Part shown: in pieces, positions 1-64,000 of the stretch
How positions within the stretch are numbered: the first letter of the stretch is position 1
Layout of the letters: each line of letters begins with the position of its first letter
Assembly: GCA_020849625.1 (NCBI GenBank)
Contig: JADLFV010000031.1
Location: 62,001-126,000 of the forward strand
DNA: 64,000 nucleotides
DNA from: Phycisphaeraceae bacterium
GTDB lineage: Bacteria; Planctomycetota; Phycisphaerae; Phycisphaerales; Phycisphaeraceae
Reading direction: 5' to 3'
The notes under the pieces: model-generated
What the model saw: only the letters and a program-made list of their open reading frames with translations
Told to the model about the DNA's origin: nothing
The model's database searches: none
Program-made: the position numbers and the translations under genes

Positions 1-12
1 CGGCCGACGGTG

Positions 13-564
13 TCAGAAACTCATCATCAGGCCGCCATAGCACTGGGCGGCGTCCAGGCCGTTGTTGCCGGGTGTGATGTAGGCGTTGGAGATGTGCAGC
101 CAGCGCACGCCGCCCATCAGGCGCGCTCGCCCGGCCAGTTTCCAGGTGGCGCCGAGGCCGGCCTGCGGACGGAAGTTAAAGTGGCTGTCGGAGGGGAAAT
201 TGGTGTCGGCCTGCTGAATGCCCCCGCCGAAGTCCGTGTACAGGCTCCAGTTTTCGCCGGTCACAAAGTGCCAACGGAACAGCATGTCCAGCCCGGCCGC
301 CATGCCGTTGTCATCGCCTGAGATTTCGCCGGGCACCACGCGACCGCCCACCAGTTCCAAGTTGAGCGACCAGTCGTCCACGAAGTAGTAGCCGACGCCC
401 AGGTGAGCGGAGTAGATGTCGCCGTGCGAGCTATCGCCGTAGGTGCCCGAACCGTAAGCCTGGAGCGTCCAGGCGCCCTCGGCAAAGTCGTCCGCCAGTG
501 CCCCGGTCGAGATCATCACCAGCAACAACACCATCCAAACGCTGCATCCTGCGAAGCTGCTCAT
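13..564 (-). CDS. PagL-like lipid A deacylase / acyloxyacyl hydrolase, outer membrane
   Basis: 183 aa. Residues 1-24 form a signal peptide (hydrophobic stretch ending in GALA). The remainder alternates like a small beta-barrel and ends in phenylalanine, the usual outer-membrane insertion signature. Near the C-terminus is the pattern H157-I-S159-N160-A with N168-G-L-D171. This matches the PagL (lipid A 3-O-deacylase) active-site pattern HxSNA...NxG, in which His and Ser are catalytic; the position usually held by Glu is Asp here. The family removes an acyl chain from lipid A in the outer membrane. The fold and motif are seen; activity on lipid A is inferred. The gene is divergent from the PfkB gene, with about 115 bp between them. 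Confidence 0.7.
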   Translation of the reverse strand: MSSFAGCSVWMVLLLVMISTGALADDFAEGAWTLQAYGSGTYGDSSHGDIYSAHLGVGYYFVDDWSLNLELVGGRVVPGEISGDDNGMAAGLDMLFRWHFVTGENWSLYTDFGGGIQQADTNFPSDSHFNFRPQAGLGATWKLAGRARLMGGVRWLHISNAYITPGNNGLDAAQCYGGLMMSF

Positions 565-678
565 GTTTTTTCCTCGTTGCGTTCTTGCCTTGAATCATTC
601 ACGGCCAAGCCATTATCCGCAGCCGCCGTCGGCTTGGCAAAGCGACGCCGCCGCGCGGTTTTGCTACATTCTTCGCCC

Positions 679-1812
679 ATGACCGACCGACCCGCCATCG
701 CCGCCGCCACCGCCCGGAGCCTGCGCCGCTTCGCCGGCCGCATCGCCCAGACCAATGTCCTGGTCGGGTTCGACGGCTTCGTCGATTCCATCATCCAGGT
801 CGTCGATCAGCGCCGGGACGATCACCACTACGAGCCGATCGCCACCATCGATCGCTTCGGCAAAAAAATCACCGCCATGGCCGGGCACAGCGGCAACTTC
901 GAACTGGTCCGCACCCTGGAAAAGCTCGGCGGCAACGGCCCGATCATGGCCAACGCCCTGGCGACCGCCGGCTTGCCCGTCACCTTCGTCGGCTGCTGCG
1001 GACAACCCGACCTGCATGCCGCCTTCCAGCCCCTGGCCCAACGCGCCAACGTCATCAGCATCGCACCGCCGGGTCAGACCGATTGCCTCGAATTCGCCGA
1101 CGGCAAACTGCTGATGGGCAAGTACAACCACATGGTGGCCATGTCCAGCCAGCACGTGATCGACGCCGTCGGGCCCGCACGCTTCACCCAACTGGCCCGC
1201 CAGAGCAAACTCATCGGCGCCGTCAACTGGACCATGATGCCGCACCTCGATGGCATCTGGAGCAAGCTGCGCGATCTGCTTGATCCCAGCGACGACACGC
1301 TGGTGTTCGCCGACCTCTGTGACACCGCCAAGCACGCCCCCGATGTCGTGCGCAAAGCGATGCACACCTTGGCGGAGCTGCGCGGCTGCGCCCGTGTGGT
1401 GTTGGGACTGAACCTCAGCGAATCGACGCAGGTGGCCTCCGCATTGGGCCTCACCGTGCCCGCCGACGCCGAGGCCGCCATCATCGAAACCGCCACCGCC
1501 ATCCGGGAAGCACTCGACATCCACTGCGTGGTGATTCACCCCCGCAAGTGCGCCGCCGCCGCCCGCCAACCGAAACGCGGCAGCAGCGAAGTCGAGACCG
1601 GCATCTTCTTCGGCCCCTTCACCGACAAACCCAAACTCTCCACCGGCGGCGGCGACAACTTCAATGCCGGCTTCTGCCTCGGCCTGCTGGCTGAACTTGC
1701 CCTCGAACAGTGCCTCTGCACCGGCAACAGCACCAGCGGCTTCTACGTCCGCAACGCCCACAGCCCCAGCCTCGACGAGTTGATCGCCTTCTGCGACCAC
1801 CTGCCAGCCTGA
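679..1812 (+). CDS. PfkB-family carbohydrate kinase
   Basis: 377 aa from the ATG at 679. An upstream in-frame extension to 403 lies antisense to the PagL-like gene and has no family similarity, so it is rejected. The N-terminus shows the PfkB substrate-lid start (LVGFDGFVDSI). Near the C-terminus is the ATP/catalytic signature GGGDNFNAG, whose Asp (about residue 326) is the expected catalytic base. The family phosphorylates sugars or nucleosides in the cytoplasm; the substrate cannot be read from sequence. An N-terminal gly-rich strand and a central alpha/beta sheet are also consistent with the ribokinase fold. Confidence 0.85.
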   Translation: MTDRPAIAAATARSLRRFAGRIAQTNVLVGFDGFVDSIIQVVDQRRDDHHYEPIATIDRFGKKITAMAGHSGNFELVRTLEKLGGNGPIMANALATAGLPVTFVGCCGQPDLHAAFQPLAQRANVISIAPPGQTDCLEFADGKLLMGKYNHMVAMSSQHVIDAVGPARFTQLARQSKLIGAVNWTMMPHLDGIWSKLRDLLDPSDDTLVFADLCDTAKHAPDVVRKAMHTLAELRGCARVVLGLNLSESTQVASALGLTVPADAEAAIIETATAIREALDIHCVVIHPRKCAAAARQPKRGSSEVETGIFFGPFTDKPKLSTGGGDNFNAGFCLGLLAELALEQCLCTGNSTSGFYVRNAHSPSLDELIAFCDHLPA

Positions 1813-1910
1813 ACCGCGCCGGGCAGCCTGCCCCGTGCCGCCACATTCATCGCCACCCCATCAACCGCCGCCCCCCCCCTGTCTCCGCCATCTGTCGTGC
1901 TGACAAGGAA

Positions 1911-1935
1911 GAACATATTTAACTTAAATATGTTC
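1911..1935. repeat. 25-bp perfect AT-rich palindrome
   Basis: Arms GAACATATTTAA and TTAAATATGTTC surround a single C. The left arm recurs at 1993-2004, and 20-21 bases of the left side recur at 63426-63447 near the other end of the window. It could be a protein-binding operator or a dispersed repeat. It is too AT-rich to be a strong intrinsic terminator. Confidence 0.7.
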
Positions 1936-2025
1936 CTTGCAGTCAGCATATCGAGGCTGGGTGATCGGGTGGCGTGGAGGCTGAAAACAGGAGAACATAT
2001 TTAAAGCTAATAAAAGAACCGGATT

Positions 2026-2118
2026 TCACCGCAGAGAACGCAGAGGACACAGAGCACAAACACTTGAATTCAGGCTAATTCTGATCTTTCTCTGCGTCCT
2101 CGGCGTCCTCTGCGGTGA
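2026..2118. repeat. Inverted short-period repeat (CGCAGAG type)
   Basis: The left arm TCACCGCAGAG... and the right arm ...CTCTGCGGTGA match at about 26 of 29 positions. Within the arms the unit (A)CGCAGAGGA repeats with a period of 8-9 bases. A TTTTTT run follows the right arm on the + strand, so it could terminate transcription. A degenerate relative lies at 30880-30955. Confidence 0.8.
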
Positions 2119-2149
2119 GTTCTTTTTTCTGCTCTTAAGTTAAATGAGG

Positions 2150-2863
2150 CTGTCCGACAATTTCTGAATGCTAAGCGCGTGGGCCTCCGACGGTTATGTC
2201 TGAGAACGATTCGGGCATTCGCCGTACCAGGAGGTCCAGACGATGCGCTCGCGTGCCATGGAGGGCATGTGCTTGGGCTCGTTGGTGAAGATGGCCATTC
2301 CGCTTTGCCGCCGCGCCCAGCAACAGTGCCCGCGAACCGGACCAGGCAAGCCGCCCGACTTCGACCACTGGCAGATGGCGGTGCTCATGATGGTCGCGAT
2401 TCACAAGAAAAGAAAGAGCAAGTCGGCCCAGTACCGCTACCTCCACCAACACCGCGACGAACTGACGCGCCTGCTCGGCCTGCCGCGGTTCCCCGTCCGT
2501 TCGACCTACTTCCAGCGTTACGGCCAAGGACACCGGCTGTTCCGGGTTGCCATCGAACTGCAGGGCCAGAAAGCGGTCGAAGAAGGCGCCGCCGACGCCA
2601 GGGTGGTTGCCGTGGATAAGAGCCTGAGCGAGGCACGCGGTCCCAAGTGGCAGCGCAAGGATCGCAAGAGAAAGCGTATTCCCAGGAAGCTCCATGGCGT
2701 CGACAGCGACTGCGATTGGGGCTATTCACCTTATCACGGCTGGGTGCAAGGCTACAGCTACGAGGTGCTCGTCACCGCGTCCCAACGCTCGAACCCCGTC
2801 TTTTCGCTGTGGGCTTCGGCCGCCACCGCCGGCGTCCGTGAGCACGTCAGCTTCGCTGACAAC
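2150..2863 (+). mobile_element. Truncated DDE transposase remnant
   Basis: Translation from 2243 gives about 205 residues resembling the N-terminal half of an IS4/IS5-type DDE transposase. It has a helical DNA-binding start, the region VVAVDKSLSEARGPKW with a probable first catalytic Asp, a basic RKRKR stretch, and the block FSLWASAATAGVREHVSF that normally precedes the second catalytic Asp. The sequence then switches abruptly to an unrelated protein, so the second Asp and the Glu are missing. No terminal inverted repeats were identified; the left limit is approximate. Confidence 0.55.
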
Positions 2864-3439
2864 CTGTTCATCACCGGCGAGACCAGAGGCAGTCTCGGCG
2901 GGCCCAACGCCGGCTCTAACGACGCCTTCGTGAGCAGGTACGATTCCTCGGGCAACGTGGCCTGGACACACCAGTTCGGCACGTCGAGCTACGATTACAA
3001 CAATGGCGTCGCAACGGACGCAGCGGGCAACCTGTTCATCACCGGCTACACCTTCGGCAGCCTCGGCGGGCCTAACGCCGGCGCCTCCGACGCCTTTCTG
3101 GTCAAGTTCGCCTCCATCACCGCCCTCGGCGACGCCAACGACGATCAGCAGATCAACCTGACCGACCTGCAAATCCTCGGCGATAACTGGCAAGCCAGCG
3201 GTGCGAACTGGGCGATGGGAGATTTCACCGGCGACGGGCTCGTGAACCTCGCCGACCTCCAGGTGCTCGGCGACAACTGGGGCTACGGCGTCGGCGAGGA
3301 TGTTTCCTTCGATGATGCGCTGCTGGCGCTTCCGGGGGTGGGATTGAACGTTCCCGAACCGACCGCACTGGCGCTGCTGCTGCTTGGTTGTTTAGCGGGC
3401 GGGCTTGCTCGCCCAGCGCGGAGCAAGCTCCGCAGCTAA
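2243..3439 (+). CDS. Chimeric ORF: transposase N-terminus fused to SBBP/dockerin-like/PEP-CTERM protein
   Basis: 398 aa uninterrupted frame. Residues 1 to about 206 are transposase-like. Residues 207-290 carry two SBBP-type repeats (DNLFITGxTxGSLGGPNAG...DAFxxxY/F), a beta-propeller repeat of secreted planctomycete proteins. Residues 293-350 form a dockerin-like pair (GDANDDQQINLTDLQILGDNW and GDFTGDGLVNLADLQVLGDNW). The C-terminus is NVPEP, a hydrophobic helix and a basic tail, the PEP-CTERM sorting signal. The exported protein's own signal peptide and early propeller blades are gone, so the product is unlikely to be secreted. It is most simply an exported-protein gene destroyed by insertion of an IS and deletion, leaving an in-frame junction. 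The tail codons overlap a dispersed hairpin repeat. Confidence 0.6.
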   Translation: MRSRAMEGMCLGSLVKMAIPLCRRAQQQCPRTGPGKPPDFDHWQMAVLMMVAIHKKRKSKSAQYRYLHQHRDELTRLLGLPRFPVRSTYFQRYGQGHRLFRVAIELQGQKAVEEGAADARVVAVDKSLSEARGPKWQRKDRKRKRIPRKLHGVDSDCDWGYSPYHGWVQGYSYEVLVTASQRSNPVFSLWASAATAGVREHVSFADNLFITGETRGSLGGPNAGSNDAFVSRYDSSGNVAWTHQFGTSSYDYNNGVATDAAGNLFITGYTFGSLGGPNAGASDAFLVKFASITALGDANDDQQINLTDLQILGDNWQASGANWAMGDFTGDGLVNLADLQVLGDNWGYGVGEDVSFDDALLALPGVGLNVPEPTALALLLLGCLAGGLARPARSKLRS

Positions 3440-3440
3440 A
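3391..3440. repeat. Double GC hairpin repeat (GGGCGAGCAAGC family)
   Basis: A palindromic unit starting TTTAGC and ending GCTAAA encloses two small hairpins (GGGCGGGCTTGCTCGCCC and GCGGAGCAAGCTCCGC). It overlaps the last codons and stop of the chimeric ORF. The left 24 bases recur in reverse orientation at 21509-21532 with one mismatch. Confidence 0.75.
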
Positions 3441-3460
3441 CATTGAATCGATCCCCCGAT

Positions 3461-3496
3461 CCCCTTGTCTGCGTGTCTCCTTGTCCCCTTGTCTTC
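3461..3496. repeat. Short-period repeat (CCTTGTCT type)
   Basis: About four imperfect 8-9 base units of the type CCTTGTCT/GCGTGTCT lie in the gap between the convergent chimeric ORF and recG. Only one arm is present, so no hairpin forms. Confidence 0.6.
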
Positions 3497-3514
3497 CGCT
3501 CCACCCCACTCCCC

Positions 3515-5617
3515 TCACCCCACATCGATCAACCCCAGCGCCTGGCCGAACTGGTGCATCAACACCTTGCGCAGCAGTTGATGTGAATTGTCGTTCAGCG
3601 CCGGATCGGCCTCGATCAATTGCTGGGCATCGCGGCGGGCCAGCAGAAGCAGGTCCATCTGTTCGGGCAACTTTCCGATGCGCAGCGGGGGCGTGCCAGC
3701 CTGGCGTGTGCCGAAGAATTCGCCCATGCCGCGGATTTCGAAGTCCTGCTCGGCGATCTTGAAACCATCACCCGTCGAGGCGATGGCTTTAAGGCGTTGC
3801 TCGGCCGATTCGGTGGTGGGACTGGCGATGAACACGCACAGGCTGCGTCGGTTGTCCGCATTGCGCCCGACCCGGCCGCGCAACTGGTGCAGTTGCGCCA
3901 GCCCGAAGCGCTCGGCATGTTCGATCACCATCAGCGTGGCGTTGGGCACATCGACGCCGACCTCGATCACGGTGGTCGAAACCAACACGTGAAACTCCCC
4001 GGCACGGAAGCGGGCCATGATCTTCTCGCGCGTCTCGGCCTTGAGCCGGCCGTGCATGGCCGCCACCCGCAATCCCTGCCCCCGGAAGTATTTGTTTTGC
4101 AGTAGTTTCACGTGTTCTGCGACCGATCGCAGCACCGGGGCCGATTCACTTGCACTTCCGGGGGCATCAATGGCGGGCACCACGACGTAAGCCTGTTCGC
4201 CACGCTCGACGCGCTGGCGCAGATAGCGATAAACCTCGTCGGCCTTCTCCGGACCCACCACGCGATTGATGATCGGCGTCCTGCCGGGGGGCATGTCGCG
4301 CAACGTGGACACGTCCAGGTCGCCGAAGATGGTCAGCCCCAGCGTTCGCGGGATGGGCGTGGCGGTCATCACCAGGTGGTGCGGCACCAGGCCTTTTTCC
4401 TGCCCCCGGAATGAGCGAAAGGCTGCCCTCTGCATGACGCCGAAGCGGTGCTGTTCGTCGATCACGATCACCGCCAGGTTTTTCATCGCCTCGATTTCGC
4501 TCAAGATCGCCTGCGTGCCCACGATCAAATCCGCATCGTGCCGCCGCTCGCTGCTGGAGCTGGTCATCAGTTCGATGCTCAGGCGCGAGCCTTCCAGCAT
4601 CCGGCCGATCGACAGGTAATGCTGCTCAGCCAGCAGTTGCGTCGGCGCCATCAACGCCGCCTGCTTGCGACTGGCGACCGCGGCCAGCATGGCATACAGG
4701 GCAATGACCGTCTTGCCCGAGCCGACGTCACCCTGCAGCAGACGATTCATCGGACGATCGCGCCCCAGGTCAGCCGCGATCTCATTGATCACCTGCCGCT
4801 GCCCGGCTGTGAGCTTGAAGGGAAAACGATCGACGATGTGCTGATCGATGGCTTCGTTGATCTTCAGGGCAGGGGCGTGCAGCTTGCGGTGAACGAACGC
4901 CCGCTTCATGGCGATGCCCAGTTGCAGCAGCAGAAACTCGTTGTACGCCAGTCTCCGCCGCGCCGCTGCCGCTTCGTCCTCATCGCCCGGCCGATGCGCC
5001 ATGCGAAACGCCTCCGCCAGCGCCGGCATCTCGTGATGCTTGACCAACTTTGCCGGCAACGGATCAACCAACTCACCCGCCACCCGCGGCAGCACGTCCG
5101 CAATCAACTGCTCGATGAAGCGCGAGGGCAGACCCTCCGTCGTCGGATAGATCGGCCGCAGGTATTGCCCGCGCTCGGCTGCCTCCTCCTGCTCCTCGCT
5201 CAACACCTCGAATCGCGGATTGGCCATCTGCGGATTGTTCAAAAACATCTTGACCTTACCCTGCACCCGCAGCGTATCGCCCGCATGAATCCTGTCGATC
5301 AGGTAGCGGGCATTGAACCACGTCAGGTGCAGCCGGCCGGTGTCATCGACCAGCGTCGCCTCGAAGCGCCCCTTCTTGCCATAACCGCCTACCCACCGGC
5401 AGGCTGCCACCTCACCCCGTGCCGAGCCGATGACCCCCGGAAGTAATTTGTCAATGGTGCTCTCGGCTTCCTCGAACTCGTAACGTGCTGGAATGTGCCG
5501 CAGCAGATCGGAAACGCTCTCGATCTCCAGCCGATGCAGCAACTTCGCCCGCCTCCCGGTTATTCGGGGCAGTTCGCCGATCAGCGTGTGCAGGTTGATC
5601 GCCGGGGCGTCGGGCAT
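3515..5617 (-). CDS. recG: ATP-dependent DNA helicase RecG
   Basis: 700 aa, the normal RecG length. An N-terminal wedge/OB domain (about 1-160) precedes the helicase core. Walker A is GDVGSGKT at 296-303; the RecG-typical motif II DEQHRFGV starts at 387; MTATPIPRTL (motif III) and QLRGRVGR (motif VI) follow. RecG remodels stalled replication forks and Holliday junctions. The ATG at 5617 fits the family start. The coding sequence contains four copies of the CCCCCGGAA motif (4078, 4154, 4402, 5433). Two of these are inverted 64 bases apart, so the mRNA could form a long-range stem. Confidence 0.97.
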   Translation of the reverse strand: MPDAPAINLHTLIGELPRITGRRAKLLHRLEIESVSDLLRHIPARYEFEEAESTIDKLLPGVIGSARGEVAACRWVGGYGKKGRFEATLVDDTGRLHLTWFNARYLIDRIHAGDTLRVQGKVKMFLNNPQMANPRFEVLSEEQEEAAERGQYLRPIYPTTEGLPSRFIEQLIADVLPRVAGELVDPLPAKLVKHHEMPALAEAFRMAHRPGDEDEAAAARRRLAYNEFLLLQLGIAMKRAFVHRKLHAPALKINEAIDQHIVDRFPFKLTAGQRQVINEIAADLGRDRPMNRLLQGDVGSGKTVIALYAMLAAVASRKQAALMAPTQLLAEQHYLSIGRMLEGSRLSIELMTSSSSERRHDADLIVGTQAILSEIEAMKNLAVIVIDEQHRFGVMQRAAFRSFRGQEKGLVPHHLVMTATPIPRTLGLTIFGDLDVSTLRDMPPGRTPIINRVVGPEKADEVYRYLRQRVERGEQAYVVVPAIDAPGSASESAPVLRSVAEHVKLLQNKYFRGQGLRVAAMHGRLKAETREKIMARFRAGEFHVLVSTTVIEVGVDVPNATLMVIEHAERFGLAQLHQLRGRVGRNADNRRSLCVFIASPTTESAEQRLKAIASTGDGFKIAEQDFEIRGMGEFFGTRQAGTPPLRIGKLPEQMDLLLLARRDAQQLIEADPALNDNSHQLLRKVLMHQFGQALGLIDVG

Positions 5618-5704
5618 GAGGAATAGCGTATAGCGTAGAGGGTTCAGCGTATAGGGCGCGCTGGCCTGAGCTTCACAGCGATTAGACCGCGCCTCTGTTG
5701 ACTT

Positions 5705-6223
5705 TCAACATTCTCTACCTGAACGTGCATGGCGACGAGCACGCATGAATCCAAGAGTCGAGCACAAGTAGGATGTAACCATGATCCAGGCAAAAAACCC
5801 GACAACACCAATAGCCGGGAAGTCAGCATAAACGTTCCAGCCATCAGGAATGGCAACGGGCACCAAGGCCAGAAATATCGCGATCAAATATAAGCTGCTA
5901 GCCCCCCAAAGCGGATCAACAACCGTTGGGCGAGTGCTGCATAGATAACCCATCATGTAGGCGCAACCCAAGCTTCCAACTATGGCTGTCACACCTGCGG
6001 CAACAATTGAAATTAACAGTCCCCCAGCATTGCCCATCAAGGCCAAGACGAAAAAAGACAACACAAAAAAACAGATAACACTGAGTACCGCGGTCAACCC
6101 GACAGCGATCAATCGTTGATTTAGACCAGATAAAGTGCGAGAGCGTTTCCCTTCGGCACAAGGACGAGTAATGCCGCATTGCTTTCTCGATCGATCGCCT
6201 GGGTCAACTTGCGTGTCAGTCAT
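5705..6223 (-). CDS. Hypothetical four-helix membrane protein
   Basis: 172 aa with a polar N-terminus (about 1-37), then four predicted membrane segments (about 38-62, 66-92, 104-124 and 133-155) and a basic C-terminal tail. I recognise no family. Its base composition is visibly more AT-rich than recG upstream and the SDR gene downstream, which may mean recent acquisition. It sits as a single gene between those two on the same strand. Confidence 0.5.
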   Translation of the reverse strand: MTDTQVDPGDRSRKQCGITRPCAEGKRSRTLSGLNQRLIAVGLTAVLSVICFFVLSFFVLALMGNAGGLLISIVAAGVTAIVGSLGCAYMMGYLCSTRPTVVDPLWGASSLYLIAIFLALVPVAIPDGWNVYADFPAIGVVGFFAWIMVTSYLCSTLGFMRARRHARSGREC

Positions 6224-6330
6224 ACCTCGGTCTCCAGCAGCGAGATGATCGCTATCTTCCGCGGGGCGGGACAGAATTGCAATAGGGATAATCGCGGGAG
6301 GCGAGGATCAATTGCGTCGTACGGTCGAAC

Positions 6331-6354
6331 CTCCGGCGAGGCGTAGCTCGCCGG
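6331..6354. repeat. GC hairpin (CCGGCGAG type)
   Basis: CCGGCGAG, a short spacer GCGTA, then CTCGCCGG form a hairpin of about 8 bp in the gap downstream of the SDR gene. A related unit, CCGGCGAGGCGTAGCCGG, lies at 34086-34103. Confidence 0.55.
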
Positions 6355-6360
6355 CTATTG

Positions 6361-6394
6361 CAGTTTCCTACTGCCTACTCCCTGCTGCCTGTTC
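6361..6394. repeat. Short-period repeat (CTGCCTA type)
   Basis: Imperfect heptad units (TACTGCC, TACTCCC, TGCTGCC) run up to the stop codon of the SDR gene at 6393. This is one of several unrelated short-period repeats that border or enter genes in this window. Confidence 0.55.
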
Positions 6395-7178
6395 ACAGCG
6401 ACTTGAGATGGAATCCGCCGTCCACGTTGATCACTTCGCCGGTGGAGAACGGGAACCGGTGCTCGGCGATGGCGAGGACGGCCTGGGCGATATCCTCCGG
6501 TTTGCCCCAGCGACGGATGGGGGTGATGCCGTCCTGGAGGATGAGTTTGTCGTACTTTTCCTTGACGCCGGAGGTCATGTCGGTGGCGATGATGCCAGGG
6601 CGGGTTTCATAGACGTTGATGCCGTGCTCAGCGAGACGGACGGCGAAGAGTTTGGTCATCATGGCCACGGCGGCTTTGGCCAGGCAATATTCACCACGGT
6701 TGACGCTGGCGGTGTAGGCGCTGATGGAGCCGGTGTTGACGATCATGCCCTGGCGCTTGGTGGCGATCATGTGTCTGGCCACGGCGATGGTGAGAAACAG
6801 CGGGCCCTTGATGTTGGTGTTCATCACGAAGTCGTAGCTGCCGGGGTCCATCTCCAGCAAGTCGGCCCGCACGGAAGGCGCGACGCCGGCGTTGTTGACC
6901 AGCAGGTCGATGCCGCCGAACTTTTCGACCGCGGCATCGATCAGTTTCTGATGATCGGCGCTGCTGGTGATGTCGCCTTCGACGGCGACAGCGTTGCCGC
7001 CGGCCTTCTTGACCAGTTCAATGGCTTCCTCGACAGCGCCGGGGAAGTTGGCGTCGGCGGGGCCGAAGTAGTTGATCACCACGTTCCACCCGGCGCTACC
7101 CAGTGCGACGGCGATGGCGCGACCGATGCCGCGTGAGGCTCCGGTGATGACGGCTGTGGACTGGGGGGCGGTGGGCAT
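6393..7178 (-). CDS. SDR-family oxidoreductase (3-ketoacyl-ACP reductase-like)
   Basis: 261 aa classical short-chain dehydrogenase. The cofactor motif TGASRGIG is at 12-19, NNAG at 95-98, the catalytic Ser in NTGSIS (151/153), and Tyr164-C-L-A-Lys168 as the YxxxK pair. The fold binds NAD(P)H and reduces or oxidises a carbonyl/alcohol in the cytoplasm. Such proteins are often labelled 3-ketoacyl-ACP reductase, but no fatty-acid gene is adjacent and the substrate is unknown. The gene is divergent from vapB, and the 44-bp gap holds the putative vapB operator. Confidence 0.85.
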
Positions 7179-7188
7179 GAAAAACTCC

Positions 7189-7217
7189 TTGACGGGCCAT
7201 AGTTATGGCCATAAAGT
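7189..7217 (+). promoter_or_regulatory. vapBC promoter with embedded operator palindrome
   Basis: A -35-like TTGACG (7189-7194) is followed after 17 bases by TAAAGT (7212-7217). The spacer contains GGCCATA-GT-TATGGCC (7195-7210), a perfect 7-bp inverted repeat. Ribbon-helix-helix antitoxins normally repress their own promoter through such a palindrome. Transcription would begin almost at the ATG at 7223. Confidence 0.55.
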
Positions 7218-7222
7218 ATGGT

Positions 7223-7525
7223 ATGGCTCAAACGACCATCAAATCGACGTTCAGCCTGGACGTGGAGACCGTGCGTCGGCTGGAGCGTCTGGCGCGGGCG
7301 TGGGGTGTGAACAAGTCGCAAGTGTTGCGGCAAGTGATCCGTCATGCCCCGACCGCGCCGCCCGATGAGGCCCCGCGCGCCTTGGCGCTGCTGAAGCGGA
7401 TACACGCCGGGGGCGGGCGTTCGGCCTCCGAGGTCAAACAGTGGGCCAAGCGCGTGCGCGATGAGCGCAAGGCCACCGCGGCCAAGCGGCAGGCCCGCAC
7501 GGGGCAGGCTCGCCGAGGTCATTAG
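7223..7525 (+). CDS. vapB: VapB-like ribbon-helix-helix antitoxin
   Basis: 100 aa from the ATG at 7223. An upstream in-frame ATG at 7205 lies inside the operator/-10 region, so it is not preferred. Residues 3-45 (TTIKSTFSLDVETVRRLERLARAWGVNKSQVLRQVI) are a typical CopG/MetJ ribbon-helix-helix DNA-binding domain: one beta strand followed by two helices. The basic C-terminal half would wrap the toxin. The stop is two bases before the toxin start, so the two genes are probably translated from one message. Confidence 0.75.
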   Translation: MAQTTIKSTFSLDVETVRRLERLARAWGVNKSQVLRQVIRHAPTAPPDEAPRALALLKRIHAGGGRSASEVKQWAKRVRDERKATAAKRQARTGQARRGH

Positions 7526-7527
7526 CC

Positions 7528-7917
7528 GTGATTTATCTCGATTCATCATTTGTGATCCGCGCGCTTTGCCGTGATACGGACGAAGCGGTTCGACTGACTG
7601 GCTGGATTGAGGCGGGGCGCCAATTTAGCATGAGCACCATGGCATGGGCGGAGTTCATGTGCGGGCCATTGACCGCGGATGAAGAGGCGTTCGTGCGAGC
7701 GCTGACACCTGAGCCGATGTCGTTAAGCGCCTGCGACGCCGAGTTGGGATCCCAACTCTTCAACGCAACCGGGCGCCGCCGCGGCTCACTCAACGACTGC
7801 CTTATTGCCGCCGTCGCCATTCACGCCGACGCCCCGCTGGCTACCTCCAACCCCAACGACTTTCAGCGGTTCGCGCCGCATGGCCTGAAACTCGCTTATC
7901 CGTCTGTCAAGAAATAA
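7528..7917 (+). CDS. vapC: VapC-like PIN-domain ribonuclease toxin
   Basis: 129 aa PIN domain. The acidic metal-binding residues are D5 (YLDSSF), E42 (WAEF), D90 (LNDC) and D111 (PNDF). VapC toxins cleave RNA, often tRNA anticodon loops, when freed from VapB. The alpha/beta length and spacing are complete, so the toxin looks intact. Its 3' end overlaps the end of the convergent GH88 gene by 11 bp. Confidence 0.8.
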   Translation: MIYLDSSFVIRALCRDTDEAVRLTGWIEAGRQFSMSTMAWAEFMCGPLTADEEAFVRALTPEPMSLSACDAELGSQLFNATGRRRGSLNDCLIAAVAIHADAPLATSNPNDFQRFAPHGLKLAYPSVKK

Positions 7918-9310
7918 AGAACGTCACGTAACCGCCCTTGCCCAGGCGCTGGATCAGCAGGGCCAGTTCCAGAAGGTGATAGTCACCCCACATCGACGAC
8001 TCATCGCAGGGCACCTTGCGGCCGTTGGGAATGTGATCCCAGTTGTTGGGATAGTGATACACACTGTGCAGCAGCAGGCCCTGATGCCGCGGCGAAGTGG
8101 ACAGATAAGGCTTGTCCAGCAGCGTTTTGGCCACGGTGAGGCCGGCTTGCAGGTAGCGCTTGCCGTGGGTCTTGCCCAGATAGCAACCGAGGCGGATCAA
8201 TCCCTGGGCGCTGATGGCTGCGGCGCTGGAATCGACCGGCTCGTGCTCGTTGTAGGGATCAGCGATCTTGTGGCGCCAATCGCCGAGCTTGTGCAGGTTG
8301 GGGGCCCCGTCATCCCAATAGGGGATGCCGTCGAGGCTGGTCACATCGTTGATGTAGTGATCACAGGTTTCTTTGGCGCAGCGTTCGTACACCTTGACAA
8401 CGTCCGGTTTCGCTAAGCCACAAGCGGCCTTGAAGGCGGCGGCGGGAATGGTGGCGAAGAACTCCAGCTCTTCAGCGTAGCCGAGGATGGCCCATGCCAG
8501 GCCGCGGGTCCAGGTGCTGAAGGGGGAATAACCCTGCTGCGAACTGCGGCAGCGGCAGGCGCCGTCGTTGCGGTTGAAGATCGCTTCGTGCGCGGTGCGG
8601 CCGGGCACGTCATAGGTGTGCGAGCTGTCGCCGTGGAAGACGACGTATTGGCTGGTGGCCAGGCCGTGCAGCACGGAGCGCTTGAGCAGGTCGGCCCGGC
8701 GATCGTTTTCGTGCATCAGGACGTGGCCCAGCTTCCAGGCGACGCCGAGGATGCGGGTGGAGCGGATGGTGTCCACGAACAGCGAGTGCGGGCCGTTGAA
8801 GGAGTAAATGTAGCCGAGTTGTTTGCTGTTGGCGCTGTGCTTGTTGGGGGTGGCGACGGGGATGCCGCTCCAGCGCATGGCCTGCACGGCGCCGGAGCAC
8901 TTGAGGGCGTTGCGGTAGACCAGTTCTTCCATCTCGTTGTACTTGACGCGGCCTTCGAGCATGAGCCGGCGAAGGTTGCCGTAGGAAGAAAGGTTGTTGA
9001 ACCCGTGATCGTGCACGCCGCAGTGGGTGACGTGCGGCAGCATCAGATCGAGGGTGCGTTGGCGGCCGAGCTGATAGAGCTTTTTGTCGCCGGTGGCGTC
9101 GAAGGTGAGGATGGCGCAGCCGTACTGGAAGCCCTGGGTCCACTCGGTCCATCCGCGGCTGGTGTACTTACCGTTAACCGTGAAGACCGGAGCGCCCTTT
9201 TCCGGGGGCCAGGTGCGGTCGATGGCGCGGACTTTTTTGGCGGCCAGTTCGAAGGCCTGGGTGACAGCGGGTTTCAGATCGGCGGCTTTGAGGGAGTTGT
9301 TGATTTTCAT
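7907..9310 (-). CDS. GH88-like unsaturated glucuronyl hydrolase
   Basis: 467 aa without a clear signal peptide, hence probably cytoplasmic. The pattern of helices and the blocks LDLMLPHVTHCGVHDHGFNN, DSSHTYDVPGR, QGYSPFSTWTRGLAWAILG and DDGAPN match the (alpha/alpha)6 barrel of family 88/105 hydrolases. These hydrate the double bond left by polysaccharide lyases on uronic-acid oligosaccharides. The substrate is not known. The gene is single and convergent with vapC. It suggests use of uronate-rich (for example algal) polysaccharides. Confidence 0.75.
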   Translation of the reverse strand: MKINNSLKAADLKPAVTQAFELAAKKVRAIDRTWPPEKGAPVFTVNGKYTSRGWTEWTQGFQYGCAILTFDATGDKKLYQLGRQRTLDLMLPHVTHCGVHDHGFNNLSSYGNLRRLMLEGRVKYNEMEELVYRNALKCSGAVQAMRWSGIPVATPNKHSANSKQLGYIYSFNGPHSLFVDTIRSTRILGVAWKLGHVLMHENDRRADLLKRSVLHGLATSQYVVFHGDSSHTYDVPGRTAHEAIFNRNDGACRCRSSQQGYSPFSTWTRGLAWAILGYAEELEFFATIPAAAFKAACGLAKPDVVKVYERCAKETCDHYINDVTSLDGIPYWDDGAPNLHKLGDWRHKIADPYNEHEPVDSSAAAISAQGLIRLGCYLGKTHGKRYLQAGLTVAKTLLDKPYLSTSPRHQGLLLHSVYHYPNNWDHIPNGRKVPCDESSMWGDYHLLELALLIQRLGKGGYVTFFIS

Positions 9311-9390
9311 GGCGGCAATTGTACGTGCAGGGGATATGAGGGGCGTTAGCCGCAGCGGCCCAATTCCTTGACCGCGGCGGACGCGCCCGA

Positions 9391-9420
9391 TTGGAGCCGT
9401 GACCGCTCAAGACATATACT
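9391..9420 (+). promoter_or_regulatory. Candidate promoter for the DUF1844-sdh cluster
   Basis: TTGGAG (9391-9396), an 18-base spacer, and TATACT (9415-9420), 21 bases before the ATG at 9442. A ribosome-binding AAGGATG lies just before the start. Weak -35, good -10. Confidence 0.4.
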
Positions 9421-9441
9421 GGCTGCAAATAAGGATGCATC

Positions 9442-9909
9442 ATGGCTGAGGATGACGCCCCCAAGATTCAGATCGATTCGGACTGGAAAGCCGAGGCTCG
9501 CAAGGAAAAAGAGCGCCTGGCGTCCCGATCGGCGCCCGCCCCCGGAACTGCAAAAGGCGCGGCCGACAAAGCGACTTCTTCCACAACTTCCGGGGGCGGG
9601 GCGATGCCCAAGGCTGGTTTTCAGACCTTGTTGAGCACGATGGTGACCCAGGCCTTGTTTGCCATGGGGGCGATCCCCGATCCGGCGACCGGCCAGCGCA
9701 TGGCCCATCTGGACCTGGCCCGCCACCACATCGACCTGCTGGCCGTGCTGGAGGAAAAAACCAAGGGCAACTTGAGCCAGGAGGAGGCCGACGCTCTGAC
9801 CACGTCACTGTACGAGCTGCGTAACCAGTACGTCATGCTGGCCGAGCACGCCCGACGCCAGGCCATGGCCGAGGCATCGGCTGCTGATCCTTCCAGGCCG
9901 ATCAAGTAA
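9442..9909 (+). CDS. DUF1844 domain protein
   Basis: 155 aa soluble protein. Residues 1-57 are charged and low-complexity. Residues 58-140 fit DUF1844: FQTLLSTMVTQALFAMGAIPDP, a DLARHHIDLLAVLEEKTKGNL block and ELRNQYV. The function of DUF1844 is not established. It is followed after 33 bp by sdhC. Two copies of the CCCCCGGAA motif (9538 and 9586) lie in opposite orientation in the low-complexity part and could pair as an 11-bp stem. Confidence 0.8.
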   Translation: MAEDDAPKIQIDSDWKAEARKEKERLASRSAPAPGTAKGAADKATSSTTSGGGAMPKAGFQTLLSTMVTQALFAMGAIPDPATGQRMAHLDLARHHIDLLAVLEEKTKGNLSQEEADALTTSLYELRNQYVMLAEHARRQAMAEASAADPSRPIK

Positions 9910-9942
9910 ACCACCCGGAACTTTCCGCAAAAGGCTTATCAC

Positions 9943-10695
9943 GTGACCACAGCCGCAACCGGAAACACTTCTGCTGAATCATCACCGGCCCTGCCCTGGG
10001 CGTTCCTGCTTCGCCGGTTGCACTCGCTCAGCGGCATCGTGCCCGTGGGCGTGTTCCTGTGCGAGCACCTGTTCACCAATGCCCAGGCCCTGCGCGGCGT
10101 CCACCATTTCGACAGCGATGTCTGGTTCATCCACTCGCTGCCTGCCCTGCGCCTGATGGAAATCTTCGGCATCTGGCTGCCCATCGCTTTCCATGCCGGA
10201 CTGGGCATCTACTACGGCCTGGTCGGGGCGCGGCCCAATGCCGTCGCTTATCCCTATCCCGACAACTGGCGATACACGCTCCAGCGCTTCACCGGGTACA
10301 TCGCCCTGATCTTCATCTTCCTGCACCTGTGGACCGTGCAGTGGGGTTTCGCCATCGGCTCGTGGCACACGCCCTTCGATGCCGCCGACCCGGCAGGTTC
10401 CACCGCTCGGGCGCTGCAATTCGCCTGGTGGGTGCTGCCGCTGTACCTGGTGGGCATCACCTGTGCCGTGTTCCACTTCGCCAACGGCCTGTGGACCGCA
10501 GCCATCACCTGGGGCCTGACCACCAGCGAAGCAGCCATGCGGCGATGGGGTTACGTCTGCATCGTCATCGGCCTGTCTCTGGGCGCGATGGGCGTCGGCG
10601 CAGCGCTGCGCTTCGCCACCTATGACTTGGATACGCACGTCGCGCCGACCAACCTGCCGGTGCACATTCAAAATGAAGTCGGCGTTTCGGAATAA
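9943..10695 (+). CDS. sdhC: Succinate dehydrogenase cytochrome b subunit
   Basis: 250 aa, GTG start. Five hydrophobic helices at roughly 27-47, 72-95, 115-137, 160-182 and 195-218 match the single-subunit, di-haem b558 type found with menaquinone enzymes. Candidate haem-ligand histidines are in RRLHSLSG, CEHLF, FHAGLG, FLHLW and VFHFANG. It anchors SdhAB in the cytoplasmic membrane and passes electrons to quinone. The next gene begins 6 bp after the stop. Confidence 0.9.
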   Translation: MTTAATGNTSAESSPALPWAFLLRRLHSLSGIVPVGVFLCEHLFTNAQALRGVHHFDSDVWFIHSLPALRLMEIFGIWLPIAFHAGLGIYYGLVGARPNAVAYPYPDNWRYTLQRFTGYIALIFIFLHLWTVQWGFAIGSWHTPFDAADPAGSTARALQFAWWVLPLYLVGITCAVFHFANGLWTAAITWGLTTSEAAMRRWGYVCIVIGLSLGAMGVGAALRFATYDLDTHVAPTNLPVHIQNEVGVSE

Positions 10696-10701
10696 GCAAT
10701 C

Positions 10702-12558
10702 ATGACGCAAGGCAAACGTGTCATTGTGGTGGGCGGCGGATTGGCGGGACTCGCGGCCACCGTGCGCATCGCCGAGGCCGGGACGCCGGTTGACCTGGTC
10801 AGCATGGTGCCGGTCAAGCGCTCGCACTCGGTCTGCGCACAGGGCGGCATCAACGCCTGCAACGACGTTGCCAGGCAGCAGGGTTACTCCGAGTGGCAGC
10901 ACATGGATGAGACGCTCTACGGGGGCGACTTTCTCAACCATCAGCCGCCGGTCTATGAGATGACCCACTGGGCCCCGCGCATCATCGATCTGCTCGATCG
11001 CATGGGCGTGCCCTTCAACCGCACCACCGAAGGTTTCCGCGATCTGCGTCTCTTTGGCGGGTCGCTGTTCAAACGCACGCACTTTGCCGGCGCTTCGACG
11101 GGCCAGCAGCTTCTCTACGGGCTCGACGAACAGGTCCGCCGCTACGAAGCGGAGGGCAAGGTCACCAAGTATGAGTTCTGGGAGTTTCTCGCTCCCGTGA
11201 TGGACGAAGGCGTCTGCCGCGGCATCATCGCCCAGGACATGCGCACGATGGAGATCCGTTCACTTCCGGGGGCGGCTGTGGTCATGGCGACCGGCGGGTG
11301 CGGGCTGATCTACGGCAAGAGCACCATGAGCATGATCTGCAACGGCGCCGCTGCCGCCCGCTGCTACATCGCCGGCGCTCCGCTGGGCAACCCCGAAATG
11401 ATCCAGGTGCACCCCACCGCCATTCCCGGCGAAGACAAGTGCCGCCTGATGAGCGAATCAGCCCGCGGTGAAGGCGGCCGCGTCTGGGTGCCCCGCAAGA
11501 AGGGCGACACCCGTGATCCCCGGAAGATTCCGGAAGCGGAGCGTTACTACTTCCTCGAAGAAAAGTACCCCAAGTACGGCAATCTCGTGCCGCGCGACAT
11601 CGCCACCCGTGAAATCTTCTGGGTCTGCCAGGAAGGCCTGGGCATCGGCGGCGGCAACATGGTTTACCTCGACATCACCCATCTGCCACGGGAAACAAAA
11701 GACAAGCTCGCTGCCATCCTGGAGATTTATGAAACCTTCACCGGCGACGACCCCCGCGAAACGCCGATGAAGATTTTCCCGGCCGTGCACTATTCCATGG
11801 GCGGGCTCTACACCGTCTACACCCCGGAAGAACGCCCGCCCGTCCCCGGTGATCCACTTCCGGGGGTGGTCGGCCTCAAGCACGGCGCGCCAGACAACAT
11901 GATGACCCCGCTCAAAGGCTTGTATGCCTTCGGCGAACTCAACTACCAGTATCACGGCGCCACACGCCTCGGCGCCAACGCCCTGCTCTCGTGCATCTTC
12001 GACGGCCTGTTCTGCGGCTTGTCCGTCCACAATTACGCACTCGAACAGCCCGCTTCCTCCAACTCCACCGCCGCCTTCCAGCAGGCTGCGGAGAAAGAGA
12101 AGCAGAAGGCACAGAAGCTGATCGACAACCAGGGCGAGCACAACCCCTACGAGTTGCACCAGCGCCTGGGCCTGGAGATGACCGCCGCGGCCACCGTGGT
12201 CAAGGAAGAATCACGCATGCAGCAGGCCCGCGAGTCTGTGCGACAGATGAAGCAGCAGTACAAGTCCATCAAGCTGGCCGACGCCGGCGGCTGGACCAAT
12301 CAGAACCTGATGTTCGCCCGCGCCCTGGGCGACATGCTGCCCTACGCCGAGGCCATCCTGGCCGCCAGCATCGCCCGCAAGGAATCGCGCGGCAGCCACT
12401 ATCGCAGCGATTACACCCAGCGCGTGGACGATCCGTTCCACAAGACCACCGTGGTGTCCTACGATTCTGCCGCCGACGAACCGAAGATCGATTGGGAAGA
12501 CATTCCCCTGCCCATGGTGCCCCTGCGTGCCCGCACCTACGGCAAGGTGGAGGGTTAA
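10702..12558 (+). CDS. sdhA: Succinate dehydrogenase flavoprotein subunit
   Basis: 618 aa. The FAD-binding GGGLAGLAA motif is at residues 11-19; HSVCAQGGINA contains the flavin-linking His region; HPTAIPG and the RGEGGRVW active-site arginine segment follow. This is the catalytic subunit that oxidises succinate to fumarate. The length and motifs are complete. Two copies of the CCCCCGGAA motif (11272, 11856) fall in codons for LPGA and LPGV loops. sdhB follows after 3 bp, so the three genes form one operon. Confidence 0.97.
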   Translation: MTQGKRVIVVGGGLAGLAATVRIAEAGTPVDLVSMVPVKRSHSVCAQGGINACNDVARQQGYSEWQHMDETLYGGDFLNHQPPVYEMTHWAPRIIDLLDRMGVPFNRTTEGFRDLRLFGGSLFKRTHFAGASTGQQLLYGLDEQVRRYEAEGKVTKYEFWEFLAPVMDEGVCRGIIAQDMRTMEIRSLPGAAVVMATGGCGLIYGKSTMSMICNGAAAARCYIAGAPLGNPEMIQVHPTAIPGEDKCRLMSESARGEGGRVWVPRKKGDTRDPRKIPEAERYYFLEEKYPKYGNLVPRDIATREIFWVCQEGLGIGGGNMVYLDITHLPRETKDKLAAILEIYETFTGDDPRETPMKIFPAVHYSMGGLYTVYTPEERPPVPGDPLPGVVGLKHGAPDNMMTPLKGLYAFGELNYQYHGATRLGANALLSCIFDGLFCGLSVHNYALEQPASSNSTAAFQQAAEKEKQKAQKLIDNQGEHNPYELHQRLGLEMTAAATVVKEESRMQQARESVRQMKQQYKSIKLADAGGWTNQNLMFARALGDMLPYAEAILAASIARKESRGSHYRSDYTQRVDDPFHKTTVVSYDSAADEPKIDWEDIPLPMVPLRARTYGKVEG

Positions 12559-12561
12559 GCG

Positions 12562-13365
12562 TTGAGCCAGACCGAAACAACCTCCAAGCGTCCTTCACGT
12601 TTCACCGTCCGCGTCAAGCGGCAGGACGATCCCCGCAGTGCGCCTTACTTTCAGGCGTTCGAGCTGGAGTATCGCCCCAATCTCAACGTCATCAGCATCC
12701 TGCAGATGATCGCTGCCAAACCGGTGACCACCGAGGGCAAACAGGTCGCGCCGGTCGCTTGGGACTGCAACTGCCTGGAAGAAGTCTGCGGCGCCTGCAC
12801 CATGGTCATCAACGGCAAGGTGCGCCAAGCCTGCTCGTGTCTGCTCGATGAATTGCTCGCCCCCGGAAGGGGTGCTTCGGGAGAGATCGTTACGTTGGAG
12901 CCGATGAGCAAGTTCCCCGTGGTGCGCGATCTGTTCGTCGATCGCCAGCGCATGTTCGACAACCTGCTGAAGATCAAGGCCTGGGTGCCCATCGACGGCA
13001 CGCACGCCCGCGGCCCCGGCCCGCGCGAGACCCAGGAAGCACAGGAAGAACGCTACGCCATCAGCCGGTGCATGACCTGCGGATGCTGCCTCGAAGCCTG
13101 CCCGCAGTTCACCAAAGACAACATGTTCCGCGGCGCGCAGATCATGGCCCAGGCCATGTACTTCAATCGCCACGACACCGGCAAGCAGCTCAAGGATCAG
13201 CGCCTCGACGTGCTGATGGGCGAAGGCGGCGTCCACGACTGCGGCAACGCCCAGAACTGCGTCAAGGTCTGCCCCAAGGAAATCCCGCTCACGGAAGCCA
13301 TCGGCCGCGCCGGCAGGCAGATCACCGTCCACGCGATCAAGAAGTTCTTCAACGCCGGCAAATGA
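12562..13365 (+). CDS. sdhB: Succinate dehydrogenase iron-sulfur subunit
   Basis: 267 aa with a TTG start 3 bp after sdhA. The [2Fe-2S] ligands are in CNCLEEVCGAC...C (about 72-96). The [4Fe-4S] and [3Fe-4S] ligands are in CMTCGCCLEACP and CGNAQNCVKVCP. The protein carries electrons from the flavin to the cytochrome b subunit. A loop segment (LAPGRGASGE) is encoded by a copy of the CCCCCGGAA motif at 12859, and another perfect copy lies 37 bp after the stop. Confidence 0.96.
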   Translation: MSQTETTSKRPSRFTVRVKRQDDPRSAPYFQAFELEYRPNLNVISILQMIAAKPVTTEGKQVAPVAWDCNCLEEVCGACTMVINGKVRQACSCLLDELLAPGRGASGEIVTLEPMSKFPVVRDLFVDRQRMFDNLLKIKAWVPIDGTHARGPGPRETQEAQEERYAISRCMTCGCCLEACPQFTKDNMFRGAQIMAQAMYFNRHDTGKQLKDQRLDVLMGEGGVHDCGNAQNCVKVCPKEIPLTEAIGRAGRQITVHAIKKFFNAGK

Positions 13366-13428
13366 TTCGCCCCCATGAAGCGACGCGATTCATCGCGTCG
13401 AACTTCCGGGGGCGCAGCGCTACGCCTA

Positions 13429-14490
13429 TCAATCGCAACTGAAGCGATACTCGGTCACCTGGCGATAAGTCTGTCCCGGCCGCAGAATGCAGCTTGGGAA
13501 GCCCGGCTGATTAACCGAGTCGGGAAAGTGCTGCGTTTCCAGGCAGAACCCGCTGCGCCGTGGGTAGCTGCATCCTTCTTTGCCCAATCCCACCACATCC
13601 AGAAAATTGCCGACATAAAACTGCACGCCCGGCTCGGTGGTCCAGACCTCCATCACCCGCCCGCTGCTCGGCTCATGCACGTGGGCTGCCTGCTCCAGGT
13701 CGCTTTCCGTGCGTCGCCGCAGCACCCAGTTGTGATCGTAGCCGCCGCCGTGTCGCAATTGTTCATCGTCGCCGTCGACATCCCGCCCGATGGGTTTGGC
13801 GGTGCGGAAGTCGAAGGGGGTGCCCGCCACGTCGCGCAGCTCGCCGGTGGGAATCAGCAGATCATCCGTGGGTGTGAAGGCGTCGCCGTGAATGGTCATT
13901 ACGTGATCGAGGACATCGCCGCGGTCGTGGCCGGCCAGGTTGAAGTAGCCGTGATGGGTGAGATTGCAGGGCGTGGGCCGATCGCAGGTCGCTTCGTATT
14001 CGAGGCGCAGCGTGTTTTCCTTGGTCAGGCTGATGGTCACTGTGATGTCGAGGTTGCCGGGGTATGCTTCATCGCCATCAGGGCTGCGGTGTTGCAGACG
14101 GACGGCCGGATTGCGCGAGTCATCGACCACCTGCGCCCGCCAGAGCACCTTGTCGTAGCCAACGTTGCCGCCGTGCAGGTGATGGCCTTTCCAGTTGACC
14201 GCCAGTTGATGCGTGCGGTCGTCGAGCGTAAACCGGCCGTGGGCGATGCGGTTGCCGAAGCGCCCGATCAATGCCCCCAGATAGGAGCGCGCCCGCAGAT
14301 AATCTTCGACACGATCACAACCCAGCACCACGTCGGCCAACCGGCCATGACGATCGGGCACCCATAGTTGCGTGACGATGCCGCCGAAGTTGGTGAGCCT
14401 GACGCTCGTGCCGCGCTGATTGACGATGGTAAACAGATCAGCAGACCGACCGTCGGGCAGTTTGTCGAATGATTGCACCTCAATGGCCAT
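13429..14490 (-). CDS. galM: Aldose 1-epimerase (galactose mutarotase)
   Basis: 353 aa from the ATG at 14490, which has an AAAGGTG ribosome site 9-10 bases upstream. An ATG at 14511 would add seven residues and lacks one. Family blocks are all present: NFGGIVTQLWVPDRHG, GRFGNRIAHGRF, the LHGG stretch with one active-site His, and CNLTHHGYFNLAG with the second. It interconverts alpha and beta anomers of hexoses. It lies convergent with the sdh operon and upstream of a GH2 gene on the other strand, consistent with galactoside use. Confidence 0.9.
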   Translation of the reverse strand: MAIEVQSFDKLPDGRSADLFTIVNQRGTSVRLTNFGGIVTQLWVPDRHGRLADVVLGCDRVEDYLRARSYLGALIGRFGNRIAHGRFTLDDRTHQLAVNWKGHHLHGGNVGYDKVLWRAQVVDDSRNPAVRLQHRSPDGDEAYPGNLDITVTISLTKENTLRLEYEATCDRPTPCNLTHHGYFNLAGHDRGDVLDHVMTIHGDAFTPTDDLLIPTGELRDVAGTPFDFRTAKPIGRDVDGDDEQLRHGGGYDHNWVLRRRTESDLEQAAHVHEPSSGRVMEVWTTEPGVQFYVGNFLDVVGLGKEGCSYPRRSGFCLETQHFPDSVNQPGFPSCILRPGQTYRQVTEYRFSCD

Positions 14491-14582
14491 GTTGAAAAAC
14501 ACCTTTATCATGCATGCGAAAGCTCACCGCGTACAACCGGGCTGCCGGGGGCAATGCGGCATAGCTTAAGAACTGAACAAAG

Positions 14583-14615
14583 AATTAGCCACGAAGGCAC
14601 GCAGAACACGAAGGC
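14583..14615. repeat. Short-period repeat (CACGAAGG type)
   Basis: GCCACGAAGGCACGCAGAACACGAAGGCC contains three imperfect 9-10 base units and lies in the gap between galM and the divergent GH2 gene. It resembles one arm of the hairpin repeats found elsewhere in the window. Confidence 0.45.
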
Positions 14616-14752
14616 CAGTGAGGCAATAGCCACATGTATCAACATCGGCTGCCACTGCCGGTGAGCGGCGTCTCGCCGGACCGATCAACCATGCGGCCCG
14701 TCACAAACAAGCTGATCGCTCTATAATCGCAGTACCATTGCGAGATAGGGTC

Positions 14753-16546
14753 ATGAAGCACATCCTGCTGATTGGGAGCTTGCTCATGGTTTGTTCATTC
14801 AGCAACGCTGAAGAACTGAATCGGAGTCCAGTTGCAGGACGATTGATGACGCGCTGGGCGAGCGACGTCAACCCGGACCATGTGCCGGCCGAGTATCCCC
14901 GGCCACAGTTGCAGCGCACGCGATGGATGAGCTTCAACGGGCTGTGGCAGTATGCGATCCGCCCGCTGGACGAAACCAGCAAACCCGAGCAGTGGGACGG
15001 TGCAATTCTCGTGCCCTTCGCGGTCGAGTCCGCCCTGTCGGGCGTCGGGCGCACGGTCGGTCCGCGGCAGCGACTGTGGTATCGTCGCACCTGGCAGGTT
15101 CCCGCAGCATGGTGCCGTGATGGTCAACGATTGATGCTGAACTTCGAAGCCTGTGACTGGCAGACCACCGTGTGGGTTAACGGCCGCGAACTCGGCGAAC
15201 ATCGCGGCGGCTACGACCCCTTCAGCTTCGACGTCACCGACGCCCTGCTCGATCAGGATGAACAGGAGATTGTCATCAGCGTGTGGGACCCGACCGACGC
15301 ACACTGGCAGCCGCGCGGCAAGCAGGTGGCCAACCCGCACGGCATCTACTACACCGCGGTCACCGGCCTGTGGGGTACGGTGTGGGCCGAGCCTGTGCCG
15401 ACAGCGCACGTCGAAGCACTCAAGATTACGCCCGACGTCGATGCCGGCAACGTGCGACTCGAAGCCCGCTGCACCGGCGGTGTGCAATTGCGGGTTGAAG
15501 TGCAGGACAGCGACGGCCAGACCATCTCACAAGCTCAAACCGCGCCCGGCGAAACGCTCACGCTGCCGCTCAGCGACGCCCGACTCTGGTCACCTGATGA
15601 TCCCTACCTCTACAATCTCAAAGTCACACTCACCGCCGACTCCAGCCCAGATGACGAGCTGACCAGCTACTTCGGCATGCGCAAGATCGCACTGCAACGT
15701 GACGACGCCGGCGTGCTGCGCCTGGCGCTGAACAACCAGATCCTTTTCCAGTTCGGCCCGCTGGATCAGGGCTGGTGGCCTGACGGCCTGTACACCGCGC
15801 CCAGCGACGAAGCCCTGCGCTACGACATCGACATCACCAGACAACTCGGCTTCAACATGATCCGCAAGCACGTCAAGGTCGAGCCGCGGCGATGGTATGC
15901 CTGGTGCGATCGCATCGGCGTGCTGGTCTGGCAGGACATGCCCAGCGGCGATCGCGGCATCAAGCGCGACCAGCCCGACATCGTGCGCAGCGCCGACTCG
16001 GCTGCCAACTTCCAGCGCGAGTATCAGGCCATGATCGACACGCTCTACAACCACCCCTGCATCGTGATGTGGGTGCCTTTCAACGAAGGCTGGGGTCAGT
16101 TCGACACCGCCCGCATCGTGCAATGGACCCGCGACTACGATCCCACGCGCCTGGTCAACAACACCAGCGGCTGGGCGGATCGCGGCGTGGGCGATGTCAA
16201 CGACATGCACAAGTATCCCGGCCCAGGCATGCCCGAAACGGAAGACAAACGGGCCGTGGTACTCGGTGAGTTCGGCGGCCTGGGACTGCCGCTGGCCGGC
16301 CACACCTGGCAGGATGAAAAAAACTGGGGCTATCGCAGCTACGAAAACATCGAGACCTTGCAGGCTGCCACTCTCGATCTGCTAGCAAAAATGCCCCCGC
16401 TGATCGAGCTTGGTCTCAGTGCCGCGGTTTACACCCAGACCACCGACGTGGAGATCGAAGTCAACGGCCTGCTGACCTACGACCGGGCTGTGCTGAAAGT
16501 GGACCCGCAGACCTTCTCGGCCGCGGTCAGGAAACTGTACGAGTAA
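14753..16546 (+). CDS. Secreted GH2-family glycoside hydrolase
   Basis: 597 aa from the ATG at 14753; an ATG 15 bases earlier is less likely because the signal peptide MKHILLIGSLLMVCSFSNA begins at 14753. The GH2 sugar-binding domain (about 70-190, with LNFEACDWQTTVWVNG) and the immunoglobulin-like domain (about 190-300) precede a TIM barrel. In the barrel, VPFNEGWGQFD carries the probable acid/base Glu and VLGEFGGLG the probable nucleophile. The export signal suggests periplasmic or extracellular beta-galactosidase, mannosidase or glucuronidase-like activity; the exact substrate is unknown. Confidence 0.85.
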   Translation: MKHILLIGSLLMVCSFSNAEELNRSPVAGRLMTRWASDVNPDHVPAEYPRPQLQRTRWMSFNGLWQYAIRPLDETSKPEQWDGAILVPFAVESALSGVGRTVGPRQRLWYRRTWQVPAAWCRDGQRLMLNFEACDWQTTVWVNGRELGEHRGGYDPFSFDVTDALLDQDEQEIVISVWDPTDAHWQPRGKQVANPHGIYYTAVTGLWGTVWAEPVPTAHVEALKITPDVDAGNVRLEARCTGGVQLRVEVQDSDGQTISQAQTAPGETLTLPLSDARLWSPDDPYLYNLKVTLTADSSPDDELTSYFGMRKIALQRDDAGVLRLALNNQILFQFGPLDQGWWPDGLYTAPSDEALRYDIDITRQLGFNMIRKHVKVEPRRWYAWCDRIGVLVWQDMPSGDRGIKRDQPDIVRSADSAANFQREYQAMIDTLYNHPCIVMWVPFNEGWGQFDTARIVQWTRDYDPTRLVNNTSGWADRGVGDVNDMHKYPGPGMPETEDKRAVVLGEFGGLGLPLAGHTWQDEKNWGYRSYENIETLQAATLDLLAKMPPLIELGLSAAVYTQTTDVEIEVNGLLTYDRAVLKVDPQTFSAAVRKLYE

Positions 16547-16569
16547 TCCATGATGAATCCCCCGCGGCG

Positions 16570-16589
16570 TAGGCCGGTTTACCGGCCGT
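16570..16589. repeat. GC hairpin (AGGCCGGTT family)
   Basis: AGGCCGGTTTACCGGCCGT forms an 8-bp stem between the convergent GH2 and serine hydrolase genes. It recurs with one change at 30840-30858. It may serve as a bidirectional end signal. Confidence 0.65.
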
Positions 16590-16609
16590 GGCTCTGATTC
16601 AACAGTTGT

Positions 16610-18034
16610 TCAACACTCGCCGCCGCGACGGCGCAGATGTCGCGAGGCAGGCAGGATCATCAGTGCGGTCAAACCCAGTCCGCTGGAAGGCTCGGGCACG
16701 ATGGCAGCCAGGTCCGCCGCGCCGCCGCTCCAGTGGTCGCTGATGATCTGCAGATCCGCCAGGTTCACGATGCCGTCGCCGCTGAAATCACCCATGAACC
16801 AGGTCGCGCCCGTGACTTGCCAGTGGTCGCCGATGATTTGCAGATCGCCGATGTTCACCTGGCCGTCGAGATTGGCGTCGCCGGGCATCGCGCTGGCTTG
16901 GCTCAGCAGCAGGTTGAAGAACGGCTCGATCACGTTGACGTAGTCCAGATCGCCACTCGGATCCCAGTCTTCGCCGCTGTTGCCGGTGCGGGCGACGACC
17001 AGGTCCAGGCTGGGGATGACGATGATCAGATTATCGTGCAGCCCCCAGGCCCAGAAGGTGTCCGTGGGCACCTGGCTCATCACGCTGTCGGCGTTGTTCC
17101 ACCAGCCCAGACCGCTGTGCAGCGGCGCTTCGCCGTACTGGTCGGCATCCGGCTGTGACGGATCAACCGGCAGAGCGGAAGGGTTGGTGGTCAGCGGCGC
17201 CTTGGCCTGCTGGACGTAACCGGCGGGGATGATCTGCTGGCCGTTCCATTGTCCGCCGTGGAGCCACAGATACCCGAAACGGGCCATGGCATCGACGCTG
17301 GCGTCGATGCCGGAGGCAAACTCGCGGCTTGTGTAGTACGTGCCGGGGTTGAACGGATCTTCGATGCTGTTGGAGCGATAGTAGTTGTCGCGCCAGGTCA
17401 CGTGCCCGCTGGGGATGCCGATGCGTTCGAAGACCTCGTCAGTCAGGACATCGTACAGGTCGTTTTGAAAGGTCACCGTCAGCGCGTCCGCCAGCCAGTT
17501 GAACCCGCTGTCGGAATAGGACCACTTGGTGCCGGGCTGGAAGTTGATCGGCTGGTATCCGCCATCTTTGCCGAAACCGGCCGTGTGTCCCGCCAGATCA
17601 CGGAAACGGATTTGCGACAACCAGTTCGCGTGATAGGTGGCGTTGTCCTGCGGCGGCGTGCCTACACTGGGAAGATAGGCCTGGACCTGGTCATCGAGCT
17701 GAAGTTGGCCCGACCCGATGGCCAGACCCAGCGCCGCTGAGCCGAAGCCTTTGGTCGCGGACTTAATGTCGTACCTCGCCGACGCGCTGCCCCAGGACCA
17801 GATGAGCTTGCCGTTCTTGATCACGTAACCCGACCCCCCGGTGGACGACCCGGCCGAGGTGGCGAAGTTCTGCGCCTGTTGCAGCGCGGCCGAACTCATC
17901 CCCACCGATTCGGGACTGGCCGTCTGCCAACTGGACCCCGGCCAGGTCTGCGCCGACAGCATCGGCAACGGAGCGCACAGCACTGCCGCCATCGACAGCA
18001 TCGCGGTCCAGGCTGTTCTGTATCGCTGTCGCAT
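16610..18034 (-). CDS. Secreted serine hydrolase (beta-lactamase class C fold) with dockerin-like and PEP-CTERM tail
   Basis: 474 aa. A signal peptide (about 1-28) precedes a class C beta-lactamase-type hydrolase. S92-A-T-K95 is the nucleophile motif; Y172-S-D takes the YxN position with Asp in place of Asn; HSGLGWW lies where the third motif is expected. Residues about 395-450 are two dockerin-like calcium loops (GDANLDGQVNIGDLQIIGDHW and GDFSGDGIVNLADLQIISDHW). The end is IVPEPSS, a hydrophobic helix and a basic tail, the PEP-CTERM signal for sorting to the cell surface. The substrate is unknown; esterase or peptidase activity is typical for the fold. Confidence 0.85.
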   Translation of the reverse strand: MRQRYRTAWTAMLSMAAVLCAPLPMLSAQTWPGSSWQTASPESVGMSSAALQQAQNFATSAGSSTGGSGYVIKNGKLIWSWGSASARYDIKSATKGFGSAALGLAIGSGQLQLDDQVQAYLPSVGTPPQDNATYHANWLSQIRFRDLAGHTAGFGKDGGYQPINFQPGTKWSYSDSGFNWLADALTVTFQNDLYDVLTDEVFERIGIPSGHVTWRDNYYRSNSIEDPFNPGTYYTSREFASGIDASVDAMARFGYLWLHGGQWNGQQIIPAGYVQQAKAPLTTNPSALPVDPSQPDADQYGEAPLHSGLGWWNNADSVMSQVPTDTFWAWGLHDNLIIVIPSLDLVVARTGNSGEDWDPSGDLDYVNVIEPFFNLLLSQASAMPGDANLDGQVNIGDLQIIGDHWQVTGATWFMGDFSGDGIVNLADLQIISDHWSGGAADLAAIVPEPSSGLGLTALMILPASRHLRRRGGEC

Positions 18035-18232
18035 TCCTCACTGCTCCGATGCATAGATCACAAAATCGGGCCCACACCGTCAAACCACCGTAAGGGGCGA
18101 GGCGCGACTAAAGAAAAATAGCCCATGAATCGCACGAAAGGTAGTGAACCTGTCAAAATCTCAGTGAATCGGCAACCAACGGCCGGACTCGCACAGCGCG
18201 CCGTTCCGCCATGGACGCACTACACTGCCCGC

Positions 18233-18937
18233 ATGCAAATCCTGCTGGCTACGTCAAATCGGCACAAACTGGAGGAACTGCGCGCCCTGCTGGCCAGTCA
18301 CAGCGGCCAACCGCTGCCGGGAATGCCCCAGGTCCCGACGCGGAAAAAGCCCCAGGCAGATTCCGCCCCGGTTTCTTCCAAGTCCGATATGGCACGGGCG
18401 ATCCAATGGCTGACGCTCAACGACCTGCCCACGCGGCCCCCCGAACCGGTCGAGGACGGTGACAGCTTCGAGGCCAACGCCCTGCTCAAGGCCCGCCACT
18501 ACGCCGCCGCCACCAGTCTGATCACACTGGCCGACGATTCGGGTTTGGAAGTCGATGCCCTCGGCGGCCAGCCCGGCGTACGCAGCGCCCGCTATGCCGG
18601 TATCACCGGCCCGCGCACAAAAATCGACGTGGCTAACTATCAACTGCTGCTGAACAATCTGACCGGCGTGCCACGCGAAAAACGCAGCGCCCGTTTCGTC
18701 TGCGCCATGGCGCTTGTGCATGGCCGCGATGAAATCGTCCTGCGCGGTTCGGTCGAAGGCCAAATCCTCGAAACCCCGCGCGGCGAAAACGGCTTCGGTT
18801 ACGACCCGGTGTTCTATCTGCCGCAGTTGCAGCGCAGCGCAGCCGAGCTTTCATCGCAGCAGAAGAACGCCGTCAGCCATCGCGGGGCAGCCGTCCGTCT
18901 GATGTGGCCGCGGATTCAGGAACGAATCAGACGGTAA
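18233..18937 (+). CDS. rdgB: XTP/dITP diphosphatase (RdgB/HAM1 family)
   Basis: 234 aa from the ATG at 18233; a longer frame from 18125 adds 36 residues with no family match. The start ILLATSNRHKLEELRALL, LADDSGLEVDALGGQPGVRSARYAG and the GFGYDPVF motif are diagnostic. It removes deaminated or non-canonical purine nucleotides (dITP, XTP) from the pool. The family is about 200 aa; an insert around residues 24-50, rich in Pro and Lys, makes this one longer. Its stop codon lies within the first bases of an inverted repeat. Confidence 0.93.
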   Translation: MQILLATSNRHKLEELRALLASHSGQPLPGMPQVPTRKKPQADSAPVSSKSDMARAIQWLTLNDLPTRPPEPVEDGDSFEANALLKARHYAAATSLITLADDSGLEVDALGGQPGVRSARYAGITGPRTKIDVANYQLLLNNLTGVPREKRSARFVCAMALVHGRDEIVLRGSVEGQILETPRGENGFGYDPVFYLPQLQRSAAELSSQQKNAVSHRGAAVRLMWPRIQERIRR

Positions 18938-19006
18938 CCGCAGATTACGCAGATTGGCGCAGATGATCAATCTCTGAATCTGCGCCATTGTGCGCAATCT
19001 GCGGTT
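18936..19006. repeat. Inverted short-period repeat (CGCAGATT type)
   Basis: The left arm AACCGCAGATTACGCAGATT... and the right arm ...GCGCAATCTGCGGTT match at about 24 of 29 positions, giving a long hairpin. The left arm overlaps the rdgB stop codon, so the hairpin begins at the end of the gene and could act as its terminator. A single-arm relative is at 63193-63218. Confidence 0.8.
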
Positions 19007-19110
19007 ATTACGGCTTCCACGCTCACTCTGCGTGCTAACAGCGAATCCACAAGCCAGTTGAGATCGGCTGACGCATCACGCATTGATTGAAGATATCGAA
19101 ATTGGCAATT

Positions 19111-19135
19111 AGTCTGTTTTCGGCGAAAACAGACT
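19111..19135. terminator. Hairpin between convergent rdgB and lipoprotein genes
   Basis: An 11-bp perfect stem (AGTCTGTTTTC / GAAAACAGACT) with a GGC loop, immediately beside the MITE-like element. No T-run follows, so any termination role is uncertain. Confidence 0.45.
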
Positions 19136-19237
19136 AGGCTCAGTCGGAAAACTGAAGGTGGAGTGGGCGTTTCGCCCGCTGGCGGCCGAGACGGCCGCCC
19201 CACCGGAACAAAACATTAGTTTTCCGACAGAACCTAG
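19134..19237. mobile_element. MITE-like element, copy 1
   Basis: 104 bp bounded by CTAG at both ends. The terminal inverted repeats CTAGGCTCAGTCGGAAAACT and (reverse complement of the right end) CTAGGTTCTGTCGGAAAACT match at 18 of 20 positions. The interior holds two GC hairpins. A second copy, inverted and differing by one base, lies at 59588-59691. It has no coding capacity for a transposase. Insertion into CTAG with TA duplication is the known habit of IS630-family elements, which may mobilise it. Confidence 0.85.
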
Positions 19238-19336
19238 TTGCCGGACCCGATCGCCCACGAGGGGTTGAGTTGGTTGTAGTTTGAGTACCGGCCTATATGG
19301 TGCGATTAAGCACGCATATTGAGCGTACGATTCGTA

Positions 19337-19957
19337 TTACTCTTTGCTCGGCGATGAGTTGCTGATGTGAAAGGCCTGCTGGGCGCTGTGGGTGATGCCG
19401 GTCAGGTCCGTGACGGTGACCTTGACGGTGAGCTCCGCAGGCGCTTCCGGGGGCAGCGACAACTCCAGCGTGTAGTGCGTGCCGGTCAGGCCCGTGCGAT
19501 AGGCGGCATCGAAGTCGTTCGGCTCGAAAACCTTTTCCTGGTAGAGCTTCGGCGGCTGGCCCTCGCTCAGTTCCACCATCTGCACGTTGGCGCGGGCGGA
19601 CACGGGCATCATGCGGCCGAGTTGATCGAGCGTGCGGACGTACAGGCGCAACGAATCATCGCGGCCGTTGCCGTCGCTGTCGATGGGGCCCGTGTAGCGA
19701 TCGAGCTTGATCATGGAAAACACGGGCGCCCCCGCCCCCGGAAGCGATTCAGCACCGTTGGTCTGAACAGCGCGTAAGGCTGCAATCTCGCCGCTGCGCT
19801 GCTGCAACTGCTGCTCCAGTTCCGCGACGCGGCGCTGAAGCTCCAGGCGCTCGGCCCGCAACTGGTCGTTGTCGTTCTTGAAGTTCTTCGGACCGCAGCC
19901 GGACAGCAATGAACAAAGGACGATGGCAGATAGCAGATGGCAGATGGCAGATGTCAT
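19337..19957 (-). CDS. Lipoprotein with coiled coil, unknown function
   Basis: 206 aa from the ATG at 19957; a longer frame would run far into clpP and is rejected. MTSAICHLLSAIVLCSLLSGC is a lipoprotein signal ending in the lipobox LLSGC. A coiled coil follows (about 27-55, leucine/glutamine-rich heptads), then a beta-rich domain of about 130 residues beginning SMIKLDRYTGPIDSDGNG. No family is recognised. The start codon lies directly behind the clpP stop, so the two are probably co-transcribed. The signal peptide is encoded by a short-period repeat. Confidence 0.75.
   Translation of the reverse strand: MTSAICHLLSAIVLCSLLSGCGPKNFKNDNDQLRAERLELQRRVAELEQQLQQRSGEIAALRAVQTNGAESLPGAGAPVFSMIKLDRYTGPIDSDGNGRDDSLRLYVRTLDQLGRMMPVSARANVQMVELSEGQPPKLYQEKVFEPNDFDAAYRTGLTGTHYTLELSLPPEAPAELTVKVTVTDLTGITHSAQQAFHISNSSPSKE
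19922..19953. repeat. Short-period repeat (AGATGGC type) inside a signal peptide
   Basis: Four imperfect heptads of GCAGATG/GCAGATA type on the + strand. In the opposite strand they encode the first residues of the lipoprotein signal (SAICHLLSAIV). Confidence 0.65.
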
Positions 19958-19958
19958 C

Positions 19959-20603
<645 letters not shown>

Positions 20604-20696
20604 GCGTCAGCTTCCTTGCGTCTTGGAGTCACACGGTGATTGTAGCGTATCCGCCGAGGCCGCGACGGACCGGCCATGGCGGACTATGATGGAGGC

Positions 20697-21503
20697 ATGT
20701 TGGCAGCGATGACCCTGTGGCAGCGGGAGATGGTGCGCTTCGTGCGCTCGCCCTTCCGCGTGATCGGGGCACTGGGCACGCCATTGCTGTTCTGGTTCAT
20801 GCTCGGCAGCGGAGCCGATCAGGTCTTTTCACCCCCGATCACCGCTTCCGGGGGCGAGGCTGCTTCAGCGGCTGGGTCCACCGCTCAAGTCGGTTACCTG
20901 CAATACTTCTTTCCGGGCGCGGTGGTGATGATCCTGCTGTTCACCGCCATCTTCAGCGTCATCGGGGTGATCGAAGATCGGCGGGAAGGTTTTCTTCAGG
21001 GCGTGCTGGCGTCGCCGGCCCCGCGCTGGGCGATCGTGATGGGCAAGCTGCTGGGCGGCGCGACGCTGGCCACCGGACAGGGTCTGATCCTGGTGGCGCT
21101 TTGGCCGCTGATCGGCCCGTGGCGCGGCATGGCAGCCCTGGGCGAGGTGATGATCGCCATGTTCATCGCGGCGCTCGGCCTGACCGGGCTGGCACTGGCG
21201 CTGGCATGGCCGATGCGCTCCACGGCTGGATTTCACTCGGTGATGAACCTGCTGCTGCTGCCGATGTGGTTTCTCAGCGGCGCGGTGTTCCCCGCCGCCA
21301 GCACACCGAAGTGGATGGCAGCCCTGATGTACGTCAATCCGCTGACATACGCCAACGCCTGGATCAGCGCCGCGCTGATCGGGCCGCACTCCCCAGCCGC
21401 GGCCGGCATCGGGATGGGCAGCGCCGTGATCGTCAGCATCATTTTCACCGCGGCCATGATCGCGTTGTGCACCGCCATCGCCAATCGACCGACCGCCGCG
21501 TGA
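20697..21503 (+). CDS. ABC-2 type transporter permease
   Basis: About 268 aa from the ATG at 20697; starts at 20676 or 20709 are also possible. Six membrane helices follow the ABC-2 plan, with an amphipathic N-terminus (TLWQREMVRFVRSPFR) and helices near 30-50, 78-100, 120-145, 155-175, 185-205 and 235-258. No ATP-binding gene is in the window, so its partner must be elsewhere. The following SCO gene suggests a role near respiratory copper or haem handling, as in some cox clusters, but this is inference from position only. Confidence 0.8.
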   Translation: MLAAMTLWQREMVRFVRSPFRVIGALGTPLLFWFMLGSGADQVFSPPITASGGEAASAAGSTAQVGYLQYFFPGAVVMILLFTAIFSVIGVIEDRREGFLQGVLASPAPRWAIVMGKLLGGATLATGQGLILVALWPLIGPWRGMAALGEVMIAMFIAALGLTGLALALAWPMRSTAGFHSVMNLLLLPMWFLSGAVFPAASTPKWMAALMYVNPLTYANAWISAALIGPHSPAAAGIGMGSAVIVSIIFTAAMIALCTAIANRPTAA

Positions 21504-21508
21504 TGCAT

Positions 21509-21532
21509 GGGCGAGCAAGCTCGCCCGCTAAA
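21509..21532. repeat. GC hairpin repeat (GGGCGAGCAAGC family), second copy
   Basis: GGGCGAGCAAGCTCGCCC followed by GCTAAA, matching 23 of 24 bases of the reverse complement of 3391-3414. It sits between the permease stop and the SCO start. Confidence 0.75.
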
Positions 21533-21548
21533 CGTCCGGGGGGCTACA

Positions 21549-22226
21549 ATGTCGTTTATGCATGGGCGATGGATACCTCGATTGATCGTGATCGTCGTGG
21601 CGGCAGCCTGCGTCGCGGCGACCGTGCTGCTGACCAAAGTCGCAGCCCAGCGCCATGTCGAACAGAAACTGGCAGCCTCCCAGACCGACGGCTTCCCCGA
21701 GGTCATGTTCGATCTGCCCGACTTCACGCTCACCAACCAGCTCGGCGAACCCTTCGGCAGCATAGACCTGCGCGGGCATCTGTGGATCGCCCAGTTCTTC
21801 TACTCCCGCTGCACCACCATCTGTCCCATGGTCACCGGGCAGATGGCCCGCGTGAAGCAGTTTCTCGACGATCAGCAGCTCGACGACGTGCGCATGGTCA
21901 GCATCACCGTCGATCCTGAGCACGACAACGTGGACAAGCTGGTTGAGTACGCCCATCGCATGAATGCTCAGCTTCCCCAGTGGGCCATGCTCACCGGCGA
22001 TAAGCCTGCCATCTGGGGCCTGGTCGAGAACGGCTTCCACCTGGCGGTGTCGGAATCCGATGATCCGAACAATCCCATCGCTCACAGCGCGAGCCTGGTG
22101 CTGGTCGATGGCGAAGGTCGGGTCCGCCGCTGCTATCACGAGATGAACGTCACCGCCCAGGCGCAGCGAAACTTCGAGTTGCTGGCCAATGACCTGGCTG
22201 CATTGCGCGGCAAGGAGCAGCCATGA
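21549..22226 (+). CDS. SCO1/SenC/PrrC-family copper chaperone
   Basis: 225 aa from the ATG at 21549; upstream in-frame codons come from the hairpin repeat. One N-terminal membrane anchor (about 9-30) is followed by a thioredoxin-like domain. C-T-T-I-C-P is the CxxxCP copper site, and the His of AHSASLVLVD is the third ligand. SCO proteins deliver copper to the CuA centre of cytochrome c oxidase, facing the periplasm. The stop overlaps the next start (ATGA). Confidence 0.93.
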   Translation: MSFMHGRWIPRLIVIVVAAACVAATVLLTKVAAQRHVEQKLAASQTDGFPEVMFDLPDFTLTNQLGEPFGSIDLRGHLWIAQFFYSRCTTICPMVTGQMARVKQFLDDQQLDDVRMVSITVDPEHDNVDKLVEYAHRMNAQLPQWAMLTGDKPAIWGLVENGFHLAVSESDDPNNPIAHSASLVLVDGEGRVRRCYHEMNVTAQAQRNFELLANDLAALRGKEQP

Positions 22227-23059
22227 GCGGTCGGCCGTTCTCAGCACCCAGCGCCGAGCGCTTTGAACGTCACCTGGCGAGCAACGAGGTGCGCATGCCG
22301 TCACCCTGGGCCGTGCGCGGTCCGCTGTTGGCCTTGCTGGGCGCGCTCGTGGCAGCCCTGCTGATGCCACCGCCGCTGGGCACGCTGGCGCCGTGGATCG
22401 GATTGTTGGCGGTGGTGATCTACACCCAGCGCCGATCCCGAAAACTGCGCCGCCTTCAGGCCGAGGCCCGCCTGGTGCAGGAACTGACCATGCTGCGCCA
22501 CTACAAGCCCGCCCTGCGCCAGGCCTGGCGTCTGCTCCCGCAGGTGGTGGAAATCCCCGCCCTGCACGGACGCACGGTGGCGATGATGTCCCATTGTCTG
22601 GACCTGGCCGAAGCGTACGACGCGGCCATCGTCGGCTACGACTATCTGCTGCAACGCATGTCCAGTGATCATCCCGGCGCGGTGCAGTTGCGCATCCAGC
22701 GAGCCATCAGCAGCCTGTTCGCCGATCGACTCAGCGATGCCGACGACGAGTTGCGCCGCCTGCGCAACAGCATGGATCAGTGGCGTGACACGCCCATGCA
22801 TGCCGGCTACCTGCTGGCGGAGCTGATCCAGGACGTGCGAACGCATCACTTCGCCGAGGCGATGACGTTGTGCGATCACTGGACCGAAGCCCTGCGCCCG
22901 CTGGGCGTGGAGGCGGGGTTCGGCCACGCCTTGCTGGCCCTGTGTCACCACGAAGCGGGCAGCACCGAGCAGGCCGACCAGCACTGGCGCTGGGCCGGCA
23001 CGCTGCTGCCGACGGCCACCCTGCTGCACCGATTCCCCGAGTTGAAGCTTTACCGTTGA
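22223..23059 (+). CDS. Hypothetical membrane protein with helical-repeat domain
   Basis: 278 aa. Two adjacent membrane helices (about 31-51 and 54-68) are followed by a basic segment (RRSRKLRR) and a long all-helical region with TPR-like pairs, for example ALRQAWRLLPQVVEI and AEAYDAAIVGYDYLLQRM. No named family is recognised. It is translationally coupled to the SCO gene and followed after 5 bp by a protein of the same design, so the two probably arose by duplication and act together. Confidence 0.65.
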   Translation: MSGRPFSAPSAERFERHLASNEVRMPSPWAVRGPLLALLGALVAALLMPPPLGTLAPWIGLLAVVIYTQRRSRKLRRLQAEARLVQELTMLRHYKPALRQAWRLLPQVVEIPALHGRTVAMMSHCLDLAEAYDAAIVGYDYLLQRMSSDHPGAVQLRIQRAISSLFADRLSDADDELRRLRNSMDQWRDTPMHAGYLLAELIQDVRTHHFAEAMTLCDHWTEALRPLGVEAGFGHALLALCHHEAGSTEQADQHWRWAGTLLPTATLLHRFPELKLYR

Positions 23060-23064
23060 CCATC

Positions 23065-23892
23065 ATGCTCCAGATCGACGACACCAGCACGAGCACGCAA
23101 ACCACAACGGCCCCGCCCGCGCCGAAGCTGCCGCCGTTCTCCGCCCGCCGCCTGCGCATGCAACTGATGGTTGACATCCTGTTGCGCCTCGTGGTGCTGC
23201 TGTTGATCGCAGCCGCGCTGGTGAGCATGGTGCTGCTGGAGGAGTCGGGCGTGCTGGCGGCGGTGATCCTGGTGGCGATGATCGTGGCGGCCTGGTTGTG
23301 GCTGGGCACGGTCAACGCCCGCGTGCTGCAGCAACTGGACAACCTGCTGGTGCTGATCGAACAGGACCAGGCCCAGGCTGAGAGCATGCTGGTCAACCTG
23401 ATGCAGCAGCGCGGCCTGATGCGCTGGGTGCGCCTGCTGCTGTATCAGCGCCTGGCGTTGCTGCGCCATCGCCAGCAGAAATTTGATGAAGCGGTGGCCG
23501 TGGTCCGTGCCGTGCTGGGGCGCCATATGGGACCGGCCGAATCGGTGCGGGCCAGCCTGCTGCTGCTGCTGGTGGAGGCGGACCTGAAAACCGGGCAAAT
23601 GCACGAGGCCTATCATGGCCTGTGCGCTCTGGCGATGCGACCGCTGCCGCTGATCGAGCAGGTCCAGCGCATGGCGCTGCAGACGCAGTACGAGGTGATG
23701 CTCGGCTACAGTCATGCCGCGCTGCACGATGTGTGGCGCAAAGTCTCACTGGCGGAGTTGATGCCCCCGGCCCAGTGCGGCGCCTGGCACGCCCAGATGG
23801 CCAAGGCCGCCCAACACGCCAGACAGCAGCGCCTGGCCCAGTGGTTGAACGAGCGGGCCCGCCTGCTCAGCCAACCACCGCCGAACTCTTAG
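23065..23892 (+). CDS. Hypothetical membrane protein, related layout to the preceding gene
   Basis: 275 aa from the ATG at 23065; a longer frame overlapping the previous gene is rejected. A Pro/Thr-rich start is followed by two membrane helices (about 37-58 and 62-80) and then helical repeats (EQDQAQAESMLVNLMQQRG, QQKFDEAVAVVRAVLG, LKTGQMHEAYHGLCAL) of TPR character. The topology matches the upstream gene. Function unknown. Confidence 0.65.
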   Translation: MLQIDDTSTSTQTTTAPPAPKLPPFSARRLRMQLMVDILLRLVVLLLIAAALVSMVLLEESGVLAAVILVAMIVAAWLWLGTVNARVLQQLDNLLVLIEQDQAQAESMLVNLMQQRGLMRWVRLLLYQRLALLRHRQQKFDEAVAVVRAVLGRHMGPAESVRASLLLLLVEADLKTGQMHEAYHGLCALAMRPLPLIEQVQRMALQTQYEVMLGYSHAALHDVWRKVSLAELMPPAQCGAWHAQMAKAAQHARQQRLAQWLNERARLLSQPPPNS

Positions 23893-24024
23893 CCCTGGTC
23901 TCCGCCCGGGGACACCCTCGGAGGCACCCCCGGCAAATTCGGGGGCTAACGGGTACCGGAATTGGCATATCCGCGGCCGAAATCGGCAGAAACCAATCGC
24001 CACGCCGCATTAAGATGTTCACCC

Positions 24025-25101
24025 ATGCTCTTAGCCTCACTTATGCCGGCCGAATGGTTCGCCACACGCGAGACGTGGCTGCTATTGATATTCGTGGTGC
24101 TGGCCATGGCCCTGGTGATCAAGGGCGCCGACTGGCTGGTCGAGGCGGCCGCCGCTTTGGCCATGCGACTGGGCATGCCCAAGGTCGTCGTCGGCGCCAC
24201 CATCGTCTCACTGGGTACCACCAGCCCCGAATGTGCCGTCAGCGTGCTGGCGGCTTGGTCGGGCAACAGCGGCCTGGCATTGGGCAACGGCGTCGGGTCC
24301 ATCATCGTGGACACCGGCTTGATCTTCGGTCTCGGCGCGCTTCTGTGCGCTTTGCCCGCTGATCGCTTCGTACTCTCACGACAAGGTTGGGTGCAGGTCG
24401 GCTCGGCCGCACTGCTCAGCGCGCTGTGCTATGGAGCGTTCATGCTGCACGGCGATGCGGCGACCATCGGCCGATCCGTCGGCATCCTCCTGGTCGCCCT
24501 GCTGGTGGTCTATCTGATGTTGAGCGTACGCTGGAGCAGGACCCATCCCGCCAACGAGCCGCGCCTGATCGCGGAGGGCGACCAGGTGCAGGTGCAGAGC
24601 GAACTGCATGAAGCGCCCGCCCAGCGCGGCATGTTCGCGCTGGTTGTCAGCGGGGTCATCGGCCTGATCATGGTGATCGTGGCCGGTGATGGCCTGGTCG
24701 CGTCGGTCAGCGTGGTGGCCGAACGCTGGGGCATGCCGCAGACGGTCATCGCCGCCACCCTCGTCGCCTTCGGCACCTCGCTGCCCGAACTGATCGTGGG
24801 CATGACCGCCATCCGCAAGGGTCACCCCGCCCTGCTGGTGGGCAACGTCATCGGAGCTGACATCCTTAACGTGCTGTTCGTCATCGGAGTCTCAGCCCTG
24901 GCTGCGCCGCTGGAGGTCGTCGAGGACGGCAACCGGATTTTCCTGCATCTGCACCTGCCCACCATGCTGGTCATGCTGCTGCTGTTTCGTCTCTACATCG
25001 CCGCCGCCGTCCGCCGCGGCCGCTTCAGCCGCTGGATGGGCGCACCGCTGGTGATGATGTATGTTGCCTACGTCATCATCCAATACGCGGTCTCATCATG
25101 A
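24025..25101 (+). CDS. Na+/Ca2+ exchanger family antiporter (YrbG/CaxA-like)
   Basis: 358 aa from the ATG at 24025. About ten membrane helices are arranged as two homologous halves. The alpha-repeat signatures are VSLGTTSPECAVSVLAAW in the first half and VAFGTSLPELIVGMTAI followed by GNVIGADILNVLFVIG in the second. The Glu in each GT(T/S)xPE is the cation-binding residue. The protein exchanges Ca2+ for Na+ or K+ across the inner membrane. The stop overlaps the start of the aspartic protease gene (ATGA). Confidence 0.9.
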   Translation: MLLASLMPAEWFATRETWLLLIFVVLAMALVIKGADWLVEAAAALAMRLGMPKVVVGATIVSLGTTSPECAVSVLAAWSGNSGLALGNGVGSIIVDTGLIFGLGALLCALPADRFVLSRQGWVQVGSAALLSALCYGAFMLHGDAATIGRSVGILLVALLVVYLMLSVRWSRTHPANEPRLIAEGDQVQVQSELHEAPAQRGMFALVVSGVIGLIMVIVAGDGLVASVSVVAERWGMPQTVIAATLVAFGTSLPELIVGMTAIRKGHPALLVGNVIGADILNVLFVIGVSALAAPLEVVEDGNRIFLHLHLPTMLVMLLLFRLYIAAAVRRGRFSRWMGAPLVMMYVAYVIIQYAVSS

Positions 25102-26114
25102 AACAAATTCCCAATGACCAATTCCCAATGACCAAGACGCCACTGGCCTCGGCATTGGTCATTGGTCATTGGTCGTTGGTCATTTGCCTGTTCAGCTTCG
25201 CCCTGCTGCTTTTCAGTTGCGCCGCGCAACCCTATGCCCCCCAATCGCAGCAGAATCTGCACAACATCCGCCCCACCACCGCGCCGCTGATGCCGGTCGG
25301 CGGCTTCCAACTTCTGGACGTGCACGTCAACGGCCGCGACGGCGGACGATTCATGCTCGACACCGGCAGCAACCTCTGCCTGATCGATCGCGGCGCCGCC
25401 GCTCGTCTCGAACTGCCCGTCACCGGCCAGGGCCAGGCCCTCGGCGTCGCCGGCGCCGAATCGTTCGACTATTGCACCATAGACAATCTCAGCATCGAGG
25501 GCTTCAGTCTGCCCCCGCGCACTTTGGGCGCGGTCAACCTCTTCGCCATGCGACGCAGCGGCGCGCCCATGGCCGGCATCCTCGGCTTCAACGCCCTGGC
25601 CCAGGAATGCTTCACCATCGACCCCCGGAAGCGAACGCTCACCATCGGCGACTCGTGGGATGACTCGATCCACAGCGAACCGCTGCTGCTGATCAACCGC
25701 CTGCCCGCCGTGCGCGTGAAACTGGGTCGCCGCGAAGCCGTCCTGATCCTCGACACCGGCGCGGACAATGAACTGACGCTGCACGCCGAAGCCGTGCGCG
25801 GCTGGCCCGACATCTTCAGCGTGCCGCAGACCGGCTCCGGCATGTCGCGCGGCATGGGCGGCGTCGTGGCCGGCTCACGCACCTGGGTCAAACAAATCAC
25901 CGTGCTGGGCGTATCGATCCAGGACGTGGCTGTCAGTGTCGATCCAACACCGCCAGGCCTCAACCGCCACACCCCGGTAGCCGGCCGCGTGGGCAACGCC
26001 GTGCTGCGCAACTTCCTGCTGACCTTCGACGCCCCCCACAACCGCATCGGAGCCAAGTGGCTTCCGATAATCGAAGACAACAAATCACAGTCACAACCCG
26101 CCGGCGGTCGATAA
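25098..26114 (+). CDS. Lipoprotein with tandem retropepsin-like aspartic protease domains
   Basis: 338 aa. The first 45 residues form a lipoprotein-type signal ending LLLFSC. Two retropepsin-like domains follow, each with its own Asp-Thr-Gly: FMLDTGSNLCLID near residue 86 and VLILDTGADNELTL near 218. Each domain has the hydrophobic-Gly flap order, so the chain could fold into a pseudo-dimeric protease in the cell envelope. Residues 2-30 are encoded by a short-period inverted repeat (25104-25187), so the signal peptide appears to have been assembled from repeat DNA. Substrate unknown. Confidence 0.75.
   Translation: MKQIPNDQFPMTKTPLASALVIGHWSLVICLFSFALLLFSCAAQPYAPQSQQNLHNIRPTTAPLMPVGGFQLLDVHVNGRDGGRFMLDTGSNLCLIDRGAAARLELPVTGQGQALGVAGAESFDYCTIDNLSIEGFSLPPRTLGAVNLFAMRRSGAPMAGILGFNALAQECFTIDPRKRTLTIGDSWDDSIHSEPLLLINRLPAVRVKLGRREAVLILDTGADNELTLHAEAVRGWPDIFSVPQTGSGMSRGMGGVVAGSRTWVKQITVLGVSIQDVAVSVDPTPPGLNRHTPVAGRVGNAVLRNFLLTFDAPHNRIGAKWLPIIEDNKSQSQPAGGR
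25104..25187. repeat. Inverted short-period repeat (CAATGAC type) inside a coding start
   Basis: The left arm has units CCCAATGACCAATT; the right arm has CATTGGTCATTGGTCATTGG. They pair as a long hairpin with period 7. The left arm codes for PNDQFPMTK and the right for ALVIGHWSLVI, the hydrophobic core of the signal peptide. Confidence 0.85.
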
Positions 26115-26121
26115 CAACAGC

Positions 26122-26511
26122 GTGCGGATCGAACCCTATGAGCGGCAGAGTTCGTGGCGCAAGGCGATGAAACTCGCTGCCACGATGTATCGCATCACCC
26201 AGGATTTCCCGCAAGAGGAAAAGTCCGGCCTGACCGCGGCGATCCGAAGACTGGCCACGGCGATACCCGGCAAACTCGCCGACGCCCACGGCCACGTCGA
26301 AGCTGATGCCGCCATCAAGTCCTTCGAGTCGGTCCAGGCCACGCTGCGCGAACTGCAATCGACGCTGCAGATCGCGGCCATGCTCGACATGCTCTCGCAC
26401 TTCCGCCTGCACCGGCTGCGCGGCCAGTGCCAGAAGATCGACGACCTGATCGAGGACAGCATCGAGACTTGCCGCCTCCACCGCGAGGCGATGGCCAAAG
26501 AGGCGGCATGA
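26122..26511 (+). CDS. Four-helix bundle protein (S23 family)
   Basis: 129 aa, GTG start 7 bp after the protease stop. The order of four helices matches the S23 ribosomal-associated/four-helix family: WRKAMKLAATMYRITQDFPQEEKSGLTAAIRRLATAIPGKLADA, then ESVQATLRELQSTLQIAAML. Typical members share FPxxExxGLxxQxRRAxxSIPxNIAEG. It is more diverged here (GKLADAHG replaces NIAEG). These proteins were first noted inside 23S rRNA intervening sequences, but many, as here, are free-standing. Molecular role unknown. Confidence 0.7.
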   Translation: MRIEPYERQSSWRKAMKLAATMYRITQDFPQEEKSGLTAAIRRLATAIPGKLADAHGHVEADAAIKSFESVQATLRELQSTLQIAAMLDMLSHFRLHRLRGQCQKIDDLIEDSIETCRLHREAMAKEAA

Positions 26512-26525
26512 GTCGTGATCGCAAA

Positions 26526-26570
26526 GAGCCGCGACCGTGAGGGAGCGGTTTCCCCTGACAATCGCGGCTC
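26526..26570. repeat. Hairpin repeat (GAGCCGCGA type)
   Basis: GAGCCGCGA at 26526-26534 pairs with TCGCGGCTC at 26562-26570, enclosing ACCGTGAGGGAGCGG-like sequence. It lies between the four-helix gene and the flavoprotein gene. Confidence 0.6.
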
Positions 26571-26615
26571 GGACTCCGAGATGTACAATCGGTGTGGGAG
26601 TGATCGAGCGAAGCG

Positions 26616-27659
26616 ATGAGCAAAGTGACGCTAACCAAGGTGCTGATCGTGGGCGCCGGGCCGATCGGCCTGGAGCTGGCGGCGTGTCTCAAGCACGCCG
26701 GGGTGGACTACCTGCACGTCGAGGCGGGACAGATCGGCCAGACCATGAGCTGGTATCCCATCAACGCCCATTTCTTCTCCAGCCCCGAGCGCATCGCCAT
26801 CGCCGGTCTGCCTCTGCACGCGCCCGATCAGAGTAAGACCAGCCGCGAGCAATATCTCACTTACCTGCGCGGCGTCGTCGAATACTACGACCTGAAAATC
26901 CGCACCTACGAGACGGTCACCCACATCCAGCGGCTGTCGCCAACCGGTTTCCACGTCACCACCACCAAGACGGTCTATCACGCGGACAATCTGGTGCTGG
27001 CCATCGGCGACATGCACGGGCCGCGGAAGTTGAACATTCCCGGCGAGGACCTGCCGCAAGTCAGTCATTATTTCGTTGAGCCGCACCGATACTTCCGCCA
27101 GAAGCTGCTGATCGTGGGCGGGCGCAACAGCGCGGTGGAGGCTGCCTTGCGTTGCCAGCGGGTGGGCGCTTACGTCACGCTAAGCTACCGCCGGGCCGAT
27201 TTCGACCTCGAGCACATCAAGTACTGGCTGTACCCCGAACTCAAGAGCCTGATCCGGGCCGGCAAGATCACGTTCAAGCCGCAGACTGTTCCCGTTGAAA
27301 TCCACGCTGATCACGTGGTGCTGCATTCGCCAATCGAAAATCGCCAATCGAAAATCCCCAGCGATTTCGTGCTGCTGCTGACCGGCTACGTGATGGACAG
27401 CAAACTGTTCGAGCTGGCGGGCGTGACGCTCAAGGGTGAAAACCGCGCCCCGGTGTACGATCAGGAGACCATGCAGACGGACGTGCCCGGGCTGTACGTG
27501 GCCGGCACCGCCGCCGCCGGCACGCAGGTGCGCTTCCACGTGTTCATCGAGAACAGCCATCCCCACGTCGCTCGTATCGTGCAGGCCCTGACCGGGTCGC
27601 CCCCGCCGGACGGCCTGGTCAACCCCGTGGCCCGCGACTTCGCCCTGCCTGAGAGCTAA
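26616..27659 (+). CDS. YpdA-like FAD/NAD(P)-dependent oxidoreductase
   Basis: 347 aa. The first dinucleotide motif [10 protein letters not shown] is at 12-21. [20 protein letters not shown] resembles the flavin-adjacent block of YpdA, the bacillithiol disulfide reductase family. The second nucleotide motif [12 protein letters not shown] is near 168, and the C-terminal [20 protein letters not shown] completes the FAD site. No CxxC redox pair is visible, as in YpdA. Electron acceptor unknown. Residues around 225-236 ([11 protein letters not shown]) are encoded by two units of a 13-base short-period repeat, probably an in-frame insertion between strands. Confidence 0.8.
27329..27357. repeat. Short-period repeat (CAATCGAAAATCG) within a gene
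   Basis: Two tandem 13-14 base units, CAATCGAAAATCG and CCAATCGAAAATCC, lie in frame inside the YpdA-like gene and encode IENRQSKIP. Confidence 0.7.
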
Positions 27660-30821
<3,162 letters not shown>

Positions 30822-30839
30822 TTCACTCCCGCGCGGCGG

Positions 30840-30858
30840 AGGCCGGTTCACCGGCCGT
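30840..30858. repeat. GC hairpin (AGGCCGGTT family), second copy
   Basis: AGGCCGGTTCACCGGCCGT, 18 of 19 bases identical to 16571-16589, lies 18 bp after the lacZ stop. It could end lacZ transcription. Confidence 0.65.
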
Positions 30859-30879
30859 CTCCCCGCGCCCCTCATACAC

Positions 30880-30955
30880 TCACCGCAGAGGACACAGATC
30901 GCGGAGTACAATGCATCACGAGCTTGAGTCTCTGCCTCCGCGCCCTCCGCCGTGA
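30880..30955. repeat. Degenerate inverted short-period repeat (CGCAGAG type)
   Basis: TCACCGCAGAGGACACAG... on the left and ...CTCCGCCGTGA on the right are a worn version of the element at 2026-2118. Confidence 0.6.
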
Positions 30956-30982
30956 ACTGCCTTTTATGAATTGATTGTCACC

Positions 30983-31651
30983 ATGACCAACGGCCACCAG
31001 AAAAACATCATCAAACGCTACTACGAACACCACGACACCATCCAGTCCAACAAGCTCAGCGAACTGGTCAGCGAACTCTGGCTTGCTGAAGGCGCCGCCG
31101 CGACCAAATTGTGGGGACAGGCCCAGATCGCCCTGATGCGCCTGAACGTCGCCGGCGCCGTCGCCGCGGCCATCGTCAACAAGCGCGACGTCACCGCCCT
31201 GGCTGAACTGGTGCAGAAACTCGACGCCAAAGGCGCACCGCCCCGGTCCGCGCCCGCCTCCCCTCCCTCTCAGGAAAGCCCGGCAACTCCTGTTGCCGGG
31301 TTCCGGGGACAGTCCAGCGCCCAAGAGCAGCCCATCGCTCCCGGTGCCCAGTCTGTTTCAGATGGCCGCACCATTTCCCAGATGAAAGCCGACCTCGCCG
31401 CCGAGTCCGGCCGCGACTCGCTGGACGAACCCAACCTCAAGCGTGCCCTCAAAGCCTTCCGCAAAAAACTCAAACTGATGCGCCTCGAAGACGAATCCCG
31501 CCTCGGCAACCGCTACACCACCTCCGGCCGAACCTCCAACATCACCGCCATCACCCCACCCCACGATTACCCGCCGGCCGTCTGGCAGAAACTCGTAGAG
31601 CTGGGCCGCCTCAAAAATGCCGGGCAGGGGACATATCAGTTGCCGGGGTAG
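30983..31651 (+). CDS. Conserved hypothetical protein, probable planctomycete family
   Basis: 222 aa from the ATG at 30983; a TTG 12 bases earlier is less likely. Residues 1-75 are helical (NIIKRYYEHHDTIQSNKLSELVSELWL), residues 75-125 are a Pro/Ala/Ser-rich linker, and residues 125-222 form a second basic helical part ending PPAVWQKLVELGRLKNAGQGTYQLPG. That end resembles a small winged-helix-like tail. No named family is recognised. It stands alone between lacZ and the helicase gene. Confidence 0.6.
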   Translation: MTNGHQKNIIKRYYEHHDTIQSNKLSELVSELWLAEGAAATKLWGQAQIALMRLNVAGAVAAAIVNKRDVTALAELVQKLDAKGAPPRSAPASPPSQESPATPVAGFRGQSSAQEQPIAPGAQSVSDGRTISQMKADLAAESGRDSLDEPNLKRALKAFRKKLKLMRLEDESRLGNRYTTSGRTSNITAITPPHDYPPAVWQKLVELGRLKNAGQGTYQLPG

Positions 31652-31889
31652 TGCAAAAACAACCGATACCAGCATCTTTCTGTCAGGACCTGGCTGGAGT
31701 ACAACACAGAACAGGCGTGTGTCGCGTGTGTCGCAAATGGGACGGGCTAAGGCGTCAGCCTGGCCTCATCACGGGTGAGCCGGTGACTGCACATTTGCGC
31801 CACTCTTCATGTAATATCACTGGTGGTGGCTCTTCTGGGTCGTACAATAACCATTTGATACACAAGTTCTGTCGCCGGGTGATATTCCA

Positions 31890-33914
31890 ATGGGAGTCAA
31901 CCAAGCTGAATATTCAGACGTGCCAACGTCAAGCCGATGGTTTTATCGTGACACCATTGCACGGTTCATATCATCAGACGAGGTGACAGTTCTCGGCGTA
32001 CTTACCAAGAACTGCGGTTTCTCTGTCGAAACAACTCAAAGCGACGCGTGGATCGCAGAATTTCGATTGTTGCGAAATGCCCTAAGCGCGTGCACGGGTG
32101 AAATATTCCTTGAATACTCAATCCCGCGCATGGGACGTCGAGTTGATGTTGTACTCCTGATAGGCGCTGTCGTATTCGTGGTTGAATTTAAAATCAACAG
32201 TCATGAGTATCGCCGTTCGGATCTTGAGCAGGTGTGGGACTATGCACTTGATCTCAAGAATTTTCACAAGGCATCACACAACCACTTCGTGGCACCCATT
32301 CTTGTTGCCACCCAAGCTCCGCCCAAGCTGCTACAGGTTGCTGTGACGCATCACCGCGACAGGACATTATTTCCAATCTGCTCAAATGCAGACAATTTCG
32401 CGGCGGCCGTTAAATCGGTTGTTCAATTCGCAGATGACGCACCGATCGATCCTGCTGCCTGGGCATCTGGCAGTTACTGTCCCACGCCGACGATCATTGA
32501 GGCAGCCACCGCACTGTACAATCACCACTCCGTTGAGGACATCTCGCGCAACGATGCCGGCGCCATCAATCTGCGGCAGACGTCTCAGTGCATCGCCGAG
32601 GTCATTCGCCGTTCTCGCGATGGTTCTCGCAAGTCCATTTGTTTTGTGACGGGTGTACCCGGTGCCGGCAAAACGTTGGTGGGCCTGAATATTGCCACGA
32701 CACACTATGACAAAGACAGCGACCTTTACAGTGTGTTTCTTTCAGGGAATGGCCCCCTGGTCAAAGTGCTGCGGGAAGCCCTCGTCCGCGACAAGGTCAA
32801 GCGCACAAAAGGCCACGGCAAGCGTATGACCAAATCCGATGCACGCAGTGAAGTCAAAATGTTTATCCAGAATGTCCACAACTTTCGTGACGATTGCCTG
32901 GTTGACGATGGCCGCCCCCCCGTGGAACACGTGGCATTATTCGATGAGGCACAGCGAGCATGGAATCATCACCAAACTGCCGCATTTATGGCGCGAAAGA
33001 AGAAGCGGCCGGGATTTTCCATGTCTGAGCCCGAGTTTCTCATTTCGTGTTTGGATCGTCATCCAGATTGGGCTGTTGTGGTTTGCCTTGTCGGCGGTGG
33101 TCAGGAGATCAACACCGGAGAAGCTGGGATCGGCGAGTGGATCAACTCGCTGCAAGCCTCCTATCCGCACTGGGATATATGGTTGTCAGAACACCTAACT
33201 GATAGTGAATATGGTGCTGGCGACGTCCTGAAAGAACTTAAGGACAGACCCGGCGTGAGGTATGTTGATGATCTTCATCTTGCCGTTTCGTTGCGGTCAT
33301 ATCGCGCAGAGCATGTGAGCTTGTTTGTCAAACAAGTACTCGACCTCGAAGCCAACGCAGCATCAACCACGTTGCAGCAGTTGAGCGAATACCCCATTGT
33401 CATTACCCGAGACATCGCGAAAGCAAAACAGTGGTTGCGCAACAAAGCGCGTGGCAGTGAACGATATTGCATGGGCGTATCGTCGCAAGCAGAACGACTG
33501 AAGCCATATGCCATTGATATTCGTCCCGAAATCGACCCTGTGCATTGGTTCCTGAATGATAAAGATGATGTTCGTTCGTCTTATTATCTGGAAGACGTCG
33601 CCACAGAGTTCCACATCCAAGGTTTGGAGTTGGATTGGACCTGCGTGACGTGGGACGCTGATCTGCGCTATTCAACATCCGGCTGGCAATACAAGTCATT
33701 CCATGGTAACCGCTGGAAAAACATCAAGAGCATTGATCGGCGGCGATATTTGAAAAACGCATATCGCGTCCTCCTGACACGTGCCCGTCAGGGTATGGTC
33801 ATCGTTGTGCCACATGGTGATCGTGACGACCCCACACGGTTGCCTGCGTACTATGATGCAACGTACGAGTACCTTTGTACTGTCGGCTTACGACAATTGG
33901 ATGAGCTGGCTTAG
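31890..33914 (+). CDS. Nuclease-helicase: PD-(D/E)XK N-terminus plus DUF2075 (Schlafen-like) helicase
   Basis: 674 aa. Residues 70-125 show a restriction-nuclease pattern: E75, D86 in RRVDVVLL, E99-F-K101 and Q114 with WDYALDL. Residues 245-650 form a superfamily-1-like helicase of the DUF2075 type. Walker A is GVPGAGKT (255-262), Walker B LFDEAQ (350-355), a [13 protein letters not shown] block follows, and [15 protein letters not shown] serves as motif VI. The base composition is clearly lower in GC than the neighbours, and gaps with repeats lie on both sides, which suggests lateral transfer. A stand-alone nuclease-helicase of this kind often belongs to phage defence; here that is inference. 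The ATG at 31890 lacks a strong ribosome site. Confidence 0.75.
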
Positions 33915-34480
33915 CATCACCATTCCCGCGCCCGACAAGAACGCCCCCGGACCCCGGAAGCGTGTGAGCTCTTCCGGGGGGGGGGCGATGTGCGCGGCAT
34001 CGAGCAGGGTTGCATCGGGTGCGCCTCGAACGTGCGTTCGTTGTCTTTCAATAGCCGGACTGCTGGGCAGGCAGGAAGTTCCGATGTCCGGCGAGGCGTA
34101 GCCGGCCGGTTGTTCAGATGCGCTGTCGGACTGAATGGCCACGAGATGTTCAACTTCGGTGCGGGGGGCTGGAGAGGTGGCAAATCACGCACTTGCGAAA
34201 AGCGCAACGTTTGTGCGCGCCGGGGGGGTCAAATGGTGATGCCACAGGCATTTACTGAATGCGGCGGGCTGGCCAGTCTGTGCGCCAATTCGGGCGTGAT
34301 CTAGCACGATTGCAGGCCCCCGGAAGTCAAACATGCCTGGACCGAGGGGTGAAAATGCAGGGGACGGGAGGTGAACAAAGGCTCCGGCATGCTCGCCCGG
34401 AAGCTAAGCGCGCCATGCCCGGGACAACTTACTTCCGGGGCGGGGTCAACAGGTAACGTGTGCCACGAAGCGCAGCGGCT
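33915..34480. other. Gene-free stretch with clustered CCCCCGGAA motifs
   Basis: No coding pattern is convincing on either strand. It contains the hairpin at 33952-33979, a perfect motif copy at 34316, a degenerate inverted copy near 34431, and a CCGGCGAG-type unit at 34086. Possibly decayed DNA left by an insertion. Confidence 0.6.
33952..33979. terminator. Hairpin of two inverted CCCCGGAAG motifs
   Basis: CCCCGGAAG and CTTCCGGGG form a perfect 9-bp stem with a 10-base loop, 38 bp after the nuclease-helicase stop. No T-run follows. Paired inverted uptake-type motifs act as terminators in some other bacteria. Confidence 0.5.
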
Positions 34481-34687
34481 TTACTCAGTAGCCACCAAGC
34501 CTGAGACAAAACCCGTGGCAGCAGAAGCGCCTCGAACGGCGCGGGTCTGCCGGCGATTGACCACTCGACGGTTGGCCCAGTAGTCCGAGACCATCATTCT
34601 GCGCACCGTGACGACATACCAGCAGAACAGTACAAACACCACGAGCGCAGACACCAGCATGTCCGCATAGAGCTTAAACAATGACAT
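34481..34687 (-). CDS. Small single-span membrane protein, unknown
   Basis: 68 aa from the ATG at 34687, preceded by AGAAGG eight bases upstream. One hydrophobic helix (about 9-30, LYADMLVSALVVFVLFCWYVVTV) is followed by a basic tail with NRRVVNRRQTR. No family is recognised. The clear ribosome site and the helix/basic pattern support a real gene, but it is short and isolated. An upstream ORF extension to 34783 is not needed. Confidence 0.4.
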   Translation of the reverse strand: MSLFKLYADMLVSALVVFVLFCWYVVTVRRMMVSDYWANRRVVNRRQTRAVRGASAATGFVSGLVATE

Positions 34688-34827
34688 AAGAGCCTTCTTT
34701 CTTCTCCAGGATGTGCGACCCGATCCATCTCCTCTTGCTTTGCAAGGCAGGCTTACCCTCGCCTGTATTGCCAATAATATCATGGTTAGCAGAGATACAC
34801 AAGCGTCATTTCCGTATCGCCCATAGC

Positions 34828-34845
34828 ATTCTCACAAATGAGAAT
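34828..34845. promoter_or_regulatory. Palindrome upstream of the small membrane protein gene
   Basis: ATTCTC-ACAAAT-GAGAAT, a perfect 6-bp inverted repeat in AT-rich DNA between the PhyH and small-protein genes, both transcribed leftward. It could be an operator; the regulator is unknown. Confidence 0.35.
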
Positions 34846-34967
34846 ACGGTTTTGATCCCCGGCGTGCTGCCACCGGGAGCAGAGCACACCTCGCCCCTGG
34901 CCCCCGGAAGTGTGTGCGGGTGGAGCTGTGAACTGCCGAGGGGAGCGAACTTCTCACTTCCTGGGGG

Positions 34968-35903
34968 TCAGCAGGAGACGTTTTTGCCTTCGTTGCCGAA
35001 GGCGTCGAGGCGGACCTGTTCGTCCACCTGGGAGACCTCAGCGGGGACGTAGTGCAACTGGATGGCCCAGCGCCAGGCGTCGGTGTGGTTGGTCGGTGTG
35101 CCATGGGGGAGTTTGGCGTCGAACAGGAGGATGTCGCCGGCGTCCATGGCGGCACAGACACTGGGGGTGCCGAGGATGTCGGTGTCGCACAGTTGCCAGT
35201 CACGGCGCATGAAGTGTGTGCGTGGGCCTGACTTATGGCCGCCGGCGAGCAGGAACATGCAGCCGTTCTCGGGGCCGACACGGTCGAGTGCGATCCACAC
35301 GCCGACGATGCGGGTGTCAAGGGGCAGGTTGAAGTAAGCATGATCCTGATGCCAGGGTTTTTCCCGGCCGCGCGGGGGCTTGATCATGGCCATGTCCTGA
35401 AACAGCCGCACTTTATGGCGGGCCAGGCGGGTGACGGCATCGAACAGTTGCTTCTTGTAGGCCACGGCCCGCAGCGGCTCGTGGCGCTCGCTGAAGCCCA
35501 TGAACTTGCGGACATAGCGGCTGCGGACGTCAGCGGGCACGCTGGGCAGGTGCTGGCCGGTATCGCCCAGGGCCAAGTCCTCGAAGCGGGCGTTTTCCTT
35601 GCCCCCGGAAGTTGCCGCCCCGGAAGCAGCGAGCAGGGGCAGGTGCCGGCGGATCGCGCCCTCGTAGTAGATCGAGTCGCAATCGGGATCATCAGCGGAA
35701 GTCATGCGGATCAACTCGTCGCGGGCAGAGGTCACCTCGCCGGCCGTAAGGCCGCCAGCCACAATGAGATAGCCATGCTCGTCATAGCGGCGGAGAGCCT
35801 GCTCGTCGAGTGCGTCGAAGCCGGGGACCTTTTCCGCGAGGCGATCGCTGTGGTATAGCTGCGGGTCGTGGGGGGCGATTTCCGATTCGATGACCACCTG
35901 CAT
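34968..35903 (-). CDS. PhyH-family Fe(II)/2-oxoglutarate dioxygenase
   Basis: 311 aa from the ATG at 35903, which has AGGAG seven bases upstream; the ATG at 35909 is too close to that site. PWHQDHAYF gives the iron-binding HxD, KLPHGTPTNH the distal His, and WRWAIQLHY the 2-oxoglutarate Arg. The family hydroxylates small molecules in the cytoplasm. Substrate unknown. A loop (ASGAATSGG) is encoded by one perfect and one degenerate copy of the CCCCCGGAA motif. Two further motif copies lie just beyond the stop. Confidence 0.85.
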   Translation of the reverse strand: MQVVIESEIAPHDPQLYHSDRLAEKVPGFDALDEQALRRYDEHGYLIVAGGLTAGEVTSARDELIRMTSADDPDCDSIYYEGAIRRHLPLLAASGAATSGGKENARFEDLALGDTGQHLPSVPADVRSRYVRKFMGFSERHEPLRAVAYKKQLFDAVTRLARHKVRLFQDMAMIKPPRGREKPWHQDHAYFNLPLDTRIVGVWIALDRVGPENGCMFLLAGGHKSGPRTHFMRRDWQLCDTDILGTPSVCAAMDAGDILLFDAKLPHGTPTNHTDAWRWAIQLHYVPAEVSQVDEQVRLDAFGNEGKNVSC

Positions 35904-35929
35904 GGGCATGCTCCTGATGAAGATATCTA

Positions 35930-35957
35930 AATATATCAAAGTAAGAATCGTTGTCAA
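35930..35957 (-). promoter_or_regulatory. Strong sigma-70-type promoter for the PhyH gene
   Basis: On the minus strand TTGACA (35957-35952), a 16-base spacer, and TATATT (35935-35930), 27 bases before the ATG. The -10 region lies in an AT-rich partial palindrome (GATAT...ATATC). Confidence 0.6.
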
Positions 35958-36115
35958 GCAAGGATTTACCTTATATGGGATTCGAGCGTCGCAGCCAGGT
36001 TGGTGTTCGATCGCAACTTGGGGCTCTCGCAGGAGTAAAGCCAGCAATGGCCGGTACTGGGCTTTGGCTGGCCCTGTTGTAGCGGAAGGTGGTTTTGTGA
36101 CTGACTGTGTTACAG

Positions 36116-36145
36116 TTGGCCAGATCAGCCGATCCGAAATATAAT
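36116..36145 (+). promoter_or_regulatory. Promoter of tRNA-Met
   Basis: TTGGCC (36116-36121), an 18-base spacer and a perfect TATAAT (36140-36145), ending 12 bases before the mature tRNA 5' end. Confidence 0.55.
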
Positions 36146-36157
36146 GGCCCATTCGAC

Positions 36158-36230
36158 GCCGACGTAGCTCAGTTGGTAGAGCAGGGGATTCATAAGCCCC
36201 GGGTCACTGGTTCGAGTCCAGTCGTCGGCA
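36158..36230 (+). tRNA. tRNA-Met (CAT), elongator type
   Basis: 73 nt. The acceptor stem GCCGACG pairs with CGTCGGC, followed by discriminator A. The D arm is GCTC...GAGC and the T arm has GGTTCGAGTCC. The anticodon loop TTCATAA gives CAT. The first pair is G-C, so it is not an initiator tRNA. The innermost anticodon-stem position is an A-G mismatch (GGGGA / GCCCC). CCA is not encoded. It could instead be a lysidine-modified tRNA-Ile. Confidence 0.93.
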
Positions 36231-36540
36231 TTACACATCTACCTGTCGCAATTTGGCGAGCTTGAACCCTTAACCCTCTACTGGTGATCATTCATTCACC
36301 AAGCAGCCTCGACATCAACAGTACCGTCTACCTCAGCCTTGGCAGCCTCGTTTCTCTGGAGTTCCGAAGGCGCCCAGTTCCCATGATGGCATCGCCCTGG
36401 CCAGTCTCGCCGGATACGTTTTCGCCTCCGTGATGGCGTCGAAATGATTGTGGAAGTCCCCATTTCTTCCCACAAGAACGCGAGCGTCGATGCCCTTGTG
36501 GCGCTCTTGGCCGAGGCCAACGATGGGCTGCTGTAGAGCT
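36231..36540. other. Gene-free spacer after tRNA-Met
   Basis: No supported gene. A 31-codon open stretch (36443-36535, starting MIVEVPISSHKNASVDAL) looks protein-like but is too short to call and may be a gene remnant beside the tRNA. Confidence 0.5.
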
Positions 36541-38361
36541 TCAATCGTACAAGCCGAGGCTGAGGCGCTTGGCTTCCAGGAGGAATTCGTCGAGGGTGTA
36601 ACCCAGTTGCATCAGACGATCGGCCTGGATGGCCAGGACGTGGCCGTCGGCCAGGACACCGAGTGCGGGTTCGACCATCCACTGAGTGTCCACGCCGTTC
36701 CACCCTGGCTTCAGGTGGCCGGTAACGACGCGGATGAGCGGGCCGGGCAGGTCGGCGGGTTTGACGAATCTCGCCATCTGCTGCTGTACGACGTCACGGT
36801 AGAAAGACTCCAGCATCAGGGCTTCAAACTGGCTCCAGTGAGGGCGATCGGCATAAGGCATGGCTTCGACATAGATGTGGCAGCCGCGGTCGCGCAGCAT
36901 GAGTGCGAAAGTCCACGCGGGATGCTCCGAACTGGCCAGCGGCGCGGCATCCAGAGCGATGCTCATGCCCGAATCCAGCGCCGGTTGCACGCTGCCCCAC
37001 GCCCGTTCGTACCATTCATCGAGCCGACCGCTTTGATACAGCGCGTCCATGCCTTCATCCAAGTACATCGAGCCGAAGTAGCAGATCACCTCGACCGGCT
37101 CGCCGTGGGTGTATTGCCCCTCCACCACCGACTTCCAGGCCTCGACAAACTCATCGGTCAGCCAGGTAACACCTTCTTCCTTTGCTTCAAGGTATTGATC
37201 GAACTGCATGACGACCGGAACAGTGGCGCCAAACGGGTTATGAATGGCGATGCGACGGACGCCCCAGTCGAGATCGGGCAGGATCTCCTGTTGCACGAAC
37301 TTCTTCCAGCCTCTTTCCTTGAGTCTCAAGCCGACCTGGCGATCTTCGATCACCAGTGAGGTGTAACCTATCTGATGCCACGAGATGAACTTCTCGCGGT
37401 CTTCCGGGGTGATATTGAGCAAGCCGATCCCGGTGTAGGATGGTTGATCGTTCGCAGGACTTGGAGTGTCGTCGGAGGAGGTGGACTCAGTTGGAGCGAG
37501 TGGGTCGGTGTTGTCCTGTGTTTTTGGGGAAGTGGTTTCGTCGATGGTTTGTGACTCGGAGTCCGATGGGGACGCGGGGTCCGCTTGCGACAAAGTCGAT
37601 TCATCGTCGGCAGCAGGTTTCTCGTCACCACCCTCATGGCCGCGGGTGGGAGCTGGTGACCCTCCGCCTCCGCTTCCACCACCACCACCGGCACTGCCGC
37701 CGCCGAGGCCGAATGACCTGCCGCCGCCACCACCGCCACCACCACTACCGCCGCTGCTGATTAGGCCGCCTGTGCGCCGGGCGATGGAGTCAGTGGAAGG
37801 TTGGACGGGTGAGTCAACCCACACATCAGATCGGATTTCGCGCGGCGGGACTTCCTCCGGCGCCTCGGCGTCAGGCGATGGTGGCGGCGTGAGAGCGAGC
37901 GGCTCCGGGTCCGTGAAGATCGCCAGCGGCTCCGGCTGCACATCGAGAGACAGCCGGTCAGCCGAAGCAGGCAATTGGTTAGCATCGCTCAAGTCGATTG
38001 AGCCGTCGGTGCCGTTGAGTTGCTTCTGCGCGTCGCCCGCGGATCGGGCGAGCGCGACGTCCAACATCGGCGGACTGTCCGTTGTCGTGGATATCGTTGA
38101 TGGTGCGGGTTCGGACAACATCGCCTGCTGTGTGTCTGCATACGCCCCGGCCGGCTGATGGCTCAGCAGCAGATACGTCGCGGCGCTCAGGGCGCTGCCG
38201 CAGAAGAGCATGGCGACAATGTGCAGCCCATTGAGGCTGATGTACCTGCCGCGCAGGCGACGGGTCCACTCAGACAGCGCGTGCCGTGGATGGCCGCGGG
38301 GGATGAAGAACGTGCCGTGCTTCACAGTTGTGTATCTCCGCCCCCTCTTCGCCAACTTCAC
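36541..38361 (-). CDS. Large membrane-anchored protein with Gly-rich linker and IHxPFG domain
   Basis: 606 aa with a GTG start at 38361; a GTG at 38325 with GGAG upstream is an alternative. A basic N-terminus and one membrane helix (about 46-66) are followed by about 250 residues of Pro/Ser/Thr/Asp-rich linker with a Gly tract (around 200-235). A folded C-terminal domain covers about 305-606. That domain matches the lipoprotein at 51419-52438: GWKK...RRIAIHNPFG, FVEAWKSV, VEVICYFGSMYLD, YERAWGSVQPALDSGMSIALDA and YVEAMPYADRPHW. Alternating strands and helices suggest a TIM-barrel-like enzyme outside the membrane. Function unknown. Confidence 0.75.
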   Translation of the reverse strand: MKLAKRGRRYTTVKHGTFFIPRGHPRHALSEWTRRLRGRYISLNGLHIVAMLFCGSALSAATYLLLSHQPAGAYADTQQAMLSEPAPSTISTTTDSPPMLDVALARSAGDAQKQLNGTDGSIDLSDANQLPASADRLSLDVQPEPLAIFTDPEPLALTPPPSPDAEAPEEVPPREIRSDVWVDSPVQPSTDSIARRTGGLISSGGSGGGGGGGGRSFGLGGGSAGGGGGSGGGGSPAPTRGHEGGDEKPAADDESTLSQADPASPSDSESQTIDETTSPKTQDNTDPLAPTESTSSDDTPSPANDQPSYTGIGLLNITPEDREKFISWHQIGYTSLVIEDRQVGLRLKERGWKKFVQQEILPDLDWGVRRIAIHNPFGATVPVVMQFDQYLEAKEEGVTWLTDEFVEAWKSVVEGQYTHGEPVEVICYFGSMYLDEGMDALYQSGRLDEWYERAWGSVQPALDSGMSIALDAAPLASSEHPAWTFALMLRDRGCHIYVEAMPYADRPHWSQFEALMLESFYRDVVQQQMARFVKPADLPGPLIRVVTGHLKPGWNGVDTQWMVEPALGVLADGHVLAIQADRLMQLGYTLDEFLLEAKRLSLGLYD

Positions 38362-38846
38362 TAAATCAACTGGTTTATCGATGCGTTACAAATGGAACGA
38401 TATGCCGACCATGTATGCAACAATATTGTGACCTGTTCAGCGAGTTTCTGCGGCAAAGTAGAGTCGTCGGCCGAGGGTCCGAGAAAAACGGCTTGATCTG
38501 CGGGCCGTCGCCCATCATTCAGGGATTCGCCGCGGGGGCGGTGGGTCGAGCATCTCTCAAGCGGTGCTCTGTCAAAAGCACGGGGTAAGCGCTGACGGCC
38601 GAGTGCCGACATAATTCGTCGAAACTAACTGGCGCATCCTGCCCCCGGGTCAGATCGAAGCTCCTGCGTACCTGACTTTGACCCTAATTCGGGTCAAAAT
38701 GCTGCAAAAAAACGTGTTCGGGTCGGCGTGATTGCTGTATGTGTGTATTAACTAACGGGTTGCGTAAAAACAGCCCGACGGTGAGCAAGCCGGTCGTCGG
38801 AATTGACGCGAAGAGGTTCGCCTCGTAGGATCGCATCGCTTTGGTT
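38362..38846. other. Gene-free spacer upstream of tRNA-Gln
   Basis: No supported gene. It holds the promoter region of the 606-aa gene and an 8-bp palindrome at 38677-38698. A degenerate motif copy GCCCCCGGG occurs at 38641. Confidence 0.6.
38677..38698. promoter_or_regulatory. Palindrome TTTGACCC-N6-GGGTCAAA
   Basis: Perfect 8-bp arms with the spacer TAATTC, 316 bp upstream of the 606-aa gene and 150 bp before tRNA-Gln. It looks like a dimeric-repressor operator; there is no T-run for termination. Confidence 0.4.
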
Positions 38847-38917
38847 AGGCCCTTGGTGTAACGGTAGCACGACTGGTTCTGGTCCAGTTAGTCGGGGTTC
38901 AAATCCCTGAGGGCCTG
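38847..38917 (+). tRNA. tRNA-Gln (CTG)
   Basis: 71 nt. The acceptor stem AGGCCCT pairs with AGGGCCT, discriminator G. The D arm is GTGT/GCAC. The anticodon stem ACTGG/CCAGT encloses the loop TTCTGGT, anticodon CTG. The T arm is CGGGG-TTCAAAT-CCCTG. CCA is not encoded. The first pair is A-U, reversed from the U-A usual in tRNA-Gln. Confidence 0.92.
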
Positions 38918-39263
38918 TTCAACGCTTCGTGGATCAACTGACTCGCCATTTCACCTCCAGGCCTGGTTTTCAGGTCATTGTGCCAACCCCCGATTTTACA
39001 AGTCGAGCCCAGCCACAGGTTCCAATCGATGCAAATTCGGGAAAAATTCGTAAATAGCCTTGGTCCTGCGGCCGTCTCGCTGTAGAGTGAAATGCACAAA
39101 AGCGAATCCTGCAGCGAGATGATCCGGGATATCTCCAAAGGCATTGCGCAGGTGAGTTGAAAGGTTTGTTTACACCTTCTCGCTCACTCCTGAAGTACGG
39201 GGAATCCCATTTACTGTTGCGTGTTGCGTTCGGGGAATTCTGCGCGCCATACGGGGAAATGAC
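38918..39263. other. Gene-free spacer upstream of SGNH-like gene
   Basis: No supported gene; an 81-codon leftward frame overlaps tRNA-Gln and is rejected. A GGGGAAATGAC ribosome site lies before the ATG at 39264. Confidence 0.6.
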
Positions 39264-40409
39264 ATGTTCAGATCATTCCGGAGCCGGGTGTGTCTGCTTT
39301 GCGCTATCACTCTGCCCGCACAGGCCATGACCACCTACCACGTGGGCAACAGCCTCACCTGGGACAGTCGTCCGATGTGGCAGGACGACTTCGCGGCCCA
39401 GAAAGGTCTGCCTGCTCACAGCGCCGCGTGGCACATCCGCTGCGGATCGTCACTGGCGGCGATCGTGGCCAATCCCACCGATGTCTGTGCGGATGCGTTG
39501 GCGCCCTACGGCCTGTTCGCCAATGCCTTGCCCAATTACGAATGGGATGCCATCACGCTCCAGTCATATCCCGGCGGCACCACCCTCGGCAGCGAAACCG
39601 CGGCCGCCCTCTCCCTGATCAACCTGGCCCGGCAGAATAACGACAACCTCGATACACCTTTCTTTCTCCTGACTGGCTGGCCTCAATCCACTGATTTCGT
39701 CAACACCTGGAATCAAACGGTTGTCGATGATGACAACACACCCACCGTCATCGCCCGACAGTATTACGAGTTGCTCCTGCAGCGCCTGCGCAATCAGACG
39801 GATGCTGATATCTACATCATTCCCAGCGGCGAAGTGCTCTATCAACTCGACCTGCGCATGCACAATGGCCAGGTGCCCGGCTTCAGCGACGTCACTCAGC
39901 TTTACCGGGACGTGCATCATCTGACCACCACCGTCGGCCGCTACGTCGCGGGCACCACCATGTTCGCTGCGCTCTACGGGATGTCACCCCAGGGCCTGAC
40001 CGATCCGGAAGTGATCCCCTCCTCCAGCCCGTACAGCCCCGAACTTTACGCTGCGCTCAACGAAGCTGTCTGGGACGTGGTGTCCGACTACCCATACAGC
40101 AACATCTTCTGCCAGCCCGGCGACGCCGACGGCGACGGCCTGGTTAACCTCGCCGACCTGCAGATCCTCGGCGATCACTGGCAATCATCGACCGCCATCT
40201 GGTCCGAGGCCGACTTCAACGGCGACGGCCTGGTCAACCTTGCCGATCTGCAGATCCTCGGCGACCACTGGGGCTATGGTGCCGGTGCGGACAGCAGCTT
40301 CGACGAAGCGCTGCAGTTGATGGGCACCCCCGTGCCCGAACCGGGCGTGATGGCGGTCGTGCTGCTGTCTCTGTGCCTATGGCACAGCCGAAAGCGGACA
40401 TGGCGTTGA
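39264..40409 (+). CDS. Secreted SGNH-hydrolase-like protein with dockerin-like and PEP-CTERM tail
   Basis: 381 aa. Signal peptide 1-21. YHVGNSLTWDSRP resembles the first block of SGNH/DUF4886 hydrolases, but the usual catalytic Ser pattern reads as the Ser of GNSL. DVHHLTTTVGRYVAG fits the C-terminal Asp-x-x-His block. Two dockerin-like calcium loops (GDADGDGLVNLADLQILGDHW and ADFNGDGLVNLADLQILGDHW) follow at about 286-345, then PVPEPG, a hydrophobic helix and a basic tail. Expected to act as a surface esterase on carbohydrate, but the substrate is unknown. Confidence 0.75.
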   Translation: MFRSFRSRVCLLCAITLPAQAMTTYHVGNSLTWDSRPMWQDDFAAQKGLPAHSAAWHIRCGSSLAAIVANPTDVCADALAPYGLFANALPNYEWDAITLQSYPGGTTLGSETAAALSLINLARQNNDNLDTPFFLLTGWPQSTDFVNTWNQTVVDDDNTPTVIARQYYELLLQRLRNQTDADIYIIPSGEVLYQLDLRMHNGQVPGFSDVTQLYRDVHHLTTTVGRYVAGTTMFAALYGMSPQGLTDPEVIPSSSPYSPELYAALNEAVWDVVSDYPYSNIFCQPGDADGDGLVNLADLQILGDHWQSSTAIWSEADFNGDGLVNLADLQILGDHWGYGAGADSSFDEALQLMGTPVPEPGVMAVVLLSLCLWHSRKRTWR

Positions 40410-40685
40410 TTGAGCCGGGTGGTTGGGCGTTGAGTGATAATCGATCAATCAGCACACTTCGCCTCACGATTCGTGATGGCAGACAGTCTCAATATCAACG
40501 TCGGCTGATCAGCCGTCCCCGCGAAATCCGACAGTCATCAAACATCGAGCCGACAACTTGCTGGGGTATCATATTGATTGCGGAGTTGCTCCGGACGTTT
40601 GGGTTGGAGCCCAATCATGTCGCGGCCGGAGTTAGCCTCGCGGATTTGGTTGAAACAATCTGTGCTGCACGTGGAGGAGACAGCC

Positions 40686-41819
40686 ATGAACCGAGTACGA
40701 ATTGTGTCGTGCCTGCTGTGTGCGTTGCTGATGGCGGGCTGGTGTGACATTGCCTGGGCCGCGGCCGCCAGTGCGAGCAACGACGTCACTTGGCGCTTTG
40801 ATGCGGACGACCTGGCGGGGATGACCGGCTCATGGTCGCTGGAGGCCCATGCCCGGGCCACGTGTTCTCACCCGATTGTTCCTGTGGATGATGATGTGGA
40901 CAGCGGCAACTGGGTGGTCGGCGGCGGGCTGGCACAGCAGGCGGTCAACGCCGCAGCCGCCTCGGGTCACGCCGCGGCCGGCGCCAACGCCACAGTGAGT
41001 GCCAATATCCCCGCTCCGTTGGGTGGATCCAATCAACTTCAATTGACTGTCTCGCACACCATTGGAGGGGCCTCGAATGCCGATCCATGCCCCATCAGCC
41101 AGGCTCACGCCAAGCGCTGGGGCAAGTCGCTGGCCGACATCGATGGCGCCACTATCACCGGTTCGCACCTCCAGGCCAGTATCGGCAACGTCACCATCAA
41201 TCGGCACAAGCACGGTGAAGCCGGGGCGATCTACTACATCTACGACGGCTATGTCCTCGACCCCGTGCAGTTGACCCTGACCGAGATCGAGACCGGCGTC
41301 ACTTACGTCGAAACCATCTGGGACGTCAACATCACCTACAGCGGACAACAGGCCGCCAGCGACTGGACCTTCAGTTCCACCGAAGGCGTGAAGCTCCAAG
41401 TCGGTCGCGATGGCGACGGCCAGATCGCATCGTCGGTGTCCATCACCGGTTCGGCTGACAGCAGTTGGCTGCTCGATCCCTATGGCGAATTCAGCGCCAC
41501 GCTCGGGGCCGGCGGCTTCAGCGCCACCGGAGCATGGGCGGCTCTGCCGTGGGTGATGACCTATGACGGAGCCGACGTGGTCAGCGTGTCACTCGATGCC
41601 AGCTACGTGCCCGATTCGTTCGACTATGCCGTGCCTGACGCGCTGATCAATCCCGCCTACAACTACGATCAGGGCGTCAACGTCGCCAACGAAGAGGAAT
41701 GCGAAGTCGTGGCGATTCCCGAACCAGCGGCGCTGTGCTTGCTGGTGCCGGGCCTGCTTGTCTTGGGCCTTCCGCGGGCTGATTGCCCAAGGGAATGGAC
41801 AACACGGTTTGAATGCTGA
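40686..41819 (+). CDS. Secreted PEP-CTERM protein, unknown domain
   Basis: 377 aa from the ATG at 40686, with GGAGGAGA seven bases upstream; a longer frame from 40578 is rejected. Signal peptide about 1-26 (MNRVRIVSCLLCALLMAGWCDIAWA). The body is beta-rich and acidic (VTWRFDADDLAGMTGSWSLEAHARATC). The C-terminus IPEPAALCLLVPGLLVLG is a PEP-CTERM-like signal, but the following tail (LPRADCPREWTTRFEC) is longer than usual. No enzymatic motif is recognised. Confidence 0.7.
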   Translation: MNRVRIVSCLLCALLMAGWCDIAWAAAASASNDVTWRFDADDLAGMTGSWSLEAHARATCSHPIVPVDDDVDSGNWVVGGGLAQQAVNAAAASGHAAAGANATVSANIPAPLGGSNQLQLTVSHTIGGASNADPCPISQAHAKRWGKSLADIDGATITGSHLQASIGNVTINRHKHGEAGAIYYIYDGYVLDPVQLTLTEIETGVTYVETIWDVNITYSGQQAASDWTFSSTEGVKLQVGRDGDGQIASSVSITGSADSSWLLDPYGEFSATLGAGGFSATGAWAALPWVMTYDGADVVSVSLDASYVPDSFDYAVPDALINPAYNYDQGVNVANEEECEVVAIPEPAALCLLVPGLLVLGLPRADCPREWTTRFEC

Positions 41820-41829
41820 ACCGCTCGGC

Positions 41830-41847
41830 GGGGCAGATTGCTGCCCC
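41830..41847 (+). terminator. Hairpin after the PEP-CTERM gene
   Basis: GGGGCAG-ATTG-CTGCCCC, a perfect 7-bp stem 11 bp after the stop codon, without a T-run. Confidence 0.45.
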
Positions 41848-41962
41848 ATGCGGCCGATCCCGCGCGCCCGGGCTTGGTTTCGAATCATCTGAACACATCG
41901 GGTACATTCTTCATACCTGACGGCCACTCTCGCCGCGGCTGGGCGCTGCGGTCGGTACACGT

Positions 41963-43087
41963 ATGAATGACCCGGCTGACAATCCGTTACGCATTCTGCA
42001 TCTGACGCTGGAGTCGGCGCACGGAGGGGCCAGTCGCTACCTGTACGATCTGTGCAGTGATATGCATCAGCGCGGCCACTTCATGGCCGTGGCGGGACAG
42101 CGCGGCGACTGGCACGCGCTGTTCGCGCAGGCCCCGTTCGAGTGGATCGATGCTCCGCTGGGAGGCGGGCCGGTGTGTTTGTGGCGGGCGGTGCGGCAAC
42201 TGCGCGGCTATGCCCGCGCTCATGACATTCAGATCGTGCACGCCCACTATCGCAAGGCCATGCTCGTGGCCCGCCGCGTGGCTGACAGCCTGCACATCCC
42301 CATGCTCAGCACGCTGCACCTGACCAACATTCCCATGGGCATCCCGTGGCGCTGGCTGAGTGACTTCGGCGACGCCACGCACGCGCCAAGCCGCTTCGCC
42401 GGCGACTGGCTGATCCATACGGCCGGGGTGGCGGCGGAGAAGATCACGGTCATTCCGCACGGCATCGATCCCGTGAAGTTTCCTTTCAGCGATCCGCAGG
42501 ATCAGCATGCAGCAAGACAGCAGTTGGCGTTGCCCGCGGAGGCGACGGTGATCGGCTACGTCGGCCGCTTCGAGCCTCACAAGCAGGTGGACTGGCTGCT
42601 TCAGATCGTGCAGCAGTTGCCGCAGGTCCATCTGTTGACGATGGGCGACGGCCCGACGTCGGAGTTGTTCGCTCAACAGGTTGCCGCCTGGAACCTCAAG
42701 CCGCGCGTGACGATGCTGTCCTACGGCGATCCGTTGCCGGTGTATCGGGCGCTCGACGTGCTTATGTTGCCGTCAGCCTATGAGGGGCTATCGCTGGTGT
42801 GCAACGAGGCGATGAGCGTGGGACGTGCCATCGCGCGGACACAGACAGCCGGCTGGCAGGAGCAGGTGATCGAAGATGAGACCGGCTGGTCGTCGCCGAT
42901 CGATTGTAAGGCGTTCATCGAACATGCAGCCAGGCGTCTGGGTGATCGCGCGGACCTTCGGCGCATGGGCGAGGCGGCCGCCCGGCACGTGCGTGAACAT
43001 CTGAGCTTCGACCGTCAGGTCGAACAGACGGTCAGCTTTTATCGTAAGCTGATCGCGGGTAAATCGATTGCCGACAAACGCCGATAA
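41963..43087 (+). CDS. Glycosyltransferase, GT4 family
   Basis: 374 aa, GT-B fold. The N-terminal Rossmann domain has LESAHGGASRYLYDL and DIQIVHAHYRKAML. The C-terminal donor domain has VIGYVGRFEPHKQVDWLL and the EX7E motif in YEGLSLVCNEAMS. It transfers a sugar from a nucleotide-sugar donor with retention, probably to the lipid-linked repeat unit at the inner face of the membrane. It is the first gene of the rightward polysaccharide run; its end touches the region just upstream of the next gene. Confidence 0.88.
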   Translation: MNDPADNPLRILHLTLESAHGGASRYLYDLCSDMHQRGHFMAVAGQRGDWHALFAQAPFEWIDAPLGGGPVCLWRAVRQLRGYARAHDIQIVHAHYRKAMLVARRVADSLHIPMLSTLHLTNIPMGIPWRWLSDFGDATHAPSRFAGDWLIHTAGVAAEKITVIPHGIDPVKFPFSDPQDQHAARQQLALPAEATVIGYVGRFEPHKQVDWLLQIVQQLPQVHLLTMGDGPTSELFAQQVAAWNLKPRVTMLSYGDPLPVYRALDVLMLPSAYEGLSLVCNEAMSVGRAIARTQTAGWQEQVIEDETGWSSPIDCKAFIEHAARRLGDRADLRRMGEAAARHVREHLSFDRQVEQTVSFYRKLIAGKSIADKRR

Positions 43088-43100
43088 TTCGGATAGCAAC

Positions 43101-44609
43101 ATGGCCACGCTTGACGTTCTGATCATCACGTACAACGAGCAGTTGAATCTGCCGCACTGCCTGGCCTCGCTGAAAGGACTGGCCCGGCAGGTGTACGTGG
43201 TGGACAGCAACTCGACTGATCGCACGGTGGCCCTGGCCCGCGAAGGCGGCGCCACGGTGCTCGAGCACCCCTGGGCCGGCTACGCCCAGCAGCGCAATTG
43301 GGCCTTGAGCAACCTGGATTTCAGCGCGGACTGGACGCTGATCCTCGACGCCGATGAGTTTATCGAACAGCCCCTGCGGCAGCGGCTTCTGGAGATCTTC
43401 AGCCAACCTGCTGAGCAGGTGCCGGAGAATGGTTTTTTCATCAACCGCCTCAGTTACTTCATGGATCAGCCGATTCGCCACTGCGGGTTCTTCCCCAGTT
43501 GGCACCTGCGGTTGTTCAAACGTGGAGCGGGCCAGTACGAGAATCGGGCGGTGCACGAGCACCTGATGGTCGATGGCAAGATCGGCTACATCCGCGAGCC
43601 GATGCTGCACCACGATCGCCGCGGCCTGGAGCACTACATCGCCAAGCACAACCGGTATTCCACGCTGGAAGCGATTCAACTGTTTCGCGACATCACCACC
43701 GGCCGCGGCGGTGAGCATCTGGTCAACGTCTCACCGACCACACGACGCAATCGCTGGCTGAAGCGGCACCTGCTGCGTCGTCTGCCCTTTGCCGGATTCT
43801 GGCGCTTTGTGTACATGTACATTCTGCGACGGGGATTTCTCGACGGCGTGGCGGGCATGGAGTTCTGCCGATTCATAGGCAACTACGACAACATGGTGGC
43901 GGTCAAGCTGCGCTACCTGCTGCGCACACGTCGCGGCGCCAGGCAGGCCGATGCCGTCACCGCCCTGGGCACCGCGGCGGTTCAGGACGATGGGCTGGTC
44001 AAAGAAGTGGAGCACAATCTGGCCAGCTCCGAGCCGGTGACGCTGGAGGATGAATCGCTGGGATCCGCCATCGTGCAGATGCGCCCGGAGCGCAGCCCGT
44101 GGAGTTTCAGGCAGAAAGTGGCGCGGGCGATATGGATGCTCATGGGCCGGCCGCTGTTCCGCATCAGCTTTCACAACTGGTACGGCTATCGCGCGGCGGT
44201 GCTGCGATTGTTCGGAGCTCGCATCGGCAAGCGGGTTTGCATCCGGCCCACGGTGCGCATCGAGATCCCCTGGAACCTGCAAATCGAAGAGGAAGCGGTC
44301 GTAGGCGACTTCGCCATCCTCTATTCCCTGGGCACCATCCACATCGGCAAGCGCACCATCGTCAGCCAGTACGCCCATCTATGTGCCGGCACGCACGACT
44401 ACACCGACCGCCGCTTTCCGCTGCTGCGCACGCCCATTCACATCGGTCACGACGTGTGGATCGGGGCTGACACCTGGGTGGGCCCCGGCGTGACCATCGG
44501 TGACCGAGCCGTGCTGGGTGCGCGGGCCAGCGCTTACAAAAATCTGCCCGCCGGCAAAGTCTATGTGGGCAACCCGGCCCGCCCAATCAAGGAACGAGTC
44601 ATACGCTGA
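43101..44609 (+). CDS. Fused GT2 glycosyltransferase and WcaF-type acetyltransferase
   Basis: 502 aa from the ATG at 43101. Residues 1-250 are a WaaE/KdtX-like GT2 (LDVLIITYNEQLNLPHCL, VVDSNSTDRT, LILDADEFIE). Residues about 330-502 are a left-handed beta-helix acetyltransferase of WcaF type: RLFGARIGKRVCIRPTVRIE, YAHLCAGTHDYTD, IGADTWVGPGVTIGDRAVLGA, VYVGNPARPIKER. The linker is about 80 polar residues. One chain would add a sugar and an O-acetyl group to the same repeat unit. The acyltransferase half is paralogous to the free-standing gene at 60974. Confidence 0.88.
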   Translation: MATLDVLIITYNEQLNLPHCLASLKGLARQVYVVDSNSTDRTVALAREGGATVLEHPWAGYAQQRNWALSNLDFSADWTLILDADEFIEQPLRQRLLEIFSQPAEQVPENGFFINRLSYFMDQPIRHCGFFPSWHLRLFKRGAGQYENRAVHEHLMVDGKIGYIREPMLHHDRRGLEHYIAKHNRYSTLEAIQLFRDITTGRGGEHLVNVSPTTRRNRWLKRHLLRRLPFAGFWRFVYMYILRRGFLDGVAGMEFCRFIGNYDNMVAVKLRYLLRTRRGARQADAVTALGTAAVQDDGLVKEVEHNLASSEPVTLEDESLGSAIVQMRPERSPWSFRQKVARAIWMLMGRPLFRISFHNWYGYRAAVLRLFGARIGKRVCIRPTVRIEIPWNLQIEEEAVVGDFAILYSLGTIHIGKRTIVSQYAHLCAGTHDYTDRRFPLLRTPIHIGHDVWIGADTWVGPGVTIGDRAVLGARASAYKNLPAGKVYVGNPARPIKERVIR

Positions 44610-44629
44610 TCCCGGTGCAGTAATATGAG

Positions 44630-45571
44630 ATGACATTGTTAGCTTCAACCGATAAGAAAAACACGATACTTTCCGCACCCGATGGCTTCGACCACCCTGT
44701 CATCGTGACAGGTACACCCCGGTCCGGCAAAACGATGACGGCGGACATCCTCGAGCAGTCGGGCGAATTCAAGTCTCTCGACGAGCCCATCATGATCTGG
44801 AACATCGGCTTTGGGCGGCGTGACGACGACAGCCGTTCCGCGGAGGAAGCCACTGCGAAATTGTGCGATGCGATTCGTTCCGCTTGTCAACACGAAATTG
44901 CTGGCATGGACGGCAAGCGATATATGGAACACCTGGCTTATCACTGCCTCCGCATCCCGTTCACCCACCGCGTGATGCCTGAGGCGCTGATTATCCATGT
45001 CATTCGTGATGCCCGCGAGGCCCTGCCGGAAATGGTGTACGGGTGGACATACCGTGACACGCTGAGTAAGGCGATCCGCCGCCGCAGTCACTCGATTCGC
45101 TTGTCATCACTGCCGTGGTTGGCGATACGTTTTGCTCGCAATTACTTCTCGTCACTGCTGCGAGGCCAACGGATGTCCTGGGGGCCGCGCGTGCCCGGTC
45201 TCAAAGATGTGACTGCCAGCGCTTCCCCGGCGATGCTGGCGGCGATGCAATGGCGATACATGAATGAAATAGCGATCCGCGATCTTAAACAGATACCCGC
45301 AACACAGGTCTTGCAGGTCCGACACGAACAGTTGATCCAGGACCCCGACCGAGAGGTGCAGCGGATTGCACGTTTTGCCCATGTCAATAACGTGGAGAAA
45401 ATGATGAGCTACGCTCGCCGTTACCTTGATCCCGACCACCAGTATTCCAAAACTGTGCCCCTGAGCGAGGCGGACTGGCAGACGGTGGCGCCGGTGATCA
45501 ATCCACTTCAAGTGAAACTGGGCTACCCCACCGTCGGCCAGGGTCATCCGCATCAGGAGAGCAACTCATGA
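44630..45571 (+). CDS. Sulfotransferase family protein
   Basis: 313 aa. The 5'-phosphosulfate loop is VTGTPRSGKTMTADIL near residue 28, followed by the DEP block. The 3'-phosphate site is IIHVIRDAREALPEM. This family transfers sulfate from PAPS to hydroxyls. It shares the order GTPRSG, DEPxMIW, HxxRxxxxxL and GPRxPG with the gene at 46369, so the two are paralogues. The next gene overlaps it by the ATGA junction. Target presumed to be the polysaccharide or its precursor. Confidence 0.8.
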   Translation: MTLLASTDKKNTILSAPDGFDHPVIVTGTPRSGKTMTADILEQSGEFKSLDEPIMIWNIGFGRRDDDSRSAEEATAKLCDAIRSACQHEIAGMDGKRYMEHLAYHCLRIPFTHRVMPEALIIHVIRDAREALPEMVYGWTYRDTLSKAIRRRSHSIRLSSLPWLAIRFARNYFSSLLRGQRMSWGPRVPGLKDVTASASPAMLAAMQWRYMNEIAIRDLKQIPATQVLQVRHEQLIQDPDREVQRIARFAHVNNVEKMMSYARRYLDPDHQYSKTVPLSEADWQTVAPVINPLQVKLGYPTVGQGHPHQESNS

Positions 45572-46287
45572 GCACTGAATCACGAGACGCCGTGCGCGAT
45601 ACCTACAGCCGGAAGGGTGATGAGTATGACGCATATCGGCAGCAGGATCCGCGCGGCGCTCTGCTGAGCAATCACGATCTGGCCCTGTTCGGTCGATTGC
45701 TGCCACCTTGCCGGGCAGGGATGCAGGCGCTGGAAGCCGGCGCGGGTACGGGAAGGTTCACGCTCGCCGTGCTGGACCGCGGATACACACTCATCGCCAC
45801 GGACATCAACGAAGCGATGTTAAACGAGTTGCGCAAAAAAATTGAACAGCGCAACCAGTCTGACCGCTGCCAAATGCAGATCGAGGACATCTTCAAGCTC
45901 TCGTTCGCGGACAATACTTTCGACCTGGTGTTCTCGCTGCACGTGATCCCGCGCTTTCTCAACCTGGAAGACCAGCGGGCAGCCCTGACCGAACTGTGCC
46001 GGACAATCAAGCCGGGCGGACAATTGCTTTTCAACTACCGCAATGCGAAGTCTGTTTATCATTGGATTCACAAGGGACACACCGCATCACCTGACCAGAT
46101 CGAGAAGATCCTCAGAGACGCCGGGATGACGGTCACACACAAACGCGGCAAGTGGTTCCTCAACCGCAGCCTCATCAACCGGGTGCCCATGTTCATCAGC
46201 CGGTGCGTTTCGCTGGTGGACCGGGCACTGGAGACGTTCTGGCCAAATCGAGCCTGGGACGTTTTCGTGCTGGCCCGAAAGAATTAA
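45568..46287 (+). CDS. Class I SAM-dependent methyltransferase
   Basis: 239 aa. SAM-binding motif I is ALEAGAGTGRFTLAVLDRG (about 51-68), motif II IATDINEAML, then NTFDLVFSLHVIPRFLN and RTIKPGGQLLFNY. It starts within the stop of the sulfotransferase, so the two are translated together. It probably methylates a sugar hydroxyl of the polymer, but the fold also serves other substrates. Confidence 0.8.
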   Translation: MSTESRDAVRDTYSRKGDEYDAYRQQDPRGALLSNHDLALFGRLLPPCRAGMQALEAGAGTGRFTLAVLDRGYTLIATDINEAMLNELRKKIEQRNQSDRCQMQIEDIFKLSFADNTFDLVFSLHVIPRFLNLEDQRAALTELCRTIKPGGQLLFNYRNAKSVYHWIHKGHTASPDQIEKILRDAGMTVTHKRGKWFLNRSLINRVPMFISRCVSLVDRALETFWPNRAWDVFVLARKN

Positions 46288-46368
46288 GCATTCGCTCACC
46301 CAATTCAAATCAAACACTCACACGCCGTCGGCAGAATGGTGATATCCGATTGCGCATGAGGTGTTGTG

Positions 46369-47310
46369 ATGGTTGGAACCATGGTGTTGCCGGACGTTTC
46401 CCGGGCACCCGTCCATGTCGTGGATAGGGGCGTGGCGGCGCCGGCAACGACCGATCCGATCGTCATTGTGGGAGCCCCGCGTTCCGGCACCACGTTTCTC
46501 GCTGAAGTGCTCAGTTGCCACCCCGACCTGCATCTGGTGGACGAGCCGCGCATGATCTGGCGCTATGGCAATGATCGAAAAAGCGACCTTCTGAAGCCTG
46601 AGGACGCCCGGCCAAAGGTGATCGCATACATCCGTAACACTTTCAAACGGCACCTGACCAAAGCCGGCAAACCCCGCCTGCTGGAGAAAACACCCAGCAA
46701 CGCTTTGCGCCTGCCTTTTGTCGAGCGGGTCTTGCCCAGCGCCCGAATCGTGCACATCATGCGCAATGGGCTGGATTCTGTGCTGTCCATAGAAAGCTTC
46801 TGGCGACGCTCCGCTCACGGCTTACGCAATGTGGCGCCCGGACGATTCTGCCAACGGCTCAAAGAACTGAGCATGCGCCGCGCGCCTTACTACGCCAGTG
46901 AACTGTTCCGCCGCACCGCACCGCTTCCGCTGCGTACCCTCATAGGCGTCAATCCCTGGGGGCCTCGCATTCCAGGCATCAACCAGATGACGCGTGAGAT
47001 GGACCTGTTGGAAATCTGCTGCCTGCAATGGCGCATGTGCGTGGAGTTGAGTTGCCAGTTCGGCCGCACATTGCCGCCTGATCGCTATTTCGAGTGTCGG
47101 CTCGAGGACATGTCGCCCCAACTAATGGAGCGCATCTTCCGATTCTGCCAGTTGCCGGAAAGCAACGCCGTCCAGTCCTTCTTCCAGAGCAGGTTTCAGC
47201 CCGATGTTCCCTCTGCCCGCAAGAGAACTGCCGACCCAGCCAAGGTCCAACAGGTGCTGCGCTGGATCGAACCCACCATGAAATGGCTCGGTTATCCCCT
47301 GCCTGATTGA
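46369..47310 (+). CDS. Sulfotransferase family protein
   Basis: 313 aa from the ATG at 46369, directly after a GTG. The PAPS loop is VGAPRSGTTFLAEVL, followed by VDEPRMIWRYG. The 3'-phosphate site is IVHIMRNGLDSVLSIESFWR. GPRIPGINQMTREM is shared with the gene at 44630. Second of three sulfotransferases in the locus. It ends 20 bp before the convergent GT4 gene. Confidence 0.85.
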   Translation: MVGTMVLPDVSRAPVHVVDRGVAAPATTDPIVIVGAPRSGTTFLAEVLSCHPDLHLVDEPRMIWRYGNDRKSDLLKPEDARPKVIAYIRNTFKRHLTKAGKPRLLEKTPSNALRLPFVERVLPSARIVHIMRNGLDSVLSIESFWRRSAHGLRNVAPGRFCQRLKELSMRRAPYYASELFRRTAPLPLRTLIGVNPWGPRIPGINQMTREMDLLEICCLQWRMCVELSCQFGRTLPPDRYFECRLEDMSPQLMERIFRFCQLPESNAVQSFFQSRFQPDVPSARKRTADPAKVQQVLRWIEPTMKWLGYPLPD

Positions 47311-47330
47311 ACGGCCGGCTTCCGCGAAGT

Positions 47331-48512
47331 TTACGCGCCGCGACCGGCAGCGACGCGCGACAGGGCCTGACGATACATGGCCTCGTACTGGTCGGCCTGC
47401 CTGTCCAGACCGAAGTGTTCCATCACCCAGGCGCGGCCACGCTCGCCCAGGGCCCGGCCGTGCGATCGATCCGCAAGCAGGGATTCGATCGCCCGGGCGA
47501 TGGCCTGCGCCTTCTGCTCCACCACCAGAGCGCCCGCCGCCTCCAGCTCCGCCCAGATGTCCGTCCCCCGCGTCGTCACCACAGCCGTGCCGCACGCCAG
47601 GGCTTCCACCAGCACCAGCCCGAAGTTCTCCTGACTGGTCGGCAGCACAAAGGCATCGGCGGCCTGATACAACGACAGCTTCAACCGGCCGTACACTTCG
47701 CCCACGAACGTCACTTGCTGCGCGACTCCCCGTTGCCGGGCCCGCAGCCGCAACTGCTCCACGTATTGATCCGGCCCCGGCCCGGCGATCAGGACTTTCA
47801 GGCCTTGGCTGGGGGCCGCCACTTCCGCCACCGCGTCGATCAAGTGCTCCAGCCCCTTCTTGGGATGCAGTCGGCTGAGAAACAGCACGGTGAACGGGCC
47901 ATCCTGGGCGAGTTCGAAGCGCTGCTGCGCCTCTTGCGGGCCGGGCAACTGCTCATACGGTTGAGTGTCCACGATATACGGTAGCACGGTCCACGCCGCG
48001 TCCGCCTGCCGCCCCGCCTGGTCGCGTTCCGCCTGAGCGGTGCATTGCACCAGCGCCGCGCCCTCCAGCAGTCGGCGGCCGCGCAGCGCCAGGTAAAGGT
48101 TCTTCTTGAAGCCCCTCTGTTGCATGCACCAGTCGTCGAGCATGCCGTGCACCGTCAGGACGTACGGCCGACCCAGACGCTTCGCCGCCTTGGCCAGGAG
48201 GGGATTCCTCAGATCCCACGGCGTGTGAATGTGCAACACCTCGGCCCATTCGAGGTGCTGTGCGATGTTGGTGGGCAAGCGGCCCCAGGGACGGAATGGA
48301 TCGACGGCAAACGCGCGTGGCTCGGCGGCTTGATCGGATCGCCATGCGTCCGGTACGTCGCTGATATCGTGAGCCAGCAGGCGCACCTGGTGTCCGGCCG
48401 TCGCCATCACCTGGACCATGTCCAGCACGGCGCGTACCACGCCGCCCCGTTCCAATCTAACCACATCCAGGTAGTGCAGCAGTTTCAGGGCCGCCACGGG
48501 CAGGGCTCCCAT
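47331..48512 (-). CDS. Glycosyltransferase, GT4 family
   Basis: 393 aa. The N-terminal domain has the acceptor loop RLERGGVVRAVLDMVQVM. The donor domain has LFLSRLHPKKGLEHLIDAV and the EX7E motif QENFGLVLVEALACG. It runs opposite to most of the cluster. It resembles the GT4 at 48826 in the donor domain (RxHPKKG, QENFG), suggesting duplication. Confidence 0.88.
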   Translation of the reverse strand: MGALPVAALKLLHYLDVVRLERGGVVRAVLDMVQVMATAGHQVRLLAHDISDVPDAWRSDQAAEPRAFAVDPFRPWGRLPTNIAQHLEWAEVLHIHTPWDLRNPLLAKAAKRLGRPYVLTVHGMLDDWCMQQRGFKKNLYLALRGRRLLEGAALVQCTAQAERDQAGRQADAAWTVLPYIVDTQPYEQLPGPQEAQQRFELAQDGPFTVLFLSRLHPKKGLEHLIDAVAEVAAPSQGLKVLIAGPGPDQYVEQLRLRARQRGVAQQVTFVGEVYGRLKLSLYQAADAFVLPTSQENFGLVLVEALACGTAVVTTRGTDIWAELEAAGALVVEQKAQAIARAIESLLADRSHGRALGERGRAWVMEHFGLDRQADQYEAMYRQALSRVAAGRGA

Positions 48513-48825
48513 TCATGGAAATCGCCGGGTTGGTCCGTCGTAGTTCCATGCGGCGCCAAGCATGATTTTGAAACGCTTTTTCCGCATGAACCGCCCTGGC
48601 AACAATGAAATGCGTTTCATGGGGGAATACTACTGCTGCCTGCTGAGGGTTGCAAATCCGATGCACCTGTGCTGTGCTACGCGCTTACGCGGCTGCGGCC
48701 GCCTGAGATCATCAGCGAATAATGATATGATTGAACATCGCGTTCAGGAACATGCGCGCGAACAATCGTCTGCGGCGGACTTCATGCCCATTGGTCCCTG
48801 CGGTGACCATTGGAACAACTCGTGC
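48513..48825. other. Divergent intergenic region between two GT4 genes
   Basis: No supported gene; an upstream extension of the 48826 frame back to 48562 is possible but unlike the family. It holds a 6-bp palindrome ATGAAA-TGCG-TTTCAT (48605-48620) and an AT-rich stretch near 48720 that could hold a promoter. Confidence 0.5.
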
Positions 48826-49983
48826 ATGCACATTCTTCATGTGATCACCAACATGAACAGCCGCGACGGCGGCCCCCCGCGTGCCCTGGTCGGATTGGCC
48901 GCTGCACAGCACGAGGCGGGCTTGCATGTTCACGTGGTCAGCGGGTTGTATCCCGACGCGCCGCCCGATCTGATCGATCCCCTGGTTCAGCGCGGCATCC
49001 CCATCACGCACCTGGGACCGGTCCGTCGTAAATCGGGATACTTGCACGGTATGGGACGTGCCCTGCGACCGCTGGTGCGACAGGCCGACATCGTTCATAT
49101 TCATTGCCTTTGGGAATGGATTCAGCACGCGGCAGCCTCTGAGGCCCGACGTTGCGGCAAGCCCTACATATTTCGACCGGCGGGCATGCTCGATCCGTAT
49201 TCGCTGCGCGCGGGTCGATGGGGCAAACGCGCATACCTGGCGTTGTTTCTACGTCGTGACTTGAATGGGGCGGCCGCGATCCATTTCACCGCCGAGATTG
49301 AGCGCGACAAGGTGAGCAAGATGGGCCTGCGTGCCCAGACCATCGTCGAGCCCAACGGCATCGAACTGGATGACTTTCGTTCCTTGCCTGCGCCGGGTTC
49401 ATTCCGGCAGCGCTATCCTCAACTTGGCGACAAGCCGATCGTGCTGTTCCTCAGCCGCGTCCATCCCAAAAAAGGCGTGGACCTGCTGATCGACGCTTTC
49501 GCGGTTGCCGAGACGGGCAACGCTGTGCTGGTGATCGCCGGGCCGGCGGATGCCGCTTACCAGCAACAGCTCGAACAACAGATCGCCCAGCGGGGTTTGA
49601 CGGACCGCGTGCTGTTCACGGGTATGCTCCACGGCCTGGAGCGCATCGAGGCCTATGTGGACGCTGACCTGTTTGTGCTGCCCAGCCACCAGGAGAACTT
49701 CGGGATTGTGGTGATCGAAGCCCTGGCGTCAGGCGTGGCGGTCCTGATCAGCGACCAGATCGACATCTGGCCCTCGATCCGCGACCATGACGTCGGCCGG
49801 GTGTTTGCGCTGCAACCGCTCGCCATCGCAGCGGCTATCGAAGCGGGCCTTGCGGATGTCCCCTGGCGACAGAGAACCGGCGAGGCAGCCCGCGCGTATG
49901 CTTTGAAGCGGTTCGATTGGCGACAGATCGCCCAGCGCTGGGCTGAGCACTACCAGCGATTGGCAGGGGCAGCCCAAACCTGA
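48826..49983 (+). CDS. Glycosyltransferase, GT4 family
   Basis: 385 aa from the ATG at 48826 (MHILHVITNMNSRDGGPPRAL), the natural start of a GT-B fold; an upstream extension is rejected. VFLSR-type donor domain: VLFLSRVHPKKGVDLLIDAF and EX7E in QENFGIVVIEALASG. It transfers a sugar from a nucleotide donor in polysaccharide assembly. Confidence 0.87.
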   Translation: MHILHVITNMNSRDGGPPRALVGLAAAQHEAGLHVHVVSGLYPDAPPDLIDPLVQRGIPITHLGPVRRKSGYLHGMGRALRPLVRQADIVHIHCLWEWIQHAAASEARRCGKPYIFRPAGMLDPYSLRAGRWGKRAYLALFLRRDLNGAAAIHFTAEIERDKVSKMGLRAQTIVEPNGIELDDFRSLPAPGSFRQRYPQLGDKPIVLFLSRVHPKKGVDLLIDAFAVAETGNAVLVIAGPADAAYQQQLEQQIAQRGLTDRVLFTGMLHGLERIEAYVDADLFVLPSHQENFGIVVIEALASGVAVLISDQIDIWPSIRDHDVGRVFALQPLAIAAAIEAGLADVPWRQRTGEAARAYALKRFDWRQIAQRWAEHYQRLAGAAQT

Positions 49984-50101
49984 CCCGATGACCGGAACCT
50001 GGACTGCCAGAGACAGTAGAATATCGACCCCTGACGGGAAGATTGGAACCGGACTGGCCGGGAATCCCATTTGATCTGCAAAACTGACCGATGAATGACT
50101 T

Positions 50102-51403
50102 ATGGCCTACGTGATTGCGATCTATCTGGTTTGCCTGGCCCTGCTGCTGATGCTGTACATCTGGTTGCAGTACCGCAGCCGCCGACGCGACCTGCTGTGC
50201 CTGCGCAATATCTTTCTGGTCGGGTTCATCCTCTTCCAACTGACCAGTCCGGCCCTCTCGCTGTGGCTCATGAACTTCGGCAAGATGCCCGTGATGTATC
50301 CGGTGAAGACCGGAATCATCTATTCGATCATGGCCACCCTGTTCCTGATCCTGTTCATGGTGGCCTACCACAAGTGCAACTTTCTGACCAAATGGGCCCA
50401 CAAGGTCAAAATGCCCGCGCCCGTACCGGACAACTTCCTGCTGGCCATGCTGAGCCTGATGTTTCTGGCCACCAGCGCCTTGTTGTGCCTGGTGGTGAAG
50501 ATTCCTTACGTATTCTTCTTGTCGGTGATGTTGGGCGTCGGTTGTGCCGGGATTGCGGCAGGATTGATCAGTTGGTTGTGGGCCCGCAGGCCGTGGAACC
50601 TGCCGTTGCTGGTTCTGACGATCATCATTGTTCTGGTGGCCATGGCTCTGAGCGTCACCGGGGCTTTCGGGCGGCGCCCGCTGGTGACGGTGGCGATGGC
50701 GGTGCTGGTGGCCTGCTACTTCGCCAACTGGCGTTACCGGCCACCTCACAAGATCATGATTCAGTTTATCGTGATCTCCCTGCTGGGCACGGTGGTGCTC
50801 AGCTACTACACCGCCGCCCGCGATCCGGGTGAACACAAACGCTCCGCGATGCAGCACTTTCAAGCCATGATGACTGCGAATCCGACCAAAGGTCTTCTGG
50901 ACCTGATGGCCGGCCAAAACACCGGGTCCAACTCCTTCTGGCTGATCGAGAATTTCCCCAAGCAACATCCCTATCGTTGGTTCATGACCGTACGCGGTGT
51001 CATCGAGTATCCGATCCCGCGGAATCTCTATACGTCCAAGCCGGAAGGTCTCGGCATATTGATCCCAACCTACATCCGGCAATACGGCGTGGCACTGGGT
51101 CAATTTAATGTCGGACCTGGCATCATCGGACACGCCGCAGCCGAGGGCGGATTCCCACCTTTGATCGTGTATGCCTTGCTTTATGGCATGCTGCTGCGAT
51201 TCCTGGATGACCTGCTGGCTATTCACAGTGGTTCGGTCCTGGCGGTGTTGGTCCTGTTCAGCGCAGCGGGGCAAACCCTGGCCGTACCGCGAGGCGAATC
51301 ATCCTCCTTCACGTTCATCTGGCTGTTCACCGTTGTAAGCACATGGGTTGTAGCACGGTTGTACGGCAACATGGCGCGCTTGTTCGCAGCACCTGCGTCG
51401 TAA
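50102..51403 (+). CDS. Wzy-like polysaccharide polymerase / O-antigen ligase-type membrane protein
   Basis: 433 aa with about ten to eleven membrane helices and one large loop (about 240-340) containing GQNTGSNSFWLIENFPKQHPY and RYTSKPEG-like polar sequence. The topology and place in a GT/flippase cluster fit a Wzy polymerase, whose sequences are poorly conserved. It would join repeat units on the periplasmic face. The family assignment is inference from topology and neighbours. The next gene begins 15 bp later. Confidence 0.6.
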   Translation: MAYVIAIYLVCLALLLMLYIWLQYRSRRRDLLCLRNIFLVGFILFQLTSPALSLWLMNFGKMPVMYPVKTGIIYSIMATLFLILFMVAYHKCNFLTKWAHKVKMPAPVPDNFLLAMLSLMFLATSALLCLVVKIPYVFFLSVMLGVGCAGIAAGLISWLWARRPWNLPLLVLTIIIVLVAMALSVTGAFGRRPLVTVAMAVLVACYFANWRYRPPHKIMIQFIVISLLGTVVLSYYTAARDPGEHKRSAMQHFQAMMTANPTKGLLDLMAGQNTGSNSFWLIENFPKQHPYRWFMTVRGVIEYPIPRNLYTSKPEGLGILIPTYIRQYGVALGQFNVGPGIIGHAAAEGGFPPLIVYALLYGMLLRFLDDLLAIHSGSVLAVLVLFSAAGQTLAVPRGESSSFTFIWLFTVVSTWVVARLYGNMARLFAAPAS

Positions 51404-51418
51404 CTCGAGCACACAGTC

Positions 51419-52438
51419 ATGCTCATGTGCCTCAAACACCTATGTGTGATTTGCAGCCTGTGCGTGCTGGTGGACTGCGGGTCCAGCCAGGGACAACAGA
51501 ACGATCCACAACCGCAAGCACCGCATCCGACTGTGCAGTCCCGGGATCGGGCCCGGGTAGTTCACTGGATGCAGTTTGGTCCGTTTAATGAGCCGCGCCC
51601 ACTGCGGGACACGGTGCATCGCAACGGCTGGAAAGGTGTGGTGCGCGAGCTTGAGCCGGTGTTCAAGTGGTTCCGCGACGCCGGGCAGACGCCGCGCATC
51701 ATGATCCATACGCCGTTCGGCTACGGGGATGGTCCGGCCATGGACTATGATGCCTACTTGCGGGCAAGGCAGAACAAGGCCCATGAATGGATCTACAGCG
51801 ACTTTGTCGAAGCGTGGCAACCGCTGACCGACCCGCAAGCGAAGGATCGAATCGATCTGGTCTGCTACGTGGGCGCCATTGCGCTTGACCCGGATATGAA
51901 AAAGTATCTGGAACCGGATGAATCTGGACAGGTTGATCTGGCGACCTGGCGGGCGCGGGCCATGGAGAGTCTGCAACCGTTCCTGGAGGCGGGGGCCTCG
52001 ATCGGCTTCGATGCCAGTTCGGGCATCGACCCGGACTCAATCGAAGGTCAATTCATACTGAGTATCGACCGAATGTTCCAGCAGGAGGGCCTGGGAAGAT
52101 ACATCCTCATCGAAGCCCTGCCGCACAAACCCTATGCCCGCTGGTGTGACTTTCGCGTCATCATGGCCAGCACCTACTGGGAGGACCGCAGCGCGAAATG
52201 GCTCAAGTTCGGCAAGCTGAACTTCGGCCCCGATCAGATTCAGCAGGAAGTGTGGATGTTGATCAACATGCCGCCGTCGGGTGAAACCTGGGATACACTG
52301 GCCCGGTGGAATGCCCCATACACGCGACAATGGCTCGAACAGGGTTACACCTGCTGCACCAGGGTGCCGAGGTTGATCGACGCGGGAGTGAGCTACGATG
52401 ACCTGTTCACTTCATCCCCGAACGCAGCCGTACCTTGA
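51419..52438 (+). CDS. Putative lipoprotein with IHxPFG domain, unknown function
   Basis: 339 aa. A short hydrophobic start ends in LVDCGSS (lipobox-like). A linker of about 20 residues precedes a domain of about 290. Blocks shared with the C-terminal domain of the 606-aa protein at 36541-38361 are GWK...IMIHTPFG, FVEAWQPL, IDLVCYVGAIALD, WRARAMESLQPFLEAGASIGFDA, and YILIEALPHKPYARW. The regular strand/helix order and conserved acidic residues suggest a TIM-barrel enzyme. Placed between the Wzy-like and Wzx-like genes, it may process or anchor the polymer in the envelope. Confidence 0.7.
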   Translation: MLMCLKHLCVICSLCVLVDCGSSQGQQNDPQPQAPHPTVQSRDRARVVHWMQFGPFNEPRPLRDTVHRNGWKGVVRELEPVFKWFRDAGQTPRIMIHTPFGYGDGPAMDYDAYLRARQNKAHEWIYSDFVEAWQPLTDPQAKDRIDLVCYVGAIALDPDMKKYLEPDESGQVDLATWRARAMESLQPFLEAGASIGFDASSGIDPDSIEGQFILSIDRMFQQEGLGRYILIEALPHKPYARWCDFRVIMASTYWEDRSAKWLKFGKLNFGPDQIQQEVWMLINMPPSGETWDTLARWNAPYTRQWLEQGYTCCTRVPRLIDAGVSYDDLFTSSPNAAVP

Positions 52439-52460
52439 CAAGTCGGACAGCACTGCAGGC

Positions 52461-54008
52461 TCAGCTTCCCTCCGATTCTGCCTGTGAGCGCCGGGCAAAT
52501 TGCATCAACCGTCCAGCCAGCCGACGCAAGTGCTGGCGCTCTTCATCCGACATGCCGATCTGCCAGCCCAGCAGCCCCAGTATCAGTGTGCTGGACCCGG
52601 TCACCAGTGTCAGCCGCCACAGCGACGGATCCATCACCAGCCTCCAGAACGCCGCCGCCGCCAGGGAACTCAGCGTGCACACGGTCACCGGAATCGCCAC
52701 CTTCACCATCCAGTGGCCCAGGCCGTGACCGGTCAGACGCTTGGCCCAGGCGATGCTGAAAAGCGTTTCCGCCAGGCTGCCGATGGCCGCCACGATCGCC
52801 ACCCATTCCGGCGAACAACCCACCGCCAGCACCGCCACGCTGGCCGCCAGCGAGACCAACATCAAACCGTTCAATATCAGAGAAAAGCCGCGAATCCGTC
52901 CGATGGCGTAAATCACGTTCTGCTCGCCACGCGACAACTGGGTCAACGTGGCCCCAATCATTAACCAGACGCAGAAAGGCGATGAGAAAGGCGGAGGGTC
53001 CTTCAGCCACATGACCAGGACGTAAGACGCCTCAACAGAGAACGGCACCAGGATCAGCACGCTGGCCAGGGTACACAGGCGACTGGTGGCGTCGGCCAGG
53101 CGCAGCGAAGCGTCACGCTTGCCCGCGCCCTCGATGGTGGTGGCGGCTGGAAGCGCCGCGCGGTTGATGCCCAGACTGAGTAGGTACTGTGCACCCTGCA
53201 CCTGAATGGCCACGCCCCAACCGGCATTGAGCAGCGTGCCGTGGAAGAGGTTGAGGATCAGGTTCGAGCCTTGAATCCTCGCTCGAACGGTCAGCGCAGC
53301 CAAAAATGTCCACACGGCATAGCTGAACAACTCCCGCAGCAGCCCCCTGCGGTAAAGTCGCAGCTTCGGCCAGGCCTCCTCAAAACGGGCCATGCACCAG
53401 AAGGTGCGCAACAGCATCACCAGCATCGTCAATACGCCGGTCAGAAGGCCGAACCATATCAAGCGATCGCCCGGCAACACGTACAGCAGCAGCACGACCC
53501 CCAGCTTGCCCACCGCGTAGGTGATGTCCACCACCGACACCAGGATGATCTCCTGCCTTGCAAAAAGCAGCCCCATCCACGGCGAGTTCCAGATGATGAA
53601 CACCATTGACAGTAGCAGCGAGTAATAGACCCAGTATCCCGCCACCTCGCGGCCGGGCGGAATGGTCAGCACTGCCATCAGCGGCGGCCCGACCAATGCC
53701 CCAATGAGCAGCGCCACCACGCCGCTCACGGTGTACATGACACAAGCCGTAGCGAAACACGTGTCGATCGATTGGCGGTCTCCGCGGCCGATTTCATAGG
53801 CAAGATGACGCTGGGCGCTCATGGTCAATGCGCCCTCAATCACCAGCGTCAGGCTCAGCCCGGCGCCCAGCAACACGTACAGGCCGTAATCTGACTGGCC
53901 CAGCGTGTCCAGCAAAAGGCGCAGCACCAGGAAACTGATCACGATGTTGAACGCGATCCGCACGTAGGTGGCGGTGCTGTTGACGATCAGAAGGGTGGAC
54001 TGTTGCAT
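52461..54008 (-). CDS. Wzx-like polysaccharide flippase
   Basis: 515 aa with about twelve to fourteen membrane helices in the MATE/MOP-type arrangement of the polysaccharide flippases. Features include VNSTATYVRIAFNIVISFLVLRLLLDTLG, YGLYVLLGAGLSL and a conserved GLxxMI-like core. It would move the lipid-linked repeat unit to the outer leaflet. Its stop faces the IHxPFG gene end 22 bp away. Confidence 0.85.
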   Translation of the reverse strand: MQQSTLLIVNSTATYVRIAFNIVISFLVLRLLLDTLGQSDYGLYVLLGAGLSLTLVIEGALTMSAQRHLAYEIGRGDRQSIDTCFATACVMYTVSGVVALLIGALVGPPLMAVLTIPPGREVAGYWVYYSLLLSMVFIIWNSPWMGLLFARQEIILVSVVDITYAVGKLGVVLLLYVLPGDRLIWFGLLTGVLTMLVMLLRTFWCMARFEEAWPKLRLYRRGLLRELFSYAVWTFLAALTVRARIQGSNLILNLFHGTLLNAGWGVAIQVQGAQYLLSLGINRAALPAATTIEGAGKRDASLRLADATSRLCTLASVLILVPFSVEASYVLVMWLKDPPPFSSPFCVWLMIGATLTQLSRGEQNVIYAIGRIRGFSLILNGLMLVSLAASVAVLAVGCSPEWVAIVAAIGSLAETLFSIAWAKRLTGHGLGHWMVKVAIPVTVCTLSSLAAAAFWRLVMDPSLWRLTLVTGSSTLILGLLGWQIGMSDEERQHLRRLAGRLMQFARRSQAESEGS

Positions 54009-54095
54009 GGTGCGTATCGCCTGGAAACCGCACCACAGCCGGGCAGGGGCCTGCTGTGGCGGGCGATAGTATAGATCAGCCTTGCCCCATTCCGC

Positions 54096-55136
54096 TCACT
54101 TGTTCAGCACGTAGTCCATAGCCATCTGGTAAACGTCCACCAGGATGTCGGGCGTCGCGGCCACCATGATGTCCAGCCAATCCATGGCGTCCATGAAGGC
54201 CTCGTAGCGTTCCTGGCCGAAATCGTTGCGTCGGCGCATGCGGTATTGCCAGGCGCGCAGGCGCAGGTAAGGTTTGATCGACTGACGCAGGGGATCGTCC
54301 ACCGCGGTGTAGCGACAGGTGACGTACATGATGTTCAAGGCTAGGATGGCCCCCGTCCGCCGCGGGCTGGCGCGGCTGCCGACCACGCGATGGTGGTACG
54401 CCAGCGCGTCGGCTGCTTCGACCAGAACGCCATCCCGCTGCGCCGCGAAACTGGCGTTCATGTCTTCGTACAGGGCGTAACCGGTCATTGATTCGTCGAA
54501 TCCGTGGCGGGCGATGATGGGACGACGAAAGGTCATGCGAAAACCGAGCATGAAGGGAATCAACTTGACCCCCGCCGGCAATGACTTGCCACTCTGCATC
54601 CGGGATTTGTTGCCTCGATGCCCCAGCAAAGTGAACGGCGAGGGACAGATCACGTTTTCCGTCCTGGCCCGCCATGGACTCAAGCGATAGATCAAACGGT
54701 CCCGCAGAGGTTTGTGCTGACCACCGACCTGGTCGCAGACAGCAGGCGGTGGATCGTAGGTTTCTTCAAAGGCGACACCGGCAATCTGCTGCCTGGTGTC
54801 AGCCTCATAGACCGCCATGACGCGCTCTGCGGCATCAGGATGGAGCAGGGTGTCGTCGTCAGGAAACATCACCACATCGGCATCGCTGTGTTGCAGCCCC
54901 AGGTTGCGCTGGGCCGGCAGTCCTGGCGGTGCATGCAGCCGGATGACCTGCAAACCAGCCGGCGGGTGGAGCGAATCCACGCGCTCCCGCACCGGCTGGG
55001 GATCATCGCTGCCATCGACGATGATCAATTTCCGCGCCGGGCGCGTCTGTGCCAGCAACAGCGGCAGAGACAACGCCAACACGTCCGAGCGGTTGCGCGT
55101 GGCGAGGATGATGTCGTAACACGCTGCCCATTTCAT
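54096..55136 (-). CDS. Glycosyltransferase, GT2 family
   Basis: 346 aa. GT-A fold: YDIILATRNRSDVLALSLPLLL, the LIIVDGSDDPQPV nucleotide site, and a metal-binding DDD motif in VVMFPDDDTLLHPDAAERV. TYDPP and RKSRMQ segments form the acceptor side. It transfers a sugar with inversion. It is in a leftward group with the flippase gene (88 bp apart). Confidence 0.85.
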   Translation of the reverse strand: MKWAACYDIILATRNRSDVLALSLPLLLAQTRPARKLIIVDGSDDPQPVRERVDSLHPPAGLQVIRLHAPPGLPAQRNLGLQHSDADVVMFPDDDTLLHPDAAERVMAVYEADTRQQIAGVAFEETYDPPPAVCDQVGGQHKPLRDRLIYRLSPWRARTENVICPSPFTLLGHRGNKSRMQSGKSLPAGVKLIPFMLGFRMTFRRPIIARHGFDESMTGYALYEDMNASFAAQRDGVLVEAADALAYHHRVVGSRASPRRTGAILALNIMYVTCRYTAVDDPLRQSIKPYLRLRAWQYRMRRRNDFGQERYEAFMDAMDWLDIMVAATPDILVDVYQMAMDYVLNK

Positions 55137-55200
55137 AACACATCTTGCTTCAATAACAGAACCTTACCCCGCGACTAAGGTGTCGGTTACGACGCGCCAC

Positions 55201-55962
55201 TCATGCTGTCTGCACGGGAGACTTGTCATAGGAGTTGTAGGAATAACCCAGACGCTCAATGTCTTCGGCGTACACCCGCGCAACATGTTCGATCGTCTCC
55301 GTATCATACGCATCGGTGTATTTCTTGCGCTTACGTTTTGTGACGTTCATTTTCGTCAGTTCACCACCGAATCCAAGCACCTGGCGAACATGCGCATAAT
55401 CGGCTTTCAGAGTTTCGAATCGGCCCACGTAATCCATCGCGAGTCGATGTTGTTCGTCCACCAGATAATAGAGTTGCATGCGAAAGTGCGGAATCTTACG
55501 GATATTCTCGGGCGTCAACCAGTTCAGCACGAAATCGTGAAACGATGAGTATTGGCGCACCGAAGCGTTCGCGTAGCGCTGGTCCTGCGGCAGCAGCCCG
55601 CCGGCCAGAAGGAATGTGTACGAGGAGAACACGCGATCCCAGGGGTTGCGCACGAAGGAGAACTTGTAGTATTGGTCAAAATCCTTGACGCCCAGCAGCG
55701 TCTCGAACAACACCCGGTAATGGCGCATCGTCAGATGCGCTCCGCCGCGATGCCCGAACAGGCTGTGCGCCACGGAGATGCCGGCCGCCTTGGGGACATG
55801 GACAAACAGGCAGCGCCGCTGAATGAACTCCCGGAATGAAAGGCCGCGTATCACAAAGTGCTTGCGGGCCCGCATGATCCATCTGTGAACGAAATCCCAC
55901 TCGGGCGAAACGTCACGAATGGTGGCCCGCAGCGGGTCCGCGATGGCCGAATCATGATTCAT
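55201..55962 (-). CDS. Sulfotransferase family 2 protein (carbohydrate type)
   Basis: 253 aa from the ATG at 55962; a longer frame to 56043 is possible. The PAPS loop is CLFVHVPKAAGISVAHSL, and the 3'-phosphate site is FSFVRNPWDRVFSSYTFLL. This is the family of eukaryotic carbohydrate sulfotransferases (heparan 2-O, chondroitin) and bacterial relatives. Third sulfotransferase in the locus, of a different subfamily from the other two. Confidence 0.85.
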   Translation of the reverse strand: MNHDSAIADPLRATIRDVSPEWDFVHRWIMRARKHFVIRGLSFREFIQRRCLFVHVPKAAGISVAHSLFGHRGGAHLTMRHYRVLFETLLGVKDFDQYYKFSFVRNPWDRVFSSYTFLLAGGLLPQDQRYANASVRQYSSFHDFVLNWLTPENIRKIPHFRMQLYYLVDEQHRLAMDYVGRFETLKADYAHVRQVLGFGGELTKMNVTKRKRKKYTDAYDTETIEHVARVYAEDIERLGYSYNSYDKSPVQTA

Positions 55963-56136
55963 CAATCGACATCCCTGTTTGGCCTCCGGATTCCGATAAG
56001 CCCCAGCATAACAGGTCATGAAGGTCCTGCCGGCGGTTATCAAAAATCAAAGCGGAAGGCATGATACGGGCATTGATTATATTTTTCGTCATTTACGAAT
56101 GCGTCGGAAAGCCATTTCTGCGAATTATTTGCAAGT

Positions 56137-56175
56137 AAAAAAACTTCAGCGATGAACGCGTGTTCACCGCTGAAG
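56137..56175 (-). terminator. Rho-independent terminator of the pseudopilin gene
   Basis: On the minus strand CTTCAGCGGTGAAC and GTTCATCGCTGAAG form a 14-base stem with one G-T pair, a 4-base loop, and seven U residues. It lies 77 bp after the stop at 56252. The best intrinsic terminator in the window. Confidence 0.9.
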
Positions 56176-56251
56176 CTTTGGTTGTTATCGGTGTGATTGA
56201 CCAGCCAGCCGGACTCGTGTGGCCACAAGACTCGGCAACAGTGCCTGAGTG

Positions 56252-57085
56252 TCAATCGGCCGTCAATATGGTGGTATGACCTTGGTAGGCCATCACGGCG
56301 TTCTTGTCACCAGGCCAAGTTCCGGGGAAGGTGGAATCGGTACTGCTCCAATCGAAGATGTTGTCCTTCTCAATCACAGGGCCGACGGTGGAATACTTGG
56401 TGGTGAAGCTGTAGTAGTCGGGCGCGAAGCGAACGTGGTTATCGTTCCAGCCGACCGAGCCTTGCCAGGTGCCGGAGCCAGCATCGGTGTGAATGCTGGA
56501 AATGTCGGTGAGGGTAGAGACGGTCGCACCAACCGTTTCGCCGGCTTTGGACTGCGAGATGCCGCGATCGGACATCACAATCGCCTGGCCGTTGAGTGTC
56601 TGCCGCCATTCTTCACGACGGCCGACGTTGGTGGTATCAGCGCCTTCGGGATTGAGGTTGCTCACTTTCAGCATGGCAAATGAATAGTGCAGCGTGGTGA
56701 CCTGCTGAGTGGTCCAGACGATCTTGGTGGATGTTTCCGAGGGGCTGATGGCATATTCGCCGGTAAAGTAGGCGTTGCCCAGCATCACGCCGTAACGGTG
56801 CTCGACCGCGGCGCCGGCCTGAGTGCCGATGGAGTCGGTGGCCAAACCGACCTTGGCGTTTTCACCGCGGCTGTTGAAGCCGGGATACCAGGTGCGATTG
56901 CCCTGAGCGTACATGACCATGGACTGTTGAATGCCACGGACCTGCGTATTGCTCTGGTTCTGGCGAGCGGCCCGGCGGGCAGCACCCAGCGCCGGCAGCA
57001 GGATGCCCACCAGCAGCGCGATGATGCTGATGACCACCAGCAGCTCGATCAGCGTAAAACCAAATTGCTTGACACGTTTCTGCAT
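56252..57085 (-). CDS. Type II secretion-like pseudopilin / type IV prepilin
   Basis: 277 aa from the ATG at 57085; a longer frame to 57154 adds only leader. GFTLIELLVVISIIALLVGILLPALGAARRAA is a classical class III signal: cleavage follows Gly of GFTLIE, with Glu5 of the mature chain. The globular part (about 45-277) is Asn/Thr/Gly-rich and unlike the short GspG. Planctomycetes carry many such pseudopilins. The role (pilus, secretion or surface polymer) is unknown. Its place in the polysaccharide locus may be accidental. Confidence 0.88.
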   Translation of the reverse strand: MQKRVKQFGFTLIELLVVISIIALLVGILLPALGAARRAARQNQSNTQVRGIQQSMVMYAQGNRTWYPGFNSRGENAKVGLATDSIGTQAGAAVEHRYGVMLGNAYFTGEYAISPSETSTKIVWTTQQVTTLHYSFAMLKVSNLNPEGADTTNVGRREEWRQTLNGQAIVMSDRGISQSKAGETVGATVSTLTDISSIHTDAGSGTWQGSVGWNDNHVRFAPDYYSFTTKYSTVGPVIEKDNIFDWSSTDSTFPGTWPGDKNAVMAYQGHTTILTAD

Positions 57086-57605
57086 GGGAAAAACCCTTTC
57101 ACTGGTTGAAGCACACGACGAATACTGAATGAACGAGTTCAGGACGATATCCACCCTGTCCGTAATGGATTACCGTTAACGACGCAAGGTTCTCCTCGTA
57201 GGCAGCGCAACTCCTGCACATTGGCCGGAACATCTTGCATGTTCAGGACGTGCAATGGGTTGACCCACCAAGCCCCGCTGGGCGTTGCAGGAAGCTAAAG
57301 CATTATAACAGTGACTGATGATCATGGGTAGCCCCCTGTCAAGTTTCCCTGGCGGCAGACTCCTGGGCCCCTGCTGCGATCCTCGGGCGGGCTGCGACAG
57401 TATAACCTGCAATCGCGTGTTGTTTGAGCGGCCCCGGCGGAACTGACGTGGCAGCCCGACTGGGCCGATGATAGACCCAGGCACCGCAAGGCCGCAGCGT
57501 CCGGTTATGGTAGAATCCGCCACGCCGCCGGAGGCGCCCGCCAGACGGGGGGCGAAAGTAGATTTGAACATTAACCCATAATTCACAGTGTTTTAGGAAT
57601 CAATC
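57086..57605. other. Divergent intergenic region, pseudopilin / GME-type epimerase
   Basis: No supported gene. A TATAAT on the minus strand (57307-57302) and a TAGAAT on the plus strand (57511-57516) are candidate -10 sites for the divergent genes, both with weak -35 boxes. The epimerase ATG is preceded by TTTTAGGAATCAATC. Confidence 0.5.
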
Positions 57606-58601
57606 ATGGTAAAACCATTCTACGTCGTCGCCGGTGGCGGCGGGTTCATCGGCGGACACCTGGTAGCCGAGCTGCGTCGCCGCGGCCTTGGCCCGATCCG
57701 CTCGGTTGACATCAAGCCCACCAGCGAGTGGTACCAATGCTTCGAAGACGTGGAAAACATCGTGGCCGACCTCAAGGACCTGGCCAACTGCCGCCGGGCC
57801 TGCAAGGACGCCCGGGAGGTTTACTGCCTGGCAGCCGATATGGGCGGCATGGGCTTCATCGAGACCCACAAGGCTGCCTGCATGCTCAGCGTCCTGATCA
57901 GCACCCACATGCTGCTGGCCGCCCGCGACGCCAAGGTTGAGAAATACTTCTACTCCTCCTCTGCCTGCGTCTATAACGCTGACAAGCAGAAAAGCGAAGA
58001 CGTCGTGCCCCTGAAGGAAGCCGACGCTTATCCCGGCATGCCCGAGGACGGCTACGGATGGGAGAAGCTGTTCACCGAGCGCATGTGCCGCCACTTCACC
58101 GAAGACTTCGGCATGTACACCCGCGTGGCACGCTTCCATAACGTCTATGGCCCGCACGGCACGTGGGAAGGCGGACGCGAAAAGGCGCCCGCCGCCATCA
58201 GCCGCAAGGTCATCGAAGCCAAGCTCGGCGGCAAGAAGGAAATCGAAATCTGGGGTAACGGCCACCAGACTCGCTCCTTCATGTACATCGATGACTGTCT
58301 CAAGGGCATCGACATGATCCTGCACGGCAACGTGCCCGAGCCGATCAACCTCGGCTCCGACGAGCTGGTGACCATCAACGGCCTGGTCGATATGGTCGAG
58401 GACATCGCGGGCATCAAGCTCAAGCGACACTACAACCTCAACGCTCCCAAGGGAGTCAACGGCCGCAACAGCGACAACACGCTGATCAAGAAGTATCTCA
58501 ACTGGGCCCCCTCCATCCGCCTGCGCAACGGCATGGAGAAAACGTACAAGTGGATCTATGACGAATACGTGGCCAAGTACGGCTCGACCGCCAAGCGTTG
58601 A
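57606..58601 (+). CDS. GDP-mannose 3,5-epimerase-like NAD-dependent epimerase
   Basis: 331 aa extended SDR. GGGGFIGGHLVAELRRRG is the NAD site; SSSACVYN with the YGWEK pair (Tyr, Lys) is the active site. NMGGMGFI-like ADMGGMGFIETHK and RFHNVYGPHGTWEGGREKAPAA match the plant GDP-mannose 3,5-epimerase signatures almost word for word. That enzyme turns GDP-D-mannose into GDP-L-galactose (and GDP-L-gulose). Whether this bacterial homologue does so is inferred. The gene heads a rightward run with a methyltransferase, GT and acetyltransferase. Confidence 0.85.
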   Translation: MVKPFYVVAGGGGFIGGHLVAELRRRGLGPIRSVDIKPTSEWYQCFEDVENIVADLKDLANCRRACKDAREVYCLAADMGGMGFIETHKAACMLSVLISTHMLLAARDAKVEKYFYSSSACVYNADKQKSEDVVPLKEADAYPGMPEDGYGWEKLFTERMCRHFTEDFGMYTRVARFHNVYGPHGTWEGGREKAPAAISRKVIEAKLGGKKEIEIWGNGHQTRSFMYIDDCLKGIDMILHGNVPEPINLGSDELVTINGLVDMVEDIAGIKLKRHYNLNAPKGVNGRNSDNTLIKKYLNWAPSIRLRNGMEKTYKWIYDEYVAKYGSTAKR

Positions 58602-58643
58602 AGCCTTGTTGTTTACTGCGAGGCGGCGCAGAAAGGATGATCG

Positions 58644-59591
58644 ATGTCTGGAATTGGGCACGCGATCAAGTCTCGATGGCCCGGCATGACCGGCCGGGTC
58701 GTGCGGATCGGCCAGCGGTTGGGCGTGAACATCACCCCCCACCATTTCTACTCGGAAATCCCCGACTATCGGCATCTGGAGACCCATGATTACTGGCGGC
58801 AACCGCTGTCGATGCACGACATTCAGGGCGCCACCATCGAACCGCAACTCGCCATGGCCCAGGAGCTTTGCGGGCCCTACGTCGAGAAATTGCAAGGCGG
58901 ACAAATCCACGCCCAGGCCTCGCACATGAATGGTGAGCCGGGCTTCGGCATCATCGAAGCGGACATGCTTTACTGTTATCTTCGCGCGCTGAAGCCACGA
59001 CGCATCGTGCAGGTGGGCTGTGGCGTCTCGACCGCCGTCACCTTGATCGCCGCCGCGGACGAGCCGGACTATCATCCGCAAATCGTCTGCGTCGATCCCT
59101 ATCCCACGAAACTGCTGCATAAGCTGGCAACGGAAAACAAAATCACCCTCGTGCCGCAGATGGCCCAGGTCGTCCCCCTGCAGACGTTTACGGACCTCGT
59201 AGCCGGCGACCTGCTGTTCATCGACTCCACACATACACTGCGCGTGGGCAGCGAAGTGATCCAGTTGATCTGCGAGGTTCTGCCTCGCTTGCGTCAAGGC
59301 GTGCGGGTCCACCTGCACGATATCCCCTTTCCCTATTCGTACGCCCCCCGCGTGCTGACCATGCCGTTCATCTCCCGTGAGCCGGTATTGCTCTACGGCT
59401 TCCTGGTTTCCAATCCCAACTACCGCATCGACGTGTCGATGTCGATGCTGCACTACGCCGAGCCTGATGCCATGCGTAAAATCCTGGCCCATTACGATCC
59501 CATGCCGACCGAGAAGGGCGTATCCACCGGCCTTGGGCATTTCCCGTCTTCGATTTATCTTCGAGTGGTTGATGAACGGCGATGGCACTAG
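58644..59591 (+). CDS. Class I SAM-dependent methyltransferase
   Basis: 315 aa. SAM motif I is RRIVQVGCGVSTAVTLIAAAD (about 117-137), motif II QIVCVDPYP, then LLFIDSTHTLRVGSEV and LRQGVRVHLHDIPFP. The family includes sugar O-methyltransferases with a DSTH metal block. Its stop codon TAG is formed at the junction with the MITE-like element: TA belongs to the target site and G to the element. Confidence 0.8.
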   Translation: MSGIGHAIKSRWPGMTGRVVRIGQRLGVNITPHHFYSEIPDYRHLETHDYWRQPLSMHDIQGATIEPQLAMAQELCGPYVEKLQGGQIHAQASHMNGEPGFGIIEADMLYCYLRALKPRRIVQVGCGVSTAVTLIAAADEPDYHPQIVCVDPYPTKLLHKLATENKITLVPQMAQVVPLQTFTDLVAGDLLFIDSTHTLRVGSEVIQLICEVLPRLRQGVRVHLHDIPFPYSYAPRVLTMPFISREPVLLYGFLVSNPNYRIDVSMSMLHYAEPDAMRKILAHYDPMPTEKGVSTGLGHFPSSIYLRVVDERRWH

Positions 59592-59691
59592 GTTCTGTCG
59601 GAAAACTAATGTTTTGTTCCGGTGGGGCGGCCGTCTCGGCCGCCAGCGGGCGAGACGCCCACTCCACCTTCAGTTTTCCGACTGAGCCTAG
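59588..59691. mobile_element. MITE-like element, copy 2, between a stop and a start codon
   Basis: 104 bp, CTAG-bounded, reverse complement of the copy at 19134-19237 with one difference. The left boundary supplies the TAG stop of the methyltransferase, and the right boundary ends one base before the ATG of the glycosyltransferase. Without the insert the sequence would read TAG-C-ATG. The element is open in the frame of the downstream gene. Confidence 0.88.
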
Positions 59692-59692
59692 C

Positions 59693-60943
59693 ATGACCAG
59701 CGATCGCAAGATTGACGCCCAGCCACCATCGACGCTGCTCGTGCTGACTCAGGTCTATGTCCCAGACCCGGCCAGCGTGGGCCAGCACATGCACGACGCG
59801 GCTGCGGAGATGGGCCGCCGCGGCCATCGCGTGATCGTTTACTGCGCCAACCGCGGCTACGACGACCCGACGCAGAAGTATCCCCGGCACGAAGTGCGCG
59901 ACGCCGTGTCCATCCGCCGCCTGCCCCTGTCCAGCCTGGGCAAAAAGTCATTGCTGCATCGCGTGGTGGCGCAGTTGTCGTTTCTGACTCAGTGCATCGT
60001 GCGCGGCTGTTTCGTTCGCCGACTCGATCGAATCTTCATCAGCACATCGCCCCCCATGTGTGCATTCGCGGCGCTGTGCATCGCTGCCATCCGTCGCGTG
60101 CCCATTTCCTACTGGGTGATGGATCTGAATCCCGACCAGGTCATCGTCATGGGGCGCATGAAACCAACCGCGCTGCCCGTGCGCATGATGAACATGCTCA
60201 ATCGGGCGATCCTTGGACGGGCGCAACACATCGTCGCCCTCGATCGCTTCATGGCCCAGCGGCTCAACCGCAAGCGCGACGTGACGGACAAGATGCTGAT
60301 CATGCCGCCCTGGCCGCATGAGTCGCACCTCCAGCCGATCGCGCATGCGGACAATCCCTTCCGCGCCACGCATCAACTGCAAAACAAATTCGTGATCATG
60401 TACAGCGGCAATCATTCGCCCGCCAACCCGCTGGACACTCTGCTCGAAACCGCCATGCGCCTGCGCGACCAACAGGACTTGCTGTTCATGTTCATTGGTG
60501 GTGGTGGCGGCAAGAAGCAGATTGATGACCAGATCGCCCAGCATCATCCACCGCATATTGTCTCGCTGCCTTATCAGCCGCTCAGTCAGATCAAATATTC
60601 GTTGTCAGCCGCGGATCTGCATGTGGTCACCATGGGCAATGAGGTGGTTGGTTGCGTGCATCCGTGCAAAGTGTATGGCGCGATGGCGATAGGTCGGCCG
60701 ATCCTCTATTTCGGGCCGCGCCCTTCGCACGTTTCCGACCTGCTGGATGAGGCGCAGTGCGGCTGGCATCTGGATCACGGTGATGTGGATGGAGCCGTGG
60801 CGTTGCTCAACCGCATTCGCCAACTGCCGCCCGCTCAACTTCAACAGATGGGCGAAAATGGACGAAAACTGGTAGAAGAACGCTACGGACGTGACGTTTT
60901 GTTGCCAAAGTTTGTCGATCGTGTGCTCAGCTCAAACTCATAG
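59693..60943 (+). CDS. Glycosyltransferase, GT4 family (WbuB/WcaI-like)
   Basis: 416 aa from the ATG at 59693, just after the MITE. An alternative ATG at 59582 would read through the element and add 37 residues. N-terminal LTQVYVPDPASVGQHMHDAAAEMGRRGH and YWVMDLNPDQVIVMG; donor domain MYSGNHSPANPLDTLLETA, GGGGGKKQIDD and VVGCVHPCKVYGAMAIGRPI, the WcaI-type replacement of EX7E. It transfers a sugar (family: fucose or N-acetyl-fucosamine-like) in polysaccharide assembly. Confidence 0.87.
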   Translation: MTSDRKIDAQPPSTLLVLTQVYVPDPASVGQHMHDAAAEMGRRGHRVIVYCANRGYDDPTQKYPRHEVRDAVSIRRLPLSSLGKKSLLHRVVAQLSFLTQCIVRGCFVRRLDRIFISTSPPMCAFAALCIAAIRRVPISYWVMDLNPDQVIVMGRMKPTALPVRMMNMLNRAILGRAQHIVALDRFMAQRLNRKRDVTDKMLIMPPWPHESHLQPIAHADNPFRATHQLQNKFVIMYSGNHSPANPLDTLLETAMRLRDQQDLLFMFIGGGGGKKQIDDQIAQHHPPHIVSLPYQPLSQIKYSLSAADLHVVTMGNEVVGCVHPCKVYGAMAIGRPILYFGPRPSHVSDLLDEAQCGWHLDHGDVDGAVALLNRIRQLPPAQLQQMGENGRKLVEERYGRDVLLPKFVDRVLSSNS

Positions 60944-60973
60944 CTTCGACATCGTGACGCACGGACTGACAGT

Positions 60974-61567
60974 TTGACCTCACCACCGCCCATCTTCCAG
61001 CAACTCGACCGCGCCGCTCGCCGGCCCTACAGCCGAGGGGAGTACCTGGGCCGTATGGCCTGGTCGATCGTGCAGGCGCTGCTGATCCGTCCCAGTCCGC
61101 CCCGCGCTTATGCCTGGCGCCGATTCTGGCTGCGCCTGTTCGGCGCGAAAATCAGTCCTTGCAGCGGCACTCGCCCCACCACCCGCATCGTTCATCCCTG
61201 GCTGCTGGAGATCGGCGACCACTCGATCATCGGCGACGAGGTGCTGGTCTATAACCTCGGCCGAATCAGCATCGGCAATCACAGCGTCATCAGCCAACGC
61301 ACCCACTTGTGTGCCGGCACGCACGATCACACGCAACCCGACCTGCCCCTGCGCCGCTCGACGATTCAGATCGGCAGCGGCGTGTGGATATGCGCGGATG
61401 CGTTCATCGGCCCCGATGTGAGCGTCGGAGACAACGCACTGGTGGCGGCGCGAACAGTGGTCACCCGTGATGTGGAGCCCGCGACCATCGTGGCGGGCAA
61501 TCCCGCGCGCTTCATCAAGGCGCGACCGATGAACGCATCGGCCCACGACGCAGCAACATTCATCTGA
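60974..61567 (+). CDS. WcaF-type putative colanic acid acetyltransferase
   Basis: 197 aa, TTG start. The N-terminal helix AYAWRRFWLRLFGAKI is followed by a left-handed beta-helix of hexapeptide repeats (IGDHSIIGDEVLVYNLG, ISIGNHSVISQRTHLCAGTHDHTQ, IGPDVSVGDNALVAA) and the C-terminal IVAGNPARFIKAR. It O-acetylates the polysaccharide unit using acetyl-CoA. Last gene of the locus; paralogue of the C-terminal half of the 43101 fusion. Confidence 0.9.
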   Translation: MTSPPPIFQQLDRAARRPYSRGEYLGRMAWSIVQALLIRPSPPRAYAWRRFWLRLFGAKISPCSGTRPTTRIVHPWLLEIGDHSIIGDEVLVYNLGRISIGNHSVISQRTHLCAGTHDHTQPDLPLRRSTIQIGSGVWICADAFIGPDVSVGDNALVAARTVVTRDVEPATIVAGNPARFIKARPMNASAHDAATFI

Positions 61568-61628
61568 TGTGTCGCCATTCTTTTGCGCCGAAGATCGCAC
61601 CTGCTTCGATCCCAGTAATTTGCGCCAT

Positions 61629-61730
61629 AAAAAAAACCGCACCCCAGCGAGCTAAGTCGTGGGGCACGGCGGAGGAGAAAGATCAAAATTGACAGGGCCC
61701 TGCGGTCGCACCTCAACCGCATGACCCACA
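61629..61730 (-). ncRNA. Candidate small RNA with intrinsic terminator
   Basis: Minus strand. TATAAT (61739-61734) is followed by about 100 nt holding a GCGGT/ACCGC hairpin and ending in CCG-CACCCCA ... TGGGGCACGG-like terminator stem (61637-61669) with eight U residues. The -35 box is weak, but an A/T-rich tract lies upstream. No ORF is present. If not a separate RNA, this is simply the terminator of leftward transcription from mraZ. Confidence 0.4.
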
Positions 61731-61739
61731 TTGATTATA

Positions 61740-62518
61740 CGATTTCTGATCGGTTCAGTTCTATCCCTAACACCAAATTTTTCCTATTTTCGCCACTGGC
61801 AAGCATTTCCGTGCAACGTCCTATAATCCAAAGCAGCCTGAACCGCAGGTAAGAAAGCCGCTTTGGGCGCGAATATGGCCGGTGGTGCGGGCCCTGTGCA
61901 GGGCCTGTGGATTGGACACGACCGCCGGGGAACGGGATAAAATCAGCGAAGGTGCTGTCACTTGCTTGGCCGGCGACGCCTAACAGGTCGAATGAGGACA
62001 TCCGATCACTGATGCATGGCCGTCATCCCGTGAAGCCAGCCGTGGCTTGCGGGATGGTGCGCCGGTGGCCGCGACAGCCGAATCCGTTCTTCCCTTCGCT
62101 GATATCGAGCGGGCCGCAACCCGCACGATCTGAGCACCGGCCGCACGCCGCACTGACCGTCCGTGGTCAGCCAACGCACCGGCCGGCTGGCGGCCGATCA
62201 TCTGCTCATCCAGCGATCATGGGGCTCGCGGTCGCACCACGGGCCGACAATCCTGCAAGGCAGACATCTCTCGCCGCCGTCAGCTTCCCATGTTGTCCGT
62301 TGCTTGTTTCTCTGGCCCCTTTCGATATCGTTTGTTGGCATGCCGATCCAGAGGTGAAGTCCGCTTCGACCCCTCAAAAATAGGCTTGTTACTGGCAATC
62401 CACTGAAATTGCCGGGAAATTCTGATCATTTCTCCTTCGATCATCGTTCAAGACAACTGAGGTCTACACCGGAGTTGCCCTGCATTTTCATCCTCCGAAC
62501 GATCTCCATCCCGCAAAC
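61740..62518. other. Long structured non-coding region downstream of mraZ
   Basis: About 780 bp with no coding pattern. It contains the nested hairpin at 62025-62055, GGCCCTGTGCAGGGCC (61890-61905), TGACC-GTCCGT-GGTCA (62155-62170) and several GC stems. A TATAAT box lies at 61822-61827 on the + strand. It could be a structured RNA or the long 3' region of mraZ; I could not match RNase P, tmRNA, SRP or 6S RNA. Confidence 0.5.
62025..62055. repeat. Strong nested hairpin
   Basis: ATCCCG/CGGGAT outer stem and AAGCCA/TGGCTT inner stem, separated by a small TG/G bulge, with a GCCG tetraloop; 12 paired positions in all. Confidence 0.7.
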
Positions 62519-62959
62519 TCAAAACAGATCGTCCGAATCCATCAGAACGGCATCCACTTCCCGACGCCATTCATCCCTGTCGCGTACTTCCAGGTGGTCA
62601 TCCACGCCGATCAGCACCACCTGCCCGCCCAGACCCGTCCGCCGCAGCATCTCGGCCGGTAAAAGCAGCCGGCCCTGTCGATCCAACTCCTGCCGCTGCG
62701 ATAACGAAAAAATCACCCGGCGGAACGCGTTCAACTTCTGGCGGTCGGCGGCCAGACCCTTCAGTTCCCGGGCCCGCTGCTCGAAACCCGCCTCGGTATA
62801 GAGGCTCAGACTACGCCCGATACCGATCGTCACGACGAGACAAATCGGGTCTCCTTCACCAATGCCCACTTCGCGCTGCACCTGGGATCGAATCTCCGAC
62901 GGGATGGCCAGTCGGTTCTTGCTGTCGATCGTGTGCTCGAAGGTTCCGGTGAAGACCAA
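62519..62959 (-). CDS. mraZ: Transcriptional regulator MraZ
   Basis: 146 aa from a TTG start at 62959 (VFTGTFEHTIDSKNRLAIPSE), with AGGCAAGG upstream; a longer frame to 63076 runs through the operator. Two SpoVT-AbrB halves are visible: DSKNRLAIPSEIR and DRQGRLLLPAEMLRRTGLG, followed by VVLIGVDDHLEVRDRDEWRRE. MraZ forms a ring and normally represses the dcw cell-division cluster. No rsmH (mraW) follows on this strand within the window, which is unusual. Confidence 0.93.
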   Translation of the reverse strand: MVFTGTFEHTIDSKNRLAIPSEIRSQVQREVGIGEGDPICLVVTIGIGRSLSLYTEAGFEQRARELKGLAADRQKLNAFRRVIFSLSQRQELDRQGRLLLPAEMLRRTGLGGQVVLIGVDDHLEVRDRDEWRREVDAVLMDSDDLF

Positions 62960-62992
62960 AATGGTTGCCCTTGCCTCACGGGGTATTACTCT

Positions 62993-63064
62993 ACCCACTT
63001 TACCCCACTTCGCAACACCCTGCGCCACAAAACTTGAATTTTTTCCTGATGTCCGACTTACCCA
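62993..63064 (-). promoter_or_regulatory. Putative MraZ binding boxes
   Basis: On the minus strand GTGGGGTAAAGTGGGTAGAG places two GTGGG boxes exactly 10 bases apart (63007-63003 and 62997-62994), and a third TGGG lies at 63064-63061. MraZ is known to bind direct TGGG(A/G) repeats with one-helical-turn spacing upstream of its own gene. Confidence 0.6.
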
Positions 63065-63192
63065 CCTTCTCTGCACCGAATTGCCTGACTATCAGGCGAC
63101 AACTTATCCACACGCCCTTAACCAGCAGATCAATTCCGGGGACGCCGCGTTATCGTGCGGGCAGGCCGGCATCTGGATGGATCAGGAAATGC

Positions 63193-63218
63193 AACCGCAG
63201 ATGAACGCAGATAAACGC
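63193..63218. repeat. Short-period repeat (CGCAGAT type)
   Basis: AACCGCAGATGAACGCAGAT, one arm of the element described at 18936-19006. Confidence 0.55.
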
Positions 63219-63425
63219 GTATGTGATGAAGGGTCGCCCTGCAAAGACAGTTCGCCCTGCTGCCTCCCTCGTAGTATGTCACCCAAATACTTTGTCACCC
63301 GTCACAGCGTCACCCGGTCATCTTGCAGCCAGGTGCCGAATCGCATGCGAAGCTGCCCCGCAGTCCCCACAGCCCGTCGCGAGGCCCACTCATCAAGTCG
63401 ATCGCCCCAAACACCCTCGATCGAG

Positions 63426-63455
63426 AAGAACATATTTAACTTAAAATAAGTTCTT
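63426..63455. repeat. Imperfect copy of the AT-rich palindrome
   Basis: AAGAACATATTTAACTTAAA followed by ATAAGTTCTT; the left 20 bases equal those at 1909-1928, while the right arm has diverged. Confidence 0.6.
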
Positions 63456-63591
63456 GTCGGTCTTGCCATGAGGGGCCAACAGTCAAAAAGTGGAACATGA
63501 GCAGCGGAGTCGTGTCAGGTGATATGCAGCACGCCGACGGTCGGTGGTGAAGATGGCTGGGTGTGGATGAACTGCTACCGACGATAGTCGT

Positions 63592-63999
63592 TCAAGGCGC
63601 GGTCGATGGTGTGTGCGTATTGCGCCTGACGTATCGGGCGGGCAACATCTGAAGCGCAAAACGGCGGCCGGCCGCGCTGGTGGTCAACCAGTCGTTGACC
63701 AGTTGCGTGATCTGCGTCAATGGAGGCGAAAGCGTCGGCAGGCGCGGGCGCAGGTATTGAGAGACGCGCGTTCCACCACTACCCAGCACGAATACACCGG
63801 ATCCATTTCGCCTGCTGTTTACAAGGGCGCGGCGGGCTCCGGCTGCCGACAGGTCATCATCCGCCAGCACGACATTCGGCTGTATCGCAGACCGGCGCAG
63901 AAAGCGGCGAACCGTCAGATAGGCTCCTCCTTCACCGCCGCGCGAGGGAACAATCGCCACGCGTTCGGCTGAGAATCCATGGGAAATCAAACTGCACAG
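63592..63999 (-). CDS. C-terminal part of a LacI-family regulator / sugar-binding domain (runs off the window)
   Basis: At least 136 residues; the 5' part lies beyond 64000. LISHGFSAERVAIVPSRGG and PNVVLADDDLSAAGARRAL correspond to the effector-binding C-terminal half of LacI/PurR regulators, where xxxNDxxAxGAxxAL is the typical block. The DNA-binding domain is not in the window. A TTG at 63990 is an internal codon, not the start. It probably controls sugar metabolism genes to its left or elsewhere. Confidence 0.6.
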   Translation of the reverse strand: MCSLISHGFSAERVAIVPSRGGEGGAYLTVRRFLRRSAIQPNVVLADDDLSAAGARRALVNSRRNGSGVFVLGSGGTRVSQYLRPRLPTLSPPLTQITQLVNDWLTTSAAGRRFALQMLPARYVRRNTHTPSTAP

Positions 64000-64000
64000 C

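Follow-up and report, generated by a model that had tools for sequence, protein, structure and literature searches.

A heptanucleotide hairpin in the signal peptide of a Phycisphaeraceae lipoprotein gene and its probable relation to S23-type elements with inverted periodic repeats

The hairpin at the start of the protease gene

The window, i.e. the whole stretch of 64,000 nt of Phycisphaeraceae DNA that was analysed, contains a Na/Ca exchanger family gene (PF01699; 23962-25101, + strand), an aspartyl protease (PF13650) lipoprotein gene (25098-26114, + strand) and a divergent S23 / 23S_rRNA_IVP gene (PF05635; 26122-26511, + strand), in this order. The ATG of the protease gene (25098) shares bases with the TGA that ends the upstream exchanger gene (25099-25101), so confirming an earlier note which placed this start codon within the preceding stop. 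Codons 3-30 of the protease gene are made up by a hairpin (25104-25186), which has the anatomy of an inverted periodic repeat, two inverted arrays of 7-9-nt units around a loop. Its left arm (25104-25135, + strand) consists of the heptads CAAATTC, CCAATGA, CCAATTC and CCAATGA followed by CCAA, and its right arm (25153-25186, + strand) of three copies of CATTGGT followed by CGTTGGT and CATTTG, while the loop between them (25136-25152, + strand) is 17 nt long and geneless. The arms are imperfect, with CCAATGA/CCAATTC on the left facing CATTGGT on the right.

That a hairpin of CAATGAC/CATTGGT units exists at the start of this gene, as had been claimed from the letters of the DNA, is borne out by its arms, its periodicity, simulations and RNA folding. 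A repeat finder paired 25104-25135 with 25155-25186 (32 nt, 84% complementary), thus setting the start of the right arm at 25155 as compared to 25153 when delimited by eye. Both arms are periodic at 7 nt, and arrays of 7 and 14 nt were reported by Tandem Repeats Finder. A chance origin of the heptad run in the protease gene can be ruled out, as the top lag-7 run in the window reaches 20 of 21 positions, while the maximum in 200 first-order simulations of 64 kb was 18. When folded as RNA, the segment 25098-25195 reaches -42.7 kcal/mol (z -6.5), and none of 200 shuffles equalled this value. The borders of the insertion, or any later changes to it, are uncertain, since the 83 nt of the hairpin are not a multiple of three.

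The coding properties of the two arms, polar residues on the left and ALVIGHWSLVI on the right, had been read correctly, and they follow from the unit. Because a 7-nt unit moves the reading frame by one with each step, an array of CATTGGT is translated into the same heptapeptide (HWSLVIG) in all three frames, and an array of CCAATGA into PMTNDQ followed by a stop, so that the polar nature of the left arm and the hydrophobic nature of the right arm are a property of the repeat unit itself. The left arm escapes the TGA stop by an alternation of CCAATGA with CCAATTC. By eye, the protein possesses an n-region, a hydrophobic core and a lipobox cysteine, but the CLFSFALLLFSC core and the lipobox are found just beyond the hairpin, with LFSFALLLFSC not contained in it. 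The hairpin is therefore confined to codons 3-30 and does not make up the signal as a whole.

The protease was matched in 31 of 61 related genomes. Conservation of the repeat among orthologues, one of the checks proposed in the earlier note, could be dismissed, as none of 16 loci shows lag-7 periodicity (at most 12 of 21 positions), and by eye at least 14 of these 16 have a lipobox in their upstream part. As the orthologues carry a lipobox and lack the repeat, the protease family was exported before the repeat arrived, and the suggestion that the repeat has been captured as an export signal is not supported. Judged from this comparison of sequences, the hairpin appears to have been inserted into an existing signal peptide, a permissive place, which it now lengthens.

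Related hairpins and S23 genes between inverted arrays

The pattern CATTGGTCATTGG, with one mismatch allowed, has 42 matches in the genome, as compared to 2 for a reversed control. They include about ten hairpins, which always have CCAAT on the left and ATTGG on the right; the unit is common to all hairpin copies, the order and length of the arms vary, and the loops of the other hairpins appear unrelated by eye. A second unit, CTAATGT (35 matches in this genome vs 0 for the reversed control), is found in five short hairpins (C31:20k, C48, C50, C75 and C109), and also as a pair about 500 nt apart on C68 that encloses a PF05635 gene. In the C48 hairpin, CCAATGA-type and CTAATGT units are mixed within one arm. 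Short forms of more than one period occur in this genome, since the window also contains an intergenic hairpin of 9-nt units (CGCAGAGAA type; 2028-2117, no strand assigned). Two further heptad arrays in the window are one-armed. One of these (19920-19957, - strand) is part of a second lipoprotein-like signal (MTSAICHLLSAIVLCSLLSGC); the other (27324-27362, + strand), composed of AATCGAA/AATCGCC, is located in an oxidoreductase gene (PF13738), and no inverted partner was found for it. The latter array codes for PIENRQSKI, and its end is like the right arm of an S23 element on C50 (L076).

Three conserved exported genes are started by hairpins among the 16 arrays examined: the protease gene, a lipoprotein gene (C31:33k; matched in 55 of 61 genomes) and a gene for a DUF1570 protein (C55; 54 of 61). 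A search of this genome for other genes that begin likewise had been suggested, and the last two, together with the one-armed array at 19920-19957, are such cases. The repeat is absent from 14 orthologue loci of the C31:33k lipoprotein and from 16 of the C55 protein, most of them having a signal by eye. The most straightforward interpretation is that an insertion persists if it falls in a part of the protein that can accommodate it, for example a signal peptide. These data support the earlier view that a repeat of a dispersed, mostly intergenic family has come to lie inside a coding sequence at an export signal.

Of 149 genomes of the phylum, 10 contain a 20-base CATTGG array (one mismatch allowed). 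All 10 also possess S23, which is found as PF05635 in 77 of the 149 overall (p=0.0015). In another Planctomycete (G175), CATTGG arrays about 490 nt apart enclose a PF05635 gene (E 5.6e-16), and their units, CCAATGA/CATTGGT, have the same left/right order as in the protease hairpin. The protease hairpin thus shares its unit with an S23-bearing element and belongs to the same family, and CTAATGT, which surrounds an S23 gene in the present genome, is a related unit. There are six PF05635 genes in this genome, five of which are flanked by inverted heptad arrays, with a unit that differs from gene to gene; an S23 gene with purely CCAATGA arms was not found among them. The S23 gene of the window (26122-26511), only 1 kb from the hairpin, has no arms, its flanks being free of periodic arrays.

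This arrangement extends far beyond a single genome. Among 33 Planctomycete S23 loci (35 were taken, and L097 and L104 were left out for their short flanks), 28 are periodic in the 300-bp flanks of both sides at the same period, which is 7 in 21 loci, 8 in five, one of which (L083) has low-complexity arms, and 9 in two. The flanks of protease genes, which served as controls (L069 left out), were periodic in 0 of 28 cases. An S23 profile scan of GTDB contigs gave at least 591 matches, the best 80 of which represent numerous bacterial phyla as well as Methanophagales archaea. With five of these 80 set aside because they lack flanks, both flanks show periodicity in 62 of 75 loci (at 7 in 47, at 14 in 6 and at 8 in 9), as compared to 3 of 115 control windows displaced along these loci. 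With a looser cut-off, and again without L097 and L104, a common period is seen in 97 of 113 loci (81 at 7, 14 at 8 and 2 at 9), and a common period of 5, 6 or 10-13 in none of the 113. The two arms of an element fit each other, as in 82 of the 97 loci their pairing exceeds the 95th percentile obtained after swapping arms of equal period. The median length of the full S23 element is about 459 nt.

Elements inserted within genes

Elements of this type are also found inside protein genes, with the host frame intact. In one genus (g34), the gene for DNA polymerase III alpha (dnaE-type) harbours an S23 element with 8-nt units in two species (G042 and G206), and the polymerase frame is open through the element in both, while G037 and G204 have the dnaE-type gene and lack the S23 element, so that related species differ by its presence or absence. 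The octad differs between G042 and G206 in both arms together (GGAGGCAC vs GGAGAGAC). The dnaE-type gene of G042 (L108 471-4499, - strand) carries, besides the S23 element, a second short insert of the same octad, both being in frame. A short octad hairpin is also found in frame in a gene of G046 that, by eye, resembles that of a tRNA-dihydrouridine synthase.

In a second genus (g99), a Type III-like methyltransferase gene is occupied at one site by an S23 element in five species, with an open host frame and with a unit that changes in both arms. This site seems to be a shared landing site. At the same site, three more species (L213, L214 and L215, from G214, G212 and G177) have unrelated inserts of about 85 nt, and the insert of a Desulfobacteraceae bin (L128) apparently lies at the same place as that of g99. 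Two comparable sites were looked at for an exact target-site duplication, and their flanks are too diverged.

Ten same-strand cases in which another frame is open across the element were identified in the 113 loci, and relative to that frame S23 occupies the +1 frame in all ten. Nine of them are independent, as L080 and L085 represent one orthologous insertion, and four antisense open frames (L173, L075, L095 and another of L105) are left out of the host count. For the frame relation of the +1 cases, that frame is open in 15 genes, as compared to 3.7 expected from synonymous shuffling. The hosts match methyltransferases of Type III, Type IIG, DISARM or BREX kinds in 7 of the 9 independent cases (L128, L130, L136, L142, L170, L082 and L080/L085), with weak Pfam matches only for the identity of the L130 and L142 hosts. 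The remaining two hosts are the polymerase, assigned by Pfam, and an apparent leucyl-tRNA synthetase, assigned by eye, the gene of which carries its S23 element in frame in a Treponema bin (L137 1839-3392).

Origin of the hairpins and comparison with known repeats

Of several possible explanations, we favour one where the hairpin in the protease gene is a short, gene-less copy of an S23-type element with inverted periodic repeats, and we consider this to be probable. The full form of such an element, about 460 bp in length, has two inverted arrays of a 7-, 8- or 9-nt unit with an S23 gene (PF05635) in the loop between them. The sequence of the unit varies from element to element, but its period is retained and the arms stay complementary. 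Full and short forms both land at gene edges or in frame within genes, and a short copy of 83 or so nt would have landed in the first codons of the lipoprotein gene, an insertion that may have been tolerated because the right arm is hydrophobic (LVIGHWS) in every frame, because the left arm dodges TGA and because signal peptides are permissive. The S23 protein may bind to the repeated units of the stem and may drive or enable the spread of full and short forms alike, possibly by way of RNA or single-stranded DNA. To our knowledge, S23 has no catalytic function; it is pentameric in its two solved structures, those of the relatives 2GSC and 2RLD, with five chains per solved entry. Speaking against the favoured explanation are the armless S23 gene 1 kb from the hairpin, the lack of purely CCAATGA arms around any S23 gene found in this genome, the octad hairpins of G037, which has no S23, and the 761 kb sampled from four S23-rich genomes, in which neither a short hairpin nor an S23 element turned up. 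For the wider reading, that hairpins of this kind are the S23-less short form of a widespread class of elements, the support from anatomy is good and that from mechanism weak.

Alternatively, heptad hairpins might be independent of S23 genes, which would insert into their loops, so that the hairpin would be the target of the element rather than a part of it. Hairpins without S23 do occur, many of them in the present genome, and octad hairpins are present in G037, from which S23 is absent. We nevertheless think this explanation unlikely, as arms with periods of 7, 8 and 9 all exist and cluster on the S23 tree, which is expected if the arms travel with the gene. The tree requires 10 changes of period, as compared to a mean of 14.2 upon shuffling, with a value as low in 0 of 200 shuffles, which is weak evidence because the tree, based on 105 columns (L140, L184, L190 and L205 were omitted due to a stop in the translated stretch), is poorly resolved. 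Also, hairpins that lack S23 are absent from the sampled DNA of S23-rich genomes: 761 kb from four of these contained neither short hairpins nor S23 elements, a result of limited bearing on the short forms since about 2.5 S23 elements were expected and these, too, were missed. The density of short hairpins was 0 in S23-rich and S23-free genomes alike, the samples being too small.

In a further explanation, which we hold to be quite unlikely, the hairpins would be mobilised either like REPINs, by a Y1 (RAYT) transposase, or like retro-elements, by a reverse transcriptase, and S23 would be a passenger or helper. This would be in line with the likening of S23 to the Avd accessory protein of diversity-generating retroelements (PMC10053308), with the one RVT_1 and four Y1_Tnp matches of this genome, and with the presence of reverse transcriptase in 53 of 77 S23 genomes vs 33 of 72 others (p=0.005, uncorrected for genome size). 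However, an RVT_1 match is absent from 24 of the 77 S23 genomes, and G042, which is rated 100% complete, lacks RVT_1 and Y1_Tnp alike in spite of its S23 element and its short hairpins, which led us to dismiss either enzyme as a universal mobiliser.

Equally improbable to us are ordinary tandem heptads that originate by polymerase slippage, independently of S23, and are paired by chance or by inversion. Several bacteria have an excess of heptads, for which an origin by slippage has been proposed (PMC4692102), and the variable arm length and unit order among hairpin copies would suit such a process. Against it stand the arms around S23 genes, which share a period and are mutually complementary in the 62 loci mentioned above, and the joint change of the unit in both arms of orthologous elements. 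Furthermore, a detector of inverted pairs of period 7, 8 or 9 is positive in 89 of 115 S23 loci. When random stretches from eight genomes of the same phylum, 1.43 Mb in total, were scanned at the same threshold, periods 7 and 8 gave no pair at all, and the only hits were two period-9 pairs in GC-rich low-complexity DNA. Finally, it is highly improbable that the export signal of the protease arose from the repeat itself, as the earlier note had it, for even though the greater part of the n-region and some of the hydrophobic run are encoded by codons 3-30, and two other genes of this genome have similar repeat-bearing signals, the orthologues of all three genes have export signals but no repeats, and the core is outside the hairpin.

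The favoured explanation, a gene-less copy of an S23-type element, has to be set against repeats that are already known. The intervening sequence (IVS) of Coxiella burnetii is 428-444 nt in length, with a 28-bp stem and with GACAGAT heptads preceding the S23 frame, and it resembles our elements in its S23 family protein, its size, its terminal inverted repeats and its heptameric repeats; proposals that IVSs are mobile are cited in the same paper (PMC4990558). IVSs have been described in rRNA genes and are characterised by excision through RNase III, whereas the elements reported here occur between and inside protein genes, have arms that are set by period and not by sequence, and exist in gene-less short forms. 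The protease hairpin differs in two respects, as it lies in a protein gene rather than an rRNA gene and has no S23 ORF inside its terminal stem, which other elements of this genome do have. The S23 domain is also described from rRNA insertions of CPR bacteria (PMC11270868), and in the parts available of three other papers the S23 family is mentioned only (PMC8700078, PMC11637426, PMC10910872). With the exception of the Coxiella remark, we found in the open-access literature, to which our search was confined at the exclusion of subscription journals, no link between S23 genes and flanking heptad arrays, and nothing relevant on a signal peptide of this repeat or on heptads in Planctomycetes.

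Heptad arrays are otherwise known from Xanthomonas (GGGAATC) and Nostoc (GGGGA(C/T)T), often as convergent inverted pairs near gene ends (PMC4692102), and in our data heptad arms are found at S23 loci from Nostoc and from a Xanthomonas bin. In contrast, that paper, in the text available, ties the heptads to quadruplexes and names no enclosed gene. The TAACTGA repeats of Beggiatoaceae and the cyanobacterial STRRs are heptad arrays near gene starts, encoding one peptide in all frames, but these are direct repeats, almost never inverted, with a proposed regulatory role (PMC4679880). The protease hairpin, in having an inverted partner, is not such a tandem-only STRR.

REPINs and MITEs are short inverted pairs that spread with the help of a distant gene (PMC3116915). 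REPINs and their RAYTs are characterised by conserved 16-mers and a Y1 transposase, unlike the hairpins of this study, which have no conserved sequence and no recognisable transposase, with arms that vary in order and length and with hairpins in G042 in the absence of a Y1_Tnp match. The palindromic elements of Rickettsia are palindromes inserted in frame in genes, but they are repeats of conserved sequence rather than heptad arrays, and are not known to contain S23.

The link to S23 joins two old puzzles. One is the dispersed heptanucleotide repeats of bacteria, on the origin of which we know of no agreement, and the other is the S23 protein of rRNA intervening sequences, for which we know of no function. 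Each S23 gene gains a testable partner in the repeat unit of its own arms, and the prediction is that the S23 protein would recognise the period and not the sequence. The entry of such repeats into coding sequence can be harmless, as the peptide encoded by a 7-nt unit is the same whatever the frame, and a repeat sequence of this kind is accepted by signal peptides and methyltransferase loops. S23-type hairpin elements are a widespread and little-noticed kind of inserting DNA.

A more far-reaching possibility, which we put forward tentatively and would not yet call the probable one, is that S23/IVP represents the core of pan-prokaryotic mobile elements with no recognisable transposase, the ends of which would be set by a 7/8/9-nt period and by self-complementarity, not by sequence. 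Gene-less hairpins would spread in trans, and the elements would write themselves in frame into host genes, favouring methyltransferases of restriction, BREX and DISARM systems, with S23 read in the +1 frame. If this is true, the heptad repeats that have been known for decades from cyanobacteria, Xanthomonas and others would be the remains of S23 elements. There are probably more heptad families, as the reversed control pattern of the search for CATTGG arrays, itself a heptad array, has 11 and 12 matches in two other genomes (G099 and G196).

Follow-up and report, generated by a model that had tools for sequence, protein, structure and literature searches.

The Two Proteins and Their Locus

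Why gene clusters that make a polymer also carry enzymes that cut polymers has been elusive even in Pseudomonas (PMC9075953). A similar question is raised by a polysaccharide locus of a Phycisphaeraceae bacterium, analyzed here in a stretch of 64,000 nucleotides (the window): what is the role of a 339-aa protein whose gene (51419..52438, plus strand) directly follows that of a polymerase, and how is it related to the 606-aa protein encoded at 36541..38361? Both open reading frames were confirmed at these coordinates. The first-pass annotation had placed the 606-aa gene correctly but left its strand unstated; the gene runs from 38361 to 36541 on the minus strand.

The 339-aa protein is predicted to contain one (β/α)8 barrel (aa ~45-335), and the 606-aa protein to carry its barrel at the C-terminus (aa ~310-606). 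Homology between the former and the last ~300 residues of the latter had been proposed from ordered motif blocks, and this proposal held in both respects: BLASTP aligned the two over 301 aa with 27% identity and 45% positives (E=2e-24), and all of the blocks were found in the alignment, including RIMIHTPFG/RIAIHNPFG, FVEAW, VCYVGxxxLD/ICYFGxxxLD, W..RAxxSxQPxLxxGxSIxxDA, and I(L/Y)(I/V)EA(L/M)P. With the 339-aa protein as query, tblastn against the whole genome also recovered the 606-aa gene (E=2e-22). The likeness is thus far beyond chance.

A gap of 15 bp separates the 339-aa gene from the upstream gene of the polymerase, a Wzy-like oligosaccharide repeat unit polymerase (50102..51403, plus strand). 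By hydropathy the polymerase has 10 predicted transmembrane segments with a long loop between the seventh and eighth, and 4 of 12 homologues matched TIGR04370 (best E-value, 3.7e-6). On the other side lies a candidate Wzx-like flippase (52461..54008, minus strand), also with 10 transmembrane segments predicted by hydropathy; it had no Pfam match of its own. The remaining polysaccharide locus (41963..49983) contains glycosyltransferases, a GT2 fusion described below, two sulfotransferases, and, from reading the sequence, a methyltransferase-like gene. From 41963 to ~61 kb, the window holds glycosyltransferases, a fusion of GT2 with a hexapeptide-repeat acyltransferase (43068-44609), and three sulfotransferases (44630-45571, 46366-47310, and 55201-56043), which suggest a sulfated polymer. 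Two neighboring genes encode proteins with C-terminal PEP-CTERM-like tails: one at 39264-40409 (tail VPEPGVMAVVLLSLCLWHSRKRTWR), which also contains a dockerin type I domain, and one at 40578-41819 (tail IPEPAALCLLVPGLLVLG), which adjoins the polysaccharide locus.

Predicted Fold and Invariant Residues

With good confidence, AlphaFold2 modeled the 339-aa protein as a full (β/α)8 barrel (pLDDT 86.0, pTM 0.83), with strands at 47-52, 93-97, 146-151, 194-197, 229-232, 246-250, 278-281, and 311-314. The C-terminal domain of the 606-aa protein (aa 295-606; 36544..37479, minus strand) was likewise modeled as a full barrel (pLDDT 92.7, pTM 0.89), in agreement with the TIM-barrel fold that had been suggested for both proteins. 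Among the 27 family sequences assembled here (see below), two alignment methods showed Y150, G152, D198, and E232 to be the sole residues invariant in all members. In the 339-aa model, Y150 closes β3 (codon 51866..51868, plus strand), D198 closes β4 (52010..52012, plus strand), and E232 closes β5 (52112..52114, plus strand). The conserved Asp/Glu pair that the first-pass annotation had recommended looking for at the barrel ends is represented by D198 and E232, both at the C-terminal end of the barrel. Their equivalents in the 606-aa protein, by alignment, are D471 (36949..36951, minus strand) and E499 (36865..36867, minus strand); these codons were checked in the sequence.

Comparison with PDB structures placed both models among TIM barrels, with Z-scores of up to 12.4 and 12.8, and a viral structure library gave no match at E<=0.001. 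The fold by itself names no function because glycosidases of families GH29, GH13, and GH20 were tied with dihydropteroate synthase at Z 11.7-12.8. It is improbable that these proteins are metal-dependent, sugar-modifying barrels of the epimerase or isomerase type. Such a role would make ligands of the Asp, Glu, and His at the strand ends (H97, D198, and E232), and tagatose epimerases and xylose/rhamnose isomerases did appear in the Foldseek lists. However, H97 was kept in just 22 of the 27 members, and the epimerase and isomerase matches were no better than those to many other barrels. In the favored reading, a glycosidase site with a retaining mechanism, D198 would act as the nucleophile and E232 as the general acid/base, and Y150, H97, and the residue after H97 would line the active site.

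Members, Domain Architecture, and Probable Export

The family had been described as occurring twice, which proved too narrow: 25 further members were found beyond the two proteins, and a profile search revealed a third, divergent copy elsewhere in the genome of the window. BLAST matches were obtained in 8 of 61 genomes of relatives, and profile searches yielded 9 genomes out of 397 of the class and 3 out of 392 of the phylum; all of these profile-matched genomes belong to the class of the window's genome. A few percent of genomes carry the family, and every one of them belongs to the same class (Phycisphaerae-type planctomycetes); one member comes from the record of a Phycisphaeraceae metagenome assembly. 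A search of genome contigs with a single protein query matched only a genome already known, and a search of plasmids and viral contigs with one query gave no family relatives.

Members range from ~265 to more than 950 aa in length, and the most divergent share 17-20% identity with the 339-aa protein. In the phylogenetic tree, the 606-aa domain clustered with members from exopolysaccharide loci of related genera (support 92/86), and the 339-aa protein formed a long branch of uncertain placement; the two are therefore old paralogues and not the products of a recent duplication. The domain shared by the two proteins matched neither Pfam nor NCBIfam, no Pfam match above noise was found in the wider family, and a sequence search of the PDB gave zero matches. 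These searches agree with the earlier statement that no named family has such motifs, and a confident HMM match to a known glycoside hydrolase or other family, which would have spoken against it, was not found.

The N-terminal modules of members include dockerin (L029, and weakly L012), PA14 (L021), and SdrD-B repeats (L019 and L028), and Gly-rich linkers occur in L006 and L010. Dockerin, PA14, and SdrD-B modules are often found on extracellular carbohydrate-active proteins. Two members, both with SdrD-B repeats, are encoded in tandem (L049, 9612-11537 and 11551-14427), with no polymerase in the 20 kb fetched. The N-terminal regions of three otherwise different members (L012, L028, and L031) share a short LEPRVLLSA-type motif, which is possibly a planctomycete surface-protein signal.

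The 339-aa protein begins with a hydrophobic segment (aa 2-20, by hydropathy) that is likely an export signal. It had been taken for a lipoprotein, but none of its five N-terminal cysteines fits the Prosite-type lipobox pattern that was applied ([LIVMFWSTAG]2-[LIVMFYSTAGCQ]-[AGS]-C); the nearest is VLVDC, which has Asp at position -1. The 606-aa protein has a hydrophobic helix at aa 48-66 (38164..38220, minus strand), which, judged from its sequence, could be either a cleavable signal peptide (...AGAYA|D) or a membrane anchor. Between this helix and the barrel lies a Ser/Gly/Pro-rich region of low complexity (~240 aa), the Gly-rich part of which spans aa 197-238 (37648..37773, minus strand). 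Family members probably reach the periplasm or the cell surface, as judged from the hydrophobic N-termini of most and the extracellular modules of several; a few divergent members have no obvious export signal.

Linkage to the Polymerase and a Second Barrel Family

The association with polysaccharide genes recurs well outside the window, which supports the earlier idea that these barrel proteins are tied to polysaccharide loci. A family member directly adjoins a Wzy-like polymerase in 10 of 14 family-bearing genomes (the window, L039, L041, L042, L044, L048, L051, L053, L054, and L090), and the remaining four are without a neighboring polymerase. Among the 61 relatives, the polymerase was present in 8 of the 9 genomes with the family (a count that includes G051, detected by profile) vs. 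8 of the 52 others (Fisher p=3e-5). Homologues of the flippase candidate adjoin the family in L039, L041, and L044, six other loci of the family gave BLAST matches to the GT2/acyltransferase fusion, and family loci also encode a Wzc-type kinase (L041), glycosyltransferases, flippases, and sulfotransferases.

Three genomes (G040, G048, and G060) contained the polymerase and no detected family member; there, the neighbor is a protein without a Pfam match, here termed A7. The A7 alignment was widened by a genome-wide search that was not conditioned on the polymerase. Of 298 genomes of the class, 18 matched the A7 profile. In hhalign, A7 aligned with the family at 95.6% probability (E=1.3e-8) over 238 columns of the barrel, and at 93.9% when the 606-aa domain headed the alignment, whereas other barrels compared in the same way as controls gave 0.5-4.6%. 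This significant profile-profile similarity over the barrel places A7 and the family in one superfamily. The conserved Asp and Glu of A7 fall on the corresponding strands, align with D198 and E232, and are kept in nearly all A7 rows. In eight further genomes (L092, L093, L094, L113, L153, L155, L159, and L165), A7 adjoins the same polymerase or lies within ~3 kb of it, and L088 gave a weak match in this neighborhood survey; for many other A7 genes (e.g., L154, L156-L158, and L161-L164), the stretch fetched contained no polymerase. Unlike the family, A7 proteins (such as L093:9906-11582, L092:9891-11882, and L094:6935-8794) have an extra N-terminal region in front of the barrel, carry WWGRS in place of the YxG motif, and lack IHNPFG.

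These data also bear on whether the barrel is catalytic. A dead or non-catalytic barrel could bind the polymer and assist the polymerase, export, or surface attachment, and the tight polymerase linkage, the long linkers, and the structural look of the dockerin, PA14, and SdrD-B fusions are consistent with such a role. We consider it unlikely: all 27 members retain D198 and E232 although their sequences have otherwise largely diverged, and the remote A7 family has the equivalent residues in nearly all rows. In a broader, tentative proposal, the family and A7 would together form a new clan, one of retaining glycosidases linked to the polymerase, with a slot beside the Wzy-like polymerase in Phycisphaerae exopolysaccharide loci. 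It is possible, if doubtful, that this slot holds either of two long-diverged barrel branches controlling the chain length of (probably sulfated) planctomycete exopolysaccharides.

Comparison with Known Glycoside Hydrolases

Retaining GH13 enzymes (clan GH-H) have an Asp nucleophile at the end of β4 and a Glu acid/base at the end of β5. A weak hhalign alignment places D198 and E232 at or near these GH13 catalytic residues. The family lacks the remaining conserved regions of GH13. On β7, where GH13 also has an Asp, no Asp is invariant in the family. GH13 (PF00128), which was suggested by the structure lists, was rejected with 0.6% in hhalign and no Pfam match, and so was GH29 (PF01120), whose structures are among the top tied matches, with 1.9% and no Pfam match. 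GH114 (PF03537) was suggested by the YxG motif and a single match at E=0.25, in 1 of 27 members and short of the curated cut-off of Glyco_hydro_114; an hhalign comparison with 15 GH114 sequences gave 4.6%, and GH114 was rejected as the family. GH114 sites have an Asp nucleophile and a Glu acid/base in a TIM barrel; the family has a predicted barrel and an invariant Asp/Glu, which are putative counterparts of that pair.

The hydrolase domain of PelA (GH166), Ega3 (GH114), Sph3 (GH135), and GH191 are TIM barrels that use Asp as the nucleophile and Glu as the acid/base, both located where the barrel strands end on the C-terminal side, and enzymes of this type are linked to the exopolysaccharides Pel and galactosaminogalactan (PMC12054363). 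The family resembles them in its predicted barrel with Asp and Glu and in its exopolysaccharide link. Those enzymes have a β3 insertion. The loci described here are of the Wzx/Wzy type, and the profile comparison with GH114 showed no similarity (the 4.6% given above). No PDB sequence match to GH135, GH166, or GH191 was obtained from the family. Exopolysaccharide clusters frequently include genes for hydrolases; one is PslG in the psl operon of Pseudomonas aeruginosa, a glycosyl hydrolase located at the inner membrane and in the periplasm with the glutamates E165 and E276 as its catalytic pair (PMC9075953). The family is likewise encoded in exopolysaccharide loci, but its proposed pair is Asp (β4) and Glu (β5), and it has no Pfam glycoside-hydrolase match.

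A retaining site could also transfer instead of hydrolyzing. The fold, location, and conserved carboxylates would also fit an exported enzyme that serves the locus as a transglycosylase or that ligates its polymer to an acceptor such as a surface protein; retaining sites are capable of transglycosylation, and weak transglycosylation has been reported for GH114 (PMC12054363). The sequence does not distinguish transfer from hydrolysis. In exopolysaccharide loci, hydrolases are better documented as partners, and transfer is considered unlikely.

Proposed Function and Significance

The family proteins are probably polymer-cutting or polymer-trimming enzymes because they are barrel-shaped, probably exported, and repeatedly encoded beside a polymerase gene. 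The explanation that we favor, with moderate confidence, is a new family of exported (β/α)8-barrel proteins, glycoside hydrolases or close relatives of these, that act on the exopolysaccharide of their own Wzx/Wzy-type locus. The homology of the two proteins, both barrel models, the invariant Y150, G152, D198, and E232, the polymerase adjacency, the A7 family, the extracellular modules, and the precedent of exopolysaccharide hydrolases all argue for hydrolysis. Against it stand the absence of a profile link to GH114, GH29, or GH13 among those tested, the structure matches tied with unrelated barrels, the four genomes without a neighboring polymerase, the few divergent members with no obvious export signal, and the presence of two copies per locus, which trimming does not obviously need. 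The fold and the genomic link are well supported; we infer the export of each protein, catalysis, the retaining mechanism, the substrate, and the site of action. The polymerase-adjacent copy would shorten chains or remove polymer that has stalled in the periplasm, and the copy with the long Gly/Ser-rich linker may extend farther into the envelope or matrix.

A literature search returned no description of Phycisphaerae exopolysaccharide loci of this type. The family offers a testable, unnamed group of putative enzymes for which catalytic residues are predicted, the genomic slot is defined, and two branches that have diverged are known, and it could also yield tools for cutting sulfated polysaccharides.
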